DNA of 64,000 nucleotides, taken from the NCBI GenBank assembly GCA_037447655.1, contig JBBHKE010003309.1, positions 22,542-86,541 on the forward strand, written 5' to 3'. The DNA comes from Zygnema cylindricum. Its lineage: Eukaryota; Streptophyta; Zygnematophyceae; Zygnematales; Zygnemataceae. This document shows, piece by piece, positions 1 through 64,000 of the stretch. The notes beneath the pieces were generated by a model. The model was not told the DNA's origin. It searched no databases and was given only the letters and a program-made list of their open reading frames with translations. The position numbers and the translations under genes were made by a program. Each line of letters opens with the position of its first letter. The stretch's first letter is position 1.

Positions 1-1684
1 AGTCCGAAGGAGCAATAAAACCATTCTTTTAACTCTAAAGCAATGATCTATAAAGAAGGAAATGATCGAAGGGTTGTTAGGATTTTTAGGGTTTTTAGGT
101 TTTTTCTCTATGCTCGAAGTAAATAAGGTACCCAAGTTCACAAAAGATTCAGTGACTCTTATATAATTAGAAAGCTATCGCAGTGACTTTTTAATCCATC
201 TTTCCAGGTAGTTTTTACTGTCCCTAGTGCGCGTAAAAAGCCCTACTCAACAACTTGAGTTTTTGAGTAGTTTATTGGAAACCTGGCGGTAAAATTTTAT
301 TGGCCAACAAAAGCTCCAACGTTAATTTTAAGCAGGGTAGCTTTTATGACAGAATACCCTGAAGGAAATTGGAAACATCAGGGACCTTTGAATTTTTTGA
401 GTTTTTGCAGTTGTGCTCAGGGAGATAACACTAATATAGCAGCACAATAACAAAGCAAGTTTTTTCTTTTTACATCTAATATCTGACTTAACTCATGACA
501 AACAAAGTATCCACATGCTAAAATTACTTTAAAGCTTGAAAATTCTTCAAGTATCAACACCACAAATACATAGTACACCAAAGATCGCTTACAAGATTTT
601 ATCCAATGGCAGCTCACCGTTTTAAACTACGTTACAAATCAGCTTTCTGTTCTTTGCACTGGAAGAATCTCAATATGAATATAAGTGAAGTTGACTACTA
701 TAATTTACCACACTTTCAAGGTTTATCACCACAATCCGTATTGTAAAAGGGCAGTGAAGGATGTTCTTAAAAACGCTTTTAGCTGAACTTCAATTAGAGT
801 TATTCGGAGGAGAAAATGGTATGACGCTTTAACATGCCCAAACCCGACTAAGCTACTATGCATATGTAATCAATGCAAAAGTACCAATAAACTGTACGGA
901 CAAAACCTAACCTGATATGCAATCCGGAAGTCCAGTCAGTCCAAGTGGACTGAAAGTAACTAGACTAAAAGCATTTAACCGTGCTAAGACTGTTTGAATC
1001 CAAGCCAATCGAATTTTATCACGGCAACATCAAAATTCGGTGTTCGTAAAAACATCTACGTTTTGACCACCTAAAAACGGTAAATCATTTGCCACCCACA
1101 CAGTAAAACTGCCAATAAGTGTGTAATAATTTTGGTCCTTCCATTTATAAGATTTCTATAACCGTAAAAAACCCTAAAAAACCCTAGGTGCTTTTGCTTT
1201 AGCCACACAAATTCTACTTCCTTTAACCTTGGGGAATCTTAGGTTAGCATTCGTGCAAGGAAACCCCATTAACTTTTTGAATGTCAAAATAGGGGTGTAA
1301 TAATTTCTAATATTACTACAAGATCCTCCCGTAGATAATGGGATGATCATACGGTCTGCTCCTTTGCAAGAATGCGCAGTGGTTCCCAGATTTCCTGCTT
1401 CTAAACACACCTGCATGGAAACCACCAACAAATGTTGTGACATGAAAGCCTATGCAACAAACGACATAGCATACTGTCTGTTCGTTGAGAATACAAATAT
1501 AACACATATGTTAGTTCGTTTAGAAAACAAATATAATGCATGTGTCGGTTAGTTTAGAATACAAATATAATATAAATGTCGGTTTGTTTAGAATACAAAT
1601 GAAATACATATAGGCCAGAAGGTTTGGGCAAAGCTATAGAGATTCCTTGCTTCGAAGATAACATGCATGGGTAGATGACATCCA
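1..1684. other. Left flank without a recognisable gene
   Basis: AT-rich sequence with only short open frames on both strands, none with a recognisable domain. It ends at the 5-bp target duplication ATCCA of element A. Apart from the 34-bp tandem repeat near its right end I see no gene, RNA or mobile element. Confidence 0.5.
1477..1612. repeat. Tandem 34-bp repeat, four units
   Basis: Four consecutive units start at 1477, 1511, 1545 and 1579, each exactly 34 bp. They share the core GTTTAGAATACAAAT with a few substitutions per unit. The period is constant and there are no indels, so this is a small minisatellite. No coding or regulatory role is visible. Confidence 0.85.
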
Positions 1685-2733
1685 TGTAGAAACTAATGGT
1701 TTTTAAGTATTTTCTAGGTCTGAAAAGAAATATAGAAGCCGAGGCAGTCTATCTCTAACTTCTCTCTCCAACTCTCAAACTTGTCGCAGTCACTGAGAAA
1801 TTGGAGAGGAAGCAAGAGCCATGGCTACCTAGGCTATCGTGAGGTTTACGGGAAATTTATATTAGTTCGGGTTTATTTATTTAAAAGGTATGTGCCGGCG
1901 GCAGGAATTGATCCTTGTATCTGCCGGCCGGCAGACAGGAAGTAGCCGGTAGCCTTAGCCGTTAAGTCTAGGAGTCATAATACGTAGTATATAGTTTGAT
2001 AGTTATTTAAATATGTATACGTACGATTATTCATTTAACTATAATAGATTACGGGATACATAGATCCAGTAATATATAAAGTACGGATTACGGTACGGAC
2101 TATAAATCAATACCGCGCATTTGTTTCGTAAATGAAACAAATACCGCACATGTATTTATTATGGCTACGATTAAATTAGATTCTAATTGGACGGCCGCAA
2201 TTAGCGCCGAGATCGCGGAGGAAGTTTTCGGCGGTTTGTGGCCATCGCCACATCGGATGACGCGTGGCGAAATTTCGTTGGATCGTGGAATCCCCGGAGA
2301 TTATGGCATCGAATCCGGATATGACATGTGTCGACATTTAGGCCTTGTCGTACAATGTCCGTACCTAAAGTACACCGGCAGCTGTACTTTTGCGTACGGA
2401 ACTCAATTCTGATTGGTTCCGTACATCAGTAGATAGAGTCTGTGAGAGAGATAGGACTTAGAAAAATTTGGAGATAGGACCCTCTCTCCCAGAGAGCTTC
2501 TGTACTAAAGGTCAACTTTGACCCTCCATAACTTACTACTCAGGGGAGCAAATTCAGAGATTCTTTTTGCTATCGACTCAGGGGAGTCTTGTCTTCACAG
2601 GGGTGAAGGTGGTCAGAGTTTTTGTCTGCCAGGGTGGCAGTTATTGTTGCTTAAACACAAAGGGGTCAGGATTATCCTAGAGGCTTCTTGGAAGCTGTCC
2701 ACTCTGAGGACTTATGGAGGTCTCAGAGTTTCA
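1685..2733 (+). repeat. 5' LTR of element A
   Basis: The 1049-bp copy begins TGTAGAAAC and ends GAGTTTCA, directly before the primer-binding site. Its last 20 bp hold an ATG (2714) in frame with gag, so this LTR encodes the first residues of Gag. It also contains an antisense tRNA-like segment around 1895-1976. Confidence 0.95.
1895..1976 (-). other. Antisense tRNA-like A-box/B-box module in LTR of element A
   Basis: On the minus strand the A-box-like GGCTAAGGC (1960-1952), inside the short hairpin CTTAACGGCTAAG, is followed 37 nt later by the B-box-like GGATCAATTCC (1914-1904; consensus GGTTCGANTCC). Order and spacing match the internal RNA polymerase III promoter of a tRNA gene. The 3' LTR carries the same module at about 7295-7376. 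The acceptor and anticodon stems pair poorly, so it is tRNA-like rather than a functional tRNA. Equivalent modules lie in elements C and F. Confidence 0.5.
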
Positions 2734-3820
2734 GGTTATGGGCCCACCCTCTAGGGTACCAATCTTTAATGGAACTGGCTTCATATACTGGGAAAGTATG
2801 ATGATAGGAGCTCTATGCGAAAAAAGGTTTTGGGGGATAGTGAGTGGACGATTGGGGCGTCCATCATGTATTGGAATTCCTCCAGGGTTTAAAAGAAGCA
2901 GATTCACCAGGAAAGAGGATTCACCTTCAACGGAGGAAACAAAGGAAGGAGAGGTGGTGGACAAAGGAAAGGAGAAGGAGGCGACCACACCAATAGCAAC
3001 TGGTTTAGCATTCATGTCACCTATTCCGAGGAACGAGGAGAATGATACTGAAATCTGGGACTTCAACAATATGGCGGCAAAGCACTTCATCCTACGCCAT
3101 CTCACTCAACGACTTGCATGTCCTCATTTGCACGTAGAGAGGGCATCCGATCTTTGGATGGCTCTCATAGAGATGTACCGAAGTGGTACGATTCAGCAAA
3201 AACAGTTGGCTGATCAGAAAGTTAAGGAGTATGTATACAAAGGGGGAAATATGTTGGATTTTTGCAATGAGCTTGCTACACTCTTCATGGAGCTAGAGAG
3301 TGCGGGAAAAGTTTTTAGTGAAAAAGAAAAGGTTAACTGTTTACTAATGAAGTTACCTGATGAGTTCGAGAACATAGTCAACCGTGTGCAGGACTTGCCG
3401 GACTCAAGGTGGATATGGAACTCAGTGGTAGGGATGATTCTCGTTCGAGAGAATACGATTGAGATCCGAAGGGGAGGAAAGAGTGGCCAAGCCTTGGCAA
3501 CAGCGACCGATTGGAGGAACAAGGATTCCCGAAAACCAGTCGGAAACTATGGGGGTAGGGAGCAGAAAAAACAGGCTGACGAGTTCGAACCATGGGCTCC
3601 CAAAGGTTTATGTCATTTTTGTAAGAAACCGGGGCACTATATGGCAGAGTGCACCAAGGTAACCGAGCTTCGGTTAAAGGAGGGGCAGACCGGTGGTACC
3701 CCGAGAAGAAAGAAAAAGGCCCTTGTCACACAGGTACTTGAGGCGGAATCCGAGGACGAGGACGATGAGCTTCTTTTGGATGAGGAGTTGGAGGCGAAAA
3801 CTGAGGTTGAAATTCCATGA
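2714..3820 (+). CDS. Gag of copia element A
   Basis: 368-codon frame from an ATG inside the 5' LTR, through the primer-binding site (QVMGPPSR), to a TGA at 3818-3820. It shows the copia-type (UBN2-like) Gag core: an aromatic N-terminal motif (FIYW), then MLDFCNELATLFMELESAGK and LLMKLPDEFENIV. A CCHC zinc knuckle follows (CHFCKKPGHYMAEC, C-x2-C-x4-H-x4-C), then an acidic tail. Gag packages element RNA in virus-like particles. The terminal TGA is in frame with the protease region downstream, so it is probably a nonsense mutation in a gag-pol fusion. The internal ATG within the primer site is an alternative start. Confidence 0.85.
   Translation: MEVSEFQVMGPPSRVPIFNGTGFIYWESMMIGALCEKRFWGIVSGRLGRPSCIGIPPGFKRSRFTRKEDSPSTEETKEGEVVDKGKEKEATTPIATGLAFMSPIPRNEENDTEIWDFNNMAAKHFILRHLTQRLACPHLHVERASDLWMALIEMYRSGTIQQKQLADQKVKEYVYKGGNMLDFCNELATLFMELESAGKVFSEKEKVNCLLMKLPDEFENIVNRVQDLPDSRWIWNSVVGMILVRENTIEIRRGGKSGQALATATDWRNKDSRKPVGNYGGREQKKQADEFEPWAPKGLCHFCKKPGHYMAECTKVTELRLKEGQTGGTPRRKKKALVTQVLEAESEDEDDELLLDEELEAKTEVEIP
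2734..2748 (+). promoter_or_regulatory. Primer-binding site (half-tRNA initiator Met type), element A
   Basis: GGTTATGGGCCCACC directly follows the LTR. It is complementary to the anticodon arm of eukaryotic initiator tRNA-Met (loop with CAU), not to its 3' end. That is the arrangement known for Drosophila copia, where a 5' half-tRNA primes reverse transcription. The same bases are translated as part of Gag (VMGPP). Confidence 0.85.
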
Positions 3821-6800
3821 AGGCAGAAATGTGCTTACGGTGGATTAAAAGGTGAAGCAGGCTTGATTAAAGATTCAGGTGCCTCAATGCACATGTGTAA
3901 GGATAGGCACTTGTTCACTAAGATAAAAAAGATTCCCACCGTAGAGATAGAGTACGGGGATTGGAGGATAGTCACCACTACTCTTGTAGGATCGGTAGAT
4001 CTGAAAGTGTTAGTAGAAGGAAAGACATCCATATTAACATTCTCCGATGTATAGTTTATCCCTGAGCTGAACAAAAACCTTATCTCTACATCTGTATTAG
4101 ATGATAAGGGTTTTTTTACTAGCACTAGGGAAGGAGTCTTTACTGCTAGTTCTGAGGAGGATGTCTATTTTATTGCTGAGAAAGGTAGCCATGGGATGTT
4201 TAGGCTGATCTTAAGTAATGAAACGAAGAAACTTTATTATGCTGGTGTTCATGATATTATGATGTGGCATAAAAGGCTTGGGCATGTGAATCTAGATAAG
4301 TTAAGAGAGATGAAAAAGATGGGAGTGGTGGAAGGGATTCAGTTCAGTGAGAGTGATGATATAAGTGATTGTAGAGGGTGTGCTCAAGGTAAAGCACACA
4401 GATTACCCTTTCCTAAAACAGCCACCTAAAAGGGAGAAAAACTTCTAGATCTAGTACACTCAGATATTTGGGGACCGGCTAGAGTGCCCTCACCGGGGGG
4501 GAAGAGATTTATGATGACTATAACTGATGATTGGTCTCGGTATTCCCGGGTGTATTTTTTGAAAAACAAGTCAGAAGCTGAGGACTGTTTTAGACAATAT
4601 AAAGCATGGAGCGAAAAACTCCATGAAACTCCAATCAAGAGAGTAAGGAGTGACAATGGTGGAGAGTATACTTCTAACCAGTTTGAGGATTTTTTGAGGG
4701 AAAATGGGGTTCAACACCAAAAGACAGTTCCAGAAAATCTGGAACAGAATGGGGTAGCTGAAAGGTTAAATAGAACACTAAGTGATAGTGCTAGAAGTAT
4801 GTTGTCGGATAAGAAGATAGGAAAAATGTTTTGAACAGAAGCAATGAACTGTGCTAATTACCTCAAAATTAGAGTTCTTACTTCAGCTATAAAAGATCAA
4901 ACACCTTATGAGAGATGGACAGGCCGGAAACCAGACTTATCTCATTTAAAGGTTTTCGGCAGTCAAGTGTTCAGTCTAGATACTGATCGGTCCAATTGGA
5001 AGCTAGATCCTAAAGGAAAATCGGGATACTTATTAGGATATGATGAAGATGTTAAAGGATATAGAGTTTATGATCTAAAAAGGGAAGATATAATCTTAGT
5101 AAAGCATCTAGTAGTTATGGATGAAGGAAAGTCTGTGGATCCCTTCAAATATACGAAGTCAGTAAAAATCAGATTTGAGTCAGAAAATTCCGATGACTTT
5201 GAGCTTCCTAACTATCTTGGTTTTAGAGAAGATGACACTCTTACAGGAACAAATCAGACCGAAAAGGACTCGGCTCTGGAAACTCCAGTGACAACTCTAC
5301 TCGAAGCGGAAGACGTGGTGGAAATTGATTCGGAATCAAGGGATAGGGGAGAAGCCGAGTTTGTTCGAAAAAAACCACGAGAACCATCTATTCGAGCCTC
5401 AGATTTTGAGGGGGGGATGAGAAGTAGCAAAAGACTGCAAGAAAAACAGGTTAATAACAAGGTAACTAAACTATCTCATCAAGATGAACCTCAAACTTAT
5501 GGAGAGGCGATGACTTGTCGAGAAAGAAACTGGTGGAAGACAGCCATCAATGAGGAGATGGCTTCAATCATGGCAGCCGATACTTGGGAGCTGGTGGACT
5601 GTCCACCTAACCGAAAACCAATCGGTTGTAAGTGGGTTTTTAAATTAAAACTGAACCCAGATAACACAATCGAGCGCTACAAGGCCAGATTAGTGGCAAA
5701 GGGATTTACACAAAAGGAAGGAATTGACTACGAGGAAACCTTTGCCCCGGTGGTCAGATTTCCCTCTGTCGGCATACTTCTCAGCCTGGCAGCAGCGGAA
5801 GACATAAAAGTGCACCAGATGGACATCAAAACAGCCTTTTTGCATGGAGAATTAGAAGAGAAGATCTTCATGCGACAACCCGAAGGGTTTGTGGAAGAAG
5901 GAGAGGAGAGTAAGGTATGCCGGCTGATTAAATCTCTTTATGGTTTGAATCAGGCGCCTCGACAGTGGAATAAGAAGCTTGATGAGTTTCTTACCGGTCT
6001 AGGATATATTCAGATCAGCTCAGATCACTCAATCTATGTTTTCGAAGATGAGGAAGGTTTTATATTTATTGCAATTTATGTTGATGATTTGCTTGTTTTA
6101 AGTAAATCAATGGAAAAAATTATTAAGCTGAAAACCGATCTTAAGGGGAGATTTGAAATGAAGGTTATGGGGGAAGCAAAATATATTTTGGGAATTCAAG
6201 TAGAGAGAGACCGAAAAAGAAAAATTATAAGATTGACTCAAAAGGAAGCAATAAGGAACATGCTTGAAAAATTTCAAATGGATAAAGCTAATAGTTGTAC
6301 AGCTCAAATGGAGTTGAAGAAGGGAAGTGAGGGGAGTGAGGAAGGAGGAGTTATAGTCTTAGAGGAGGAATTATCTCCTGAAGAACAAAAGTTCATGCAG
6401 ACTATTCCTTAGAGGCAAGTAGTGGGATGTCTAATCTATTTTATAAATTGTACCCGGCCGGATCTAGCTGCAGCTGTACGAGTGCTCAGTAGAAGTCTAA
6501 ATGCTCCCACTAAGAAGGATTGGGAGGCAGCTAAGAGAGTCGTTAGATATTTGGTAGGAACTAGGGATCTATGGTTGCATTTGGGTGGGGAGAATACAGA
6601 CATCACTACTTGGAGTGATGCCAGTTATGGTGATGCTCCGATGAGGAGATGCACTTCTGGATATGTATTATATGTGGGTGATGGGGCTTGCTGTTGGAGT
6701 AGCAAACAGCAAAAGGTTATTGCTCAATCCACCATGGGGCTGAGTATATGGCCTCTTGCTCTGCTTTAAAATAATTGATGTGGGTCAAGTCTTTGCTTGG

Positions 6801-7071
6801 TGAGCTTGGTCACCTTAAGAGTGGTGTGCAGAAAATATTTTGTGATAATCAGGCAGCAATCGCTATTTCTGCCAATCCTAAATATCATTTTAAAGCCAAA
6901 CACATGGACATCAGACTCAGCTTTGTTAGAGAAAAAGTAGAAAACAAAATAATCAGTTTAGAGTACAGACCAGATAGTGAGATGGTAGCAGATATGATGA
7001 CCAAACCTGTGCCTTCCCCTAAGTTAAGTTTTTGCAGGGAGAAGTGTGGTATGAAATTAAAGATTGACTAG
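3821..7071 (+). pseudogene. Pol of copia element A (protease, integrase, RT, RNase H), broken
   Basis: Continues in the Gag frame. Protease motif DSGAS lies near 3870. The GAG-pre-integrase zinc motif (WHKRLGHV then CRGCAQGK) is at about 4260-4400. Integrase core landmarks are SDIWGP, RSDNGGEY and NGVAERLNRT (about 4460-4790). Reverse transcriptase (about 5600-6300) has LYGLNQAPRQWN and the catalytic YVDDL. RNase H (about 6420-7060) has WSDASYGD, FCDNQAAIAI and a KHMDIRLSF-type end. In-frame stops: TAG 4052, TAA 4427, TGA 4832, TAG 6410. A 1-bp deletion near 6736 shifts frame, then a TAA at 6772. All domains are present, so decay is by point lesions only. Confidence 0.9.
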
Positions 7072-7084
7072 AAAATAAGGGGAG

Positions 7085-8133
7085 TGTAGAAACTAATGGT
7101 TTTTAAGTATTTTCTATGTCTGAAAAGAAATATAGAAGCCGAGGCAGTCTATCTCTAACTTCTCTCTCCAACTCTCAAACTTGTCGCACTCACTGAGAAA
7201 TTGGAGAGGAAGCTAGAGCCATGGCTACCTAGGCTATCCTGAGGTTTACGGGAAATTTATATTAGTTCGGGTTTATTTATTTAAAAGGTATGTGCCGGCG
7301 GCAGGAATTGATCCTTGTACCTGCCGGCCGGCAGACAGGAAGTAGCCGGTAGCCTTAGCCGTTAAGTCTAGGAGTCATAATACGTAGTATATAGTTTGAT
7401 AGTTATTTAAATATGTATACGTACGATTATTCATTTAACTATAATAGATTACGGGATACATAGATCCGGTAATATATAAAGTACGGATTACGGTACGGAC
7501 TATAAATCAATACCGCGCATTTGTTTCGTAAATGAAACAAATACCGCACATGTATTTATTATAGCTACGATTAAATTAGATTCTAATTGGACGGCCGCAA
7601 TTAGCGCCGAGATCGCGGAGGAAGTTTTCGGCGGTTTGTGGCCATTGCCACATCGGATGACGCGTGGCGAAATTTCGTTGGATCGTGGAATCCTCGGAGA
7701 TTATGGCATCTAATCCGGATATGACATGTGTCGACATTTAGGCCTTGTCGTACAATGTCCGTACCTAAAGTACACCGGCAGCTGTACTTTTGCGTACGGA
7801 ACTCAATTCTGATTGGTTCCGTACATCAGTAGATAGAGTCTGTGAGAGAGATAGGACTTAGAAAAATTTGGAGATAGGACCCTCTCTCCCAGAGAGCTTC
7901 TGTACAAAAGGTCAACTTTGACCCTCCATAACTTACTGCTCACGAGAGCAAATTCAGAGATTCTTTTTACTATCGACTCAGGGGAGTCTTGTCTTCACAG
8001 GGGTGAAGGTGGTCAGAGTTTTTGTCTGCCAGGGTGGCAGTTATTGTTGCTTAAACACAAAGGGGTCAGGATTATCCTAGAGGCTTTTTGGAAGCTGTCC
8101 ACTCTGAGGACTTATGGAGGTCTCAGAGTTTCA
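7085..8133 (+). repeat. 3' LTR of element A
   Basis: 1049 bp, matching 1685-2733, preceded by the polypurine tract and followed by target duplication ATCCA. Several of the differences from the 5' copy are C/T or G/A transitions. It carries a second copy of the antisense tRNA-like module. Confidence 0.95.
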
Positions 8134-9142
8134 ATCCACAAACATTGTCCTACACATTGCATGGAAGCCTACTCATGAGTGGCAAACCATACCGTTGATG
8201 TTTTTCAAACACAATTTTTTTATATATAGGCCACATTGTTTTGGCGTAGCTGCATGCACAATAAGTCATGAGCAGATTATAGAATGTTTTACCTCCGGGT
8301 TGAGACCTATTAGAAGGTTGCGTGAAATCGCAATGAGTCCACAAAATATGCTGGGGTTCAGGGTTTAGAATTTCTCTGCATCACCATTCATCTTTGTGGT
8401 AATAATCAAGTTGCACGTGTCATTTTGTTGAATGGCGTACAGACGAACACATGGTGGGGGATATAGAGGTGGGCCTTTTTTTATGCATACCTGAAGCAAG
8501 CAAGATTTCATAAGACAAACCAATTCAATTTCCAAAAAAAATTGGGAAGGAGTCATGAGTTAACAATAAGAGCAACCAAGGGTTTTTTATACTGGATATA
8601 AATGGTGGTATAATCTATAGAGCCATATGACTGCATGTGTTGATTGTATTCAAAGTAATTCACATCACTAAAAAAGGTGGGTCTTTGGTGCATAACCTTA
8701 AGCATAGGCATTATTAGCCTAAAGAGCCCTCAAAAACCTTAACAAATTTCCGAACTCATATTTTCTTTCACATCTGTCAAAGGCTCAGAACCACTCCAAT
8801 AACCAAGAGGATACCATGAGTGGCCACGTGGGAAATTGGGAGGTGTACGGGAGAAAATGAGCTATGGAAAATGGGAGGAATAAAAAGAAGCAAAATGAAA
8901 AGAAGAGGGGAAAAGGGACAAGTGGGAGGAAAGGGCGAGAGGAAAGACAAAGAGAAGGGGAGATGACGTGAAAAATAAGTGGAAATGGAATATGAGGAGA
9001 AGATAAAAAGCCATTAAAGGGAGAAGGAAGAGGAAGATCAGAAGAAAGAAACAAATGGAAAAAGAAGAGTAAAAATATGGGATAAGGGAAGAAGGAAACA
9101 TCAGGCGAGGGGGAGAAAGGGAGAAGGAGACAGGGTAGCAAG
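8134..9142. other. Spacer between elements A and B, purine-rich right half
   Basis: No coding region recognised. 8815-9142 is an A/G-rich tract on the plus strand, like those in the LRR introns. 8745-8835 is a diverged direct copy of 15135-15225, the sequence on the other side of element B, so B inserted between two old repeat copies. Confidence 0.5.
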
Positions 9143-9981
9143 TGTTGTTCTGAGACAACAGCCGGAACCGAAGACGATGAGGATGCTGGTGTAGTCATCT
9201 CGGAACCAAACCAAGCAAGAAACTTTCACAAAAACCAGTCTGAAAAACAGCAACTTCAACAGTTGATAAAAACCAAACCAGAGACACAATAGCTCTGAAA
9301 ATCTACCACAATGTAGATAATATCAAGATGAACATACACACAAAATTACAAGTAATTCTGCTAACAGATCTGTGAGATATCCACAGATGAAAATGCCAAA
9401 AACAGGCTGTACAGTTTTGACTACAAAATGTTCATACCTTCAAAGTTATCTAAGTCCTACTAATATACACCGAAGCCTATGCTGCTGAACGTACGGAGGC
9501 ATACCAGCCGTACAATAAATACCTGCGGCTCGAACCGAACAAGGTACGTCATACAAAAAGATTCCTTTACTAATCAACTAACCACACAAAGACAAAAATC
9601 TACTTAACTAGATATTTACAAAGGAGTAGGATTCTATATGCCACGTCATTTGTCGTGTATGTGGCTCACACGGACCAGCATTTGTCGGCGGTCTCCCTCA
9701 GCCGCGTACATATCACATTCGGCACCGTAAACAAATCTCCATGTGCCATTTTGTCCTCAAGTGTATATATGCACAAACAATCGGATATTCTGGAGTGTCC
9801 TCTTTCTTGTAGTGACTTGTGTCTCGAGAGTGTATACAAAGGTGTACTCCCTACCGATCTAGTGGAACATCAATTCTGGTATGTAATGAAACGAACTTAC
9901 AACCAAACATATGCTAATTCGTGAAACTCTCTCTCCCTCACACTCGAGGCATAGAGAGGACTAAAGCTTTCCAAAACAACA
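9143..9981 (-). repeat. 3' LTR of element B
   Basis: 839 bp, near-identical to 14064-14902. Read on the minus strand it follows a polypurine tract ending GGGGAG and ends CAGAACAACA at 9143. An 89-codon antisense frame in it also occurs in the other LTR and has no support as a gene. Confidence 0.93.
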
Positions 9982-10004
9982 CTCCCCTAAAGCTTTAGAC
10001 TCTT

Positions 10005-12367
10005 CTAGCCACTTAAGCCACATGCCTCTCTGCAAAACTTTAATTTAGGTGCAGGCAAGGGTTTAGTCATCATGTCAGCAACCATCTCCTCATCTGGTAA
10101 ATAACTGAGTTTCAAAACTTTTCCCATAACCTTCTCTCTCACAAAGTGTAGCTTGATATCAATGTGTTTGCTCTTAAAGTGATGGCTAGGGTTAGATGCA
10201 ATAGCAATGGCAGCCTGATTGTCACACCACACTACTTGAGGTCCAGATTGCATAAACAAAAGCTCTTGAAGGAGAGACTTTACCCAAAGTAACTCTTTGA
10301 CGGCTGCGCTAGCCGCCATGTACTCAGCCTCCATAGTAGACTGAGCTGTCACCTTCTGAAGTTTGCTGCTCCAACAGCATGTCCCACTTCCAATCTTCAG
10401 AATGTATCCACTAGTAGAGCGTCGGCTTGGCATATCTCCTAGCTCGCATCGCTCCATGTCTGAATTTTTACTTCCTCTCCACCGAGAGAGAGTCGGAGGT
10501 TTCGAGTTCCTGCAAGATATCGAAGAACTCTCTTTGCTGCCTCCCAATCTGACTTCTTTGGATTTTGCAAAATTCGGCTTAAGGCTCCAACAGCTGCTGC
10601 AATATCCGGACGGGTACAGTTCATGAAGTAGATGAGGCTTCCGACGATCTGCCTGTAAGGAATGGAGGACATAAAATCTGCCTCCCCTGACTCCAAAGAG
10701 TCATCAATCACAACCCCACCATGTGATTCTTTCCCTTCTATTTTCTGTCTGAACTCCATGGGAGTAACACTTCCTTTTGCCTCTGACATGCCGAACCTTT
10801 CAAGCATGTTTCCAATGGCTTCCTTCTGTGTCAAAAAAATTAGTCTTTGTTTTCTATCCCTTTCTACCTGAATTCCCAAAATATACTTAGCCTCCCCTAA
10901 ATCTTTCATTTCGAACCGGGAATTTAGAGCTGATTTTATTTTGTTGATTTCATTAATGGATTTGCTTAGCAACAGCAAATCATCAACATAAACAGCAATA
11001 TATATCACTCCATCTTCCCCTTCCATAACATAAACTGAATGATCTGAACTGATTCTAGTAAAGCCAAGATTTGTCAAAAATTCATCCAGTTTTAGGTTCC
11101 ACTGTCGTGGAGCCTGCTTCAGACCATAAAGGGACTTCAACAATTTACAGACCAGATTTTCTTTCCCTTTTTCTACATATCCCTCTGGTTGCTTCATATA
11201 TATAACTTCCTCCAAATCCCCATGCAAGAAAGCTATTTTCACATCCATTTGATGCAATTCCATATCCTCTATTGCTGCTAAAGATAAGAGAATCCTAACA
11301 GTAGGAAAACGAACTACAGGTGAGAACGTCTCTTCATAATCAATGCCCTCTTTCTGGCTATACCCCTTAGCAACAAGCCTAGCCTTTTATCTTTCAATGG
11401 TATTATCGGGATTCAGTTTTAACTTGAATACCCACTTACAACCAATCGCTTTTTGATCCGGTGGAAGTTCCACAAACTCCCAAGTTTGAGCCTCCATAAT
11501 TGACTTTATCTCGTCATTCGCCGCAGCAATCCACAGATCTTTTTCCGGAACGGAGAAAGCTTCTTGAATGGTAAGAGGCTCCCTTGTGATTGCAGAATAA
11601 GCATGATCCACTCGGTCACCTCTCAGCCGGCTGCTTTGTCTTCTTCCCTCCGGAAAATCTGAAGCGAGAATTGTTGGTTGCCGAGGCAGTCTTGGAGGAG
11701 GAGGAGGAGGAGGAGGTCCGGTAGTAGTTGTAATAGTAGGTGGATCAGGCAGCCCCAAAACATGTGGTAGTTCAGATGGAGAGGAAGAAACCGTTGTTTG
11801 CTTGAAAGGAATCTGCTCAAGGATGACATATTCCTGCAATTTTTCTGCCTTCTCTGCCTCATTCATGCTAAAAACATCAACAGATTGACTTTCTTCTTTG
11901 ATCTGAATATTCCTAGCAATCTGAATTGTATTTTTCTGAGGATTATACACTCTATATCCTACGGACTCATCATCATAGCCCAAAAATATCCCAGGTACAG
12001 ATTTCGGACTTAATTTCCAATTTGGAAGGTTATCCAACATAAAACACTTACTCCCAAATACTCTAAAGTGACTAACATTTGGCTTTCTTCCTGTCCACAT
12101 TTCATAAGGTGTTTTATCCTTCACAAATCTGGTTTCTATTCTATTTCTAATGTAAGAAGCACACTGAAAAGCTTCTCCCCAAAATTTTGGATCTACACCT
12201 TTATCCATCATCATAGACATAGCACATTCAGTCAAGGTCCTATTGAGTCTTTCAGCCACACCATTCTGTTCCGGAGTGTAAGGAACAGTAAACTCATGAG
12301 AAATTCCATTTTCTTTCAAGTATTCAGCAAAGGCATTTGATACATACTCTCCGCCGTTGTCAGATCG
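10005..12367 (-). pseudogene. Pol of copia element B (integrase C-part, RT, RNase H), broken
   Basis: Continues the frame ending at 12368. Integrase landmarks RSDNGGEY and YTPEQNGVAERLNRT lie just after the TGA. A proline-rich stretch near 11690-11750 precedes reverse transcriptase, which has [12 protein letters not shown] and catalytic [14 protein letters not shown] at about 11387 replaces the Tyr of the usual [11 protein letters not shown] motif in the same frame. At about 10439 a 1-bp deletion in the WSDAS-YGD motif shifts RNase H into another frame (to 10005, ending FCREACGLSG). Repair of three positions would reopen the whole polyprotein; no domain is missing. Confidence 0.9.
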
Positions 12368-14119
12368 TCAAGCAAGGATCGATTTTCCGTGAAGTTTCTC
12401 CGCCCAGATCCGGAAATGCTTGAAATGTGTGAAGACCTCGCTCTTCTCCTTCATAAAGTACACTCGGCTGAAACGTGAGTGGTCATCAGTGAATGTAACA
12501 AGGTATTTCCTTCCACCAAGGGAAGGAACTTTGGCCGGTCCCCATACATCCGAGTGGATAAGGCCGAGAAGATCCTTTGCTCGATGATCTGAAGTCTGAG
12601 GTAAGGGAAGCTTATGAAGCTTTCCTAGAGCACAACCATCACAAACATGGGATTCCTTTTCACCAAGCTTGACACCTTCTATCATATTAGTCTTCACCAT
12701 CTTTTCAAGCCTCTCATTATGAACATGCCCAAGCCTTTTATGCCACAAAACATTTTCAGAAAGGACACTGGAGTACACAAAATCAACTTTATTAACCAGG
12801 TCCATCCGATACAACATGTTTGGGCCTCTAGTTCCCACTAAGGCTACTCTCCCATCTTTGCTTACTATCTTTTTGCCTTTGCTCTGAAGAACATCAAAAC
12901 CTTTACTTTCTGCAACTGAGGTAGAAAACAATTTTTTCTTAAATTTAGGCACATATAACACATCATGCAAAGTTCTTTTTACAGCTTTGCCATCTATCTC
13001 ACAATTCAGATCTATGCTACCCTTAGCATTAGCTTCCACCGTGGCACCACAAGCATAAAAGATTTGACGAGTAGGGATAGGTGTCATATCCTTGAAATAC
13101 GATTTGTTCCAACACATATGGGAAGAACTTCCGGAGTCCATAATCCACCCGAGATCTCTCTCTCCCTCCATCATCTTTGCCATAGCAAAGAACTCGGTGT
13201 CATCAGTTTTAGGAAAACTAACAACCTCTGATTTCTCCTTCTCCATCTCCTTTACCGGCTCCTCTTCCACTGCTGAAAAAGCTGCGGTTTTGCTCGGAGG
13301 TTTCGGTGTAAATGGAGCTCCTCTCACCTTCCATCCTTTGCGATAAGAACCTGTTTCACACGCTTTTATATACAAAGGACAAAACTTGTACAAATGACCA
13401 TTATTATAGCAATAGACACACCGTTCATATTGCTGAAATGACTGATTTCCTTGAAATCTATTATCTCTCTGAAACTGAGCATTGTAAGCTACAGCTGGCT
13501 TTCCAGAATTAAATGCCAATTGATTCGCTTCTTCTTCTAGCACATACTCTATAGCTGTAGCTAGATTCCACTGTGTCTTATCCAATTTTTTCAGTTCATC
13601 ATAGGCACCTTTATACTCACTAGGAAGCCCCCTCACTAAAATCATTGCTTGGTGATACTCAGGAAATGAACCACCTGAACATGCATTTTCAGCAACTAGA
13701 AGTCTGAATTTATTGCAATATTCTGCCATGCTTCCGCCTGTATACTTATATTCCCAGATCTGCCCAGCAGTTATAATCTCATGTTGTGCATTAGCCCTAG
13801 AATATGTCTTTTTCAAAGCATCCCAAATCTCTGATGCTTTAGAAGCCTGAATATATGTCATATGCAGCTCCTTAGATATCATTAATTTTATCAAATGAAG
13901 AGCCTGCTCATTCTTTTGATCATAGGTTACATCAGTTTCTACCATAGATCCATTAACAACATCAAAAAGCTTTACTTGTACAAAATACGACCTTACAAGA
14001 TCTGCCCAATACAGATATTCTCTCCCATCAAAAACCGGAATTCGTGAAGGTGGGCCCATAACCTGTTGTTCTGAGACAACAGCCGGAACCGAAGACGATG
14101 AGGATGCCGGTGTAGTCAT
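12368..14119 (-). CDS. Gag, protease and integrase N-part of copia element B
   Basis: 583 codons from an ATG in the LTR (14119), reading through the primer-binding site (QVMGPPSR). Order: Gag core with YTGGSMAEYCNKFRLLVAE and LVRGLPSEYKGAY; CCHC knuckle CVYCYNNGHLYKFC; protease motif WIMDSGSSSHMC; zinc-binding pre-integrase region LWHKRLGHVHNE...CDGCALGK; start of the integrase core (SDVWGPAKVPSLGG, FTDDHSRFS). It ends at a TGA immediately before RSDNGGEY, in the same frame as the rest of integrase, so the stop is a point lesion. Confidence 0.9.
   Translation of the reverse strand: MTTPASSSSSVPAVVSEQQVMGPPSRIPVFDGREYLYWADLVRSYFVQVKLFDVVNGSMVETDVTYDQKNEQALHLIKLMISKELHMTYIQASKASEIWDALKKTYSRANAQHEIITAGQIWEYKYTGGSMAEYCNKFRLLVAENACSGGSFPEYHQAMILVRGLPSEYKGAYDELKKLDKTQWNLATAIEYVLEEEANQLAFNSGKPAVAYNAQFQRDNRFQGNQSFQQYERCVYCYNNGHLYKFCPLYIKACETGSYRKGWKVRGAPFTPKPPSKTAAFSAVEEEPVKEMEKEKSEVVSFPKTDDTEFFAMAKMMEGERDLGWIMDSGSSSHMCWNKSYFKDMTPIPTRQIFYACGATVEANAKGSIDLNCEIDGKAVKRTLHDVLYVPKFKKKLFSTSVAESKGFDVLQSKGKKIVSKDGRVALVGTRGPNMLYRMDLVNKVDFVYSSVLSENVLWHKRLGHVHNERLEKMVKTNMIEGVKLGEKESHVCDGCALGKLHKLPLPQTSDHRAKDLLGLIHSDVWGPAKVPSLGGRKYLVTFTDDHSRFSRVYFMKEKSEVFTHFKHFRIWAEKLHGKSILA
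14049..14063 (-). promoter_or_regulatory. Primer-binding site of element B
   Basis: GGTTATGGGCCCACC on the minus strand, adjoining the LTR end. Identical to that of elements A and C, again in the gag frame. Confidence 0.85.
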
Positions 14120-14902
14120 CTCGGAACCAAACCAAGCAAGAAACTTTCACAAAAACCAGTCTGAAAAACAGCAACTTCAACAGTTGATAAAAACCAAACC
14201 AGAGACACAATAGCTCTGAAAATCTACCACAATGTAGATAATATCAAGATGAACATACACACAAAATTACAAGTAATTCTGCTAACAGATCTGTGAGATA
14301 TCCACAGATGAAAATGCCAAAAACAGGCTGTACAGTTTTGACTACAAAATGTTCATACCTTCAAAGTTATCTAAGTCTTACTAATATACACCGAAGCCTA
14401 TGCTGCTGAACGTACGGAGGCATACCAGCCGTACAATAAATACCTGCGGCTCGAACCGAACAAGGTACGTCATACAAAAAGATTCCTTTACTAATCAACT
14501 AACCACACAAAGACAAAAATCTACTTAACTAGATATTTACAAAGGAGTAGGATTCTATATGCCACGTCATTTGTCGTGTATGTGGCTCACACGGACCAGC
14601 ATTTGTCGGCGGTCTCCCTCAGCCGCGTACATATCACATTCGGCACCGTAAACAAATCTCCATGTGCCATTTTGTCCTCAAGTGTATATATGCACAAACA
14701 ATCGGATATTCTGGAGTGTCCTCTTTCTTGTAGTGACTTGTGTCTCGAGAGTGTATACAAAGGTGTACTCCCTACCGATCTAGTGGAACATCAATTCTGG
14801 TATGTAATGAAACGAACTTACAACCAAACATATGCTAATTCGTGAAACTCTCTCTCCCTCACACTCGAGGCATAGAGAGGACTAAAGCTTTCCAAAACAA
14901 CA
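14064..14902 (-). repeat. 5' LTR of element B
   Basis: 839 bp. The gag ATG (14119-14117) lies 56 bp upstream of the LTR end, so the serine-rich N-terminus MTTPASSSSSVPAVV is LTR-encoded. A B-box-like GGTTCGAGCC occurs, but I find no A-box at a suitable distance. Confidence 0.93.
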
Positions 14903-15669
14903 GCAATGCATAAGTAGAGCGAGGAAAAACTGGAGAAGGAGTGGGAACAAGAAAAGAGAGGTGGAGAACGGGAGAAAAGGAGGAGTGACAACCTGGCGAT
15001 GGACACAAAAGAAAGTAAAGGGGCTTTCCTATGTTATTTTGTGTAACTTTTCTAATATATTATTTTGTGAACCTTTTCTCATATACTTTTTTTGGTTTTT
15101 TTCTTTTAGTTCTGTACGAAGTTTACTCCGCAACAAGGTCTTGTGAACCCAAGTTTTCTCTTAGATCCGTCAAAGGCTCAAGAACCACTGCGATGATAAA
15201 GAGGATATCAAACATGCCCACGTGTGTTTGTTGACGATGAAAGATATTGACGATGAAAGATGTTTTGTCTTTCAAGAATTTATTTTTTCACCCTAAAAAT
15301 CCCTAGAAAATTATAGAGTACCTTACACGTATAAATATCACGTACGTATTGTAATAGCCAGGACATCTTGACCCATTGCATATATGATTTCACTTCAATC
15401 AGAGTGACATAGAAAGAGCTCGCCTGACAACGGGGTCAAGAGGGACGGACTCCACATAGGTCATTATACAATATCTCAAGCTCGACAAATTGTGACTGTT
15501 TAAACAGGTGGACTTATATAGCCGCAAAAAGTGGAAAGTATATGATCAAACCTTTGTGGCTTGTCTAATAACTTTACCGCTGCCAAAATATGTACGGAGC
15601 AATCCATTTTGTATATTTCGAGGCATTGCTATTATTTCCTTTTCACTAACAGTTGTAGAAAGTAATTAA
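14903..15669. other. 3' flank of the LRR-protease gene
   Basis: Non-coding as far as I can see. A short purine-rich piece (to about 15010) is the continuation of the tract split by element B. A minus-strand AATAAA occurs at 15284-15279, a candidate poly(A) signal about 390 nt past the stop of the upstream gene. 15135-15225 is the repeat also present at 8745-8835. Confidence 0.4.
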
Positions 15670-15813
15670 TTAAGTCTCTTGCACCTGCTGGTATGGTTGA
15701 AGACTGGAGCAGTTGAGGTCTGGATTTGGTGATACGTTTGGATTTCGTGAACCTAAACCAGAAATATTTGTTGTTAACTTGAACATTTGTTCAATTGATC
15801 TGCAACTGTCACC
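15670..15813 (-). CDS. Gene A last exon: second LysM module
   Basis: Acceptor TTTACAG precedes 15813. Phase 0, 48 codons including TAA at 15672-15670. It reads GDSCRSIEQMFKL, then NPDLNCSSLQPYQQV, the LysM pattern GD-(T/S)-C...I...LNC..L...Q.V; the preceding exon supplies YSTTE. The end is abrupt (QVQET). A CAG/GTGCAA within the exon could be an alternative donor, so a further exon is possible. Confidence 0.65.
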   Translation of the reverse strand, partial: GDSCRSIEQMFKLTTNISGLGSRNPNVSPNPDLNCSSLQPYQQVQET

Positions 15814-18800
15814 CTGTAAACAAACGAAAGGTCTTCAAAAATCAAATAAGTGAACGTGAACATAACACAAAGAAAACCATTTTGATAATGGAAATAAATG
15901 AGATGGCTAAGGAGTGCGTGAAGCATCACCCATGTTTTCTAGCCAATTCGCAATGCATTTATGCCTTCCATAATAGCCCTTCAATTTGATTCCTGATTCA
16001 TTCAAATAATTATAACTTACTGACCTCGGTGGTGGAGTAGGGTAATGAACAGTTGCGATATGCTGTCACGTCCACGCTTGTTTTTGCCGGAAGCGGGGAA
16101 TTGCAGTTTAAAGTCTGTACAATTGACATTGTGGTTTATTAGGAGGTAAGGAAACAAATCCAATTTTCCTGATTCATATAGTGTTCAAACGTGTAGTATC
16201 TGTGATTTTTTTTGGCAATGTGTGACTTTACGCCTGATAGGTTGGATGTAACGGTGGTTCTTTGTTTGTTTTTGGTAAATTTACGTTTCCCGAGATACTT
16301 AATATATATGCGACTGTTTCACGACAAAACGTTGTGAAGAAGAAAGTTGTATACCATTTTCTTCATGAGCTTGTACGATAAAAAATGTTAAAATATGTTC
16401 TTTATAAAAATGTAACCTCCAAATGTGAGAGAGACAAAAAAATCTAAGCATATACCCAACAAAATTAAATTACCAGATTCTGATGCGAAAATTTAGCTTG
16501 AGGTATCCCGTAAGCATTATAAATATCACGACACCTCACCGTGCCACCTTCAGGCACAATGTAGGATTTTTGTCCTTCAAGTGTAACACCTGGCAGACAA
16601 GAGAATGGTCATCTGGACATCAGATTCGACGAAGATTTAGGCTTCTTGCGGAATAACAATGCCAAAGAGGAGATATTTAAACACACATAAACTGTATAAA
16701 CAAATAATATTAAATGTAGTCGGTGATCATGACTTGGTTATATGAAATAATACATATAGTAATACATGATCATGACTTGGTTAGCTAGTACAAAAAGTAT
16801 TGTTTCCAATTTCCAGCTCAGTTTTGCTGTGTTTAAAAAACAAAGAGCTCAGTTTTCCTGTGTTCCAAAAAAAGGAACGTGACTTACATCAGGTCTTATT
16901 ACTTACTTGGTACGCATGTGAGGGGGCTTTCGGAATCAGAAAGCGAATAGCCTATGGGGCAAATACAAAGATATGAGCTGGGATTTACAAAAGACCTCAA
17001 ACAGGTGCCAAAACCACATGGATTTTTTGAAAAGAATTTGCAAGGATTTTCTGCAATGTCATTTTACCAACCGATCATTTACATTAGTATGAGAGTAAAT
17101 GGACAAAAAAACCACAAAAATACAAAAATTCAAAAAAATAAATAAAAATAAAAACAAAAAAATGAAAAAAACACAAAACAAAAATTTAGAGGCTTTTCTC
17201 TATGCCCGTTGATTTTTGGTACATGATCTATTTGTATATTTTTTTCGGATTGCAGGTTTTGATGGTTACTAATGTTACGTTTGATTTATTTTCCATGGTT
17301 TTAAAATTCATGCATATAGACCTGGTGCACAAGTCTGGGTTCCGTCTTTATTGTTGGCAAGTCTGGGTTCTGTCTGTATTGTTGACAGCAACAAAGGTTT
17401 TGGTGCACCGGCAAATGTTGGTCTTGCCCGATGGAATACACACTCCATTGCCACAGGGATTCATGAGACCTAGGCCATTTGTCACTTGCAGTTTGTTAGT
17501 CGCAAAATTTTTGCCATTGCAAGGATCTGCTGGAGTAGCATAGAAACAACCACCATAAGAAATTTATACTTTGGTTAAGATATATGAAGATGGCAATATC
17601 CTTATTCGTACAATGTAACGAGTGTTGCTGCATTTCGGTTGCAATTTTTTCGCAATTTCAAAATCTACAACTTCTATACCACTTCAAATTCATAAAAGAG
17701 ACCGTGTCTACTGTGTAAATCATTTTCCTTTTTCCTATCACTGTCATTTCTCTAACCTGTGCAACCAAATCCTATGTGGTAGTGGATACAACAAAAAAAA
17801 ATCAACAAAAAAATTCAGGTCTATGTACATTTCCAGCACTGAAAAATGGTTTGATGGATTTACAAGTGCATGGCTGTGTATTGCAAAAGCTGCTCGTGAA
17901 ATCTCCTAACCGAAAGCACATTTTTATTTTGAGTTGAATTTTCAATATATTCTTATGACAAGTAGCTACTTTGCATTACCGGATGCCTTTACAATAGGTA
18001 TGAAGGCAGGCAAGCTGTTTATTCCGCAAATTCCTGATCCTCCGGTGATCTTGATGCGCATATATCCATTGTCACCCCAGTTTGGGCCCCAAGAATTTCG
18101 GATGAGCCAATAGGGCGGAGTATCGGTCAAATCATATCCGCCCACAACAACAGCATGATCCACTCCACTTGAGAAACAGTCCTCATCAGCAAACACTCCC
18201 TGCAAAACCCACTTAAGTTTTCATTGCTATAAGAGGCTAGACGCTGCAATTTTTACATCAAAGGAACCTCGAGAAGAAAAAACAAACAAATATAATGTAA
18301 TCTTTCGAAAACATATAACCATGAATACTTATCGTCCAAATCGTCTTGCAAATGTCGACACGCGGGTATCCTCATCCTATGAATTTTACAATGGGTACGC
18401 TTTTGCATGCATGCACATACAAATTTACAAGATGTGATAGCCCAGGGGGCTCACGATCATAACCATTTAAAGCAAAATGATACTGAATTATCGAACAACT
18501 CACCTTGTTAGGATCATAATTTAAAAAACTGCTTCCACTTGCTTCTATGCTCACTATGGCTGGCTGTTGTTGTAGAGCTAGAAGCTAGCCCAGCCAGCCG
18601 GCCAGCCGTTCATCCAGACTCGCTCAAACGACGATATAGTCAAAGTGCCATCAGCCTGCACATACAACCGACCAAAAATATAACTAATTCATTTGGAATA
18701 CATGTAAGGCATGTGAAGTCCCAGATATATCAAAAAACAAGGATCACGAACATTCATCACAAACCTTCTTACTGGGTTGGCTTTCAAAATTTGCCTCTGA

Positions 18801-21800
18801 ACAAGGTACCATGGGAAGTGCAGCTCAGTGCAACATACCTGTTGTCCTTTACAATTGCCTGTATACTTGGAGGCCAAAATCAAAGTGTTGTTGGCTGCAT
18901 AATCGAGTGCTTGAAAAAGCCGACCCTCACTAGAACACTCACGCCTCAGGCTAGAACATTCCAAAATTTGCCTTTCCGAAATTGTGGGTATAGGCGATGT
19001 TCCTGCTCTAGCGATGTAGAGGGCACTTTCAATTGCTGAAATGGATGCGAAAAGCGAGCATGTGTCTGGAACAATACAATAAATCCAGCATTTGCGAATG
19101 CTTGATTAAAGAGAATAAAAGACACAACCACTTACACAAAGAAATCAAATTGTGTAACTCAAAATTGTGAATATAATAATGAAATTAATAGTGGAAAGGA
19201 AAAAATTAGTCTACAAAATAATTAAACGAGGAGAAGGCTATAGTGTAAAACTAGCACATCAATTGTTTTGCAATTATTGCATTTGAGATCTTAACGACTT
19301 TAATGCTCCCATCAAAGAGCCTCATTATCTACCAGATGACTAAAACATTCCATTTAAGCTTTACTACTTAAAATGCTAAAAGACATTTTCGATTTTTCAT
19401 GTACAATTTCCAATTATAATGGCCAGAATTCAAACTTGTTTGTAGAAAACTGATTTTCTATGATCACTTCTCAAATGAAAGGGTATGTTTTGCACATACT
19501 GCAGGTTTTCTGGTCTGTAATGGCTGCAACAGCTTGTCGTTTCACCCAATTCCAGCTGGTCGCCACCATCCACGACGGATTGTTGTTAACATCCGGAAGT
19601 ATGTATCCTGCGCTCGCGTAACGGAAGTATCTGTTCATTTCTTGGCGTTTCATTTGTAAAAATTTCCAGCCCGAGACCTCGGACCCCTGAACCACAAAGT
19701 TTTCAACGGGAATGCTTCAACTCTACTGATGCAAACAATCAACATTTCTTTTGAAATTTGAGAATTTATCTAAGCTTCTTCATGCCTGTAGCTTTTATAG
19801 AGGCTTGGTTTTTAAAATAAATGTACACTTAGCTCATAATAGTCTTGTTTGAATCAGAAATGTATATGCCAAAACTTGTGATTGTTGAGGCTCACCAAAA
19901 GTGCACAAATAGTCATTTCCATTCGTGGAGAATCCCTCATTACAAGTGCATGCGACATCAAGCGCACTACATATGCCATGGCCTCCACAAACTTCCGTGG
20001 CCTCTGTCGCATTGCAAAATCTTACGCATTCTGAAACGGATCTTCTGTTTGCATTACCATCAAAACAGCTTGTTTGCAGGGAACTGGAGGTAAAACAGTT
20101 GGTCGCGTTATTTAAACATGTTAGTTTGCTGTTCACAGTAACAGCTGTTCCGGAGAGAAAGTTGTTGCTCACGTCCACCTTTACACTTTCTATAGTTTGA
20201 AAAGTAAGGGTGATTTGGCCTGAAAATAAATTGTTTTGTAAATTCCTGGAAGAAAGGATTGAAATGTTTGAAATGTTAGGACTGAGATCTTGTTGAATAA
20301 TATTCCCCATGTACTCGAACACAAGATGTATGACGAAGGACTTAGTTATGTGACAATTTCAGATTGAAACAATGTTGGAGAACAAGCGTAGCTAAAAATG
20401 CAATCCGGGTGTGTAGACAATCAAAATGACCCATATTCTGAATTTCTCCTTTTATCCAAAGCATTGAATGTTTCACAAAATTATGGACGCTCGATAGAAT
20501 AGATGGTAAATGTGAAAGACTTTGACTTCGAAAACTTGCATTTTGTTGATGTTGTTAACAAGTCTGGACTGAAAAGGTCAAAGGGCATGGCAATTCTCCA
20601 AAATGGGTGATATATTACATTATCTAGAGTGTTATTATTGGGTACATGACCAATATATAGGAGAAATATTTTTCTAAATCTAGGTTAGCTTCATTGATAT
20701 AGATGCCCATATGGGTGAATTCGAAATCTTTTCGGGTGTCCTACGCTCTTAACCCTCTATACTTGTATAGAAAATGGTAATTGCCATGTGAGCGGTCTTC
20801 CATGTTATGAACTTAGGGTGACCGACAAAAAAAAAACATTAAGAAAGGCGAGGTAAGTGACCAGTAATAATCAAAGGTGCTCGATACGACCCAAAAATCT
20901 TTGCGTTTATGTCCTCTGTGGCTTCAAAACATAGCCATTAACTAAACGAGGAAATGTCGTATTAATTCTTCAATGTGTCAAGCCAAGTTCGTGCATTACT
21001 CACAGTTCTTGCAATTTCTGAAGCTTGCTGAAACTTGCGGGAATAATTCCCACCAATTTGTTATTTGATATGTCTCTGCAACAAGCGCATAAAACAAAAA
21101 AAGGAATTTCTAGCTCATCGCTGATAGAATCTTTGTGCTTAGAGTAAATTCGACATAAAAAAATGATTCATGCTTTATTCTTTTGAGAACGTGTAAACAT
21201 GCTATCTACTCCATTTCAAAGTTATCCAGCTAGAAGGTCCCACTAATAACGTTCAAATCGTCTTTCTTTGTGTTCATCATTTACGTTGTAGTTTTTGTTA
21301 CATGGGAGCAGGTATCTTTTAACCACTGGAGTGAAAAATCTTAAACGATTTGTAGGAAAAAAGATCTCACGGAATTTTATATGTATCCACAGCTTGTAAA
21401 GAAATTAGTAGTGCCAATTAAATATTTTTATCTCTTTTACTGGACAGATTTAGCATTTGAGATCCAAGATGCTATTGATTCCTTTCGTGTATGTATAGTA
21501 ACTTGTCTGGTAGCCTTTTCAGCATTGAACTTAATCTATAGCCATAACATTAAAAATTTACAAATTACTAAATTATAGTTATTGTTTCTTTTGAAATTTA
21601 AATTCTGAATTTTACTACTTTTATCGACTAAGATCATAACTAGACATTTGTCATTTAACATTTGATCATAATTGGACACTAGACAGTATTTTTTTTATCT
21701 TTTTCCTTGTAATTTGTGCAACTCCCGACTAATAAAGTATTATGACTCTCTGAAGTGGAATAACCATAGGAGTACACTTTTGACTCGTAATATAACCAGT

Positions 21801-24800
21801 GTCAAGTGCCGTACATGATTTGGAGGGATGTCAGTTTATCGATGGAAGATGGAATGCTTCCGTTCAACTGGTTATTATCTATCCGTCTGTGACACCGAAC
21901 GTTTCCACCCACCAACCACATCCCCCTCCCTCCGCCACTCGCCTCTTTGTCAGTTTAAGAAACAAGGTGATAAACGTAGAAGAAAATGATTGAGAAATAT
22001 TAGCAATTACATTCAAAGGGTTTTTATCCACCAATCACACTTGAAATAATTTTCTTAATCTTAAATTTGAGTTGTCTTTCTACTATAACTGATCAATTTA
22101 ACCTTGTTCCACTTTAAAGATTAAATTAATACACAATTTTAAACTGATTTCTCTTGTAACTGTTAAATTTGACTTTCACACATAAGAAATCCTAGTCACA
22201 ATGCCCTACATGGAACTTTATGGAATACTAAAAATAACTGTTTGTTATTACAATTACTACTATTACCATTTTTATTGTTATGATTGTTACCACTAGTATT
22301 ATTATTGCAATTATTGTTATTACTAATAGTATTAATATAATTTATGAACCTTAATAAATATTAGGGAGTCCATAACATCCAAATATTGAGAAATTGGATT
22401 GCATTTAAAAAAAAAAAACAAAACAAAAAAATCATCGTAATTCAATAATAGAGCATACTCTTATACAAAATTGTCAACTTACACTTAGATGCAACACAGC
22501 AAAACTATTTTGAGCGCACATTTGATACATAGCCTAACGGTAGTGTCATGTGTCTTACAAGGCTATGAGGGATGTCAAGTTAACAATCGACAATGGAATA
22601 CCTCCACTCAACTGGTTGCGATATATGTTTCTGTGACACCAACCCACCAACCCACCCCCTCACCAAGTGCCTTCTAGTTAGTGTGGAGGATAAAAACAAA
22701 AAAATAAACATTAGCTTGAATTTTAACAAAATGCGTATTTATAATCCACCGTCCCATTTTAAAAAACAAATTAATACACAATTCTGAACTAATTTTCTGT
22801 TGTGACTGCTAGATTTCACTTTTACACACAAGAAAATCTTAGTCATATTACCCTACATGGAATACTATCACCTTCCCCCGCTTTCCTAAATTACGTCCTC
22901 AATTAAAATAAATTACCAATATTTTTTATATTTTACTCCAAGATCCCTCTACCTTCCCGTCCTCTCTTCCATCACAAACTACAACCAATTTAAACGGACT
23001 TTTGATGCATAACATGACCAAAATTTTACGTCTCTTACACATTTTGGAGGGATGCCATTTGCGCGATAGATGAAGGAATGCTTCCACTCAACAGGTTGTT
23101 ATATAGCCATCTTTTGATATTTCAGCCTCCCCACACCCCACCAAACGACCACCTCCTCACCAAGAGCCTCCATGTTAAAATGGGCTATAAGGTTATAAAC
23201 AAAAAAAATGTTGAGTATAATTCGTAGTAAATGCGTTTAGTGTTTAGTAAACGCAAATATATTATCCACAAAACATGTTATCTATTTGCACATTCCCCCA
23301 CCCATCCGTACATAACACCGCCCTCCCATCTTCTGTTTTCTTACATAACGTCAACCTTTTGGCTAAGATAAAATAACAAAGATAAAAATCAACAAAGTCA
23401 AATTGTAGATACTAGAAATACAAAGTAAAATCTAAAATCTGGATGTCAAAAAGAAGAGATCGTCATGATCACCTCAGAGAATACATATTTATCTATTCTC
23501 TCCCCCATATATACATATGCATGCACAATTATATCCTACCCCTCCCACCTCTTACCCTTTCCCCTTCGCCATTGCTTTATATGGGCTATTCTAATTCAAA
23601 AGATTGAAGGAAAATACAAAAAAGAAAATAACAAAATGGTAATACTAGGAAACTTAAAAAGATAAAGAAAACGATAAGAACGGGAGAACAAAAAAAACCA
23701 AGAGCGAAATGAATTTTTCTTTCACAACATATGGCTTTGGCCATGATCACCCACCCACCTATTTTCTTTAAAGAGAAAAACACCGAGAAAAACTAGAGAG
23801 GAAAGTACACTTAGTAAATTTAATGTTTTTATATAACATTAACTTCAATTTGTCATCCCTCTCCTTTATTTCCCCGTCCCCCTAACCACCTACCCACCCT
23901 CTTTCCCTATCATGTCATGTAGCTTTAGATGGTCGTGTTTAAGGATAATATTTTTTTGATTTTCAATCGAATAATTATACTTAACGTTATTCAAAATAAT
24001 TTTTAACGGTTTTTAGGAGGACCAACATAATTGTTTATGCATTTTTTACTTCTTACTACGATTACTAGGCATTAGAATTCAATACTTACTAATTACTATA
24101 TATTATTTTGAATTTATTGCAAACTATTATTATTTAAACGTTTATTGTTTGTTATAATGACTATTTTTTGTTTTTGTTTATTATTTATTTATTTTTTTGT
24201 TATTAATAAAAAATTATTCTAATAATTATGTTTATGTTCATGTTCCCTTTTCTACCCCTCCCCTCTTAATCTATCGCAAACCAAAACCATCAAGAGTACA
24301 CTTTTGATACGTAATATCATGTGTCTTACAAGTATTGAAGGGATCTCATTTGATTGATAGAGGTTGGAATACTTCCTTTCAGCTGGTTGGCCCCTAGATC
24401 TCTATACCACCGAGCGTCCCCACGCCACCAACACTTCCCCCATCCCCACAAGTTCCTCAAAGTTATGTGGGCTACATGGTCTTCATCGAAAAACATATAT
24501 ATAAAAAATCTAATCTCTTAGTAAACTAAAGAGTAATTATCCACGCTAAAATATCAAAATGGTAAAGATATTTTTTTTTTTGTTTTCTACTTTAACGAAG
24601 CACTTTCGCCCTCACACATACAATGTGTATCACAATTGCATGTATTTCCATAGCCCCTTTCTCCAACCCCTTAAACCTCACTCGCTATGCTTTCCTATAT
24701 TTTGTCACCAAGTTTTTCCAATTGAAATTGTTTGTTAAAAAAAAAATCATAGCAAAGTGAAATACACAGGACAATTTTACAGATATTAATTGAAAAATAT

Positions 24801-27800
24801 CGCAAATGTGGCTGCCAAAAAACATAATCGTTTTAATCATTTTTCTAAAAGGAAAGATACATGTTCCCCAGTACAAATATGTGTATGTGAAGAAAAAAAA
24901 TATGTATATTGACATTGACTCTGATGCCCTGTCCTTTTTACCTTCCCAGCCTCGCTTCACGTAGATTACTCTTTATCAAATTATTAAAAGAAAAACACAA
25001 AAAAATGAAATAATCCACAAAAAAATTAATTTGGAAAAGAAGAAATTGGTGAAAATATACAACTGTTGCAACACGAAATGTTTTACAATACGTTACCTTT
25101 GTAACCAGCCTCTTTTCCCCTTCGAAAAAAAATAAAAAATCTCAAATTCATGAAATATAAAAACCGGTCAAAATAGAAAAAACTTACAAAAATCCAGTCA
25201 AAATAGAAGAAAAATTACAAAAAAATTAACATGTTTTCCCTTTCCGTTATCATAATCCTTTCTTGCCCTCCTCCCTTTTTCTTCTATCATATCACTAATT
25301 TTCTTGTAATATTTTTGAATATGGGAATAAATCAACGCTGAACTTAAGCATGTTAAAAATATCTTACTAAAACACCCATCTTACAAGTAAAAAGAGAAAA
25401 TATAAAAATGGATTTTTTTCCATTTCAATCGATGATAATTATTGCCTATTACTATATAACATTTGTTACATTCAAATATAAAATTTTGTAACTAAATCTG
25501 GTGATTTCTTAAATATTATTATATTTGAGTTCACAATCCTCTCCCTATCCTCTCCCTATCCTCTCCCTCTACTCTTTTCCCACAACAAACAATAATCATT
25601 TGGAGTACACCATTCATGCGTAACATAACCGAATTGTCACAAGTCTTACAAGAATGTCAGGGATGTCAGTTGACCGATGGACGATGGAATGTTTCCACTC
25701 AACTGGTTGCCAGCTAGATCTCTGTAACACCAGACATTGCCCAACAATGTCGCCCAAATCCCCCCTCAAATGCCTCTTAGTTGTATAGTCTAAAATTTTT
25801 CGCATGAAAAGAAATTGAGTTTAAAATCTTCGCAAATACATCTTAGAGGTTTATAAAGTATTCGTAATTTTGATCCTGACCGATAGATTTGATTGTTGCA
25901 CACACGGTTTCACCAGAAAATCGCATTTGTTTAAAATGTGTTTCTACCTGTTACTCTGAATCTTTGGTAACGTTTAAAAGGTCTTTAACTACCATAACAC
26001 TCGTAAAATAGTTCACTTCTAAAAACCAAGTTAACCATCTAAAGGGCTTTCATCCGATATCGCACTTAAGTTTCAAAATAATGAACATAATGTTTTCTTG
26101 GTTTTGAACTGATGAATTTTAGCTTCACACACACAATGTCCATACGAGATTCTATTTTTTTTTCCATAACCCATCCCCCCAACGCTCACACCTCCACCCG
26201 CCTATACTTTACTTAATTTTGTCACTAGCTTTTCCAATTTGAATCATTTGTTTAAATGATAACAATGGTAAATTACAGTCGGAAAAAATAGCATACAATT
26301 GCTTCAAATTGAAGAAATCTCAAATCTGGCTGGCAAAACTGCAAAATCGTCGTCATCGTTATTCTTAAAAAAAATATACATTTCCATCAAATCTCTCCCT
26401 GCTACATAATATATGTGTGAATAATAATTATATATATATCTATATTTACATCCTATCTATCACCCCTTATTCTCTTTGTACTCCTCTTATCCATTTTAAG
26501 TAAACAATACGAAAAAAAAAACATTTCACAAGACGTCTGTTTTACAAAGACAAAATTGGTGGAAAAAAACAAAAATTTCAAAAAACTGTTTTTTCACATT
26601 ACATGACGTCATGATCCACGCCCTTCTTCCTTGTCACAAAAAAAAACTATATTCCTTAATTCTGTGAAAAGAAGACAACCAATTAAAAAATGGAAATAAA
26701 AAGTATGTATATCTTTATTTTCTACACCACGTTGTTTACATGATAACCTTCGCTTCTTCTTTCTCCTTTTCCTATCACATCACTTAAAATTTCTCAGAAA
26801 CAACAACAAAAGGAAGCTTGTTTTGATGAATGGAACAAAAAAATTATGAAATCATTATCAATATTCACAATAAAAATGAATAGCTAAAATTATTTACTGC
26901 ACTAGAAAGTAGATTTTGGGACATACACAATCAACCGCTAATTCATTTTGTGCATCTTAGAAATAAATATTTACTCAAATAGGGCATAATTGTTGGCGTT
27001 CAAAATATTCTTTTATTATTAGCTATAATTTTTTTGTTCTAATTTTTCTGATTTATTATTAGTTTATTTAATGTATAATCACTATTAATTCTTATTATTA
27101 CTAGAATCATTTGTTTTTATCGCTATAATAATCATTATTTTATTATTATTTATTATTTGCACAAATTACTCCGCCTCCCCCTTTTCACCAACCATCTTTT
27201 TCAATCAAAAACCATATATATAGGCTACGCCTGTGATGTACAACATAACCATAGTGTCATGGGCCTCACAATTCATTGAGTGATGTCATTTGACCGATGG
27301 ACAAAGGAACGCTTCCACTCAACTGGTTGTCATTTAGCCACCTACAACAACGAGCATCCTCACTCCTCTCGGGCAAGTTAATCCTAGTTAGTACAGCCTA
27401 AAAGCTTGTAAACCCATAAAAACTGTGTGTGAATTCTTAGTAAAATTATATTATAGGATTTAAACTCCCACCACACTTGAAAAAAAATTGACTATTCTAG
27501 TTTTGAATTAATTTCTTTTCTTAAGCAACAAAATTGCCATGCCTTCAACAAATTGAAAATTGAAAGGTTTGTTGTTTATTATAATAACTATTTTTTATTT
27601 TAGATTACTAACATAATTTTTTTGTTATTAATTAAACATTATTGTTATAACTAAGTTTATGTTCATGTTTCCTTTTCTACCCCTCCTCTCTTAATCTATC
27701 ACAAACCAAAAACATCAAGAGTACACTTTTGATATGCAATATAACCATAGCGGCATGTGTCTTACAAGTAACGGAGGGATCTCATTTGATTGAGGGAGGT

Positions 27801-28948
27801 TGGAATGCTTCCATGCAGCTGGTTGCCCCCTAGAGCTCTATGCCACCGCAGTTCCCCACTCCAACAAACATCCCCTATCCCCACAAGTGCCTCAAAGTTA
27901 CGTGGGCTACATGGTCATCATCGAAAAAAATATGTATGAAAAGTCTAATCTCTTAGTAAACTAAAGGGCTTTTATCCAACATCACGCTAAAATTTCAAAT
28001 TGGTGAAGGATTTTTTTTTCCCTATTTTAACGAATGACTTTCGCCCTCACACATCAAATGTCTATCACAATTGCATCTATTTCCAAAGTCCCTTTCCCCA
28101 ACCCTTTGAACCCCACTCGCTATGCTTTCCTATCTTTGTTCACCAAGTTTATCCAATTGAAATTATTTGTCAAAAAAGAAAATCGTACCAAAATGAACTA
28201 CAGAGGACAATATTACAGCTACTAACTGAAAATATCTCAATGTGGCTGCCAGAAAACATAATTGTTTTATTCATTTTTCTAAAATGAAATATACATGTTC
28301 TTTAGTATAACAACTGTTGCAACATGATTTTTTTTACAATACATTACCTTTGTAACCAACTTCTTTTCCTCGTCAAAAAAAACGAGATCTCATATTAATG
28401 AAATAAAAAAAACCGGTAAAAATAGAAGAAAAATTACAAAAATCCAATCAAAATCGAATAAAACTTTCAAAAAAAATAACATTTTTTCCGTTTCTATTTT
28501 CATAATCCTCTCTTGCCCTCCCCATTTTTTCTTCCATCATATCACTAACTTTTTTGTAATTTTTTTGAATATGTAACACTTAACTTAAGCAGGTTAAGTA
28601 TATCTTACTAAAACACCCATCTTACAAGGTAAAAAAAAAAAGATAACAATGTTTCGGTATCTATTTCCATCGATGATAACCGTTGTCGATTATATTACAT
28701 TTGCTACATTCTAATATAATTTTTCGTAACTAAATCTGGTGTATTTTAAGATGTTGTTACATTTGATTTCACAATCCTCTGCCTGACCTCTCCATCTCCA
28801 TTTTCCCCAAAACAAACCATAATCATTTGGAGTACACCATTCATGCATAACATAACCAAATTGTCACAAGTCTTACAAAGACGTCAAAGATGTCAGTTGA
28901 CCGATGGACGATGGAATGCTTCCACTCAAATGGTTCAAAGTTAGATCT
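15670..28948 (-). CDS. Gene A: LRR-EGF-papain (C1A)-EGF-LysM-LysM protein, 5' end not found, possibly decaying
   Basis: Reconstructed from consensus splice sites and intron phases. N to C: at least nine 72-bp LRR exons (28948 to 21004), a terminal LRR plus EGF-like exon, four exons of a papain-family cysteine peptidase, an EGF-like exon and two LysM modules, ending TAA at 15670. LRRs usually bind ligands, LysM modules bind N-acetylglucosamine polymers and C1A domains cleave proteins, so a secreted or surface recognition protease is plausible (inference). Catalytic Cys, His and Asn are present. No signal peptide, transmembrane segment or kinase is seen, and no I29 propeptide is evident. Problems: the 18504-18655 exon has a length incompatible with its phases, a 28-bp duplication breaks the 17322-17529 exon, and the EGF-to-peptidase junction phase is unresolved. 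The LRR part and the peptidase part could also be two genes. Confidence 0.6.
16025..16114 (-). CDS. Gene A exon: end of first LysM and linker
   Basis: 90 bp, phase 0 at both ends, acceptor TTGTACAG, donor GTCAGT. It reads TLNCNSPLPAKTSVDVTAYR, then NCSLPYSTTE. The LNC..PL motif completes the LysM begun in the previous exon, and YSTTE starts the next one. Phases match both neighbours. Confidence 0.7.
16474..16589 (-). CDS. Gene A exon: first LysM module
   Basis: 116 bp, phase 1 to phase 0. A strong pyrimidine-rich acceptor (CTCTTGTCTGCCAG) and donor GTAATT flank it. It reads KSYIVPEGGTVRCRDIYNAY, then GIPQAKFSHQNL, matching the LysM signature Y.V..G.T...DI...YGI......N. LysM folds of this type bind chitin or peptidoglycan-like glycans. 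Confidence 0.75.
17322..17529 (-). pseudogene. Gene A exon: second EGF-like domain, frame broken by a 28-bp tandem duplication
   Basis: Acceptor CTACTCCAG and donor GTCTAT, phase 1 on both sides. It reads ADPCNGKNFATNKL, then NPCGNGVCIPSGKTNICRC, a six-cysteine EGF-like pattern. At 208 bp it does not fit phase 1 to phase 1. Removing one copy of the 28-bp duplication at 17331-17386 gives 180 bp and restores the phase. With the duplication a TAA arises soon after the TCQQ stretch. Confidence 0.7.
17331..17386. repeat. 28-bp tandem duplication inside a coding exon
   Basis: Two adjacent 28-bp units (17331-17358 and 17359-17386) sharing AAGTCTGGGTTC and differing at three positions. It lies inside the second EGF-like exon of gene A. 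Twenty-eight is not a multiple of three, so it shifts the frame. Confidence 0.85.
17980..18199 (-). CDS. Gene A exon: C-terminal half of papain-type peptidase (His and Asn)
   Basis: Acceptor GTTTTGCAG at 18200, phase 0. It reads GVFADEDCFSSGVDHAVVVG, then PPYWLIRNSWGPNWGDNGY and GICGINSLPAF. VDHAV carries the catalytic His (codon 18157-18155) and RNSWG the catalytic Asn (18097-18095), as in C1A peptidases. A donor CCG/GTAATG at 17980 gives phase 1, matching the next EGF exon. Without splicing the frame ends at TAG 17966, so a short isoform ending with the peptidase is possible. Confidence 0.85.
18504..18655 (-). pseudogene. Gene A exon: central papain region, frame broken at a GGCT repeat
   Basis: Acceptor TATGTGCAG, donor AAG/GTGAG. 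The first part reads ADGTLTISSFERV and the last part LLALQQQPAIVSIEASGSSF, both typical of papain (compare TISGYEDV and ALLKAVA.QPVSVAIEASG). The two parts are in different frames. Between them (about 18585-18610) sits a GGCTGGC-type short repeat, and the exon is 152 bp although both borders are phase 0. Gain or loss of 4-bp units would explain the shift. A cryptic acceptor GCTAG just after the repeat is an alternative. Confidence 0.7.
18839..19065 (-). CDS. Gene A exon: papain-type peptidase with catalytic Cys
   Basis: 227 bp, phase 1 to phase 0, acceptor TTGTTCCAG, donor CAG/GTATGT. It reads TCSLFASISAIESALYIARA, then ISERQILECS and LFQALDYAANN. Aligned to papain CWAFSAV..IEG, the Cys of TCSLFAS (codon 19060-19058) is the nucleophile and ISERQILEC corresponds to LSEQELVDC. 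The Trp after the catalytic Cys is replaced by Ser, which is unusual. Confidence 0.8.
19500..19686 (-). CDS. Gene A exon: N-terminal edge of the peptidase (oxyanion Gln)
   Basis: It ends with TSWNWVKRQAVAAITDQKTC and donor A/GTATGT (phase 1), which joins the next exon correctly and recreates the Q-x-x-C-x-x-C spacing of papain. The Gln of TDQ (19512-19510) is the oxyanion-hole residue. The best acceptor (GTGGTTCAG before 19686) gives phase 0, whereas the EGF exon ends in phase 1. This leaves a missed micro-exon, another acceptor near 19640, a lesion or a gene boundary. Confidence 0.6.
19896..20245 (-). CDS. Gene A exon: terminal LRRs, Cys-rich cap and first EGF-like domain
   Basis: Acceptor CTTTCTTCCAG precedes 20245 (phase 2) and donor G/GTGAGC follows 19896 (phase 1). 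It reads NLQNNLFSGQITLTFQT and VSNNFLSG (two LRR-like turns), a cysteine-containing cap (LTCLNNATNCF), then an EGF-like motif CNATEATEVCGGHGICS, then ACTCNEGFSTNGNDYLC. The 350-bp length fits phase 2 to phase 1. Confidence 0.75.
21004..21075 (-). CDS. Gene A 72-bp LRR exon 9
   Basis: 72 bp, phase 2 on both sides, acceptor TTGTTGCAG, donor GTGAGT. It reads SNNKLVGIIPASFSKLQKLQ, an extracellular-type plant LRR (N.L.G.IP..F..L..L). Confidence 0.85.
21815..21886 (-). CDS. Gene A 72-bp LRR exon 8
   Basis: Phase 2, acceptor GTCACAG, donor GTACGG. It reads NNQLNGSIPSSIDKLTSLQ. Confidence 0.85.
22559..22630 (-). CDS. Gene A 72-bp LRR exon 7
   Basis: Phase 2, acceptor GTCACAG, donor GTAAGAC. It reads RNQLSGGIPLSIVNLTSL. 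Confidence 0.85.
23039..23110 (-). CDS. Gene A 72-bp LRR exon 6
   Basis: Phase 2, weaker acceptor ATCAAAAG, donor GTAAGAG. It reads NNLLSGSIPSSIAQMASLQ. Confidence 0.8.
24330..24401 (-). CDS. Gene A 72-bp LRR exon 5
   Basis: Phase 2, acceptor GGTATAG, donor GTAAGAC. It reads ANQLKGSIPTSINQMRSLQ. Closest relative in the window is the exon at 27766-27837; flanking introns match too. Confidence 0.85.
25650..25721 (-). CDS. Gene A 72-bp LRR exon 4
   Basis: Phase 2, acceptor GTTACAG, donor GTAAGAC. It reads GNQLSGNIPSSIGQLTSL. Paralogue of the exon at 28877-28948, with matching introns. Confidence 0.85.
27270..27341 (-). CDS. Gene A 72-bp LRR exon 3
   Basis: Phase 2, acceptor GTTGTAG, donor GTGAGG. 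It reads DNQLSGSVPLSIGQMTSL. Confidence 0.85.
27766..27837 (-). CDS. Gene A 72-bp LRR exon 2
   Basis: Phase 2, acceptor GGCATAG, donor GTAAGAC. It reads GNQLHGSIPTSLNQMRSL. Confidence 0.85.
28877..28948 (-). CDS. Gene A first LRR exon found
   Basis: Phase 2, acceptor GTTACAG, donor GTAAGAC. It reads NHLSGSIPSSIGQLTSL. Upstream exons (signal peptide, N-cap) are not recognisable between here and 30520. Confidence 0.85.
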
Positions 28949-29090
28949 CTGTAACACCAGGCATTTCCCACCAATGTCCCTCCAAACCCTCCATCAAGTG
29001 CCTCTTAGTTAGTAAAGTCTTAATTTTTTCGCATGAAAAGAAATTGAGTTTAAAATCTTCGTAAATACATTTTAAAGGTTTATAATCGCC

Positions 29091-30519
29091 ATTACAAATG
29101 TAAAAGATTGATAATCAAAACTTTGAATAGATTTCTATTATTCAAAAATATATTTACCATCTCTTCAACAAATTGAAATGTGCAAGTTGAGTGTTCACAT
29201 TCTAATATAAATTATCGTAACTAAATCTGGTGTTTTTTTAGGTGCACGTCCGCATGTGGACTTCGGCGCCCTCGTCTGCTTTCAGTTAGTGGAGTTAGTG
29301 GTCGTGAGTTGTCGGTGTTAAGAAGGTATTTTAGTGAGTGTTTTCCATCAGTTTAGTATGCAGTCTGGGGAGATGCATCATGCAGTCTTTAGGAAGAGAT
29401 GCATCATATGTCTGTAGGGAGGACACATTAAAAAGTGAGAGAGGGAGAGGTTGTATTGATAAGCTAAGGCTTAATATATTGATATTTGGCCTTTATGATT
29501 TCTGTGAGCTGTGAGTGTTTTATGTGTAAGAATGTTTATTCAAAGCTTCCGCTGTGTTAATGAGCTTGTTATTTATGAGCATCTATCGGAGCACTTGATC
29601 AATTTTTAACACACTCTAGAGACGGTGAAGGCGGCCATGGGGGGAAACTTTCCTTGGATATACTGTGTTATTTAGTAAACTGGAGTTACTCACCCTTTCA
29701 ATGCGATGAAGATGTTCGCGTGATTAGATTGTGAGTGATCATGGCTCTGTGCACTCTATGACGTGACACATCCGCTCCTTCCTTCCCTCACCCAGCTCCC
29801 CAATCTCTCTCTATGTATATTTCTCACTAAATTTCGCACTGAAATTTGGTTCATAGACAGATGTGCTCTTTGTTTTTAAAGCGATGCTTGGGTCTGGGCG
29901 TTGCTTAAGGGGAAAGTGAGGGAGATATATGGGGAGAGAGGGGAGGGGGGAAATATGGACAACGTAAAAAAATACTGCAATATGTTTGCGATGAGAACTT
30001 CATTCCTTTTGAAAGGGTTTAGAGGGGGGAGAAGGTGGAGGGGGGGGAGGGGGCATAGGGGAGCCGAGGGATTTAGTGGGGTGGGGTCAGAGGAATTCGA
30101 AGGAAAGGGCTTTTTCCCGGGAGGTGGTGGTGGGGAGAAATTCTCTCCCCCCTTCCCACCTAAGACATAGGGGGATTTGGTGACAGACCACAGGAGAGGG
30201 AGAAAGGAAGGGAGGGAGTTATGGGAAGGGAGGAAGGGAAGGAAGGAAAGGGGTGGGGTGTTTGACTACAACGGAAGTGCAATTCTTTAGTATTTATAAG
30301 GAGAGGGGACGGGGCTTGGGGGGTGGGTGTTAAAGCACGGGGCAACTCGTTGATAGTTCATTTTTGGTTTATATGAACGGGGAAGGGAGGTTTCGTTGAG
30401 TGAGAAAAGGGGACCTAGTTTGTCAACAAGTGGAAAGTGGGTGATGGAGAGGGGAAGAATGGGGGAAGGGAAGATAGAATAAATGAATTTTGTTGCAACC
30501 TATACGGGTGGGAGGTGCA
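29091..30519. other. Head-to-head interval between the two LRR arrays
   Basis: It separates minus-strand LRR exons (left) from plus-strand ones (right). It should hold 5' exons and promoters, but I recognise none. It contains an LTR-like segment at 29316-29611 and G-rich sequence at 30003-30260. Confidence 0.4.
29316..29611. repeat. Possible solo LTR
   Basis: 296 bp bounded by the short inverted repeat TGTTAA...TTAACA, as LTRs often are. Flanking 5-mers (GTCGG and CACTC) do not match, so no target duplication supports it. Tentative. Confidence 0.35.
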
Positions 30520-30591
30520 GAAATCTAGACCATTATGCATTCGAGGGGAGCATTGCGCCGGAGATTGGGAACCTCACAAAATTGACATTTC
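30520..30591 (+). CDS. Gene B LRR exon 1
   Basis: Acceptor GGTGCAG, donor GTGAGT, phase 2. It reads YAFEGSIAPEIGNLTKLTFL, the most diverged cassette and closest to the canonical plant LRR (PEIGNLT.L..L). Confidence 0.85.
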
Positions 30592-33500
30592 TGTGAGTGA
30601 AATGTGAGGGGGGATGCATCTTCTTCGCAAAAAATAAACATAAGAAAATGCGTACATGCACGGCAATATTAAACAAAAAAAACAGATTTTTTGTTTATAT
30701 TTTTTTGTTGCGGAAGAAGAGTTAGAAGCTTTAAACTGGAATTTAGAAAGGGAGCGGGAGAGGGAAAGATAAATCAGGGAGGCCATGGGGAGGGGGGGGG
30801 GGAGGGGGAGAGGGAGAGGAGAGGTAAAGGGAGGGGAAACGGGAGAGGGAGAGAGAAAGGAGAGGGGGAGAGGAAGCGAGAGGGGATGGGGGAGGGGAAG
30901 GGGAGGGGGAGGGGAAGGGGAGGGCGAGGGAGAGGGGAAAATGGGGAGAGGTGGAGAGCAGGAGAGGGAGAGAGGTGGAACAATAATAAAAGATAGTTAA
31001 GATGGTAAATAAGGATGAAAGTAGTAAATGAGGATAGGGTGGGGAGAGGTGGGGAAAGGGGGAGGTGGAGGGAGGAAAAGGTATGAGTCTGGTAGGGATA
31101 TAAGCAAATAAATGCGATTGTGGTGTGGGAATATGTAAACTGATATGTGTTTTTTGTTTATTCGTTTGTTTTATGGATGCCCCGTGTCACAGAAATCTAT
31201 CTTACAACATGCTAAAAAGAAGTATTCCTTCGTCCATCGGTCAACTGACATCCCTCCTAGGCTTGTAAGACACATGACACTATGGTTGTGTTGCGCATGA
31301 TTAGTGGGGTTAGTGAAAATGGTTTTCTACAAAAAAAAATTCACCACAACAAATTTTGTCAAAAACAAAACTTTTCTATTTGGGTTATTTTCTATTTCTA
31401 TTACCGAGAACTAAATGATATAACCATACCTAACCTTAAATTTGAAACCGAGAGGTACGGGGGAGGAGGGGTGTATGGGGTCAAGGGGTCGAGGACGGTG
31501 AGGGGATCATAATTGAAATAGTGTAAATAGTGCTCGTACTATTTTTTAAAAAGTTTAAGGAAAGTTGGAAGGGATAGAGGGAGAGGTGGAGAGGGAGAAA
31601 AGGTGAGGGGAAGATGGGGAGGAGAGAGGGAAAGAATGAGAACGAGAAGAGAGGGAAAGGGAGAGGGAGAGGGAATGGGCAAAAGAGAAAAAAAGGGTGA
31701 GAGGAAAAGAGAGAGGGCGGGGGAAATGAGCGAGAGGGGAAAAAAAATAGATATAGGGAGACACAAAAAAAGAGGAAGAGAAAGATGGAGATAGGGAGAA
31801 ATTAAATTAGGTAGAGAAACAGATTGTTGGGGGATGTATTGGCAGAGGGAGAGGGGGGCCAAGGTTACGAGTAGAAGGAGAGGAAGTGGGTGGGAGAGAG
31901 GTGAGGAGAGACGAGTTGAAGAATGGGGAGGGGGAGATAAATGAGCGCGGAGGGGTATAGGAGGGAGAGGATGAGGACGAGGGAGAGAGAGGGACAGAAA
32001 GAGTGTGGGGGAGAGAGATAGATAGAGAGGGAGAGGGAGTGGAACAAGGAGAGGGAGAGGGAAAAGGCGAGGTTGAGGGGAAGTGGGAGGTGGAGGGGGA
32101 GAGGGAGGGGGAGTGCGAGGGAAATGTGGGGGAGGGAGAGTGGGAGAGGGTGGCGGAGAGAAAAGGGGAGAGGGAAGTCGAGGGGGAGGGAAAGTCTGAC
32201 GGAGAGGTTCAGGTGGAGGGGTAATCGGAGAAAGGGCGGAGGTGGAGTGGGTGGGGGAGAGTGAGTGGCAGTGGGAGATGCTTAGGAAGTGCAAGGAGAG
32301 TGAGAGCTGGGGGTAGAAGGGTAGGAAAGGGGGAGGGAAAGAGAAAGGGATCGGGGAAAGGAGAGGGAGTAGGAGAGGGAAAGAGGGAAAACGAGGAAGT
32401 AAGAGGAGTAAAGTTAAGTGGAGGGTGGATAGGGAGAGATAGGGGGAGAGGAAACGGAGAGGGAGATGAATTGAGAGAGGTTAACGGAGAAGAAGTTGGT
32501 TTCCTAGAGGAAGAGGAAGAGGGAGGAGGATGGCGAGGGCCAAAGGTAGTGGAAGACTTAGTGGGAGACGAAAAGTTTGAGGGAGATGGAGAGGAATAGG
32601 TAAAAGTGAGGTGAGGTTTAGGCAGGGGTACAGGGAGACGGAGATGGAGTGTGAGAGGAGGGGGAGATGGTGCGGGATAGATTTGGGAAGAGGGTAATGT
32701 ATAGGGAGAGGAAGATTGAGGGCGAGAAGAAGATCGAGAGGTAGAATTAGGAAGAGGGGGAGGCGGACGGTGAGGGGTAGCGGGAAGAGAGCCTGAGAGG
32801 GACAGGACGGGGAAGACGGAGAGGGCGGGGGAGATAGATAGGGAGAGGGAAACGAGAGGGAGTGGGAAAGGGAGGGGGAGGGTTAGAGAAATTGGTAGAG
32901 AGGGAGAAAGACGGAGAGGGATATGGCGAGGCAAAAAAGGGGCAGGAGGAGGGGAAGTTGGGGGAGGGGAAGTTGGGGGAGGGGAAGTTGGGAGAGGTAA
33001 AGGGAACGGAGGAGAGGGAGAGTAAGAGAAAGAGGTCAGGGGGAGTTGGACGGGTAGGAAGAGACGGAAAGGGAGGGCGAGGAAGAGGGATCAGAAGAGG
33101 GGGGTTGCAACGTGGAGGAAACAGGAGAGGAGAAGGGGGATAGAAAGAGAGTGGCAGCGGTGAAGAGTTAGTGGAAGTTGGTGGAAGAGAGAGAACGAGA
33201 GAGAAGAGGGCCAGTGGAAGTGAGAGAGAGGAGAGAAAGAGAGAGAGAGAGAGTGAGAAAAAGAGCGTGAGGGGAAAGGGGAGGGAGAGGCAGAGAGGGT
33301 GGAAAAAGAAATGAGGGAGAGAGAGAGGGAGGAAGAGTGAGAGAGATAAGGAGATGGAGGGGTAGGGGGAGATACAGGGGGAGGACTAGGGAGAGGAGGG
33401 GGAGAGGAATTGGTATGTGAGGACGGGGAGGAGGAGGATTAGGGAGAGGGAGAGGGAGAGGGAAAAGGAGGGAGAAAGGGAGAGGGAGACGGGCAAAAAG

Positions 33501-36500
33501 GAAACGGATAATGAAAGGGAGGGCAAGGGTAGAGGGAAGTGAAGGGGGTCAGTAAAGGAGGAGAGGAAAGGAGAGGGGCGGGGGAGGTGGAGTGGGAAAA
33601 GGGGAGGGGAGGAGTGGGGGAGATAGGGAGAGAGAGATAGGGGGGACAGTAAATTTGATAGTTATATTTACAATGAGATGATATATATTGATGAAAATAA
33701 TAATCAGGATGGATTATAAAATGTAAAAACATAATAGCAAATAAAACAATATATACATAATATAGCGTAAAAAAATATTATTAACAATACATTATAATAG
33801 ATAAGTCCGAAAATGAAAAATAAAGTTAAAACATGATTAAAAAAAAAAAGAGAGAAATAATAAAAAGTAGCTTTATTTCTTATGCGTATATATATGATGA
33901 TGCAAGAGTAATTATAAAAAAAAAAAACCAAAATAATTAATTTAAGAGAAAAAAATGCAGTTTAAAGAAAAGACATCAAAAATATGTAATAGTACTAATA
34001 AAAAAGAAAAAAAATCTTGTAATAATAGTTATAAATAATATATAGTAGTGAGAAAAAATCATAAAAAATAAAATTTAATAATCGATCGTAATAACAGGCA
34101 TAATAGTTATTAACAAATATTAAAATTTGATTTCGTATACTGAGGTGAATTCGTAGGGGAAAAAAGGGGGAGGGGACGAGAGGGCTTGTGGGGTTGGAGA
34201 AGGAATTATGTTAGGTGTAGATTTGGATTTGAAAACTTGCATTTAATTAAAGTATGTCTTTCCTTTTATTTTTTGACAAATTTTCTGATATCGGTTTGCA
34301 ATCCTTTATTTTGCAATGAAGGGAAAAGAACGAGGAGATTGAATAACTTCATGTGGTGTGGAAACTTTGCAATTTTTTATTTCCTTCAATTATTTTTTTA
34401 GCTTATTTTTTGTTCGGTTTATATTTATTTTTTGTCGTTGTGTGTTTTTACGTAAGTAATTAAAGTTAGAAGAATTTGTTTGAAGCAAGAGAAGGAAAAC
34501 TAAAAATAATTTCTGCAAAAGATAAGAGATGAAATACATACATTGAATATCTATAAGCACATGTACGTGTGGGGGAGGTATTGATGAATTTTTATTTTTT
34601 TTTCATTTAAAATTCGACATGATTTGTAAATAATTTTCTCGTATAGTCGTTTTTTATTTGAAATCAAAATATATTTCGTTGAATATCGGTTATGTTTATT
34701 TTTGGGTCTTTTTTATTTTATTAAACACAGGAAATATGTTGCACACAAAAAAAAAGCGAGTTGGGTTGGGAATAGTTGGGGGGGGGGAGGTGGTGGGATG
34801 GGTAGAAATGCATGCGAATGAATGCAATTGTGTGGGAATACTCTAAACTGATATGGCTTTTTGGTTTGTTTTGCGGATAACCTGTGTCCCAGATGGTTAT
34901 TTTACAACCAGTTGAGTGGAAGCATTCCAACGTCCATTGGTCAACTGGTATCCCTCCAAGACCTGTAAGAAGTATGACTATATGGTTTGTGTGTACATCC
35001 AAGAGTGTGGTATAATGGAACTGGTTTGTTGCAAAAAATAAAGTTGCGAAGGAAGAGAGAGGGGGAAAGGGGCGGAGGTAGAGGTAGGGGGAGAGCGAAT
35101 GGGCATGGGAGAGGTAGGGGGAGGGGAGGTGAAAGTGGATGGGGAGAAAAAAGAGGTGGAGAAAAAGGATAAGGAAGGAGGAAGGGGAGTGAAAGGAGGG
35201 GGGAGGGGGGGGGGAGGCGTGGAGGGGTAAAGAGAGGAGGGGGAGGAGGTGGAAAAGGGGAGGGGGGAGAGGGGAGAAAAAAAGAGGAAGAGGGGTGGAG
35301 GGGGAGGGCGAGGGTGGGGGAGCGGGCGGTAGGAATAGTGAGGGGGTATAGAGAGAGACAAGAAAAGAGGGACAGGGGGGAGGGGAAGTATTGAATGAAA
35401 GGCCATGATAGGCCGAAAAATCTAATACGACAAATAATAGAGAGAGGCCAAAAGAGAAGAATAGAGGCCTGATATAGAAAAGACAGTGCAGAGTAAACGG
35501 CAAACAAGAGAACAAAGAGAAGTTTGTCGTTTGGATGTCTTTTCATTAAGTGATTTTCCATAAAGACAGAAGAGAGTCTTATAGTGATAAAAAACAAAAG
35601 AGTAGTCGAAAAGACAAAAAGGGTAGTCGAAAAGACTCTAAAAGGTACATCTAATGAAAGGAGTAACTTAGGACGGTACATCTAGCTACGCTAAAGCGAA
35701 TAAAAGATTCCAAGAGGGATTCCTACATATACTGACAAAAGGTATGTACAGTCCATTTTATAAAGTACAGTTCACTACATAGAGTACAGAACACTAACCG
35801 TAGGAGTAAAACTAGTCGTGTAGTGACTAGGACACTAAGTAGTGTAGAATGCTTTAATTGACTTTCAACAGGAAGAGGGTGAGATGGGGGAGAGGAAGAG
35901 GGAGAGAGGAAGAGAGAGGGCGAAGAGGGGAAGTGGGGAAGAGGGGGGGAGGGGAAGAGGGGAAAAGAAGGGGAGTGAGAGAAATGTGGGGAACGAGGAC
36001 AGGGGGATAGTAGGAAAGGGGGAGAGAATTAGGATAGAGGGATGAAAGGGGAGAGAGGGTGCGAGAGCGGGGGGGCTGGGGAGAGAGGGGGAGAGGGAGA
36101 GAGGTGAGAGATAAAAATTAATAGGAAATAGTGAGCATACTCACAATAAAATAAAATAAAATATTATTTTTTTATGGAAAAATATAAATATACAGATACA
36201 TGAGTAACTAATTATAATTAAAACAAAAAAAAAAATGTAATTGTACGTATAAAAAAATAATACTAAAAAAAGGTGAAACACTAAATGTCATTTGTTTATA
36301 TAACTAATAACTGGTAGAAATAAATAGTCATAAATAATAGCGTTTAATAATAAATAATAATAACAAAATAAATAATCATTAATAAATATTACAATTTTGA
36401 TTCAAAAAAATTGGGAGAGAATTTTGTTTAATATAGATTTGGATTGGAAACCTTGCATTTAATTAGTGCATATTTTTCAATTTACATTTTGACGATTTTT

Positions 36501-39500
36501 TTCTTATTGTTTCGCAATTATTTCATTTTGCAATACGAGAGAGGAGTGAGGAGAGTAAATAAATCCATGAGGTGTGGCAACATTGCGATTTTTATTTTCT
36601 TTTAGATAATTCTTTTATTTTAATTTCTGTTCGTTTTACCTCTTTTTTTTTTGTTGTGTGTTTATATTTAAGTAATTTGAAATAGAAAAAAATGTTTGAA
36701 ACTACGGAGGGAAAATTAAAAAAACAGTTTGCAAGAGATAAGGGACGAAAAAACATATACTCATTATAAATAGGCACATGTACGTTGGGGAAGGTGTTGT
36801 GGAAAAAAAATCCTGTTTTATTTGAAATTCGACATAATTTGTAAATAATTTTCTCGTATAGTCATTTCTTTTTTAAATCATATTATATTTTGTTGAAAAG
36901 CGGGTATGATTATTTTTATTGTCTTTTTTTATTCAACACGGAAAATATACTCTACAAAAAAAAGGGTGGGTTGGGTGGGAAAGGTTGCCGGGGGAGGTGG
37001 ATGGACGGAAAGGGATAAGGCATGTAACGGTGCATGCGAACAAACAGTATTATATGTGGGAAAATTGTAAATTGATATGTTTGGTTTGTTTTGTGAATTC
37101 CCTGTGTCACAGGAGGCTATATGTAAACCAGTTGAGTGGAAGCATTCTGTCGTCCATCGGTCAACAAATATCACTCCAAGTTTTATAAGACACATGACAT
37201 TACGGTTGTGTTAGAATCCAAAAGTGTGTTGTAATAGAAGTGGTTTGTTCCAAAAAAAAATTCACCACATCGAAGTTTGTCAAAAGTAAAGCTTTATTAC
37301 GAATTTTTATTATTTTTATTAAGGACAACTTAATTACCGAAAATTTTGTGAATTGAGAGGGAAAGGGGGAGGAGGGCTGGGTGGGCTCAAGGTGTTGAAG
37401 ACGGCGAGGGGATCATGATTGAAATAGATGTGGAAAACTTGCATTTGAAAAAGACGTATTTTTCCATCTACATTTATTGGTCAATTAAACTGTTTTTTTT
37501 TTTTAGCTTGTCTTATTTATAATAGTGTGCTGTTTTTTTTTTTTTGAAATGGAAGAAAGAGGGGAGGGAGAGGGGGAGAGGTAGAGAGGGAGACGAGGTG
37601 AGGGATAGACAGGGAGAGGAGAGGGAAAGCGGGAAATGGAGAGAAGAGGGAGAGGGAGAGGGAGAGGGCATAGGCGATGGCGAAGAAGTGGGTGAGGCAG
37701 AAGCAAATAGGGAGAGAGGGAAAGGGAAAGGAGAAAAAGGAGAGGGAGACAGAAATGAGGGGAAGATAAAAAAGGAGAGAAAGAGGGAGGCATATAAAAA
37801 GAGGAAAAGAAAGAGGGAGATAGAGATAAAATGATTGGTAGTGAAAGAGGGAGAGGGCGAGAACAAAGCGGAGGACAATAGAAAATGGGAGAACGGGAGA
37901 GAGGTTCAAGGAGAGGGAGACAGGGACGGAGAGGAAGTGTGAGGTGGAGGGTGAGGGCACAAGGGATGCGAAAGAGGAATAGGAGGGTGAGTGGGAGGGG
38001 AAGGGGGATGATTCTGGTGAAAGGGGGGGAGGAGAGGACCAGATAGAGTGAGATAGAGGCGTAAATAGTGTGTGAGAGAGAGGGAGAGAGGGGGTAAAGC
38101 GCGGGGGAAAGGGTGAGAGGCGAAAAGAGGAGATAGAGAGAGGGGTAGAGAGAGAAATGGAGAGAAGGGGCGAGGAAGAGATGGGGAGAGAGGGCGGAAG
38201 AGGGGTGTAGATGGGGGAAATGAGGAGAGAGAGGGAGGGGAAATAGGAGGGTGAGTGGGCGGAGAAGGGGGATGATGCTGGTGAAAGGGGGGGAGGAGAG
38301 GGCCAGATATAGTGAGGGAGAGACGGAGAAAGGGAACGATAAGAAAAGAGGTGGAGAGAGGGGAAGGGGGAGGAAGACACTGCAATAGGGGAATTGTGAG
38401 GGAGAGGGAAGGTTGGAAAGAGGGGGGAAGAGATGGGGAGTGGGTGGGAGAGGGTGGGAGAGGGAGGAAGAAAAGGGGAGAGGAAAAGTGGGGGAAAAAG
38501 GGGCAGGGGAAGACGGGATGAGAGGAAGAGGGGAACAGTGGAAAAAGGCAAGAGTGTAAGAGAGGGTGAGAGGGGTAGAGGGGGAGAGGCGTAGAGGGGG
38601 AGATGAGGGAAGATGGAAAGAAAGAGTGGGGGAGTATGGTAGCGAGGGAGAACGAGAGATAAGGGGGAGAGTGAGATGGGTCGGGGGAAGGAGTGGGGGG
38701 AGGGTGGGGAAAATTGCGGGGTCGGTGGAAATGGAGAGGGGGGAGAGGGGGAGAAAAATAGAGGAAGAGAGGTGGAGGGGGAAGGCGAGGGTGGGGAGTG
38801 GGCGGTGGGAAGGGTGGGGTGGTATGGGGGGAGAAAGGAACAGAGGGGCAGAGGGTGAGATAGAGGGGAGAGGGGGAGAGAAGCGGGAAGATCGGGAGAG
38901 GGGAAGATGTGGGGAGAGACGGTGAGAGAGCGAAGGAGGCGGAGAGGTGTAAAACAGGTGGAGAGTGGCAGAGAGGAGGGGAGGAGGGAGAGATAGGGGG
39001 AGCTGGAAAGAGAAGGGGAAAGAGAGGCTAGTGGGAGAGAGGGGGAGAGGGGAGAGGGAGGGAGGGAGGTGAGGGATAAAAATTAATAGGAAATATTGTA
39101 CGTATTCAAAACATAATATAAGTATGCATATAATGAAACACGAGTCACTAAAAACAAAAAAAAAAAAAAAAAAACATTTTAATTTAAAGATTGAACAAAG
39201 AAACATGCAATAGTTTAAAAAAAGAGTAGAAAAAAAGAATCAATAATAATACATTAAAAAATATTTAAATTTGTAAATACCAACTAGTAGTAATAAATAA
39301 TCATAAAAAACAACACTTAAAAATAAACAATATTATCAACAAATATTACAATTTTGATTCTAATGATTTACGTAAATTTGTAGGGGAGAAAGGGGGGAAG
39401 GGAAGAGATGCCGGGTGGGGGTAAGGAACTGACTGGGCGGAAGGGAAGTGATCTTCTTTAATTTTTGGATTGTAAAACTTACATCTAATTAATGCATATT

Positions 39501-42500
39501 TTCACTTTTATATTTTGACGATTTATTTTTATTGGTTTGCCATTTTTTCAAGGAGGGGAGTGAGGAGAGTGAATAAATTTATATGGTGTGGAAATCTTGC
39601 AATTTATTTTTTCCTTCAACTAATTTTTATTATATTTTTTATTCCTTTTACCTTTTTTTTGTGTGTGTGATTTTAATTAAGTAATTTGAAGTAGAAGTAT
39701 TTGTTTGATTCTTGTCACAGAGTGTTACCTCAAAACAAGTTAAATGGCAGTATTCCAGCGTCCATCGGTCAATTGACATCCCTCAAAGACCTGTAAGACA
39801 ATGACGCTATGGTTGTGCTGCGCATCAATAGTAGTCTAAAGGAAAACGGTTTCTTGCAAAAATAAATAAAATAATAAAATGTGCAGATTATTTAAGCAAT
39901 GAAGGAAAGATATGAGGGAGCGGGAGAGAGGTGGAGGGAAAGAAAGGGCGAGGGGGAGAGGGGGATTGGAGATGTGGAGTGGGAGAAAGGGTGACGGGAG
40001 AGGGGAAGGATAGAGGGAAAATGTAAGAAAGAGAAGAGAGAGGAGAGGGAGAGTGAGAGGGAGAGGGAATGGGAAGCGGGGATAAAAGGGGTAAGATAGA
40101 GACTCATAGAGTGGCAGAGGGTGGGAGAGGTGGGAGAGGGGAAGGGAGAAGAGGAGAGGAGGGTGGGGAGAGAGGGGAAGAGGAGGGGAGAGATGAAAAG
40201 AGAAAGTGGATAGGGGAAAAGAGGGAGAGAGAGAGGGAGAGGTGAAAAAGGTGGGGCAGGAGGGAGCAGGAAAGGGGAATTGTAGGAGTAAGATGTAGGG
40301 ATAGAGGTTGAGGGAGGGCATGAGGGTTGATAGGGGTTAGATCGGGAGAGAGGGGGAGATAGGAAAAGGCGTAGAGGGAGAGAGGTGGAGAGATAAGAAG
40401 AGGGTGGGAGACGGGCGGAGAAATACAACGGGAGTGAGAGATGATGCGAAAGGGGGAGAGGGGGGAATATGGTTGAAGCGAGGGGGGAGAGGGGTTTTGG
40501 TAGAGAGGTGGGAAGATTGTTAAATTTGTGTATTTTCTAGGTCTGAATTTATTCTGTGTGTTTGTCATATGGTCTTGTCTAAGTCATCCATACTTGTCGT
40601 AGTCACTGGAAGACAGAGATAGCCATGGCTGCCCCCATAGTCAAAAGAAGAAACAGGCAAAAACAAGCAGGAAAACTGATAGTTGGCCAATATGCTGCTC
40701 TAAACCGGATTTGAACCTGGGTCTATGGTTTGCTATGTAGGCGTAAGCCTTATCCAATAAGGCGTTACCGAAACGATACACGTGACGGGTTTCAAAGATA
40801 TATAAATATTAACGCAACAGCTACTTAACAGCAGACTAACCAAAAGGAGCAATTCATGCATGTACGCGAATCTGAACCATGTAAAATATGTTTTGATCGC
40901 ACGGCCGGCATTATAGCCGCCACGCGAAGTGAGCTTTTGGCGGCATACGGAGATAGCGTCACGCGGTGCCACGTGGCGCCACATTATTTGATACCGGAGA
41001 AGATGGGAGGAGGAACCATGGCTTCCGATTTGACAGGTGTCACCTTGTAGACCTTGTCGTACAATGGACGTACAATAAGTACATCGCCCATTGTACCTTC
41101 TTGTACTTTATAGTGTTCCTATTGGACTAGGGTTTAGTAGTAGGTAGTCGTGAGTAGGCAGACCAAGACTTAGTGATATTTAGGTACCTCTCTCTAAGAG
41201 AGCTTGTAACTGTAAAGGTCATCTTTGACCAGCCATAACTTAATGCTCGGGTGAGCAAATTCACTGATTCTTTTTGCTGCGGACTCAGGGGAGTCTAAGC
41301 TACACAAGGGTGTAGTCGGTCAGAGTCTTTGCGTGCCAGGGTGGCACTTATTCAGTGGGAAAGTCAAAGTGGGGAATATTGTCCAAAACACATATTGAAG
41401 CTTTGCATTTTGTGGTGGAAATGAGCACACAGAAGGTCTTCTCTTCACAGGGGTGAAGGTATATTGGAGTTCTTGTTGTCAAGGGATCATTTATTTGGGT
41501 TAATATCAACTTGGAGTCGGCACTATCTAGATTAGCTTCTTTTGGATCTGCGAATTCTGTGGGCAATGGAGCCCATAGAATTTCAGGTTATGGGCCCACC
41601 ATCTAGGGTGCCTATGTTCGATGGAACAGACTTCACTTATTGGGAGTTTATTATGGAGGGATTGCTTTTCGAGAAGCACTTATGGGGAATTGTTTCGGGA
41701 CAAGTGAGATGTCCGCCACCTGGCTTTGGAGGAGCTTACTGTGGAGAACCATCTGAGGCTGCTCAGAATATCAACCGGAGTTCAGATGCAACGAAAGGTG
41801 AAGGAAAAAATATTGTGATGGAAGGGGAAAAAGGGGAGAAGGATAAAGGGACACTTATGGTTAGGGGAGCTATGCTCTCCGCCACATCTTCACTTAGAGG
41901 GGTTATAAGTAAAACTGAAGAAAATGATAGTAAAATTTGGGAGTATAAAAACACTATAGCGAAACATCTTATACTTAGATATGTGTCTAAGTCCATAGCT
42001 ATCACTCTTTTAAGTCTTACCAAGTCTTCGGAAATTTGGGAAACACTAAGGCAGATTTATAAGAGTGAGACTATTCAGAGGCAGCAGTTAGTAAAACAGG
42101 AAATAGAGGCCTATGTTTATAAAGGCGGGGTAACATGATAGAGTTTTGCAATGATATTGCTGCGTTATATGTTGAGCTTGCTAGTGCGGGGTATGTAGAA
42201 TCTGAGGAGAGAAAGATCAATACACTACTCATGAAACTCCCAGAGGAGTACGAAAACATCATTTATCGTATGCAGGCAATGGATGGCTCCTCATGGACTT
42301 GGAGCTTTACCATGGGGATAATTCTTGTGAGGGAAAGCACTTTGGAGCTTCGTAGGGGAAGTGAGAGGGTAACTGCATTTACAGCTGGTGGTGATTGGCG
42401 GAAGCGTGATGAGAGGAACGGTGGCGACGAGCGGAAGCGTGATGAAAGGAAGAAAGACAAAGGTAAACCTTATCGGAACTTTGGTGGAAAGAGAGGGAGA

Positions 42501-45500
42501 GGAAAAGAAAGGGGAGCTTTGAAAAAGGGTGTTTGCTTCTTTTGTAGAGAACCGGGTCACTATATAGAGGAGTGTCCTTGCTTTGAAGAACTTAGAAGTT
42601 GGAATGTGAAAGAGGAGGAAGAAGGGGAAGAGGAGAAAGAGGATGAAGAAATATTGGAGCTTCTTCACATCGGTAGAATGGAGAAGAGAGAGAAGTACAC
42701 AGAAATTACACGAAAGCAACGATGTGCTTTTGGAGGTATAAGGGAAGTAAAGGGAAGGGAGGTACTTGAGGGAGTTAGAAATGATGAAGATGTCAAGGAG
42801 TGTAAAAAGTATAATTTAGAGATGAGAAAGTCAGATCTAGAATCTATAATTGAAAAAGGGAAAAGTAAAAATAATGAGGATAGTTTTATAGATATTTTGG
42901 AAACAGAAAACTGGTCGCAAAGGGAGACTTCAACGGATTCTGAGGAAAGGGGAGAAGTAAATCTAGAGGGGGTTTTAAAAGATAGGGGAGAAGAGGAATA
43001 TTTAATGAAAGGTTTAGGGGAGGAGAAATATTTATTGGGAATAAAAATGGAAAGTGATAGCGGAAAGAATTACTTGGGAGAGAGTGAGGAAAGTTCAAAA
43101 AATGGGATGAGTATCAAGGATAAAAATATGAGTACGGAAGACGTAGATCTTATGAGGAACTTAGCGGGGATACTTGTTTTTTCGAAAAATTTGGGGGGTA
43201 ATGGACTTGACATCACTAATGGGAGTGATGCCATCTATGAAGGTGCGCCTGTAAAAGGGTTAGCATCAGGGTGTGTGTTGCAGATTGAGGATGTGGCTGG
43301 CTCTTTAAATTGCAAGAGGGAAATCGGATTTTGTGTGGATGGAAAAGTGATGAGGTGGATAAAATCTTTTGCTCGGATTTATAAAAAGTGAGATGCTAAA
43401 TAAAATGTGTGATCAGCAAGATGGAATGTTAATTTCAGCTCATCTAATAGACCTTTTAAAATATGAGGGTATATTCTTAAAGTTTAATAATAGGAAAAGA
43501 ACGAAAAAAAAAAAAAAAAAAAAAAAAAAAGGGTTTTTGTTTTTGTTGTTTTTATTTAGTGGGAGTTGGCGCAATAGAAGACTAAAAAATAAGGGGAGTG
43601 TTAAATTTGTGTATTTTCTAGGTCTGAATTTATTCTGTGTGTTTGTCATATGGTCTTGTCTAAGTCATCCATACTTGTCGTAGTCACTGGAAGACAGAGA
43701 TAGCCATGGCTGCCCCCATAGTCAAAAAGAAGAAACAGGCAAAAACAAGCAGGAAAACTGATAGTTGGCCAATATGCTGCTCTAAACCGGATTTGAACCT
43801 GGGTCTATGGTTTGCTATGTAGGCGTAAGCCTTATCCAATAAGGCGTTACCGAAACGATACACGTGACGGGTTTCAAAGATATATAAATATTAACGCAAC
43901 AGCTACTTAACAGCAGACTAACCAAAAGGAGCAATTCATGCATGTACGCGAATCTGAACCATGTAAAATATGTTTTGATCGCACGGCCGGCATTATAGCC
44001 GCCACGCGAAGTGAGCTTTTGGCGGCATACGGAGATAGCGTCACGCGGTGCCACGTGGCGCCACATTATTTGATACCGGAGAAGATGGGAGGAGGAACCA
44101 TGGCTTCCGATTTGACAGGTGTCACCTTGTAGACCTTGTCGTACAATGGACGTACAATAAGTACATCGCCCATTGTACCTTCTTGTACTTTATAGTGTTC
44201 CTATTGGACTAGGGTTTAGTAGTAGGTAGTCGTGAGTAGGCAGACCAAGACTTAGTGATATTTAGGTACCTCTCTCTAAGAGAGCTTGTAACTGTAAAGG
44301 TCATCTTTGACCAGCCATAACTTAATGCTCGGGTGAGCAAATTCACTGATTCTTTTTGCTGCGGACTCAGGGGAGTCTAAGCTACACAAGGGTGTAGTCG
44401 GTCAGAGTCTTTGCGTGCCAGGGTGGCACTTATTCAGTGGGAAAGTCAAAGTGGGGAATATTGTCCAAAACACATATTGAAGCTTTGCATTTTGTGGTGG
44501 AAATGAGCACACAGAAGGTCTTCTCTTCACAGGGGTGAAGGTATATTGGAGTTCTTGTTGTCAAGGGATCATTTATTTGGGTTAATATCAACTTGGAGTC
44601 GGCACTATCTAGATTAGCTTCTTTTGGATCTGCGAATTCTGTGGGCAATGGAGCCCATAGAATTTCAAAGATAATATGACGCAAGGAGTTTGAGTGAAAG
44701 TGAGTGGGAAAGAGGTGGAGATAGGAAAAGAGAGGGTTGGGCTAAGGAGCGGGAGGGGGAGTTGTTAGGGAAGAGGGACACGGAGAGGGAGCGGGAGAGG
44801 ATGTGAAAGGGGAAAAGGGAGGAAGAGGGAGACGAGAGGGATAGGAAGACGGAGAGGAAGAGGGAGGGGGGAAAGGAATGTGATAAATGATCGGACGAGA
44901 GAGATAAAGAGGAAGTGAGAAAGAAATATGGAGAGGCAGAGGGGGAGGGAGTGTTAGATGAAGTGGGCGCGGGAGGGCGAGCTTAGAGTGATGGAAAAGA
45001 GGGTGAGGATGAGTTAGAAGGACGGGAAGAGGGAAGGAAAGGAAGGTGAGGGGGCTGGGTTAGTGGAGGGGGTGGGTTGAGGAGGAGGACGGAGGGGGAG
45101 GAATAACGGGGAGCTGTAATAGAACAGGGAGAAGTGTAGGGAGAGATAATGCTAGGAGAGAAAGGAGAATAAGAGCTTGAGTGACAGGGAGAGGGGCAGG
45201 TGCTGGAAATAGGAGAGTGTGAGAGAGGTGGAGAGGAAACCGAAGAGAGAGAATAAACATAGTGGCATAGGGAGAAAAAAAAGGAAGAGTGAGGGGGGGA
45301 TAGAGAGGAAGAGGGCGATAGAGGTAGAGAGGAAGCGGCAAAGGAATAAAAATGGGAAGGAAATAGGTTAAGGGAGAAGGAAAGGGAGAGGAAGAGTAAG
45401 AGGTAGGCGAAGAGGGAGAAGAATATGGAGATGGAGAGGGCGAGGGAGTAGGTGTTGGTTTTGGTGCGATCTTTGGCGATTTATTTGTAACCGCAAAAAA

Positions 45501-48500
45501 GAATTTATTTGTACCGGCAGACTTTTACCGATTCACATTTCGTGACGTGACGTGACGTGACAAATCGAAGTGTACGGAATTTGACGACGATTCAGCCAAC
45601 CTTTATTTCGAGTACAGATTGTGTCAAACTGGGAAGCGGCACATTGTGGTGGAAAACGACAAAACGGCAGCATCTCATTGCACCACTTATTTAGGCATTT
45701 CATCAGAAGATGACACATAAAAATATATAGAGTGCACAAAGGCACTTAGAACAATTATCTCATGGAAATGTCTTGCAGATCACTCTCAAACTCAGAATAA
45801 TCTTAGGATTCATAGTGGAAAGCATATACTTTATTTGATCAAAACTCTTTGTACATTCTTTATTAGGAATCTCAACGTAGAACATAGAAGGAGAATGCTG
45901 CTTTATTAGAGTTAGTCCGTAGGAACAGTTTGTATTCCAATCGGGGCTCACTTCGGCTTATGCCTTGTGGCCCCTTCACTATAACTAAATCTCCCAAGGG
46001 GCCTAAACATATATAATCTATTGGTTTGTTTCTATGCCTCTCCCATTGCCATCTACTTAGTATTTCCTACAGGCTAAATTTCCCTGTGTATAGATTTCAT
46101 GTGTTTATCAGTTGGGTGCGCACTGGCTTATATGACCCTGTAAAACAATTAGGTTATGGGCCCACAGCCCTTGCCTACAGAATTCTAAGTCTAGCTAGAT
46201 AATAGGGAGTTGAGCCTAATGAGCTTTGCTGATCCGTGGAAAGACTCCGATGATCTTGAGTTTTCTTCCTGCAAAGGCTCCAACGGCAATAATGAAAGAG
46301 GATCACATGCTTAGAGAGAGAAAGAGAGATAGAGACATTTGTCCTCAGGACACTTAATGTGTGAAAGGGTAACAAGGAATCCAAGTGAGAGCAGATCAGA
46401 TAGTAAGAGGACTTGATGCAATGATCAAGGTGTCAAAGAGACTCATGATGATACCGTACAGAAGTAAAGTGACAATAAAGGCACACATTTCCCACTTCAC
46501 TAGTCTACTAGATGATGCCGATGCCATCGGGCTTCAACTCTTAGAGGATGAAAGAACATTGCTACTAACCCAATCCATCCCAGACGATATTAAGAGGAAT
46601 CTTACAAGGTAATATAGAAATTCGAGGACATGGACATGGAGCAAAGCAATGATCGCATTGGTGGAATCTTTTTCTAATGGCATAGAGGAGTCAAAGATCA
46701 ACAAGGATTCCAGGATCTCCCAAGAGCCTACAAACAGCGGAAGGGAAGACAAAGTAAGACGTCAAAAGTGTGACAAACAAGAGAGCTTTCTCCGCAATGA
46801 AAAAGAGGAGTATCTCTTCGAAGCATGCATCGAACATGAAGAAGGGGAGGTTGTCAAAGTGTCATAGAAAATCCAAGCAAGAAAGACGAAGGTGACCAAT
46901 ACAACTCGCCCATACAACAAAAATATCCAACCAAATCTGAAGACTGCAGAAAAAACTACATCAACCAACTCAGAGTCTACATCAACCAACTCAGAGTAAT
47001 TAAATTCACAGAAAGTGAGGGAAGTGAGGATGTGTTTGTTGCAAAATTAAGCGACATGGCTTACCAGGACGAGAATGCAGTGATCGGAGAACGAGTTGCA
47101 AATTAGGAGCGGATTGGCATCCAAAAAATTGTAGAAGGTGACGACTCCAAGAAAGATGAAAGGATTGATATACAAAATCTCCAAACAGATGGCAAAACTT
47201 CGAAGCGTCAGTTTACACAAAAAGTTTGGCCTGATTCTAGAAAGTGCACGGAAGGCATGGTCATAAATACAAGGGTGTCATTTCACAATAACAAGCAAGA
47301 GAAGAGCGGGAGGAAAAAGGCGTGGATGAAAAGAGGAGAGTACTAACCAAAGAGACTTCGTCATCAAGTGACAAAGATCAAACAGCCCCATGTACCAAAG
47401 AACGAGATCCAACCGCCTACTTTTTCACCGCCATCGTCACCTGATTCCGAAAAGGAATCTAAGGTTTGTGAACGGAGAAACCTGTCAAAAATAGAGAAAC
47501 CAAGCAACAAAACCAGAGAAAGACTTAGTAAAACAAAAAATAGAAAAATGACTCTTAACAGAAAGCATGTCATAGATGGTGGAAAATCAATTGTTTTATT
47601 ATAAGTCGGAATATTTGAACAGAAAGTCAGGAGTCAAACATTAAAGCAAGTTGCTACGCGAGTTTTTAGACACACATTAAAAATAAGTAAACCTGATTGA
47701 ATGATAGACAAAAAAAGGATCAAAACTCTCATTGATAAAGGTCAAAGAACTCACCAACTAGAAAGAGTTGAGACCAGTCACAGGTACATGAGGAGTAATG
47801 ATGTTAGAGGTAGCCATTGGGCTACAAGCGGTCATTTGAATTCAGTTAACATTGTCATTTGAATTCAGTTAACATTCACATGGACCAAGGTGGGGAAGAC
47901 AAAAAAGTCATAGGTAGAAAGAGTTGAGACCAATCAGAGGTACATGAGGAGTAATGATGTTAGAGGTAGCCATTGGGCTACAAGCAGTCATTTGAACTCA
48001 GTTAACGTTCACATGGACCAAGGTGGGGAAGACAGAAAAGTCAACCTGCAAAATAGAATTCAAAAGGGTCACATCCATAAGAATCAAGGTAGAGGAAACA
48101 AAGAGGAGGCCAAAAAAGGAGAAAAATATAAGGAGAGAAATCACAAAAGTTTAGAGGGAAGAGAGTCAGTGCAGAGACTAAACAGAGGTAAAAAGAGACA
48201 TCAGAAATGTAGCATCGGGAAACAAAGATGAAAGTGCATTCAGCAATGGGAGTCACACAGGCACAAGAGAGGACTCACCAAGAGGAGATCACATCATGAA
48301 GGAGATTCCAAGGAGACGCCCAACGAGTCAACCGCACAATATAACCCCTCATCTCACCATCTCCGACCAAGGCGCTCGCTTCACCAAAGGAACGCAATTC
48401 AAAGGACCACGAACCAAATGAGCCGAATCTGCAACAGAAAGGAAGAGTGGCTCATAAAAGGTAACCTTGCAGAAAAGCATTCTAAGATGAAATGTGCAAG

Positions 48501-51500
48501 AGACATTCGTGAAAGAGACCATAATCAAATTTTGAGAACTTTCACATAATCATCCTGCTAATGCAACAGTGCTTTCAGTTGAAAAGGAGACGATGGAAAA
48601 GAACTTACCTACCTCCAGCCAAGAGGGAAGAAAATCGAGGATTGGCCAAAGGCCAAGTCCACTCCCAAAGGTGAATCTGAGGGAGTTCCACCTCGAAGAG
48701 GAACTCCTATCGCCATGAAGAAGGCAAGTTCTGTAAATCGGAGAGAAAGAGGGGAAAGGTTAAAAAAAAAAGACCTAATCACAAAAAAGAGCCCAAATAA
48801 GATTTCAATTAGCGCTTGTCAGTGAGATCCCTACAAAATTCTTCAGCTCACAGTGCGTGAGTAGCATTCAACAGAAGTCGAACAAAGACAGCGAAGGAAA
48901 GGAAGAAACCTTACTAAGTGTTAAGAGGGAGTTCTGAGTCAGTGGACGCAAGTTCGAGGAGAACACCCACAGACAACTCCAAAAGGCCTGGGAAACTCAA
49001 ACCTGTCAAAAAAGCATCATATCAATGAGTAGGGTAGCAGGAGAATAACCGAAGTTTAAGACTTGCAAAGTCAAAACATGTAAAGATGCATTGTTAACCA
49101 GAACTGACACACTTGGGAAAGATTCGATGTAAAAGACAGGGTTTATCTCTCACCTCAATGTCAAAAACGTCCTCTCAAATCATCCATTCCAGAGGACTCT
49201 AGATGCGGCCGAAACTCATGAGGCCACAACACGAGCGGAGAGCACCTGAAAACGCCCAGTAAAATGGAAGGCGTGATGGGAGAAAACAAAAGATTAGTTT
49301 TAAAATATTATGTTCACAGGTCAAAGTTAGGTCAAAATTAAAACTTGATGATGTTAAATTAAAGACTAAAAATGAACAGCAGTCAAGAGAAAATATGAAA
49401 ATCAAAAGAGTTTAAAACTTGAAAGGACTCTAACACAGTCAAACTTTAGACTAACAGAGCAACCAGAAAGATAATAGAAAGCACAAGGCCACCTAAAGAA
49501 ATTATTGCGAGAAAGGAGTACAAGGAGAATTCAGATATATTTTGACTGTGAGACAGAGGAGTCTAAGGAAATTCTTACCTATGAGTTAAAGAGGAATAAC
49601 ATTAGAAGCAACCACGATTCACAAGTTCCGATGTAAATAATATAGCGGAAGCTGTGGCAGGGCGAATAGAAAGAAGAATTCTTGACGCCATTGAGATGAA
49701 CCTAAGCCTTAGTTTTCAAAAAGGCGTGCTAAGACATGGCAGTCTGAGGAGAAAGAAAGAATTAGATGAAACCCTAAAAGTAGAAATCAGACTGGAAAAA
49801 TTCCAAAGGGCAAATTGAATATGAGCATGAAAGTACTAACTGTTATATCTATGGTAAGAGTACAGGTTGTGCCTTTGACGTCGTGCGACAAATGCACGAA
49901 CAAATTTTGAGTTTCATATTGGGAAATTCCAAAGTTACATTGCCACCACGAACGGATTAATGAGACGGACGAAAATTCTGACGTCGTTCGAGCGACAAAA
50001 CATAGACTTTGCAACAACATACGCGACAAAAGTATGATGTCAGACAGACATCGAAATCAAACGACAAACAAACATCGAAATCGACAGTCAAAATGACATC
50101 TTGATTTGGAGAATTGAGCTCGTACACTAAGGATAGGGGACACGTCTGATGGTCCCAGGATTTAATCGTTGGTAGTAGAAATTAACGCCAGCGATGCATA
50201 GATTGACGGCGCCAATCGCGCTTTAATTGGTCCTAATATTTTTTTTACAAGTCAAAATTTGACCACTGGTGGTCCCCACGAGATCATACATTGAATGGAA
50301 CGAGTACTACTCAAAATCGACGAAGCGACAAATTGTATCGACTTCGTACTGACCCAACCATACGGTGGTCAACTCAAATATTCCGTGGAAATATCGAACG
50401 AGAATTTTTACGATTACGACAAAAAGTCATTGAGGACGATTTTGTACAAAACGCATTGCCGAAACATCGAGTGGGAGTGTAGGTTTTGGTGTGATCTTTG
50501 GCGATTTATTTGTACCGCCAAAAAAGAATTTATTTGTACCGGCAGACTTTTACCGATTCACACTTCGTGACGTGACGTGACGTGACAAATCGAAGTGTAC
50601 GGAATCAGACGACGATTCTGCCAACCTTTATTTCGAGTACAGATTGTGTCAAACTAAGAAGCGGCACATTGTGGTGGAAAACGACAAAAAGGCAGCATCT
50701 CATTGCACCAGTTTTTAAGGCATTTCATCACAAGATGACATAAAAAGATATAAAGTGCACCAAGGCACTTAGAACAATTATCTCATGGAAATGTCATGCA
50801 GATCACTCTCAGACTCAGAATACTCTCACGATTCATAGTGGAAAGCATCTGCTTTATTTGATCAAAACTCTTTGTACATTCTTTATTAGGAACCTCAACA
50901 TAGAACATAGAAGGAGAATGCAGCTTTATTATAGTTAGTCCGTAGGAACAGTTTGTACTCCAATCGGGGCTCACTTCGGCTTATGCCTTGTGGCCCCTTG
51001 ACTATAACTACATCTCTCAAGCTGCCTAAACCTGTCTAATCTATTGGTTTGTTTCTATGCCTCTCTCATTGCTAATCTACTTAGTGGTTCCTACAGGCTA
51101 AGTTTCGCTGTGTATAGATTTCATGTGTTTATAAGATGGGTGTGCACTGGCTTATATGACCCTCTAAAACTATTAGTAGGAGAGGAAGCGGGTGAGCTAA
51201 GGGTAGAGAGAGAGGGACAATGAGGGGGAGGGGGTAGAGGAGTAGTAGAGTGAGCGAGAGACGTAGAGGGAGAGGCAAATTTAGAGGAAGTGGGCAAGAT
51301 AGAGGGAGAGGAATAGGGGCTGAGAGATACATAGGGAGAAGGAGATGGAGTAGGATATGGAGAGGTAGGGAAAGAGGTGGAGGGAAGTGGGGAAATTTGG
51401 ATAGGGAGAGATAGAGTGTGAGGAGATGGAGAGGGAAATAGATAGAGACGGTGACGGAGAGGTAGTGAAAAATTGTAATTGATATGGTTTTCTAGTTTTT

Positions 51501-54114
51501 TTTGTGGATTCCCTGTATCACAGGCAGTTATTTGGAAACTAGTTGAGTGGAAGCATTCCGTCGTCTATTGGTCAGCTGACATCACTCCAATTGTTGTATG
51601 ACACATGATATTACGGTTATGTTAGAATCCAAAAGTGCGTTGTAATACAAATGATTTGTTCCAAAAAGTATTTCATCACATCGGTGTATGTCAAAAGTAA
51701 CGTTTTATTTCGATTTATATCATGATATTATAAAAAATTTCAAAATCTTTCCAGGCGTACAAATACAGGGATGATACACAAATAACTATAACAAAATAAA
51801 AAAGTAATTTGTTTAAGAGAGACAAAATGTAGTTTAAAGGAAAAACATCAAGAAAATATAGTTGTATTAATAAAAAGAAAAAGAAAGAAGTAATAATAGA
51901 AAATTAATAATAATATTTATAAATCATAAATACTAGTGATAAATAGTCATACAAAATAACATTTAATATCAAATTGTCATAATATGAATAATAACCCTTA
52001 ACAAATATAATAATTTTGATTCCAAAAATATTGGTGAATTTGGAGGGGAAAAGAGGGGGAGGGGACGAGAGGCTAATGGGGTTGCGGATAGGATTCTGTT
52101 TAAAATAAAGTTGGATTGGAAAACTTGCATGATGTTAATGTAGTTTTTCCTTTGTATTTGCACGAATTCTTTTTATTGGTTTGCAATTATTATTTTTTGC
52201 AAGAAAGGGAGGGGAGTGAGGAGAGTGAATAAATCCATGTGGTGTGGAAACATTGCAATCTTTATTTTTTCCTTTGTTCGTTTTACATTTATTTTTTTCG
52301 TTGTGTGTTTTTAAGAAAGTAATTTGAAGTAGTTGTATTTGTTTTAAAAAAATAGAACAAGCATAAGAGGGAAAATTAAAATGACGGTGTGCAAGAGAGA
52401 AAATACGAAAATGCACTCTCATTATTGTTGTTCTTTGGTCTAAAATAGACCGCAGAAGCCACCCAAACTATCATGCAAAAAGCTAAGCAAAAATAGGTCG
52501 ACGAACAATCATTTGAAATGCATCCTCCATTTAACATACAACAACATTTAGGGTTTCATGGAATAATCAACATAAATAAACCCTATGACAACATCTAAGG
52601 TTTGATGGAATAATCGACATAAACAAACCCTAGGACAAATGCATAAACAATGCATATCAAACATATAAAACAACATAAAATAACATAAATAAATAATAAC
52701 AAAAAGAGTCCAATCACACATAAACATTAAATAAACAAAAGTATATCAATAAACATATTACTCAAATGCATGACCTAATCGGCAACCCTAAAAGTCTACA
52801 TCTTCGGTCCCCACTTTACTAACCAGCATTGATTAAAGTTCTAATGAAGCTCAAACCTATATATACACTTGTGAGCTGTTAACAAATCACTAAGTGTCAA
52901 AATAACCAACGTAAATTATGTAACTGTCACTAAATCAAATTAATCGTAAGCGTACACCTGAGAGTCAAGCAATCGTAAGCGTACACTTGTCTGCAAATGC
53001 GACACATAAATTAAAGTGTCGAAACCCTAATTAACCACTTAAATATAAATGTCATAATCAGCACTAATTTAATAATACAAATAAGACAAAGCATTGTTGT
53101 TCCAAATATTTTCAAGTACACGCAATCTCATAGAATCGTATGCTGAGTCATGCTGAGTCATGCTGAGTCACTCAGCGAAACTCCTTGATTTTCGTCAAAG
53201 AATCCGGGACGTCCAAAATAAACATCGTGTGATTGACGCGATTTCGCGTCACCACTACTTGAAAAAATAACGGCGGCCTATATCCGCCGTCCGTCACTCT
53301 TAATCGGCACCCTTGATGTCGCGCCGCGTGGTCATAAAAATCCACTTGTCGAAACCTCGTCAAACCATCCGAAATTGTCCGTACCGCAATTTTGTTCCTC
53401 GTCATAAATGCGCCTGCCAAAAATAAGTACACCTGTCCCCAAAAAGATTCTATGTACCGGCGGCGTCCTTTTTATATATCCCACGTGTCGCATTATGAAC
53501 TTTACGTGCGACGTACCATTTTATCTTCGTCGATTATCTCACGTCGGATTGCTTCGCGATCCGCCGTCCATTTCCTCTCACATTTCGCGCCACTCAATTA
53601 CTTCATTAATTTACGTGTACATTTAATTCCCCAATCCATAAATTCTTTCGAACCTCCACAATATATCGCGTAAATGCGTACGCACGAAACATCGCGTACG
53701 CACGAAACGCTCCGTACGCACGAAACTAAGTTTTAAAAAACAACACTCCCCCGAAAAATTAGTCTCGTGCATCCATGGCGCCACGTCATCAGCTGTCACC
53801 AATGTTACCAGCTGTCACACCTGCTTTCAACTGCCTTCTCCATCTTAATCCGCCATATTCCTCCAACAAAATTTTCCCACTTGTTCCACCATCGCTTCCG
53901 CTGCCTCCACATACCATCCAGATTTCATAATACATAATATATATATTTTTCATTTTCTGATTACAACAAAATTTTCTATTTTCTCAACAATATCTAAATC
54001 CGATTCTACTTTCCACAATTCTATCTCAAGTCAACTAAAATTAACACTAAAGGATCACACTAATAATATAACCCAACTCAAAATTTATACCTCAACCATA
54101 TCAAATCTAGATTT

Positions 54115-54169
<55 letters not shown>

Positions 54170-56457
54170 CTTTTTCTTTTCCATTTAATAATCTGATCCC
54201 AAAATTTCCCATTAAAATACACTTAACAAATAGTATTTTCCCAAAAAATCTAATAATATCACATTTCCCAAAAATTTCCAACAACTCAAAATCTACATTA
54301 CAAATCCAATTTTCAACAATCATCGATCCACAAATTTGGATCTCTCCACCACATGTCACAACTCCACCTTCCGGATCTCTCTCCCCCAAACGTCGAATCT
54401 CCACCTTCCACATCTCTCCATCAAACGAATATGTATTTTCCAAAAATAAAATATCATTTCTCATAATTAATCATTTTCATTGGGGGTAGACATTTCGGCA
54501 CTATCACTAAGTTAACCCTTGGGGCGATGCAAGATTAAACTCGGCACATACCAACACTATGATAAGGCCGATCTCATGGGTACACAGACACCATTACTGC
54601 AATACAACCAGCAAGGACAATATTAACCCGCTACAATGCGTGTGACAAAAACCTACATCGACTTAACCTAACATATGATAGATGGGGTGTGGGCCCATAA
54701 CCTGTTGTTCTTTGGTCTAAAATAGACCGCAGAAGCCACCCAAACTATCATGCAAAAAGCTAAGCAAAAATAGGTCGACGAACAATCATTTGAAATGCAT
54801 CCTCCATTTAACATACAACAACATTTAGGGTTTCATGGAATAATCAACATAAATAAACCCTATGACAACATCTAAGGTTTGATGGAATAATCGACATAAA
54901 CAAACCCTAGGACAAATGCATAAACAATGCATATCAAACATATAAAACAACATAAAATAACATAAATAAATAATAACAAAAAGAGTCCAATCACACATAA
55001 ACATTAAATAAACAAAAGTATATCAATAAACATATTACTCAAATGCATGACCTAATCGGCAACCCTAAAAGTCTACATCTTCGGTCCCCACTTTACTAAC
55101 CAGCATTGATTAAAGTTCTAATGAAGCTCAAACCTATATATACACTTGTGAGCTGTTAACAAATCACTAAGTGTCAAAATAACCAACGTAAATTATGTAA
55201 CTGTCACTAAATCAAATTAATCGTAAGCGTACACCTGAGAGTCAAGCAATCGTAAGCGTACACTTGTCTGCAAATGCGACACATAAATTAAAGTGTCGAA
55301 ACCCTAATTAACCACTTAAATATAAATGTCATAATCAGCACTAATTTAATAATACAAATAAGACAAAGCATTGTTGTTCCAAATATTTTCAAGTACACGC
55401 AATCTCATAGAATCGTATGCTGAGTCATGCTGAGTCATGCTGAGTCACTCAGCGAAACTCCTTGATTTTCGTCAAAGAATCCGGGACGTCCAAAATAAAC
55501 ATCGTGTGATTGACGCGATTTCGCGTCACCACTACTTGAAAAAATAACGGCGGCCTATATCCGCCGTCCGTCACTCTTAATCGGCACCCTTGATGTCGCG
55601 CCGCGTGGTCATAAAAATCCACTTGTCGAAACCTCGTCAAACCATCCGAAATTGTCCGTACCGCAATTTTGTTCCTCGTCATAAATGCGCCTGCCAAAAA
55701 TAAGTACACCTGTCCCCAAAAAGATTCTATGTACCGGCGGCGTCCTTTTTATATATCCCACGTGTCGCATTATGAACTTTACGTGCGACGTACCATTTTA
55801 TCTTCGTCGATTATCTCACGTCGGATTGCTTCGCGATCCGCCGTCCATTTCCTCTCACATTTCGCGCCACTCAATTACTTCATTAATTTACGTGTACATT
55901 TAATTCCCCAATCCATAAATTCTTTCGAACCTCCACAATATATCGCGTAAATGCGTACGCACGAAACATCGCGTACGCACGAAACGCTCCGTACGCACGA
56001 AACTAAGTTTTCAAAAACAACAATTATCCATAAGCACATGTACGTGTGGGGGAGGTATTGAAGAAAAAAAACATTTTTCATTTGAAATTCGACATGATTT
56101 GTAAATAATTTTTTGGTTTAGTCATTTTTTCCTTAAAACCAAAGTTTGTTTTGTTGAAAATTTGTTATGGATATTGATTCTGTCTGTTTTTTTTTTATCA
56201 AACACGAAAAACATATTGTACAAAAAAATAAGGCGAGTTGGGTGGGGAAAGTTGTGGGAGGGCGAGGTGGTGGGAAGGAAATGGATGAGGTAGGTAAGAT
56301 GCATGCGAATAAATGCCACTTTGTGTGGGAATATTGGAAATTGATATGTTTTTTTGGTTTGTTTTGCGGATGCCCCGTGTCATAGGTGGGCGCATGACAA
56401 CCAATTGAATGGAAGCATTCCATCGTCCTTTGGTCAGCTGGCATCCCTCCAAACCCT
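30520..56457 (+). CDS. Gene B: plus-strand array of 72-bp LRR exons, partial, partly decayed
   Basis: Seven 72-bp cassettes (30520, 31193, 34893, 37113, 39721, 51524, 56386), with CAG-type acceptors and phase-2 frames, encode LRRs of the same family as gene A. Introns begin with the same sequence as those of gene A (for example GTAAGACACATGACACTATGGTT), so both arrays descend from one cassette. No N-cap, EGF, protease or LysM exon is found on this strand; the 3' part may lie beyond the window. One exon has an in-frame stop and one has a mutated donor, so the locus may be a pseudogene or may skip those exons. Introns carry purine tracts, a solo LTR and elements C, D and E. Confidence 0.6.
30740..31085 (+). 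repeat. Purine tract in gene B intron 1
   Basis: Almost only A and G on the plus strand (GGGAGAGGGAGA-like), in sense orientation to gene B. Not coding. Confidence 0.8.
31193..31264 (+). CDS. Gene B LRR exon 2
   Basis: Acceptor GTCACAG, donor GTAAGAC, phase 2. It reads YNMLKRSIPSSIGQLTSL. Confidence 0.85.
31555..33650 (+). repeat. 2.1-kb purine tract in gene B intron 2
   Basis: About 2.1 kb of irregular GGGAGA/GAGG repeats with rare C or T. Long antisense frames (for example 31539-32294) exist only because stop codons are scarce in pyrimidine-only sequence. Confidence 0.9.
33650..34892 (+). repeat. LRR module upstream blocks (AT-rich, then conserved block), copy 1
   Basis: An AT-rich ATAATAAT region (to about 34130) is followed by a conserved block (about 34130-34420, with AAACTTGCATTTAATTAA and ATGTGGTGTGGAAAC). 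A pre-exon block comes next (about 34540-34890, GTACGTGTGGGGGAGG). The same order recurs before other gene B exons near 36110, 39075, 51700/56030 and 60005. Confidence 0.75.
34893..34964 (+). CDS. Gene B LRR exon 3
   Basis: Acceptor GTCCCAG, donor GTAAGAAG, phase 2. It reads YNQLSGSIPTSIGQLVSLQ. Confidence 0.85.
35045..35388 (+). repeat. Purine tract in gene B intron 3, left part
   Basis: G/A-only sequence interrupted at 35389 by a solo LTR and resumed at 35871-36110. Confidence 0.85.
35389..35870 (-). mobile_element. Solo LTR in a gene B intron
   Basis: 482-bp non-purine island inside a purine tract. Read on the minus strand it begins TGTTGAAAG and ends TTCAATA, an imperfect inverted pair, like element D whose LTRs end in TA. 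It is flanked by the 5-bp direct repeat GGAAG (35384-35388 and 35871-35875). No internal region remains, so it is best explained by LTR-LTR recombination. Confidence 0.65.
36110..37112 (+). repeat. LRR module upstream blocks, copy 2
   Basis: AT-rich part to about 36400, conserved block about 36400-36640, pre-exon block about 36765-37112. Same order as 33650-34892. Confidence 0.7.
37113..37184 (+). pseudogene. Gene B LRR exon 4 with mutated splice donor
   Basis: Open frame VNQLSGSILSSIGQQISLQ after acceptor GTCACAG. The donor position reads ATAAGAC instead of the GTAAGAC of sister exons, and the conserved Pro of GSIP is Leu. Probably no longer spliced normally. Confidence 0.75.
37545..39075 (+). 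repeat. 1.5-kb purine tract in gene B intron 4
   Basis: Continuous G/A-rich plus strand. An internal direct repeat (GGGGGATGAT.CTGGTGAAAGG near 38005 and 38265) shows local duplication within the tract. The 567-codon antisense frame over it is a composition artefact. Confidence 0.88.
39075..39720 (+). repeat. LRR module upstream blocks, copy 3 (pre-exon block deleted)
   Basis: AT-rich part then conserved block about 39370-39620. The GTACGTGTGGGG pre-exon block present in other copies is missing, and the exon follows closely. Confidence 0.65.
39721..39792 (+). CDS. Gene B LRR exon 5
   Basis: Acceptor TTGTCACAG, donor GTAAGAC, phase 2. It reads QNKLNGSIPASIGQLTSL. The usual conserved block upstream of the exon is deleted here. 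Confidence 0.85.
39905..40517 (+). repeat. Purine tract in gene B intron 5, first segment
   Basis: G/A-rich tract cut by insertion of elements C and D. Its continuation is 44668-45452 and 51181-51460. Confidence 0.8.
40690..40770 (-). other. Antisense tRNA-like A-box/B-box module in LTR of element C
   Basis: Minus strand: a D-arm-like hairpin (GCCT, loop with TTGGA, AGGC) containing GGATAAGGC (40755-40747), then 29 nt, then a near-perfect B-box GGTTCAAATCC (40717-40707). A plausible anticodon loop CTACATA has the conserved T before the anticodon position. Stems outside the D-arm pair poorly. The same module is at about 43772-43852 in the 3' LTR. It resembles the D-arm of arginine tRNAs (impression, not a search). 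Confidence 0.55.
40968..40980. promoter_or_regulatory. G-box in LTR of element C
   Basis: GCCACGTGGCGCC contains the palindromic G-box CACGTG, a plant bZIP/bHLH site. Element F has the same extended motif at 62354-62367. Confidence 0.45.
41542..42138 (+). CDS. Gag N-terminal part of element C
   Basis: 198 codons. A first ATG (41542) and a second (41566, MEPIEFQVMGPPSRVP) lie in the LTR. The frame runs through the primer site into a Gag core (FDGTDFTYWEF, SSEIWETLRQIYKS, RQQLVKQEIEAYVYKGG). It stops at TGA 42136-42138. Compared with element A, two extra bases (GT) just before explain the shift to the next frame. Confidence 0.8.
   Translation: MDLRILWAMEPIEFQVMGPPSRVPMFDGTDFTYWEFIMEGLLFEKHLWGIVSGQVRCPPPGFGGAYCGEPSEAAQNINRSSDATKGEGKNIVMEGEKGEKDKGTLMVRGAMLSATSSLRGVISKTEENDSKIWEYKNTIAKHLILRYVSKSIAITLLSLTKSSEIWETLRQIYKSETIQRQQLVKQEIEAYVYKGGVT
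41586..41600 (+). promoter_or_regulatory. Primer-binding site of element C
   Basis: GGTTATGGGCCCACC, identical to elements A and B, translated as VMGPP. Confidence 0.85.
42135..43391 (+). CDS. Gag C-terminal part fused to collapsed pol remnants, element C
   Basis: 418 codons overlapping the previous frame by ATGA. It begins MIEFCNDIAALYVELASAG and LLMKLPEEYENII (Gag), then a basic region and CCHC knuckle CFFCREPGHYIEEC near 42540, then a long charged low-complexity part. Short vestiges follow: GLGEEKYLLGIKMESD (end of reverse transcriptase) and GLDITNGSDAIYEGAPVKG, then MRWIKSFARI (RNase H start). No catalytic YVDDL, integrase or protease remains. The frame stays open over 1.2 kb despite the deletions. 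Confidence 0.75.
   Translation: MIEFCNDIAALYVELASAGYVESEERKINTLLMKLPEEYENIIYRMQAMDGSSWTWSFTMGIILVRESTLELRRGSERVTAFTAGGDWRKRDERNGGDERKRDERKKDKGKPYRNFGGKRGRGKERGALKKGVCFFCREPGHYIEECPCFEELRSWNVKEEEEGEEEKEDEEILELLHIGRMEKREKYTEITRKQRCAFGGIREVKGREVLEGVRNDEDVKECKKYNLEMRKSDLESIIEKGKSKNNEDSFIDILETENWSQRETSTDSEERGEVNLEGVLKDRGEEEYLMKGLGEEKYLLGIKMESDSGKNYLGESEESSKNGMSIKDKNMSTEDVDLMRNLAGILVFSKNLGGNGLDITNGSDAIYEGAPVKGLASGCVLQIEDVAGSLNCKREIGFCVDGKVMRWIKSFARIYKK
43599..44667 (+). repeat. 3' LTR of element C
   Basis: 1069 bp, essentially identical to the 5' copy; a run of five rather than four A residues is the difference I saw. Carries the second tRNA-like module. Confidence 0.93.
44668..45452 (+). repeat. 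Purine tract in gene B intron 5, second segment
   Basis: G/A-rich sequence between elements C and D, continuous with 39905-40517 before insertion. Confidence 0.8.
45453..46151 (+). repeat. 5' LTR of element D
   Basis: 699 bp, matching 50478-51175. Begins TGTTGGTTTTGG and ends AACAATTA. Confidence 0.9.
45541..45561. promoter_or_regulatory. Tandem CGTGA array (TGACG sites) in LTR of element D
   Basis: Four head-to-tail CGTGA units give overlapping TGACG/GTGACGT motifs, the core of plant as-1/TGA bZIP sites. Conserved in the other LTR at 50566-50586. Likely an LTR enhancer (inference). Confidence 0.5.
46152..46164 (+). promoter_or_regulatory. Primer-binding site of element D
   Basis: GGTTATGGGCCCA adjoining the LTR; same half-tRNA type. 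Here it is not followed by an open gag frame. Confidence 0.8.
46385..46612 (+). pseudogene. Gag remnant of element D
   Basis: 75-codon frame. IKAHISHFTSLLDDADAIGL followed by LLLTQSIPDDIK fits the copia Gag core (interaction helix then a LLLxSLPxxY-like motif). No zinc knuckle was recognised downstream. Confidence 0.55.
46613..50477 (+). other. Internal region of element D without recognisable domains
   Basis: 3.9 kb with only short open frames. I see no RT, integrase or RNase H motif on either strand. It may be a scrambled remnant or captured sequence. One duplicated segment is listed separately. Confidence 0.5.
47761..48040. repeat. Tandem duplication inside element D
   Basis: Unit 1 starts at 47761 and unit 2 at 47917, both opening GAAAGAGTTGAGACCA and running through GGTAGCCATTGGGCTACAAG. 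Unit 1 has an extra internal 22-23 bp duplication (GTCATTTGAATTCAGTTAAC twice). Confidence 0.85.
50478..51175 (+). repeat. 3' LTR of element D
   Basis: 698 bp, begins TGTAGGTTTTGG, ends AACTATTA, followed by target duplication GTAGG. Confidence 0.9.
51181..51460 (+). repeat. Purine tract in gene B intron 5, third segment
   Basis: Continuation of the tract interrupted by element D, leading to the LRR exon at 51524. Confidence 0.75.
51524..51595 (+). pseudogene. Gene B LRR exon 6 with in-frame stop
   Basis: Acceptor TATCACAG, donor GTATGAC, phase 2. The frame reads QLFGN, then TAG, then LSGSIPSSIGQLTSLQ. Sister exons have Gln (CAG) at the stop, so one C-to-T change accounts for it. Confidence 0.8.
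51700..52425 (+). repeat. LRR module upstream blocks, copy 4 (split by element E)
   Basis: AT-rich part then conserved block about 52020-52290. The module is cut at 52425 by element E and resumes at 56023 (pre-exon block 56023-56385). Confidence 0.75.
53141..53170. promoter_or_regulatory. Triple TGCTGAGTCA array in LTR of element E
   Basis: Three perfect 10-bp units containing TGAGTCA, the GCN4/AP-1-type bZIP core, followed by an inverted half CTCAGC. Repeated at 55418-55447. Probable enhancer (inference). Confidence 0.5.
53677..53726. repeat. Triple CGTACGCACGAAAC repeat near LTR start of element E
   Basis: Three units at an 18-bp period (53677, 53695, 53713), each with the palindrome CGTACG. 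They lie within 70 bp of the U3 end of the minus-strand LTR. Also present in the other LTR. Confidence 0.7.
53746..54702 (-). other. Internal region of element E
   Basis: 957 bp without coding motifs. It contains a run of about 52 A residues (54116-54167) on the plus strand, which reads as poly-T in element sense. The primer site GGTTATGGGCCCACA is at its 5' end (54702-54688). Confidence 0.8.
54688..54702 (-). promoter_or_regulatory. Primer-binding site of element E
   Basis: GGTTATGGGCCCACA on the minus strand, the same half-tRNA initiator Met type. Confidence 0.8.
54703..56022 (-). repeat. 5' LTR of element E
   Basis: 1320 bp, nearly identical to 52426-53745; flanked on the right by ATTAT. 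Confidence 0.92.
56386..56457 (+). CDS. Gene B LRR exon 7
   Basis: Acceptor GTCATAG, donor GTAAGAAA, phase 2. It reads DNQLNGSIPSSFGQLASLQ. Element E separates it from the first half of its own module. Confidence 0.8.
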
Positions 56458-56832
56458 GTAAGAAACATGGCACTGTGATTCTGTTAGCATCCAAAAGTGT
56501 GGTATAATGGAAAGAGTTTGTTGCAAAAAGTAGTTCACCGCATCAAGTTTGTCAAAATAAAAGCTTTTCTATTTTTAGTTTTTATTATTTTTACTCAAAC
56601 AGCCTAATTACAAAAGCCCACCTCATTTGATAGTCAGAATCGGGAAGGAAAAGCGAGGAGGGGTAGGTGGGGTCGAGGCGTCAAAGGCGGTGAGGGGATC
56701 ATGATTGAAATAGGTGTGGATGGGACATCTTGCATTGCAAAAACAAGTATTTTTCCTTCTATTTTCTAGTGACTAATCTAGAGTACTTTTTTCTGTTGGG
56801 TTTTATATAATAGTGTATGAATTTTTTTTTTT

Positions 56833-59800
56833 TAACAATGAAGGAAAGATGGGAGGGAGAGGGGGATTGGTGGAGAGGGAGAACGGGTGAGGGGGAGAGG
56901 GGGAGGGTAGAGGCAAAAATAACAAAGAGAGGAGAGGGAGAGGGAGAGGCAGAGGGAATGGGAAACCGTGAAAAAAAAGGTGAGGTAGAGGTTGATAGAC
57001 AAGGAGAGGGAGAGAAAGGGGAAAAGGGATAGGAAGAGGGAAACGAGGGGGAGAAAGGAATAGAGAAAAAGAGGGAGACACAGAAAACGAGGAAGTGGGA
57101 GATAGAGATAAGGAGAGAAAAAGATGGTGGGGGAAATGCATCGGTAAAGGGAGAGGGGGACAAGGGTTACGGGTATCGGGATAGAGAGTGGGCGGGAGAG
57201 AGGAGAGGAGTTGAAGAAGAGTGAGGCGGAAATAGAAGGGAGTAAAGCGGGCGGATGCGTGGAGATGTATAGGAGGGAGAGGAAGATGACGAGGGAGATA
57301 AAAAGGGACAAGGAGAGGATAACGGAGAGGGAGATAAAGAGGAGGGAAAGGAATAAGGAGAGGGAGAGGGAGAAAGAGAGGTCGAGAGGGAGTGGGAGGC
57401 GGAAGGGGAGGGGGAGGGCGAGGGAAAAGCTGGGGAGTGAGAGGAGAGGGTGACGGAGGGGAAGGACGAGAGGGTAGTCGAGGGGCAGAGGAAGAGGGAT
57501 GGTGAGGTTCACGTGGAGGGTAATTGGAGAGGGGCGGAGGTGTAGTGGACAGGCGAGAGTGAGTGGCAAAGTGAGAGGGATGGGAAGAGGCAGGGGGAGG
57601 GAGTTGAAGGTAGAGCCACATGAAAGGGAGGAGAAAGAGAAAGGGATCAAGGGAGGGAATGGGTGTAGGAGAGGAAAAGAGGGGGAAAGAGGGATTGATA
57701 CGAAGGGTGAGGGTGGGAGGTAAAATTAAAAGAGGGTCAGGGAGAGAGGGAGAGCGATTAGGAGAGGCAGAAAGAAGTAGAGGAGAAGAGAGGGAAAGAT
57801 GCCGGGAGAGGGTGTGAGTGAGGGGGAAAGTGAGGGAGAGAGGGCAGGGTGGAGGGTGCGGGGGAGAGGCGTGACAGGAAGAGAGAGAAGGCGTGGGAGA
57901 GAAGTAGGGAGAGGTTGAAGGGAACGGCGAGGGGGGAAGAGGCGAAGGGGGAGGGGAGGATGGAGAAGGAGATGGAGGTAAAGTTGGAGGAAGAGAGGGA
58001 TTGATAGACCGAGGGATTGATAGAGAGGAGGGAGGAGGAACGGTAGAGAGAGAGGAAGAAGCATAAGTGGGAGATAGGTAGAGAGGGGGAGAGTGGAGGT
58101 GAAAGGTGAAAGGGGCGAGAAGAGAGAAGGGTAGAGAGGCAAGGATGTAAAGGGTGCGAGAGAAAGTGGGAGCAGGGCAAAAGAGGACGAGAGAGTGTGA
58201 GAGGTGGAGAGGCGGAGAGGCGAACAAGGAGTGTGGGTCGGAGGGAGAGAGTGAGAGAAGCGAAGAGGGGGAGAGAGGGTAAGTGGGCGAAACAGGGGGT
58301 GATAGGGGTAAGAGGGGGGAGAGGGGAAGGGGAGAGGTGAGAGCGAGTGGGAGAGGAAAAGGGATGTGGATGGTGAATGGGGAGGGAGGAGTATAGGGAT
58401 ATTCAATGCGGGAAAAAGAGGACGAGGAAGGATAGGTGTTTGAGTGAAAGGGAGAGGCAGAGGGAGTGGAAGAGGGAAAGGATGAGAGAAAAGGAGAGAA
58501 GGAGAGCGAGGGTGACAGAGAAAGGGAGAGGAAAGGGGATAGGGAGAGGGAGAGAGATGGAGATGGAACCGTAGAAAGCGAATAGAGATAGTGCCATAGG
58601 AGAGGGAGTGGAAGGAGAAAGAGAATAAGAGTGAGAGGGAGACGAATATAGAGAGGGCGAGAGAGGTAGAGAGGAATCGGCAGAGGGATAGGTATGGAGA
58701 GAGAAAGCTTAAAGGAGAGAGAGGGAGAGGAAGAGTGAGAGGGAGGCGGAGAGGGAGAGAAAGATGGAGACGGAGAGAGCGAGAGAGAAAGAGAGGAAGT
58801 GTAGTCAGAGGGAGAGGGACAGGGAGGGGGAGGGGGGGAGTGAGCGCGAGACGGAGAAGGGAGGCAAAGCTATAGGGAAAGACCAGGATAGAGGGAGAGA
58901 AATTGGGAGGAGGGCGATGGACAAAGGGAGTGAGAGAGTTAGTGGGAGACAGAGAAGTAGAGGGAGATGGAGAGGAAGAGGTAGGAGGTAGAGGTTGAAG
59001 CAGAAAAACGGAAAAGGAGTGTGAGGGGAGTGGAATATGGAAAGGGATAGCTCAGGGAAGAGGGTAAGGTATAAGGAGAGGGAGAGCGAGCGGGAGAAAA
59101 AGAGCGAGAGGTAGAAGTAGGAAGAGGGGGAGGTGGCCGGGAGGGGTGGAGGGAAGAGAGACGGAGAGGGAAAGAACGGGGGAGAGGGAGAAGGAGAGGG
59201 AGAGGGGGGTGGAAAGGGAGATAGAGAGGTGAGAGAGTATGAAATGAGAAGGATAGAAAAGGAGTTAGTGAGAGATTAAATAAATTGGGAGAGGGAGAAA
59301 AAGATGGAGAGGGAGATGTCGAGGCAGAGGGGGGAGACGGCATGGGAGGAGGGCAAGGGGGGGGGGGGGGGAAGTGGGTGGAGGGAAAGGGAACGGAGGA
59401 GATGGAGTGGAGGAGAAAGATGTCAGGGTGAAATGTAAAGGGAATAAGAGGCATAAAAGAAGGGAGAGTAAAGGGGTTTAGAAGTGGGAGGTAGAAAGGG
59501 GGAGAAAGAGGGAGGACTGGAGAAAAGGGATAGAAAAAGAGTCTCAGCGGAGGAGATTTTTGGAACTTTAGAGGGATAGGGAGAGGAAGCGGGATAACGG
59601 GAGACAAGTGGGCTAGTGGAAGTGAGGTAAAAGAGTGTGAGAAAGAGGGGGAGTAAAAAGAAGAGCGTGAGGAGAAAGGTGAGGGGAAGGGAGAAAGTGT
59701 GGGGAAAATAGATGGATGGAGAGGTAAACGGATAAAGAGAGGAAGGTTGAGTGTGAGAGTTAGTGGGAGAGGGATTGGTATGCAAGGAGGAAATGGTGGG

Positions 59801-60005
59801 GCGGGGTTTGGGAGAGGGAGAGGGAGAGAAAAAAGGAGAGGGAAAGGGAGAGAGAGACGGAAAAGGGAAGGGGAAAATGAGGTGGAGGGCAAGGTTAGAG
59901 GGAGGTGAAAGGAAAAGGTGAGGAGGGGAAAGGAGAGGGTAGAGGGAGTTGGTGTGGGAAAGGGGGAGAGGAGGAGAGGAGGAGACGGGGAGAGATGAAA
60001 AAAGG
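56833..60005 (+). repeat. 3.2-kb purine tract downstream of gene B exon 7
   Basis: Longest tract in the window, G/A-rich on the plus strand and in the sense of gene B. Irregular GGGAGA, GAGAGG and AAGGGA words with no fixed period. Confidence 0.9.
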
Positions 60006-60867
60006 GAAAATTAATAGAAGATAGTTTGAATAATAATAAGATGGTAAATAATGATGAAAATTATAATGAGGATAAATTATAATGTGTAAAAAGTAATAGA
60101 AAATATCCAAAAAAATTATGAAGTGTAAAGTTATAAATAAAAAGTAGAAATATTTAGTAATTATACGTTATAATAGATAAGTTTGAAAACAAATAACGAA
60201 TTAAAAAAAAAATAAAAAAAATAGAAATATTAAAAAGTAATGAACAATGGTTTAAACATAATTTAAACTAATAGGAAATAAGGTACATATTCACAATACA
60301 ATATTTTTTTAATTTTTTTTATGCGTATATATACAGGGTGATACATGAGTCACTAAAAAAAAACCAATTTATTAAGTTAAGAGAAAAAAAATGCAGTTTA
60401 AAGAAAAAACATCGATAAATTGCTATAGAACTAATAAAAAAGTAAAAAAGAAAGAAGTAATGATAAATAATTAATAATGATATAATGATAAATAGTAGTG
60501 ATAAAAATTTATAAAAAAAAAAAGCATTTAAGAATAAATCGTAATAACAAGAATAATAATCATTAACAAATATTACAATTTTGATTCCAAAAACATAGGT
60601 GAATTCGTAGGGGAAGGAGGGAGAGAGGACGAGAGGGCTGAGGAAGGGAATGTGTTGAAAATAAATTTGGATTGGAAAACTTGCATTTAATTAATGTATG
60701 TCTTTCCTTTTATATTTTGACGATTTTTTTTGTATTGGTTTGCAATACTTTTATTTTGTAATATAGGGAAGGGAGTGAAGAGAGTGTACAAATCCATGTG
60801 GTGTGGAAACATTTCAATTTCTCTTTCCTCAATTATATATTTATTTAATTTTTTATTTGTTTTACCT
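60006..60867 (+). repeat. Truncated LRR module, copy 5
   Basis: AT-rich part then conserved block about 60590-60850 (AAACTTGCATTTAATTAATG, CCATGTGGTGTGGAAAC). Similarity ends near 60867. The expected pre-exon block and LRR exon are absent in the window. Confidence 0.7.
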
Positions 60868-61600
60868 GACTCTTTTACATTGTTCACCCCTCTACACTCC
60901 CCCTCAACGGAAAAGCAAAAAACCAAAAAAACGGTTTAAAGAATCCCTTTCAGGTCAAGAGAAGCGACCGCTTTCCTTTGTTCCTAAATTGCATTTTTTC
61001 CTTTTTAGGAGAGCCTCAGTCTATTGGGGCATATACTCTATACTTGACGAAAAGACTGGGCCTCTCTAGAATTGAGGAGCCTCCATTGGTGTTATTTCGT
61101 TGTTATTCCTTATTTACTCGATTCACTCTATTCTCCTGCTCTTCGACCACCCGCGTTCCTAAACTCCCATGCAGTGCTCAATTTATTGAAATTCCCATGA
61201 GTGTCGTACATCCGCGTCCCACAAACCTTTCGGATGTGATCGACCCATCCCATGGGCTAATCCCCAAATTGTAAATGCAACTTCAGATGGGCATTCCCCT
61301 CTTCAAAAAGAGAAACCACCAGTGACCCAACATACGTTAGGTAGCTTGGATTTGTGGACTCGATATGTAATCGATGATCTACTCCCTGCCTACAACCCAC
61401 TTTACACTTCCCAACGTTGAAGCGATGTCGTCGTTTTGACATGTAGACTTCGTTGAATACGTATACGGACTTTAACATTAACACCAAAGTAGTGACAATC
61501 CCAAAGCATCCCTTACGCGTACAAAGAGGGGCGGCCTTGGGATGGTCACCAGGTTAAGCTACCCTTTACACTATGCACCTCCTATCCGAGACATTAACTG
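60868..61600. other. Unrecognised non-repetitive island
   Basis: Balanced-composition sequence unlike its surroundings. It holds a 98-codon plus-strand frame (60978-61274, LGEPQSIGAYTLYLTKRLGL) that I cannot assign. The edge near 60890 (CTACACTCCCCCT) resembles a reverse-strand polypurine tract next to a TGTAG LTR start, so a retroelement remnant is possible. An organellar insertion was considered but could not be supported. Confidence 0.3.
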
Positions 61601-61607
61601 CCATCCC

Positions 61608-61647
61608 AGAGAAAGAGATAGAGAGAGAGAGATAGATAGATAAAGAT

Positions 61648-61694
<47 letters not shown>

Positions 61695-61889
61695 GAGGAG
61701 GAGGGGGAGAAGGAAGAGGGAGGGGGAGGGAGAGAGGGAAGGAGGGAGGGAGGGAGGGAGATAGCCAGAGAGGGAGGGAGGGAGGGAGGGAGAGGGGGAG
61801 AGGGTAAGAGGGGGAAAGGGGGAGAGGGAGAGAGGGAGGGAGGGATGGAGGGCAAGAGAGATAAAATTAGAGAGAGAGAGATGGAGAGA
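61608..61889. repeat. GA/GATA microsatellite and purine tract
   Basis: GAGA, GATA and GGGA short repeats. The same microsatellite resumes at 63925, right of element F, so F inserted within it. Confidence 0.85.
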
Positions 61890-62915
61890 TGCAATTGTGT
61901 GTTCCCCATTGGACTACATAATTTAGAAAGCCTCTTGATAGTTTTTGACTAACCCTTCTCCAGTTAGGGTCACAGATATTCAAGTAGGCGATCAAACAAA
62001 TTGAATGCATCCTTATGGATTCTGTACTCCCTTGAGTCCGCAACAAAAGAAATCACTCAAAACGCCCAGCCAGGCGATAAGTTATCAAGTGGCAAAATTG
62101 GCAAGATGCCAAATTATATACAAGCTCATTGGGAGAGAGGCGGCTACATTCTAAATCTCCCAAGTCCTAAACCCCTCTCACAACCCCTATCTACTGCTGT
62201 ACAAACCAATCATAGAACTGAAAAGTACAAAAAGGTACTATGGCCAGTGTAGTTTGTGTACGGTCTGTGTACGACTCCGCCTTTGAGTGGACGCCTATCT
62301 CTTCCGCACTCACCCTCATGCTCTCTGGGATTTCTACTTCCCAATGTTATTTGCCCACGTGGCGCCAAGTCATGTCACGCCTGAAACCGTTTAAGCAATC
62401 ATTCCGCGATCTCGTCTATGATGAGTGCAGTCAAATCCAAAACGGCTTTAAATGTAAGCTGTTGAAAATCGATGTCCAAAAAAATTGTTTCGTGTGGTTT
62501 TACGTTCGCACTATAATCAGATTTGTTTCTCTGTTACTTATCCGTAATTCCGTAAATCAGATTAGTTAACTCTAACAGATTTAAATACTAATCATTCCCC
62601 ATGTACTCTAACGAACTCCAATGACACACCGGCTAAGGCGGACGGCTTCGCTTCGCTCTGCTAGTCAACGTGCTAGTCGGAGGTTTGAGTCCTGTTGGAC
62701 TCAACCTTTTTATTAAAAGTGACTTTTGTCACTTCTTTTGACCTGCCTAAGGAGCCAAGGCAGCCATGGCTCCACCATGCTCTCTTTCCTTCAATGACTA
62801 GAACAAATATGGGAGATAGAGGGGAGAGGTGGAGGCAGACTGCCTACGCTTTTCTTTTCTATTTTCACTAAGCTATACGACCTAGAAAATACTTTAAAAC
62901 TCAAATAAAATAACA
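61890..62915 (-). repeat. 3' LTR of element F
   Basis: Homologous in patches to the LTR of element C (ACTCCCTTGAGTCCGCAACA, the extended G-box CCCACGTGGCGCCA). The left end, TGCAATTG at 61890, is chosen from the expected length and CA terminus and is approximate. Confidence 0.6.
62615..62705 (+). other. tRNA-like A-box/B-box module in LTR of element F (antisense to element)
   Basis: Plus strand: GGCTAAGGC (62631-62639), then 42 nt, then GGTTTGAGTCC (62682-62692). The A-box is identical to that of element A, and the orientation relative to the element is again antisense. The longer spacing would suit a tRNA with a long variable arm. Confidence 0.5.
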
Positions 62916-62929
62916 TTTCCTTTCTTTTC

Positions 62930-63755
62930 TAGTCTAATTTAAGTTTCTCTCTTAGTCCACACTTCTCTCTACAATATTTCAATTTGGGTGGGGGTATAGG
63001 TTTGGTCATCATATCAAGAATCATTTCTCCATCTGGTTTAGAAAAAGATTCACAATTTTGTTTTTGACTTTTTCCCTCACAAAACTTTGCCTTATGTCCT
63101 TGTATTTAGCTAGTAAATGATGCTTTAGATTGGCTGCAATTGCAATTGCAGCCTGATTATCACAAAAGACTTTATGCACCCCTTTCTTCATGTACCCCAA
63201 TTCTTGCAGCAAAGACTTTACCCACATCAATTCTTTCACAGTAGAACAAGAGGACATGTACTCAACCTCCATATTGGACTAAGCAACCACCTTTTGTTGC
63301 TTGCTACTCCAACAACAAGCACCTTCCCCCACATAGAATACATACCCAAAAGTACATCTTCTCATAGGTGCATCTCTATAACTGGCATCACTTTTAGTGG
63401 CTTTGTCAGTGTGCTCCCCTCCCAAATACTACCATAATTCCCTTCTACCCACCGGATATTTCATGTCTCTCTTTGCTACCTCCCAATTGTTTTTTCTAAG
63501 ATTATTAAGACTCTTGTTGGAACTCCAACTGCTGCCGCTATATCCGGCCTAGTACAATTCAGAAAGTATATTAGACTTCTTACAACCTATCTGTAAGGAA
63601 TAGACTTCATAAACAATCTTTCTTCGGGACTCATCTCATCATCTAAGATTATCACTCCTCCTACACTCCCATCCTTTATTTTCTTCAAGTCCATGGGAGT
63701 GGTACATTTGTTTTTCTTTTCCATTTGGAATTTCTCGATATCCAAAAAAATTCAT
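62930..63755 (-). pseudogene. RT end and RNase H remnant of element F
   Basis: Minus frames give EKFQMEKKNKCTTPMDLKK (end of RT), a stop in the SIPYRQVVG motif, [11 protein letters not shown], and RNase H motifs ELMWVKSLLQELGY and FCDNQAAIAIAANLKHH (63272-63021), ending near 63021. Several stops and frameshifts. Closest to element A by eye. Confidence 0.8.
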
Positions 63756-63920
63756 CCTAAGGAGCTTAGGCAGTCATAGCTCCACCACCCTCTCATTCTT
63801 TCAATAACTACGACAAGTATGGGGGATAGAGAGGAGAGGTGGAGGGAGATTGCCTACGCTTTTCTTTCCTATTTCACTAAGCTATTCACACCAAAAAATA
63901 CTTTAAAACTCAAAAAATTT

Positions 63921-63924
<4 letters not shown>
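63756..63924 (-). repeat. Truncated 5' LTR of element F
   Basis: 169 bp corresponding to the U3 start of 61890-62915, fused to RT sequence at 63756. Confidence 0.75.

Positions 63925-64000
<76 letters not shown>
63925..64000. repeat. (GA)n microsatellite at window end
   Basis: Uninterrupted AG dinucleotides to the last base; the repeat continues beyond the window. Confidence 0.98.

Follow-up and report, generated by a model that had tools for sequence, protein, structure and literature searches.

A multi-copy LRR, EGF, papain-type protease and LysM gene family in Zygnema cylindricum, and a probably inactivated member

In this work we describe a gene family of Zygnema cylindricum in which plant-type leucine-rich repeats (LRRs), EGF-like modules, a C1A (papain-type) peptidase and LysM-type modules are combined in one predicted polypeptide. 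The combined order is, on the sequence comparisons made here, a genuine single-gene architecture, because all seven further loci examined in the same genome repeat it over the sequence retrieved for each, as do two Closterium proteins and one ORF with a Trinity name. We therefore find that the architecture has relatives, and see in these sequences no sign of its division between two separate mRNAs, the grounds for doubt named in a preliminary description of the locus. That the architecture and the family exist is very probable, and it is probable that the copy through which they were found is broken; the locus is most likely a recently inactivated pseudogene of a multi-copy family.

Results

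The window, the whole stretch of 64,000 nt that was analysed, comes from assembly GCA_037447655.1 (contig JBBHKE010003309.1, positions 22,542-86,541 of the forward strand). A family profile built independently of the window gave 13 collinear minus-strand matches running from 20292 to 1225 (E up to 0.1) and none in the reversed window. On the minus strand the gene comprises nine 72-nt LRR exons, an EGF-like module, the C1A peptidase, two further EGF-like modules and four LysM-type modules, terminating with a stop at 1174. The preliminary description had recognised the minus-strand plant-type LRRs, an EGF-like motif, the exons of the peptidase and the codons of its catalytic residues, all of which are borne out in the window sequence. 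Its proposed architecture is likewise real, but belongs to a gene that is longer than described, not unique, and broken: the supposed end near 15670 is intron read past the donor at 15685, with exons 8490-8293 and 1410-1174 still to follow, two EGF-like modules rather than one follow the peptidase, and four LysM-type modules were found rather than two.

The LRR array (21004..28948, minus strand) was delineated by a splice and frame scan together with Pfam LRR_14, LRR_1 and LRR_8, and consists of nine phase-2 exons (28948-28877, 27837-27766, 27341-27270, 25721-25650, 24401-24330, 23110-23039, 22630-22559, 21886-21815 and 21075-21004). Each is flanked by AG and GT, is open in frame and carries a 24-residue LxxNxLxGxIP plant-type repeat; all nine reach the top score of 9, while 50 Markov resamples yielded a score of 7 twice and scores of 8 or 9 never. 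The array has been enlarged by duplication of an exon-intron block, with identities of 61/72 (LRR1/4), 62/72 (LRR2/5) and 55/72 (LRR3/6) between duplicate exons and 85-90% between introns. The exons have diverged about as much as the introns (pS 0.24 and pN 0.15 over the three pairs), and therefore show no clear constraint after they were duplicated. Loci also differ in how many LRR exons were found. Three LRRNT searches found neither an LRRNT nor a start exon on either strand of the window. LRRNT_2 is present in the EukProt relative described below (P0001) and upstream of four of the seven paralogues (C1607, C1949, C2631 and C535), the search profile including pieces of three of these four; the C1607 exon scores 23.3 bits by Pfam's own model.

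Downstream of the array, EGF1 (19896..20245, minus strand), whose length of 350 nt is shared by three of the seven paralogues, completes the LRR region and adds an EGF-like module that falls below the Pfam EGF_2 cut-off. Four minus-strand exons then encode the peptidase. PEPa (19500..19686) carries a linker and the peptidase start with the oxyanion Gln (19512-19510); it measures 187 nt against 156, 186 or 189 nt in the paralogues, and clashes in frame with EGF1. PEPb (18839..19065) carries the catalytic Cys (19060-19058). PEPc (18504..18655) is 152 nt long, compared with 144 nt in each of the six paralogues in which it was detected; it contains a short tandem duplication as well as a stop in frame. 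PEPd (17980..18199), 220 nt long as in all seven paralogues, carries the catalytic His (18157-18155) and Asn (18097-18095, in NSWG) and matches PDB sequences. A read-through piece of the window scores 123 bits with Pfam Peptidase_C1. The Cys, His, Asn and oxyanion Gln are present in the window and all seven paralogues. The Trp that follows the catalytic Cys in every paralogue, in P0001 and in both Closterium proteins is Ser in the window, and PEPb has also lost the GGWP motif kept in all seven paralogues.

The window's frame clash falls exactly at the EGF1/PEPa junction, as it might if two adjacent genes, one encoding LRR and EGF and the other peptidase and LysM, had been joined in the preliminary description. 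EGF1 (leaving in phase 1) and PEPa (entering in phase 2) nevertheless interlock at standard splice sites in all seven paralogues, in a search that favours matching phases, and P0001 and the Closterium proteins (P0003 and P0004) are single ORFs. We accordingly reject the two-gene reading, which is very improbable.

The peptidase is followed on the minus strand by EGF2 (17322..17529), whose 208 nt include an imperfect 28-nt tandem duplication (24/28 identical) that breaks the frame; in the paralogues it is 180 nt long in three cases, 171 in two, and 183 and 210 in the others, all multiples of three. EGF3 (16907..17050, 144 nt) reaches 21.1 bits against the Pfam EGF cut-off of 21.5. The LysM-type modules, also on the minus strand, comprise a first module formed by LYSa and LYSb (16589-16474 and 16114-16025; together 16025..16589), a second in LYSc (15685..15813), a third in LYSd (8293..8490; 198 nt as in three paralogues, with one in-frame stop) and a fourth in LYSe (1174..1410; 237 nt as in C1318, with the terminal stop). 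The last two lie beyond two copia LTR elements, one in the LYSc/LYSd intron (9143..14902, minus strand; LTRs 99.8% identical), for which no exact target duplication was found, and one in the LYSd/LYSe intron (1685..8133, plus strand; LTRs 98.5% identical) with the target duplication ATCCA.

A Pfam search of the window recovers LRR and Peptidase_C1, with LysM (19.5 bits against 20.9) and EGF just below their cut-offs. LYSd and LYSe alone give no Pfam match, and the LysM-type and EGF-like assignments in the window rest mainly on alignment to relatives. Elsewhere Pfam LysM reaches 34.8 bits in C1607 and 36-63 bits in P0001-P0004; for EGF, C1607 scores 19.4 bits and P0003, the only one above the cut-off, 26.4. 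In the PDB, the LysM part of P0001 has weak matches to LysM chains from chitinases (best E 0.0038).

Pseudogene or functional copy

The pseudogene reading is based on exon lengths that alter the frame in three places, on two stop codons in frame, on the lost Trp and on the undetected LRRNT exon. At least five disabling changes are present: PEPa, PEPc and EGF2 differ from the paralogues by non-multiples of three, and stops interrupt PEPc and LYSd. Most intron phases had been described as interlocking exactly; the failures coincide with these three exons, whose lengths differ from the paralogues at homologous splice sites. Recoding of the stop codons was rejected, the in-frame stops corresponding to different residues in relatives.

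Any loss must be recent or partial, since the window's protein sequence has not accelerated relative to its sister C1318 (25 versus 28 changes, p 0.78) and its dN/dS against older paralogues is low (0.125-0.177). This relative rate gives no sign of long decay and speaks against an old pseudogene. A further point against the pseudogene reading is that, at otherwise invariant columns, C1607, C535 and C966 show deviations equal or almost equal to those of the window.

The nine open LRR exons and the unaccelerated protein could also be taken to indicate a functional copy, its lesions being assembly errors or bypassed by alternative splice sites. The splice search, which prefers matching phases, did return a clash-free chain in which PEPa, PEPc, EGF2, EGF3 and LYSd are shortened at other AG/GT sites. 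We judge this chain implausible, as it removes conserved cores from five modules. The lesions themselves consist of an imperfect 28-nt tandem duplication, an 8-nt one (read by eye from the sequence), one more frame clash and stops at two different places, none of them an error of the single-base run type; Trp and GGWP are missing from the catalytic N-lobe; and paralogues in the same assembly hold frame-compatible lengths at the lesion exons. A functional window copy is therefore improbable. We conclude that the window copy is probably a recently inactivated member of a presumably secreted family with the order LRR, EGF, C1A papain, two EGF and four LysM, and should not be expected to yield an active enzyme.

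Paralogues and relatives

A copy free of the window's defects exists elsewhere in the genome. In C1607 the reading frame stays open between the first LRR and the terminal stop (924 residues including the stop; no internal stops), with Peptidase_C1, LRR and LysM above the Pfam cut-offs and EGF below. The complete set of five LysM exons was found in C1318, C1607 and C966, and dN/dS from EGF1 to LYSe is 0.098-0.188 over the 13 older pairs of paralogues for which dS is finite.

Outside Zygnema, the Closterium hypothetical proteins CLOM_g12756 (P0003) and Naga37s-1 (P0004) show the order LRR-EGF-C1-EGF-EGF-LysM in a single ORF; they are 36% identical to the window and have several tens of residues inserted inside the peptidase. 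P0001, a 1041-aa ORF that is transcript-derived according to its Trinity name, is 41% identical and carries LRRNT_2, LRR, C1 and LysM above the Pfam cut-offs, with EGF below. P0001 and P0003 have NCBIfam matches below cut-off throughout, all within the LRR region except for one in P0003 that falls in the LysM region. An AlphaFold model of P0001 from four sequences is poor overall (mean pLDDT 40.8) and confident in the LRR part only. Among prokaryotic loci, the best 80 of 173 have matches ending by residue 403 of the 700-residue query, and all 13 viral matches end by residue 326; neither set reaches the LysM part, which begins at about 445.

The preliminary description knew of no family with this order. 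In a literature search of limited reach, none of the papers listed is, by title and start of abstract, on an LRR-papain-LysM architecture, and PMC10945595 concerns another subject. The family seems to be unnamed, as supposed, but it is multi-copy and shared within the Zygnematophyceae, with relatives in desmid algae.

Discussion

Three known systems share parts of this architecture. The LysM-cysteine proteases of volvocine algae join a C1A peptidase to LysM; they are not known to have an LRR head. Plant papain proteases of the RD21 type resemble it in coupling C1A to a Cys-rich C-terminal module (granulin), but they possess an I29 prodomain, for which Pfam gave no match in P0001, P0003 and P0004 (E<=0.1) or C1607 (E<=1), and are not known to contain LRR or LysM. 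Plant LRR and LysM receptor kinases have ectodomains of similar modules, either LRRNT_2 with plant-type LRRs or LysM repeats, whereas the kinase domain is absent from the Pfam hits of the same four sequences; the window gene itself terminates with LYSe, with no C-terminal kinase.

We infer glycan binding, secretion and protease activity for the family, and tentatively propose, from sequence features, that its working members may be tethered proteases whose LysM modules bind wall glycans. The LysM tail would dock the enzyme on GlcNAc-type glycans of the alga's own or a microbial cell wall, the partner of the LRR head would be a protein or peptide, and substrates kept nearby would be cut by the papain domain. 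As the I29 prodomain was undetected, latency would have to be provided by the LRR/EGF part or by another inhibitor.

The earlier suggestion of a sensor-protease fits the family as a candidate role, and does not suit the broken window copy. In its immune form, with LysM and LRR recognising microbes and proteolysis releasing a signal or attacking the intruder, it would accord with the recognition-type modules, the block duplication of the LRR array and the variable LRR number; the same modules, however, suit wall remodelling, wounding or mating, and we consider this role possible but rather unlikely. It could also be supposed that the proteins are mainly lectin-like adhesive scaffolds of the wall with a vestigial protease, given that EGF, LRR and LysM make up most of their length and that no prodomain was detected. 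Conservation of all four catalytic residues and of the Trp after Cys in seven of seven paralogues, together with the low dN/dS from EGF1 to LYSe, argues against a vestigial protease, and we regard the scaffold role as improbable. A similarly low probability attaches to a ligand-gated, wall-tethered protease, in which the LRR head would act as inhibitor in place of the prodomain and ligand binding would free the papain domain; if true, streptophyte algae would have a sensor whose output is proteolysis and not phosphorylation.

The window copy serves as a warning that a first-pass domain reading may rest on a broken gene. In addition, growth of its LRR array by exon-intron block duplication offers a test case for receptor diversification. 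By uniting a receptor-like head with a protease and a glycan-binding tail, a single predicted secreted polypeptide represents a concrete candidate means by which streptophyte algae would couple wall recognition to enzymatic output.

Exon order and extent of the gene

Nine plant-type LRR exons lie on the minus strand of the window between 28948 and 21004; each is exactly 72 nt long, encodes one repeat and has AG before it and GT after it. They are followed by an EGF-like exon (EGF1), four peptidase exons (PEPa to PEPd), two further EGF-like exons (EGF2 and EGF3) and exons of LysM type (LYSa to LYSe). Every one of the nine reached score 9 in a scan for 72-nt LRR exons; the same scan of 50 Markov resamples of the window returned two matches at score 7 and none at score 8 or 9. 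A family profile derived only from four related proteins (P0001-P0004), with the window sequence left out, gave 13 minus-strand matches at E ≤0.1, strictly collinear from 20292 to 1225 (profile positions 231 to 970), the lowest-ranking being the first half of PEPc (E 0.089) and LYSe (E 0.01). The reversed window gave no match to this profile at the same threshold.

The catalytic codons lie where the preliminary description had placed them (Cys, 19060-19058; His, 18157-18155; Asn, 18097-18095). The gene end and terminal stop that it had set at 15670 proved to be intron read beyond the LYSc donor, and tblastn with relatives located two more minus-strand exons farther on, LYSd (8490-8293) and LYSe (1410-1174, including the terminal stop). 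Two copia elements lie in the last two introns, one in each. Within the LRR array, between 29085 and 24132 on the minus strand, LRR1-LRR2 and LRR4-LRR5, introns included, are tandem duplicates of one block, offset by about 3.2 kb and 82-84% identical; growth of the array proceeds by exon-intron blocks.

Exons encoding an N-terminal LRR cap (LRRNT) are present upstream in the paralogous loci on contigs C1607, C1949, C2631 and C535 of the same genome, and none was found in a search of both strands of the window. A second array of 72-nt LRR exons occupies 30521-56457 on the plus strand, with exons at 30521, 31193, 34893, 39721, 51524 (with a stop) and 56386 and a decayed exon near 37111. Its first exon (30521) resembles, by eye, the first LRR after the LRRNT in paralogues such as C1949. 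The 5' part of the window gene has possibly been inverted onto the plus strand, which would explain the missing LRRNT and the plus-strand array together; another possible reading is that this array belongs to a second gene, arranged head-to-head with the window gene. This side of the window also holds long polypurine/polypyrimidine stretches (30000-34500, 37500-40500, 44800-45500 and 56800-60900), several of them duplicated along with the plus-strand LRR exons and yielding long meaningless open frames, and two more LTR elements (40515-44667 and 52426-56022), each with a 5-bp target duplication and LTR identity within 99.8-99.9%.

Paralogous loci in the same genome

The assembly searched spans 352.8 Mb, the window being contig C2482, 22542-86541, with its right edge at the contig end. 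The peptidase exon occurs in at least seven further places, the best candidates having been scored. In stretches of about 12-30 kb analysed around each of seven paralogues, all carry 72-nt LRR exons (four to eight per stretch at score ≥7) and the order found in the window: LRR, EGF1, peptidase and EGF exons and then LysM exons, of which LYSa at least is present in every locus. The full set of five LysM exons was recovered in C1318, C1607 and C966; recovery reached LYSd in C1949, where LYSe was not found in the analysed stretch, LYSc in C1470, and LYSa in C2631 and C535. The C1470 and C2631 genes overrun their contig ends, and that of C535 overruns the analysed stretch.

The C2631 gene (L104-L105) is a young duplicate of C1949, with 94% protein identity, in which PEPc was not detected in the analysed stretch; it is perhaps another damaged copy. 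Elsewhere in the genome (L094-L099 and L101, on C1943, C1521, C1308, C912 and C1296), long open frames, 905-1137 aa in size, match P0001 in its LRR part and differ from the one-repeat-per-exon layout of the window gene.

Splicing found clash-free chains of nearly constant exon lengths for the seven paralogues. C1607 is open from the first LRR to the stop (924 residues counted including the stop, with no internal stops), and C1949, C2631 and C535 have no internal stops across the exons recovered. C1318, C1470 and C966 each retained a single stop after automatic splicing. In the first two of these, the EGF2 donor picked automatically was 9 nt short, and their sequence contains the 180-nt donor position that C1607, C2631 and C535 use; C966 is poorly spliced between EGF3 and LYSb and was not counted as intact.

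Probable inactivation of the window copy

The window copy is very probably broken. PEPa measures 187 nt versus 156, 186 or 189 in paralogues, PEPc 152 nt versus 144 in the six paralogues where it was recovered, and EGF2 208 nt versus 180 (three), 171, 171, 183 and 210, the change in EGF2 being an imperfect 28-nt tandem duplication (24/28 identical). In-frame stops lie within PEPc and LYSd, and two features retained by 7/7 paralogues, the GGWP motif and the Trp that follows the catalytic Cys, are lost. A functional window copy, which we consider improbable, could draw on the clash-free chain that the splice search also found here by shortening five exons (PEPa, PEPc, EGF2, EGF3 and LYSd) at other sites. 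Since the search rewards matching phases, interlocking alone is weak evidence, and since such a chain is obtainable for the window too, the argument for inactivation rests on exon lengths at homologous splice sites.

Of the columns in which all the other sequences agree, the window departs at 16/232, C1318 at 3/228, C1470 at 0/211, C1607 at 12/243, C1949 at 9/235, C2631 at 0/166, C535 at 12/202 and C966 at 60/281; so the window does not stand out by this measure alone. A relative-rate test against C1318 detected no acceleration of the window (25 window-only, 28 C1318-only and 27 shared changes; p 0.78). dN/dS was 0.39 for the window against C1318, 0.36 against C1470 and 0.125-0.177 against four older paralogues with finite dS; older paralogue pairs gave 0.098-0.188, with dS mostly >1 and near saturation, and two young pairs 0.18 and 0.31. 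Because of these relative-rate and dN/dS values, we read the window copy as a probable recent loss following long constraint.

Relatives and possible function of the family

A protein search returned six matches, of which P0001 (from EukProt, a Trinity ORF by name) and P0003 and P0004 (both from Closterium) combine LRR, Peptidase_C1 and LysM; P0002 covers the C-terminal part of the architecture, and the remaining two (Phytophthora and Theileria) have just the peptidase domain. The relatives indicate a green plant lineage for the window, probably a streptophyte. In the tree, the window clusters with C1318 and C1470 (100/99) and P0002 with C966, and P0001 forms a long branch of unsure placement. 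This is a C1A protease family bearing an LRR head and a LysM tail; among the papers listed in a literature search none was on this architecture, a result that does not establish its absence from print.

The observations that bear on mechanism are the domain order, the catalytic residues in the paralogues and the low dN/dS. Pfam scans gave no match to the papain inhibitory prodomain (I29), and among solved structures the C1607 peptidase scored highest by sequence with ficin, protease omega and ervatamin. By eye, P0001 and P0003 have a hydrophobic N-terminus, which suggests that the family proteins are secreted. The LysM part, given its domain type and weak PDB matches to chitinase LysM, would bind glycan, the LRR part may choose the partner, and the peptidase would cut locally.
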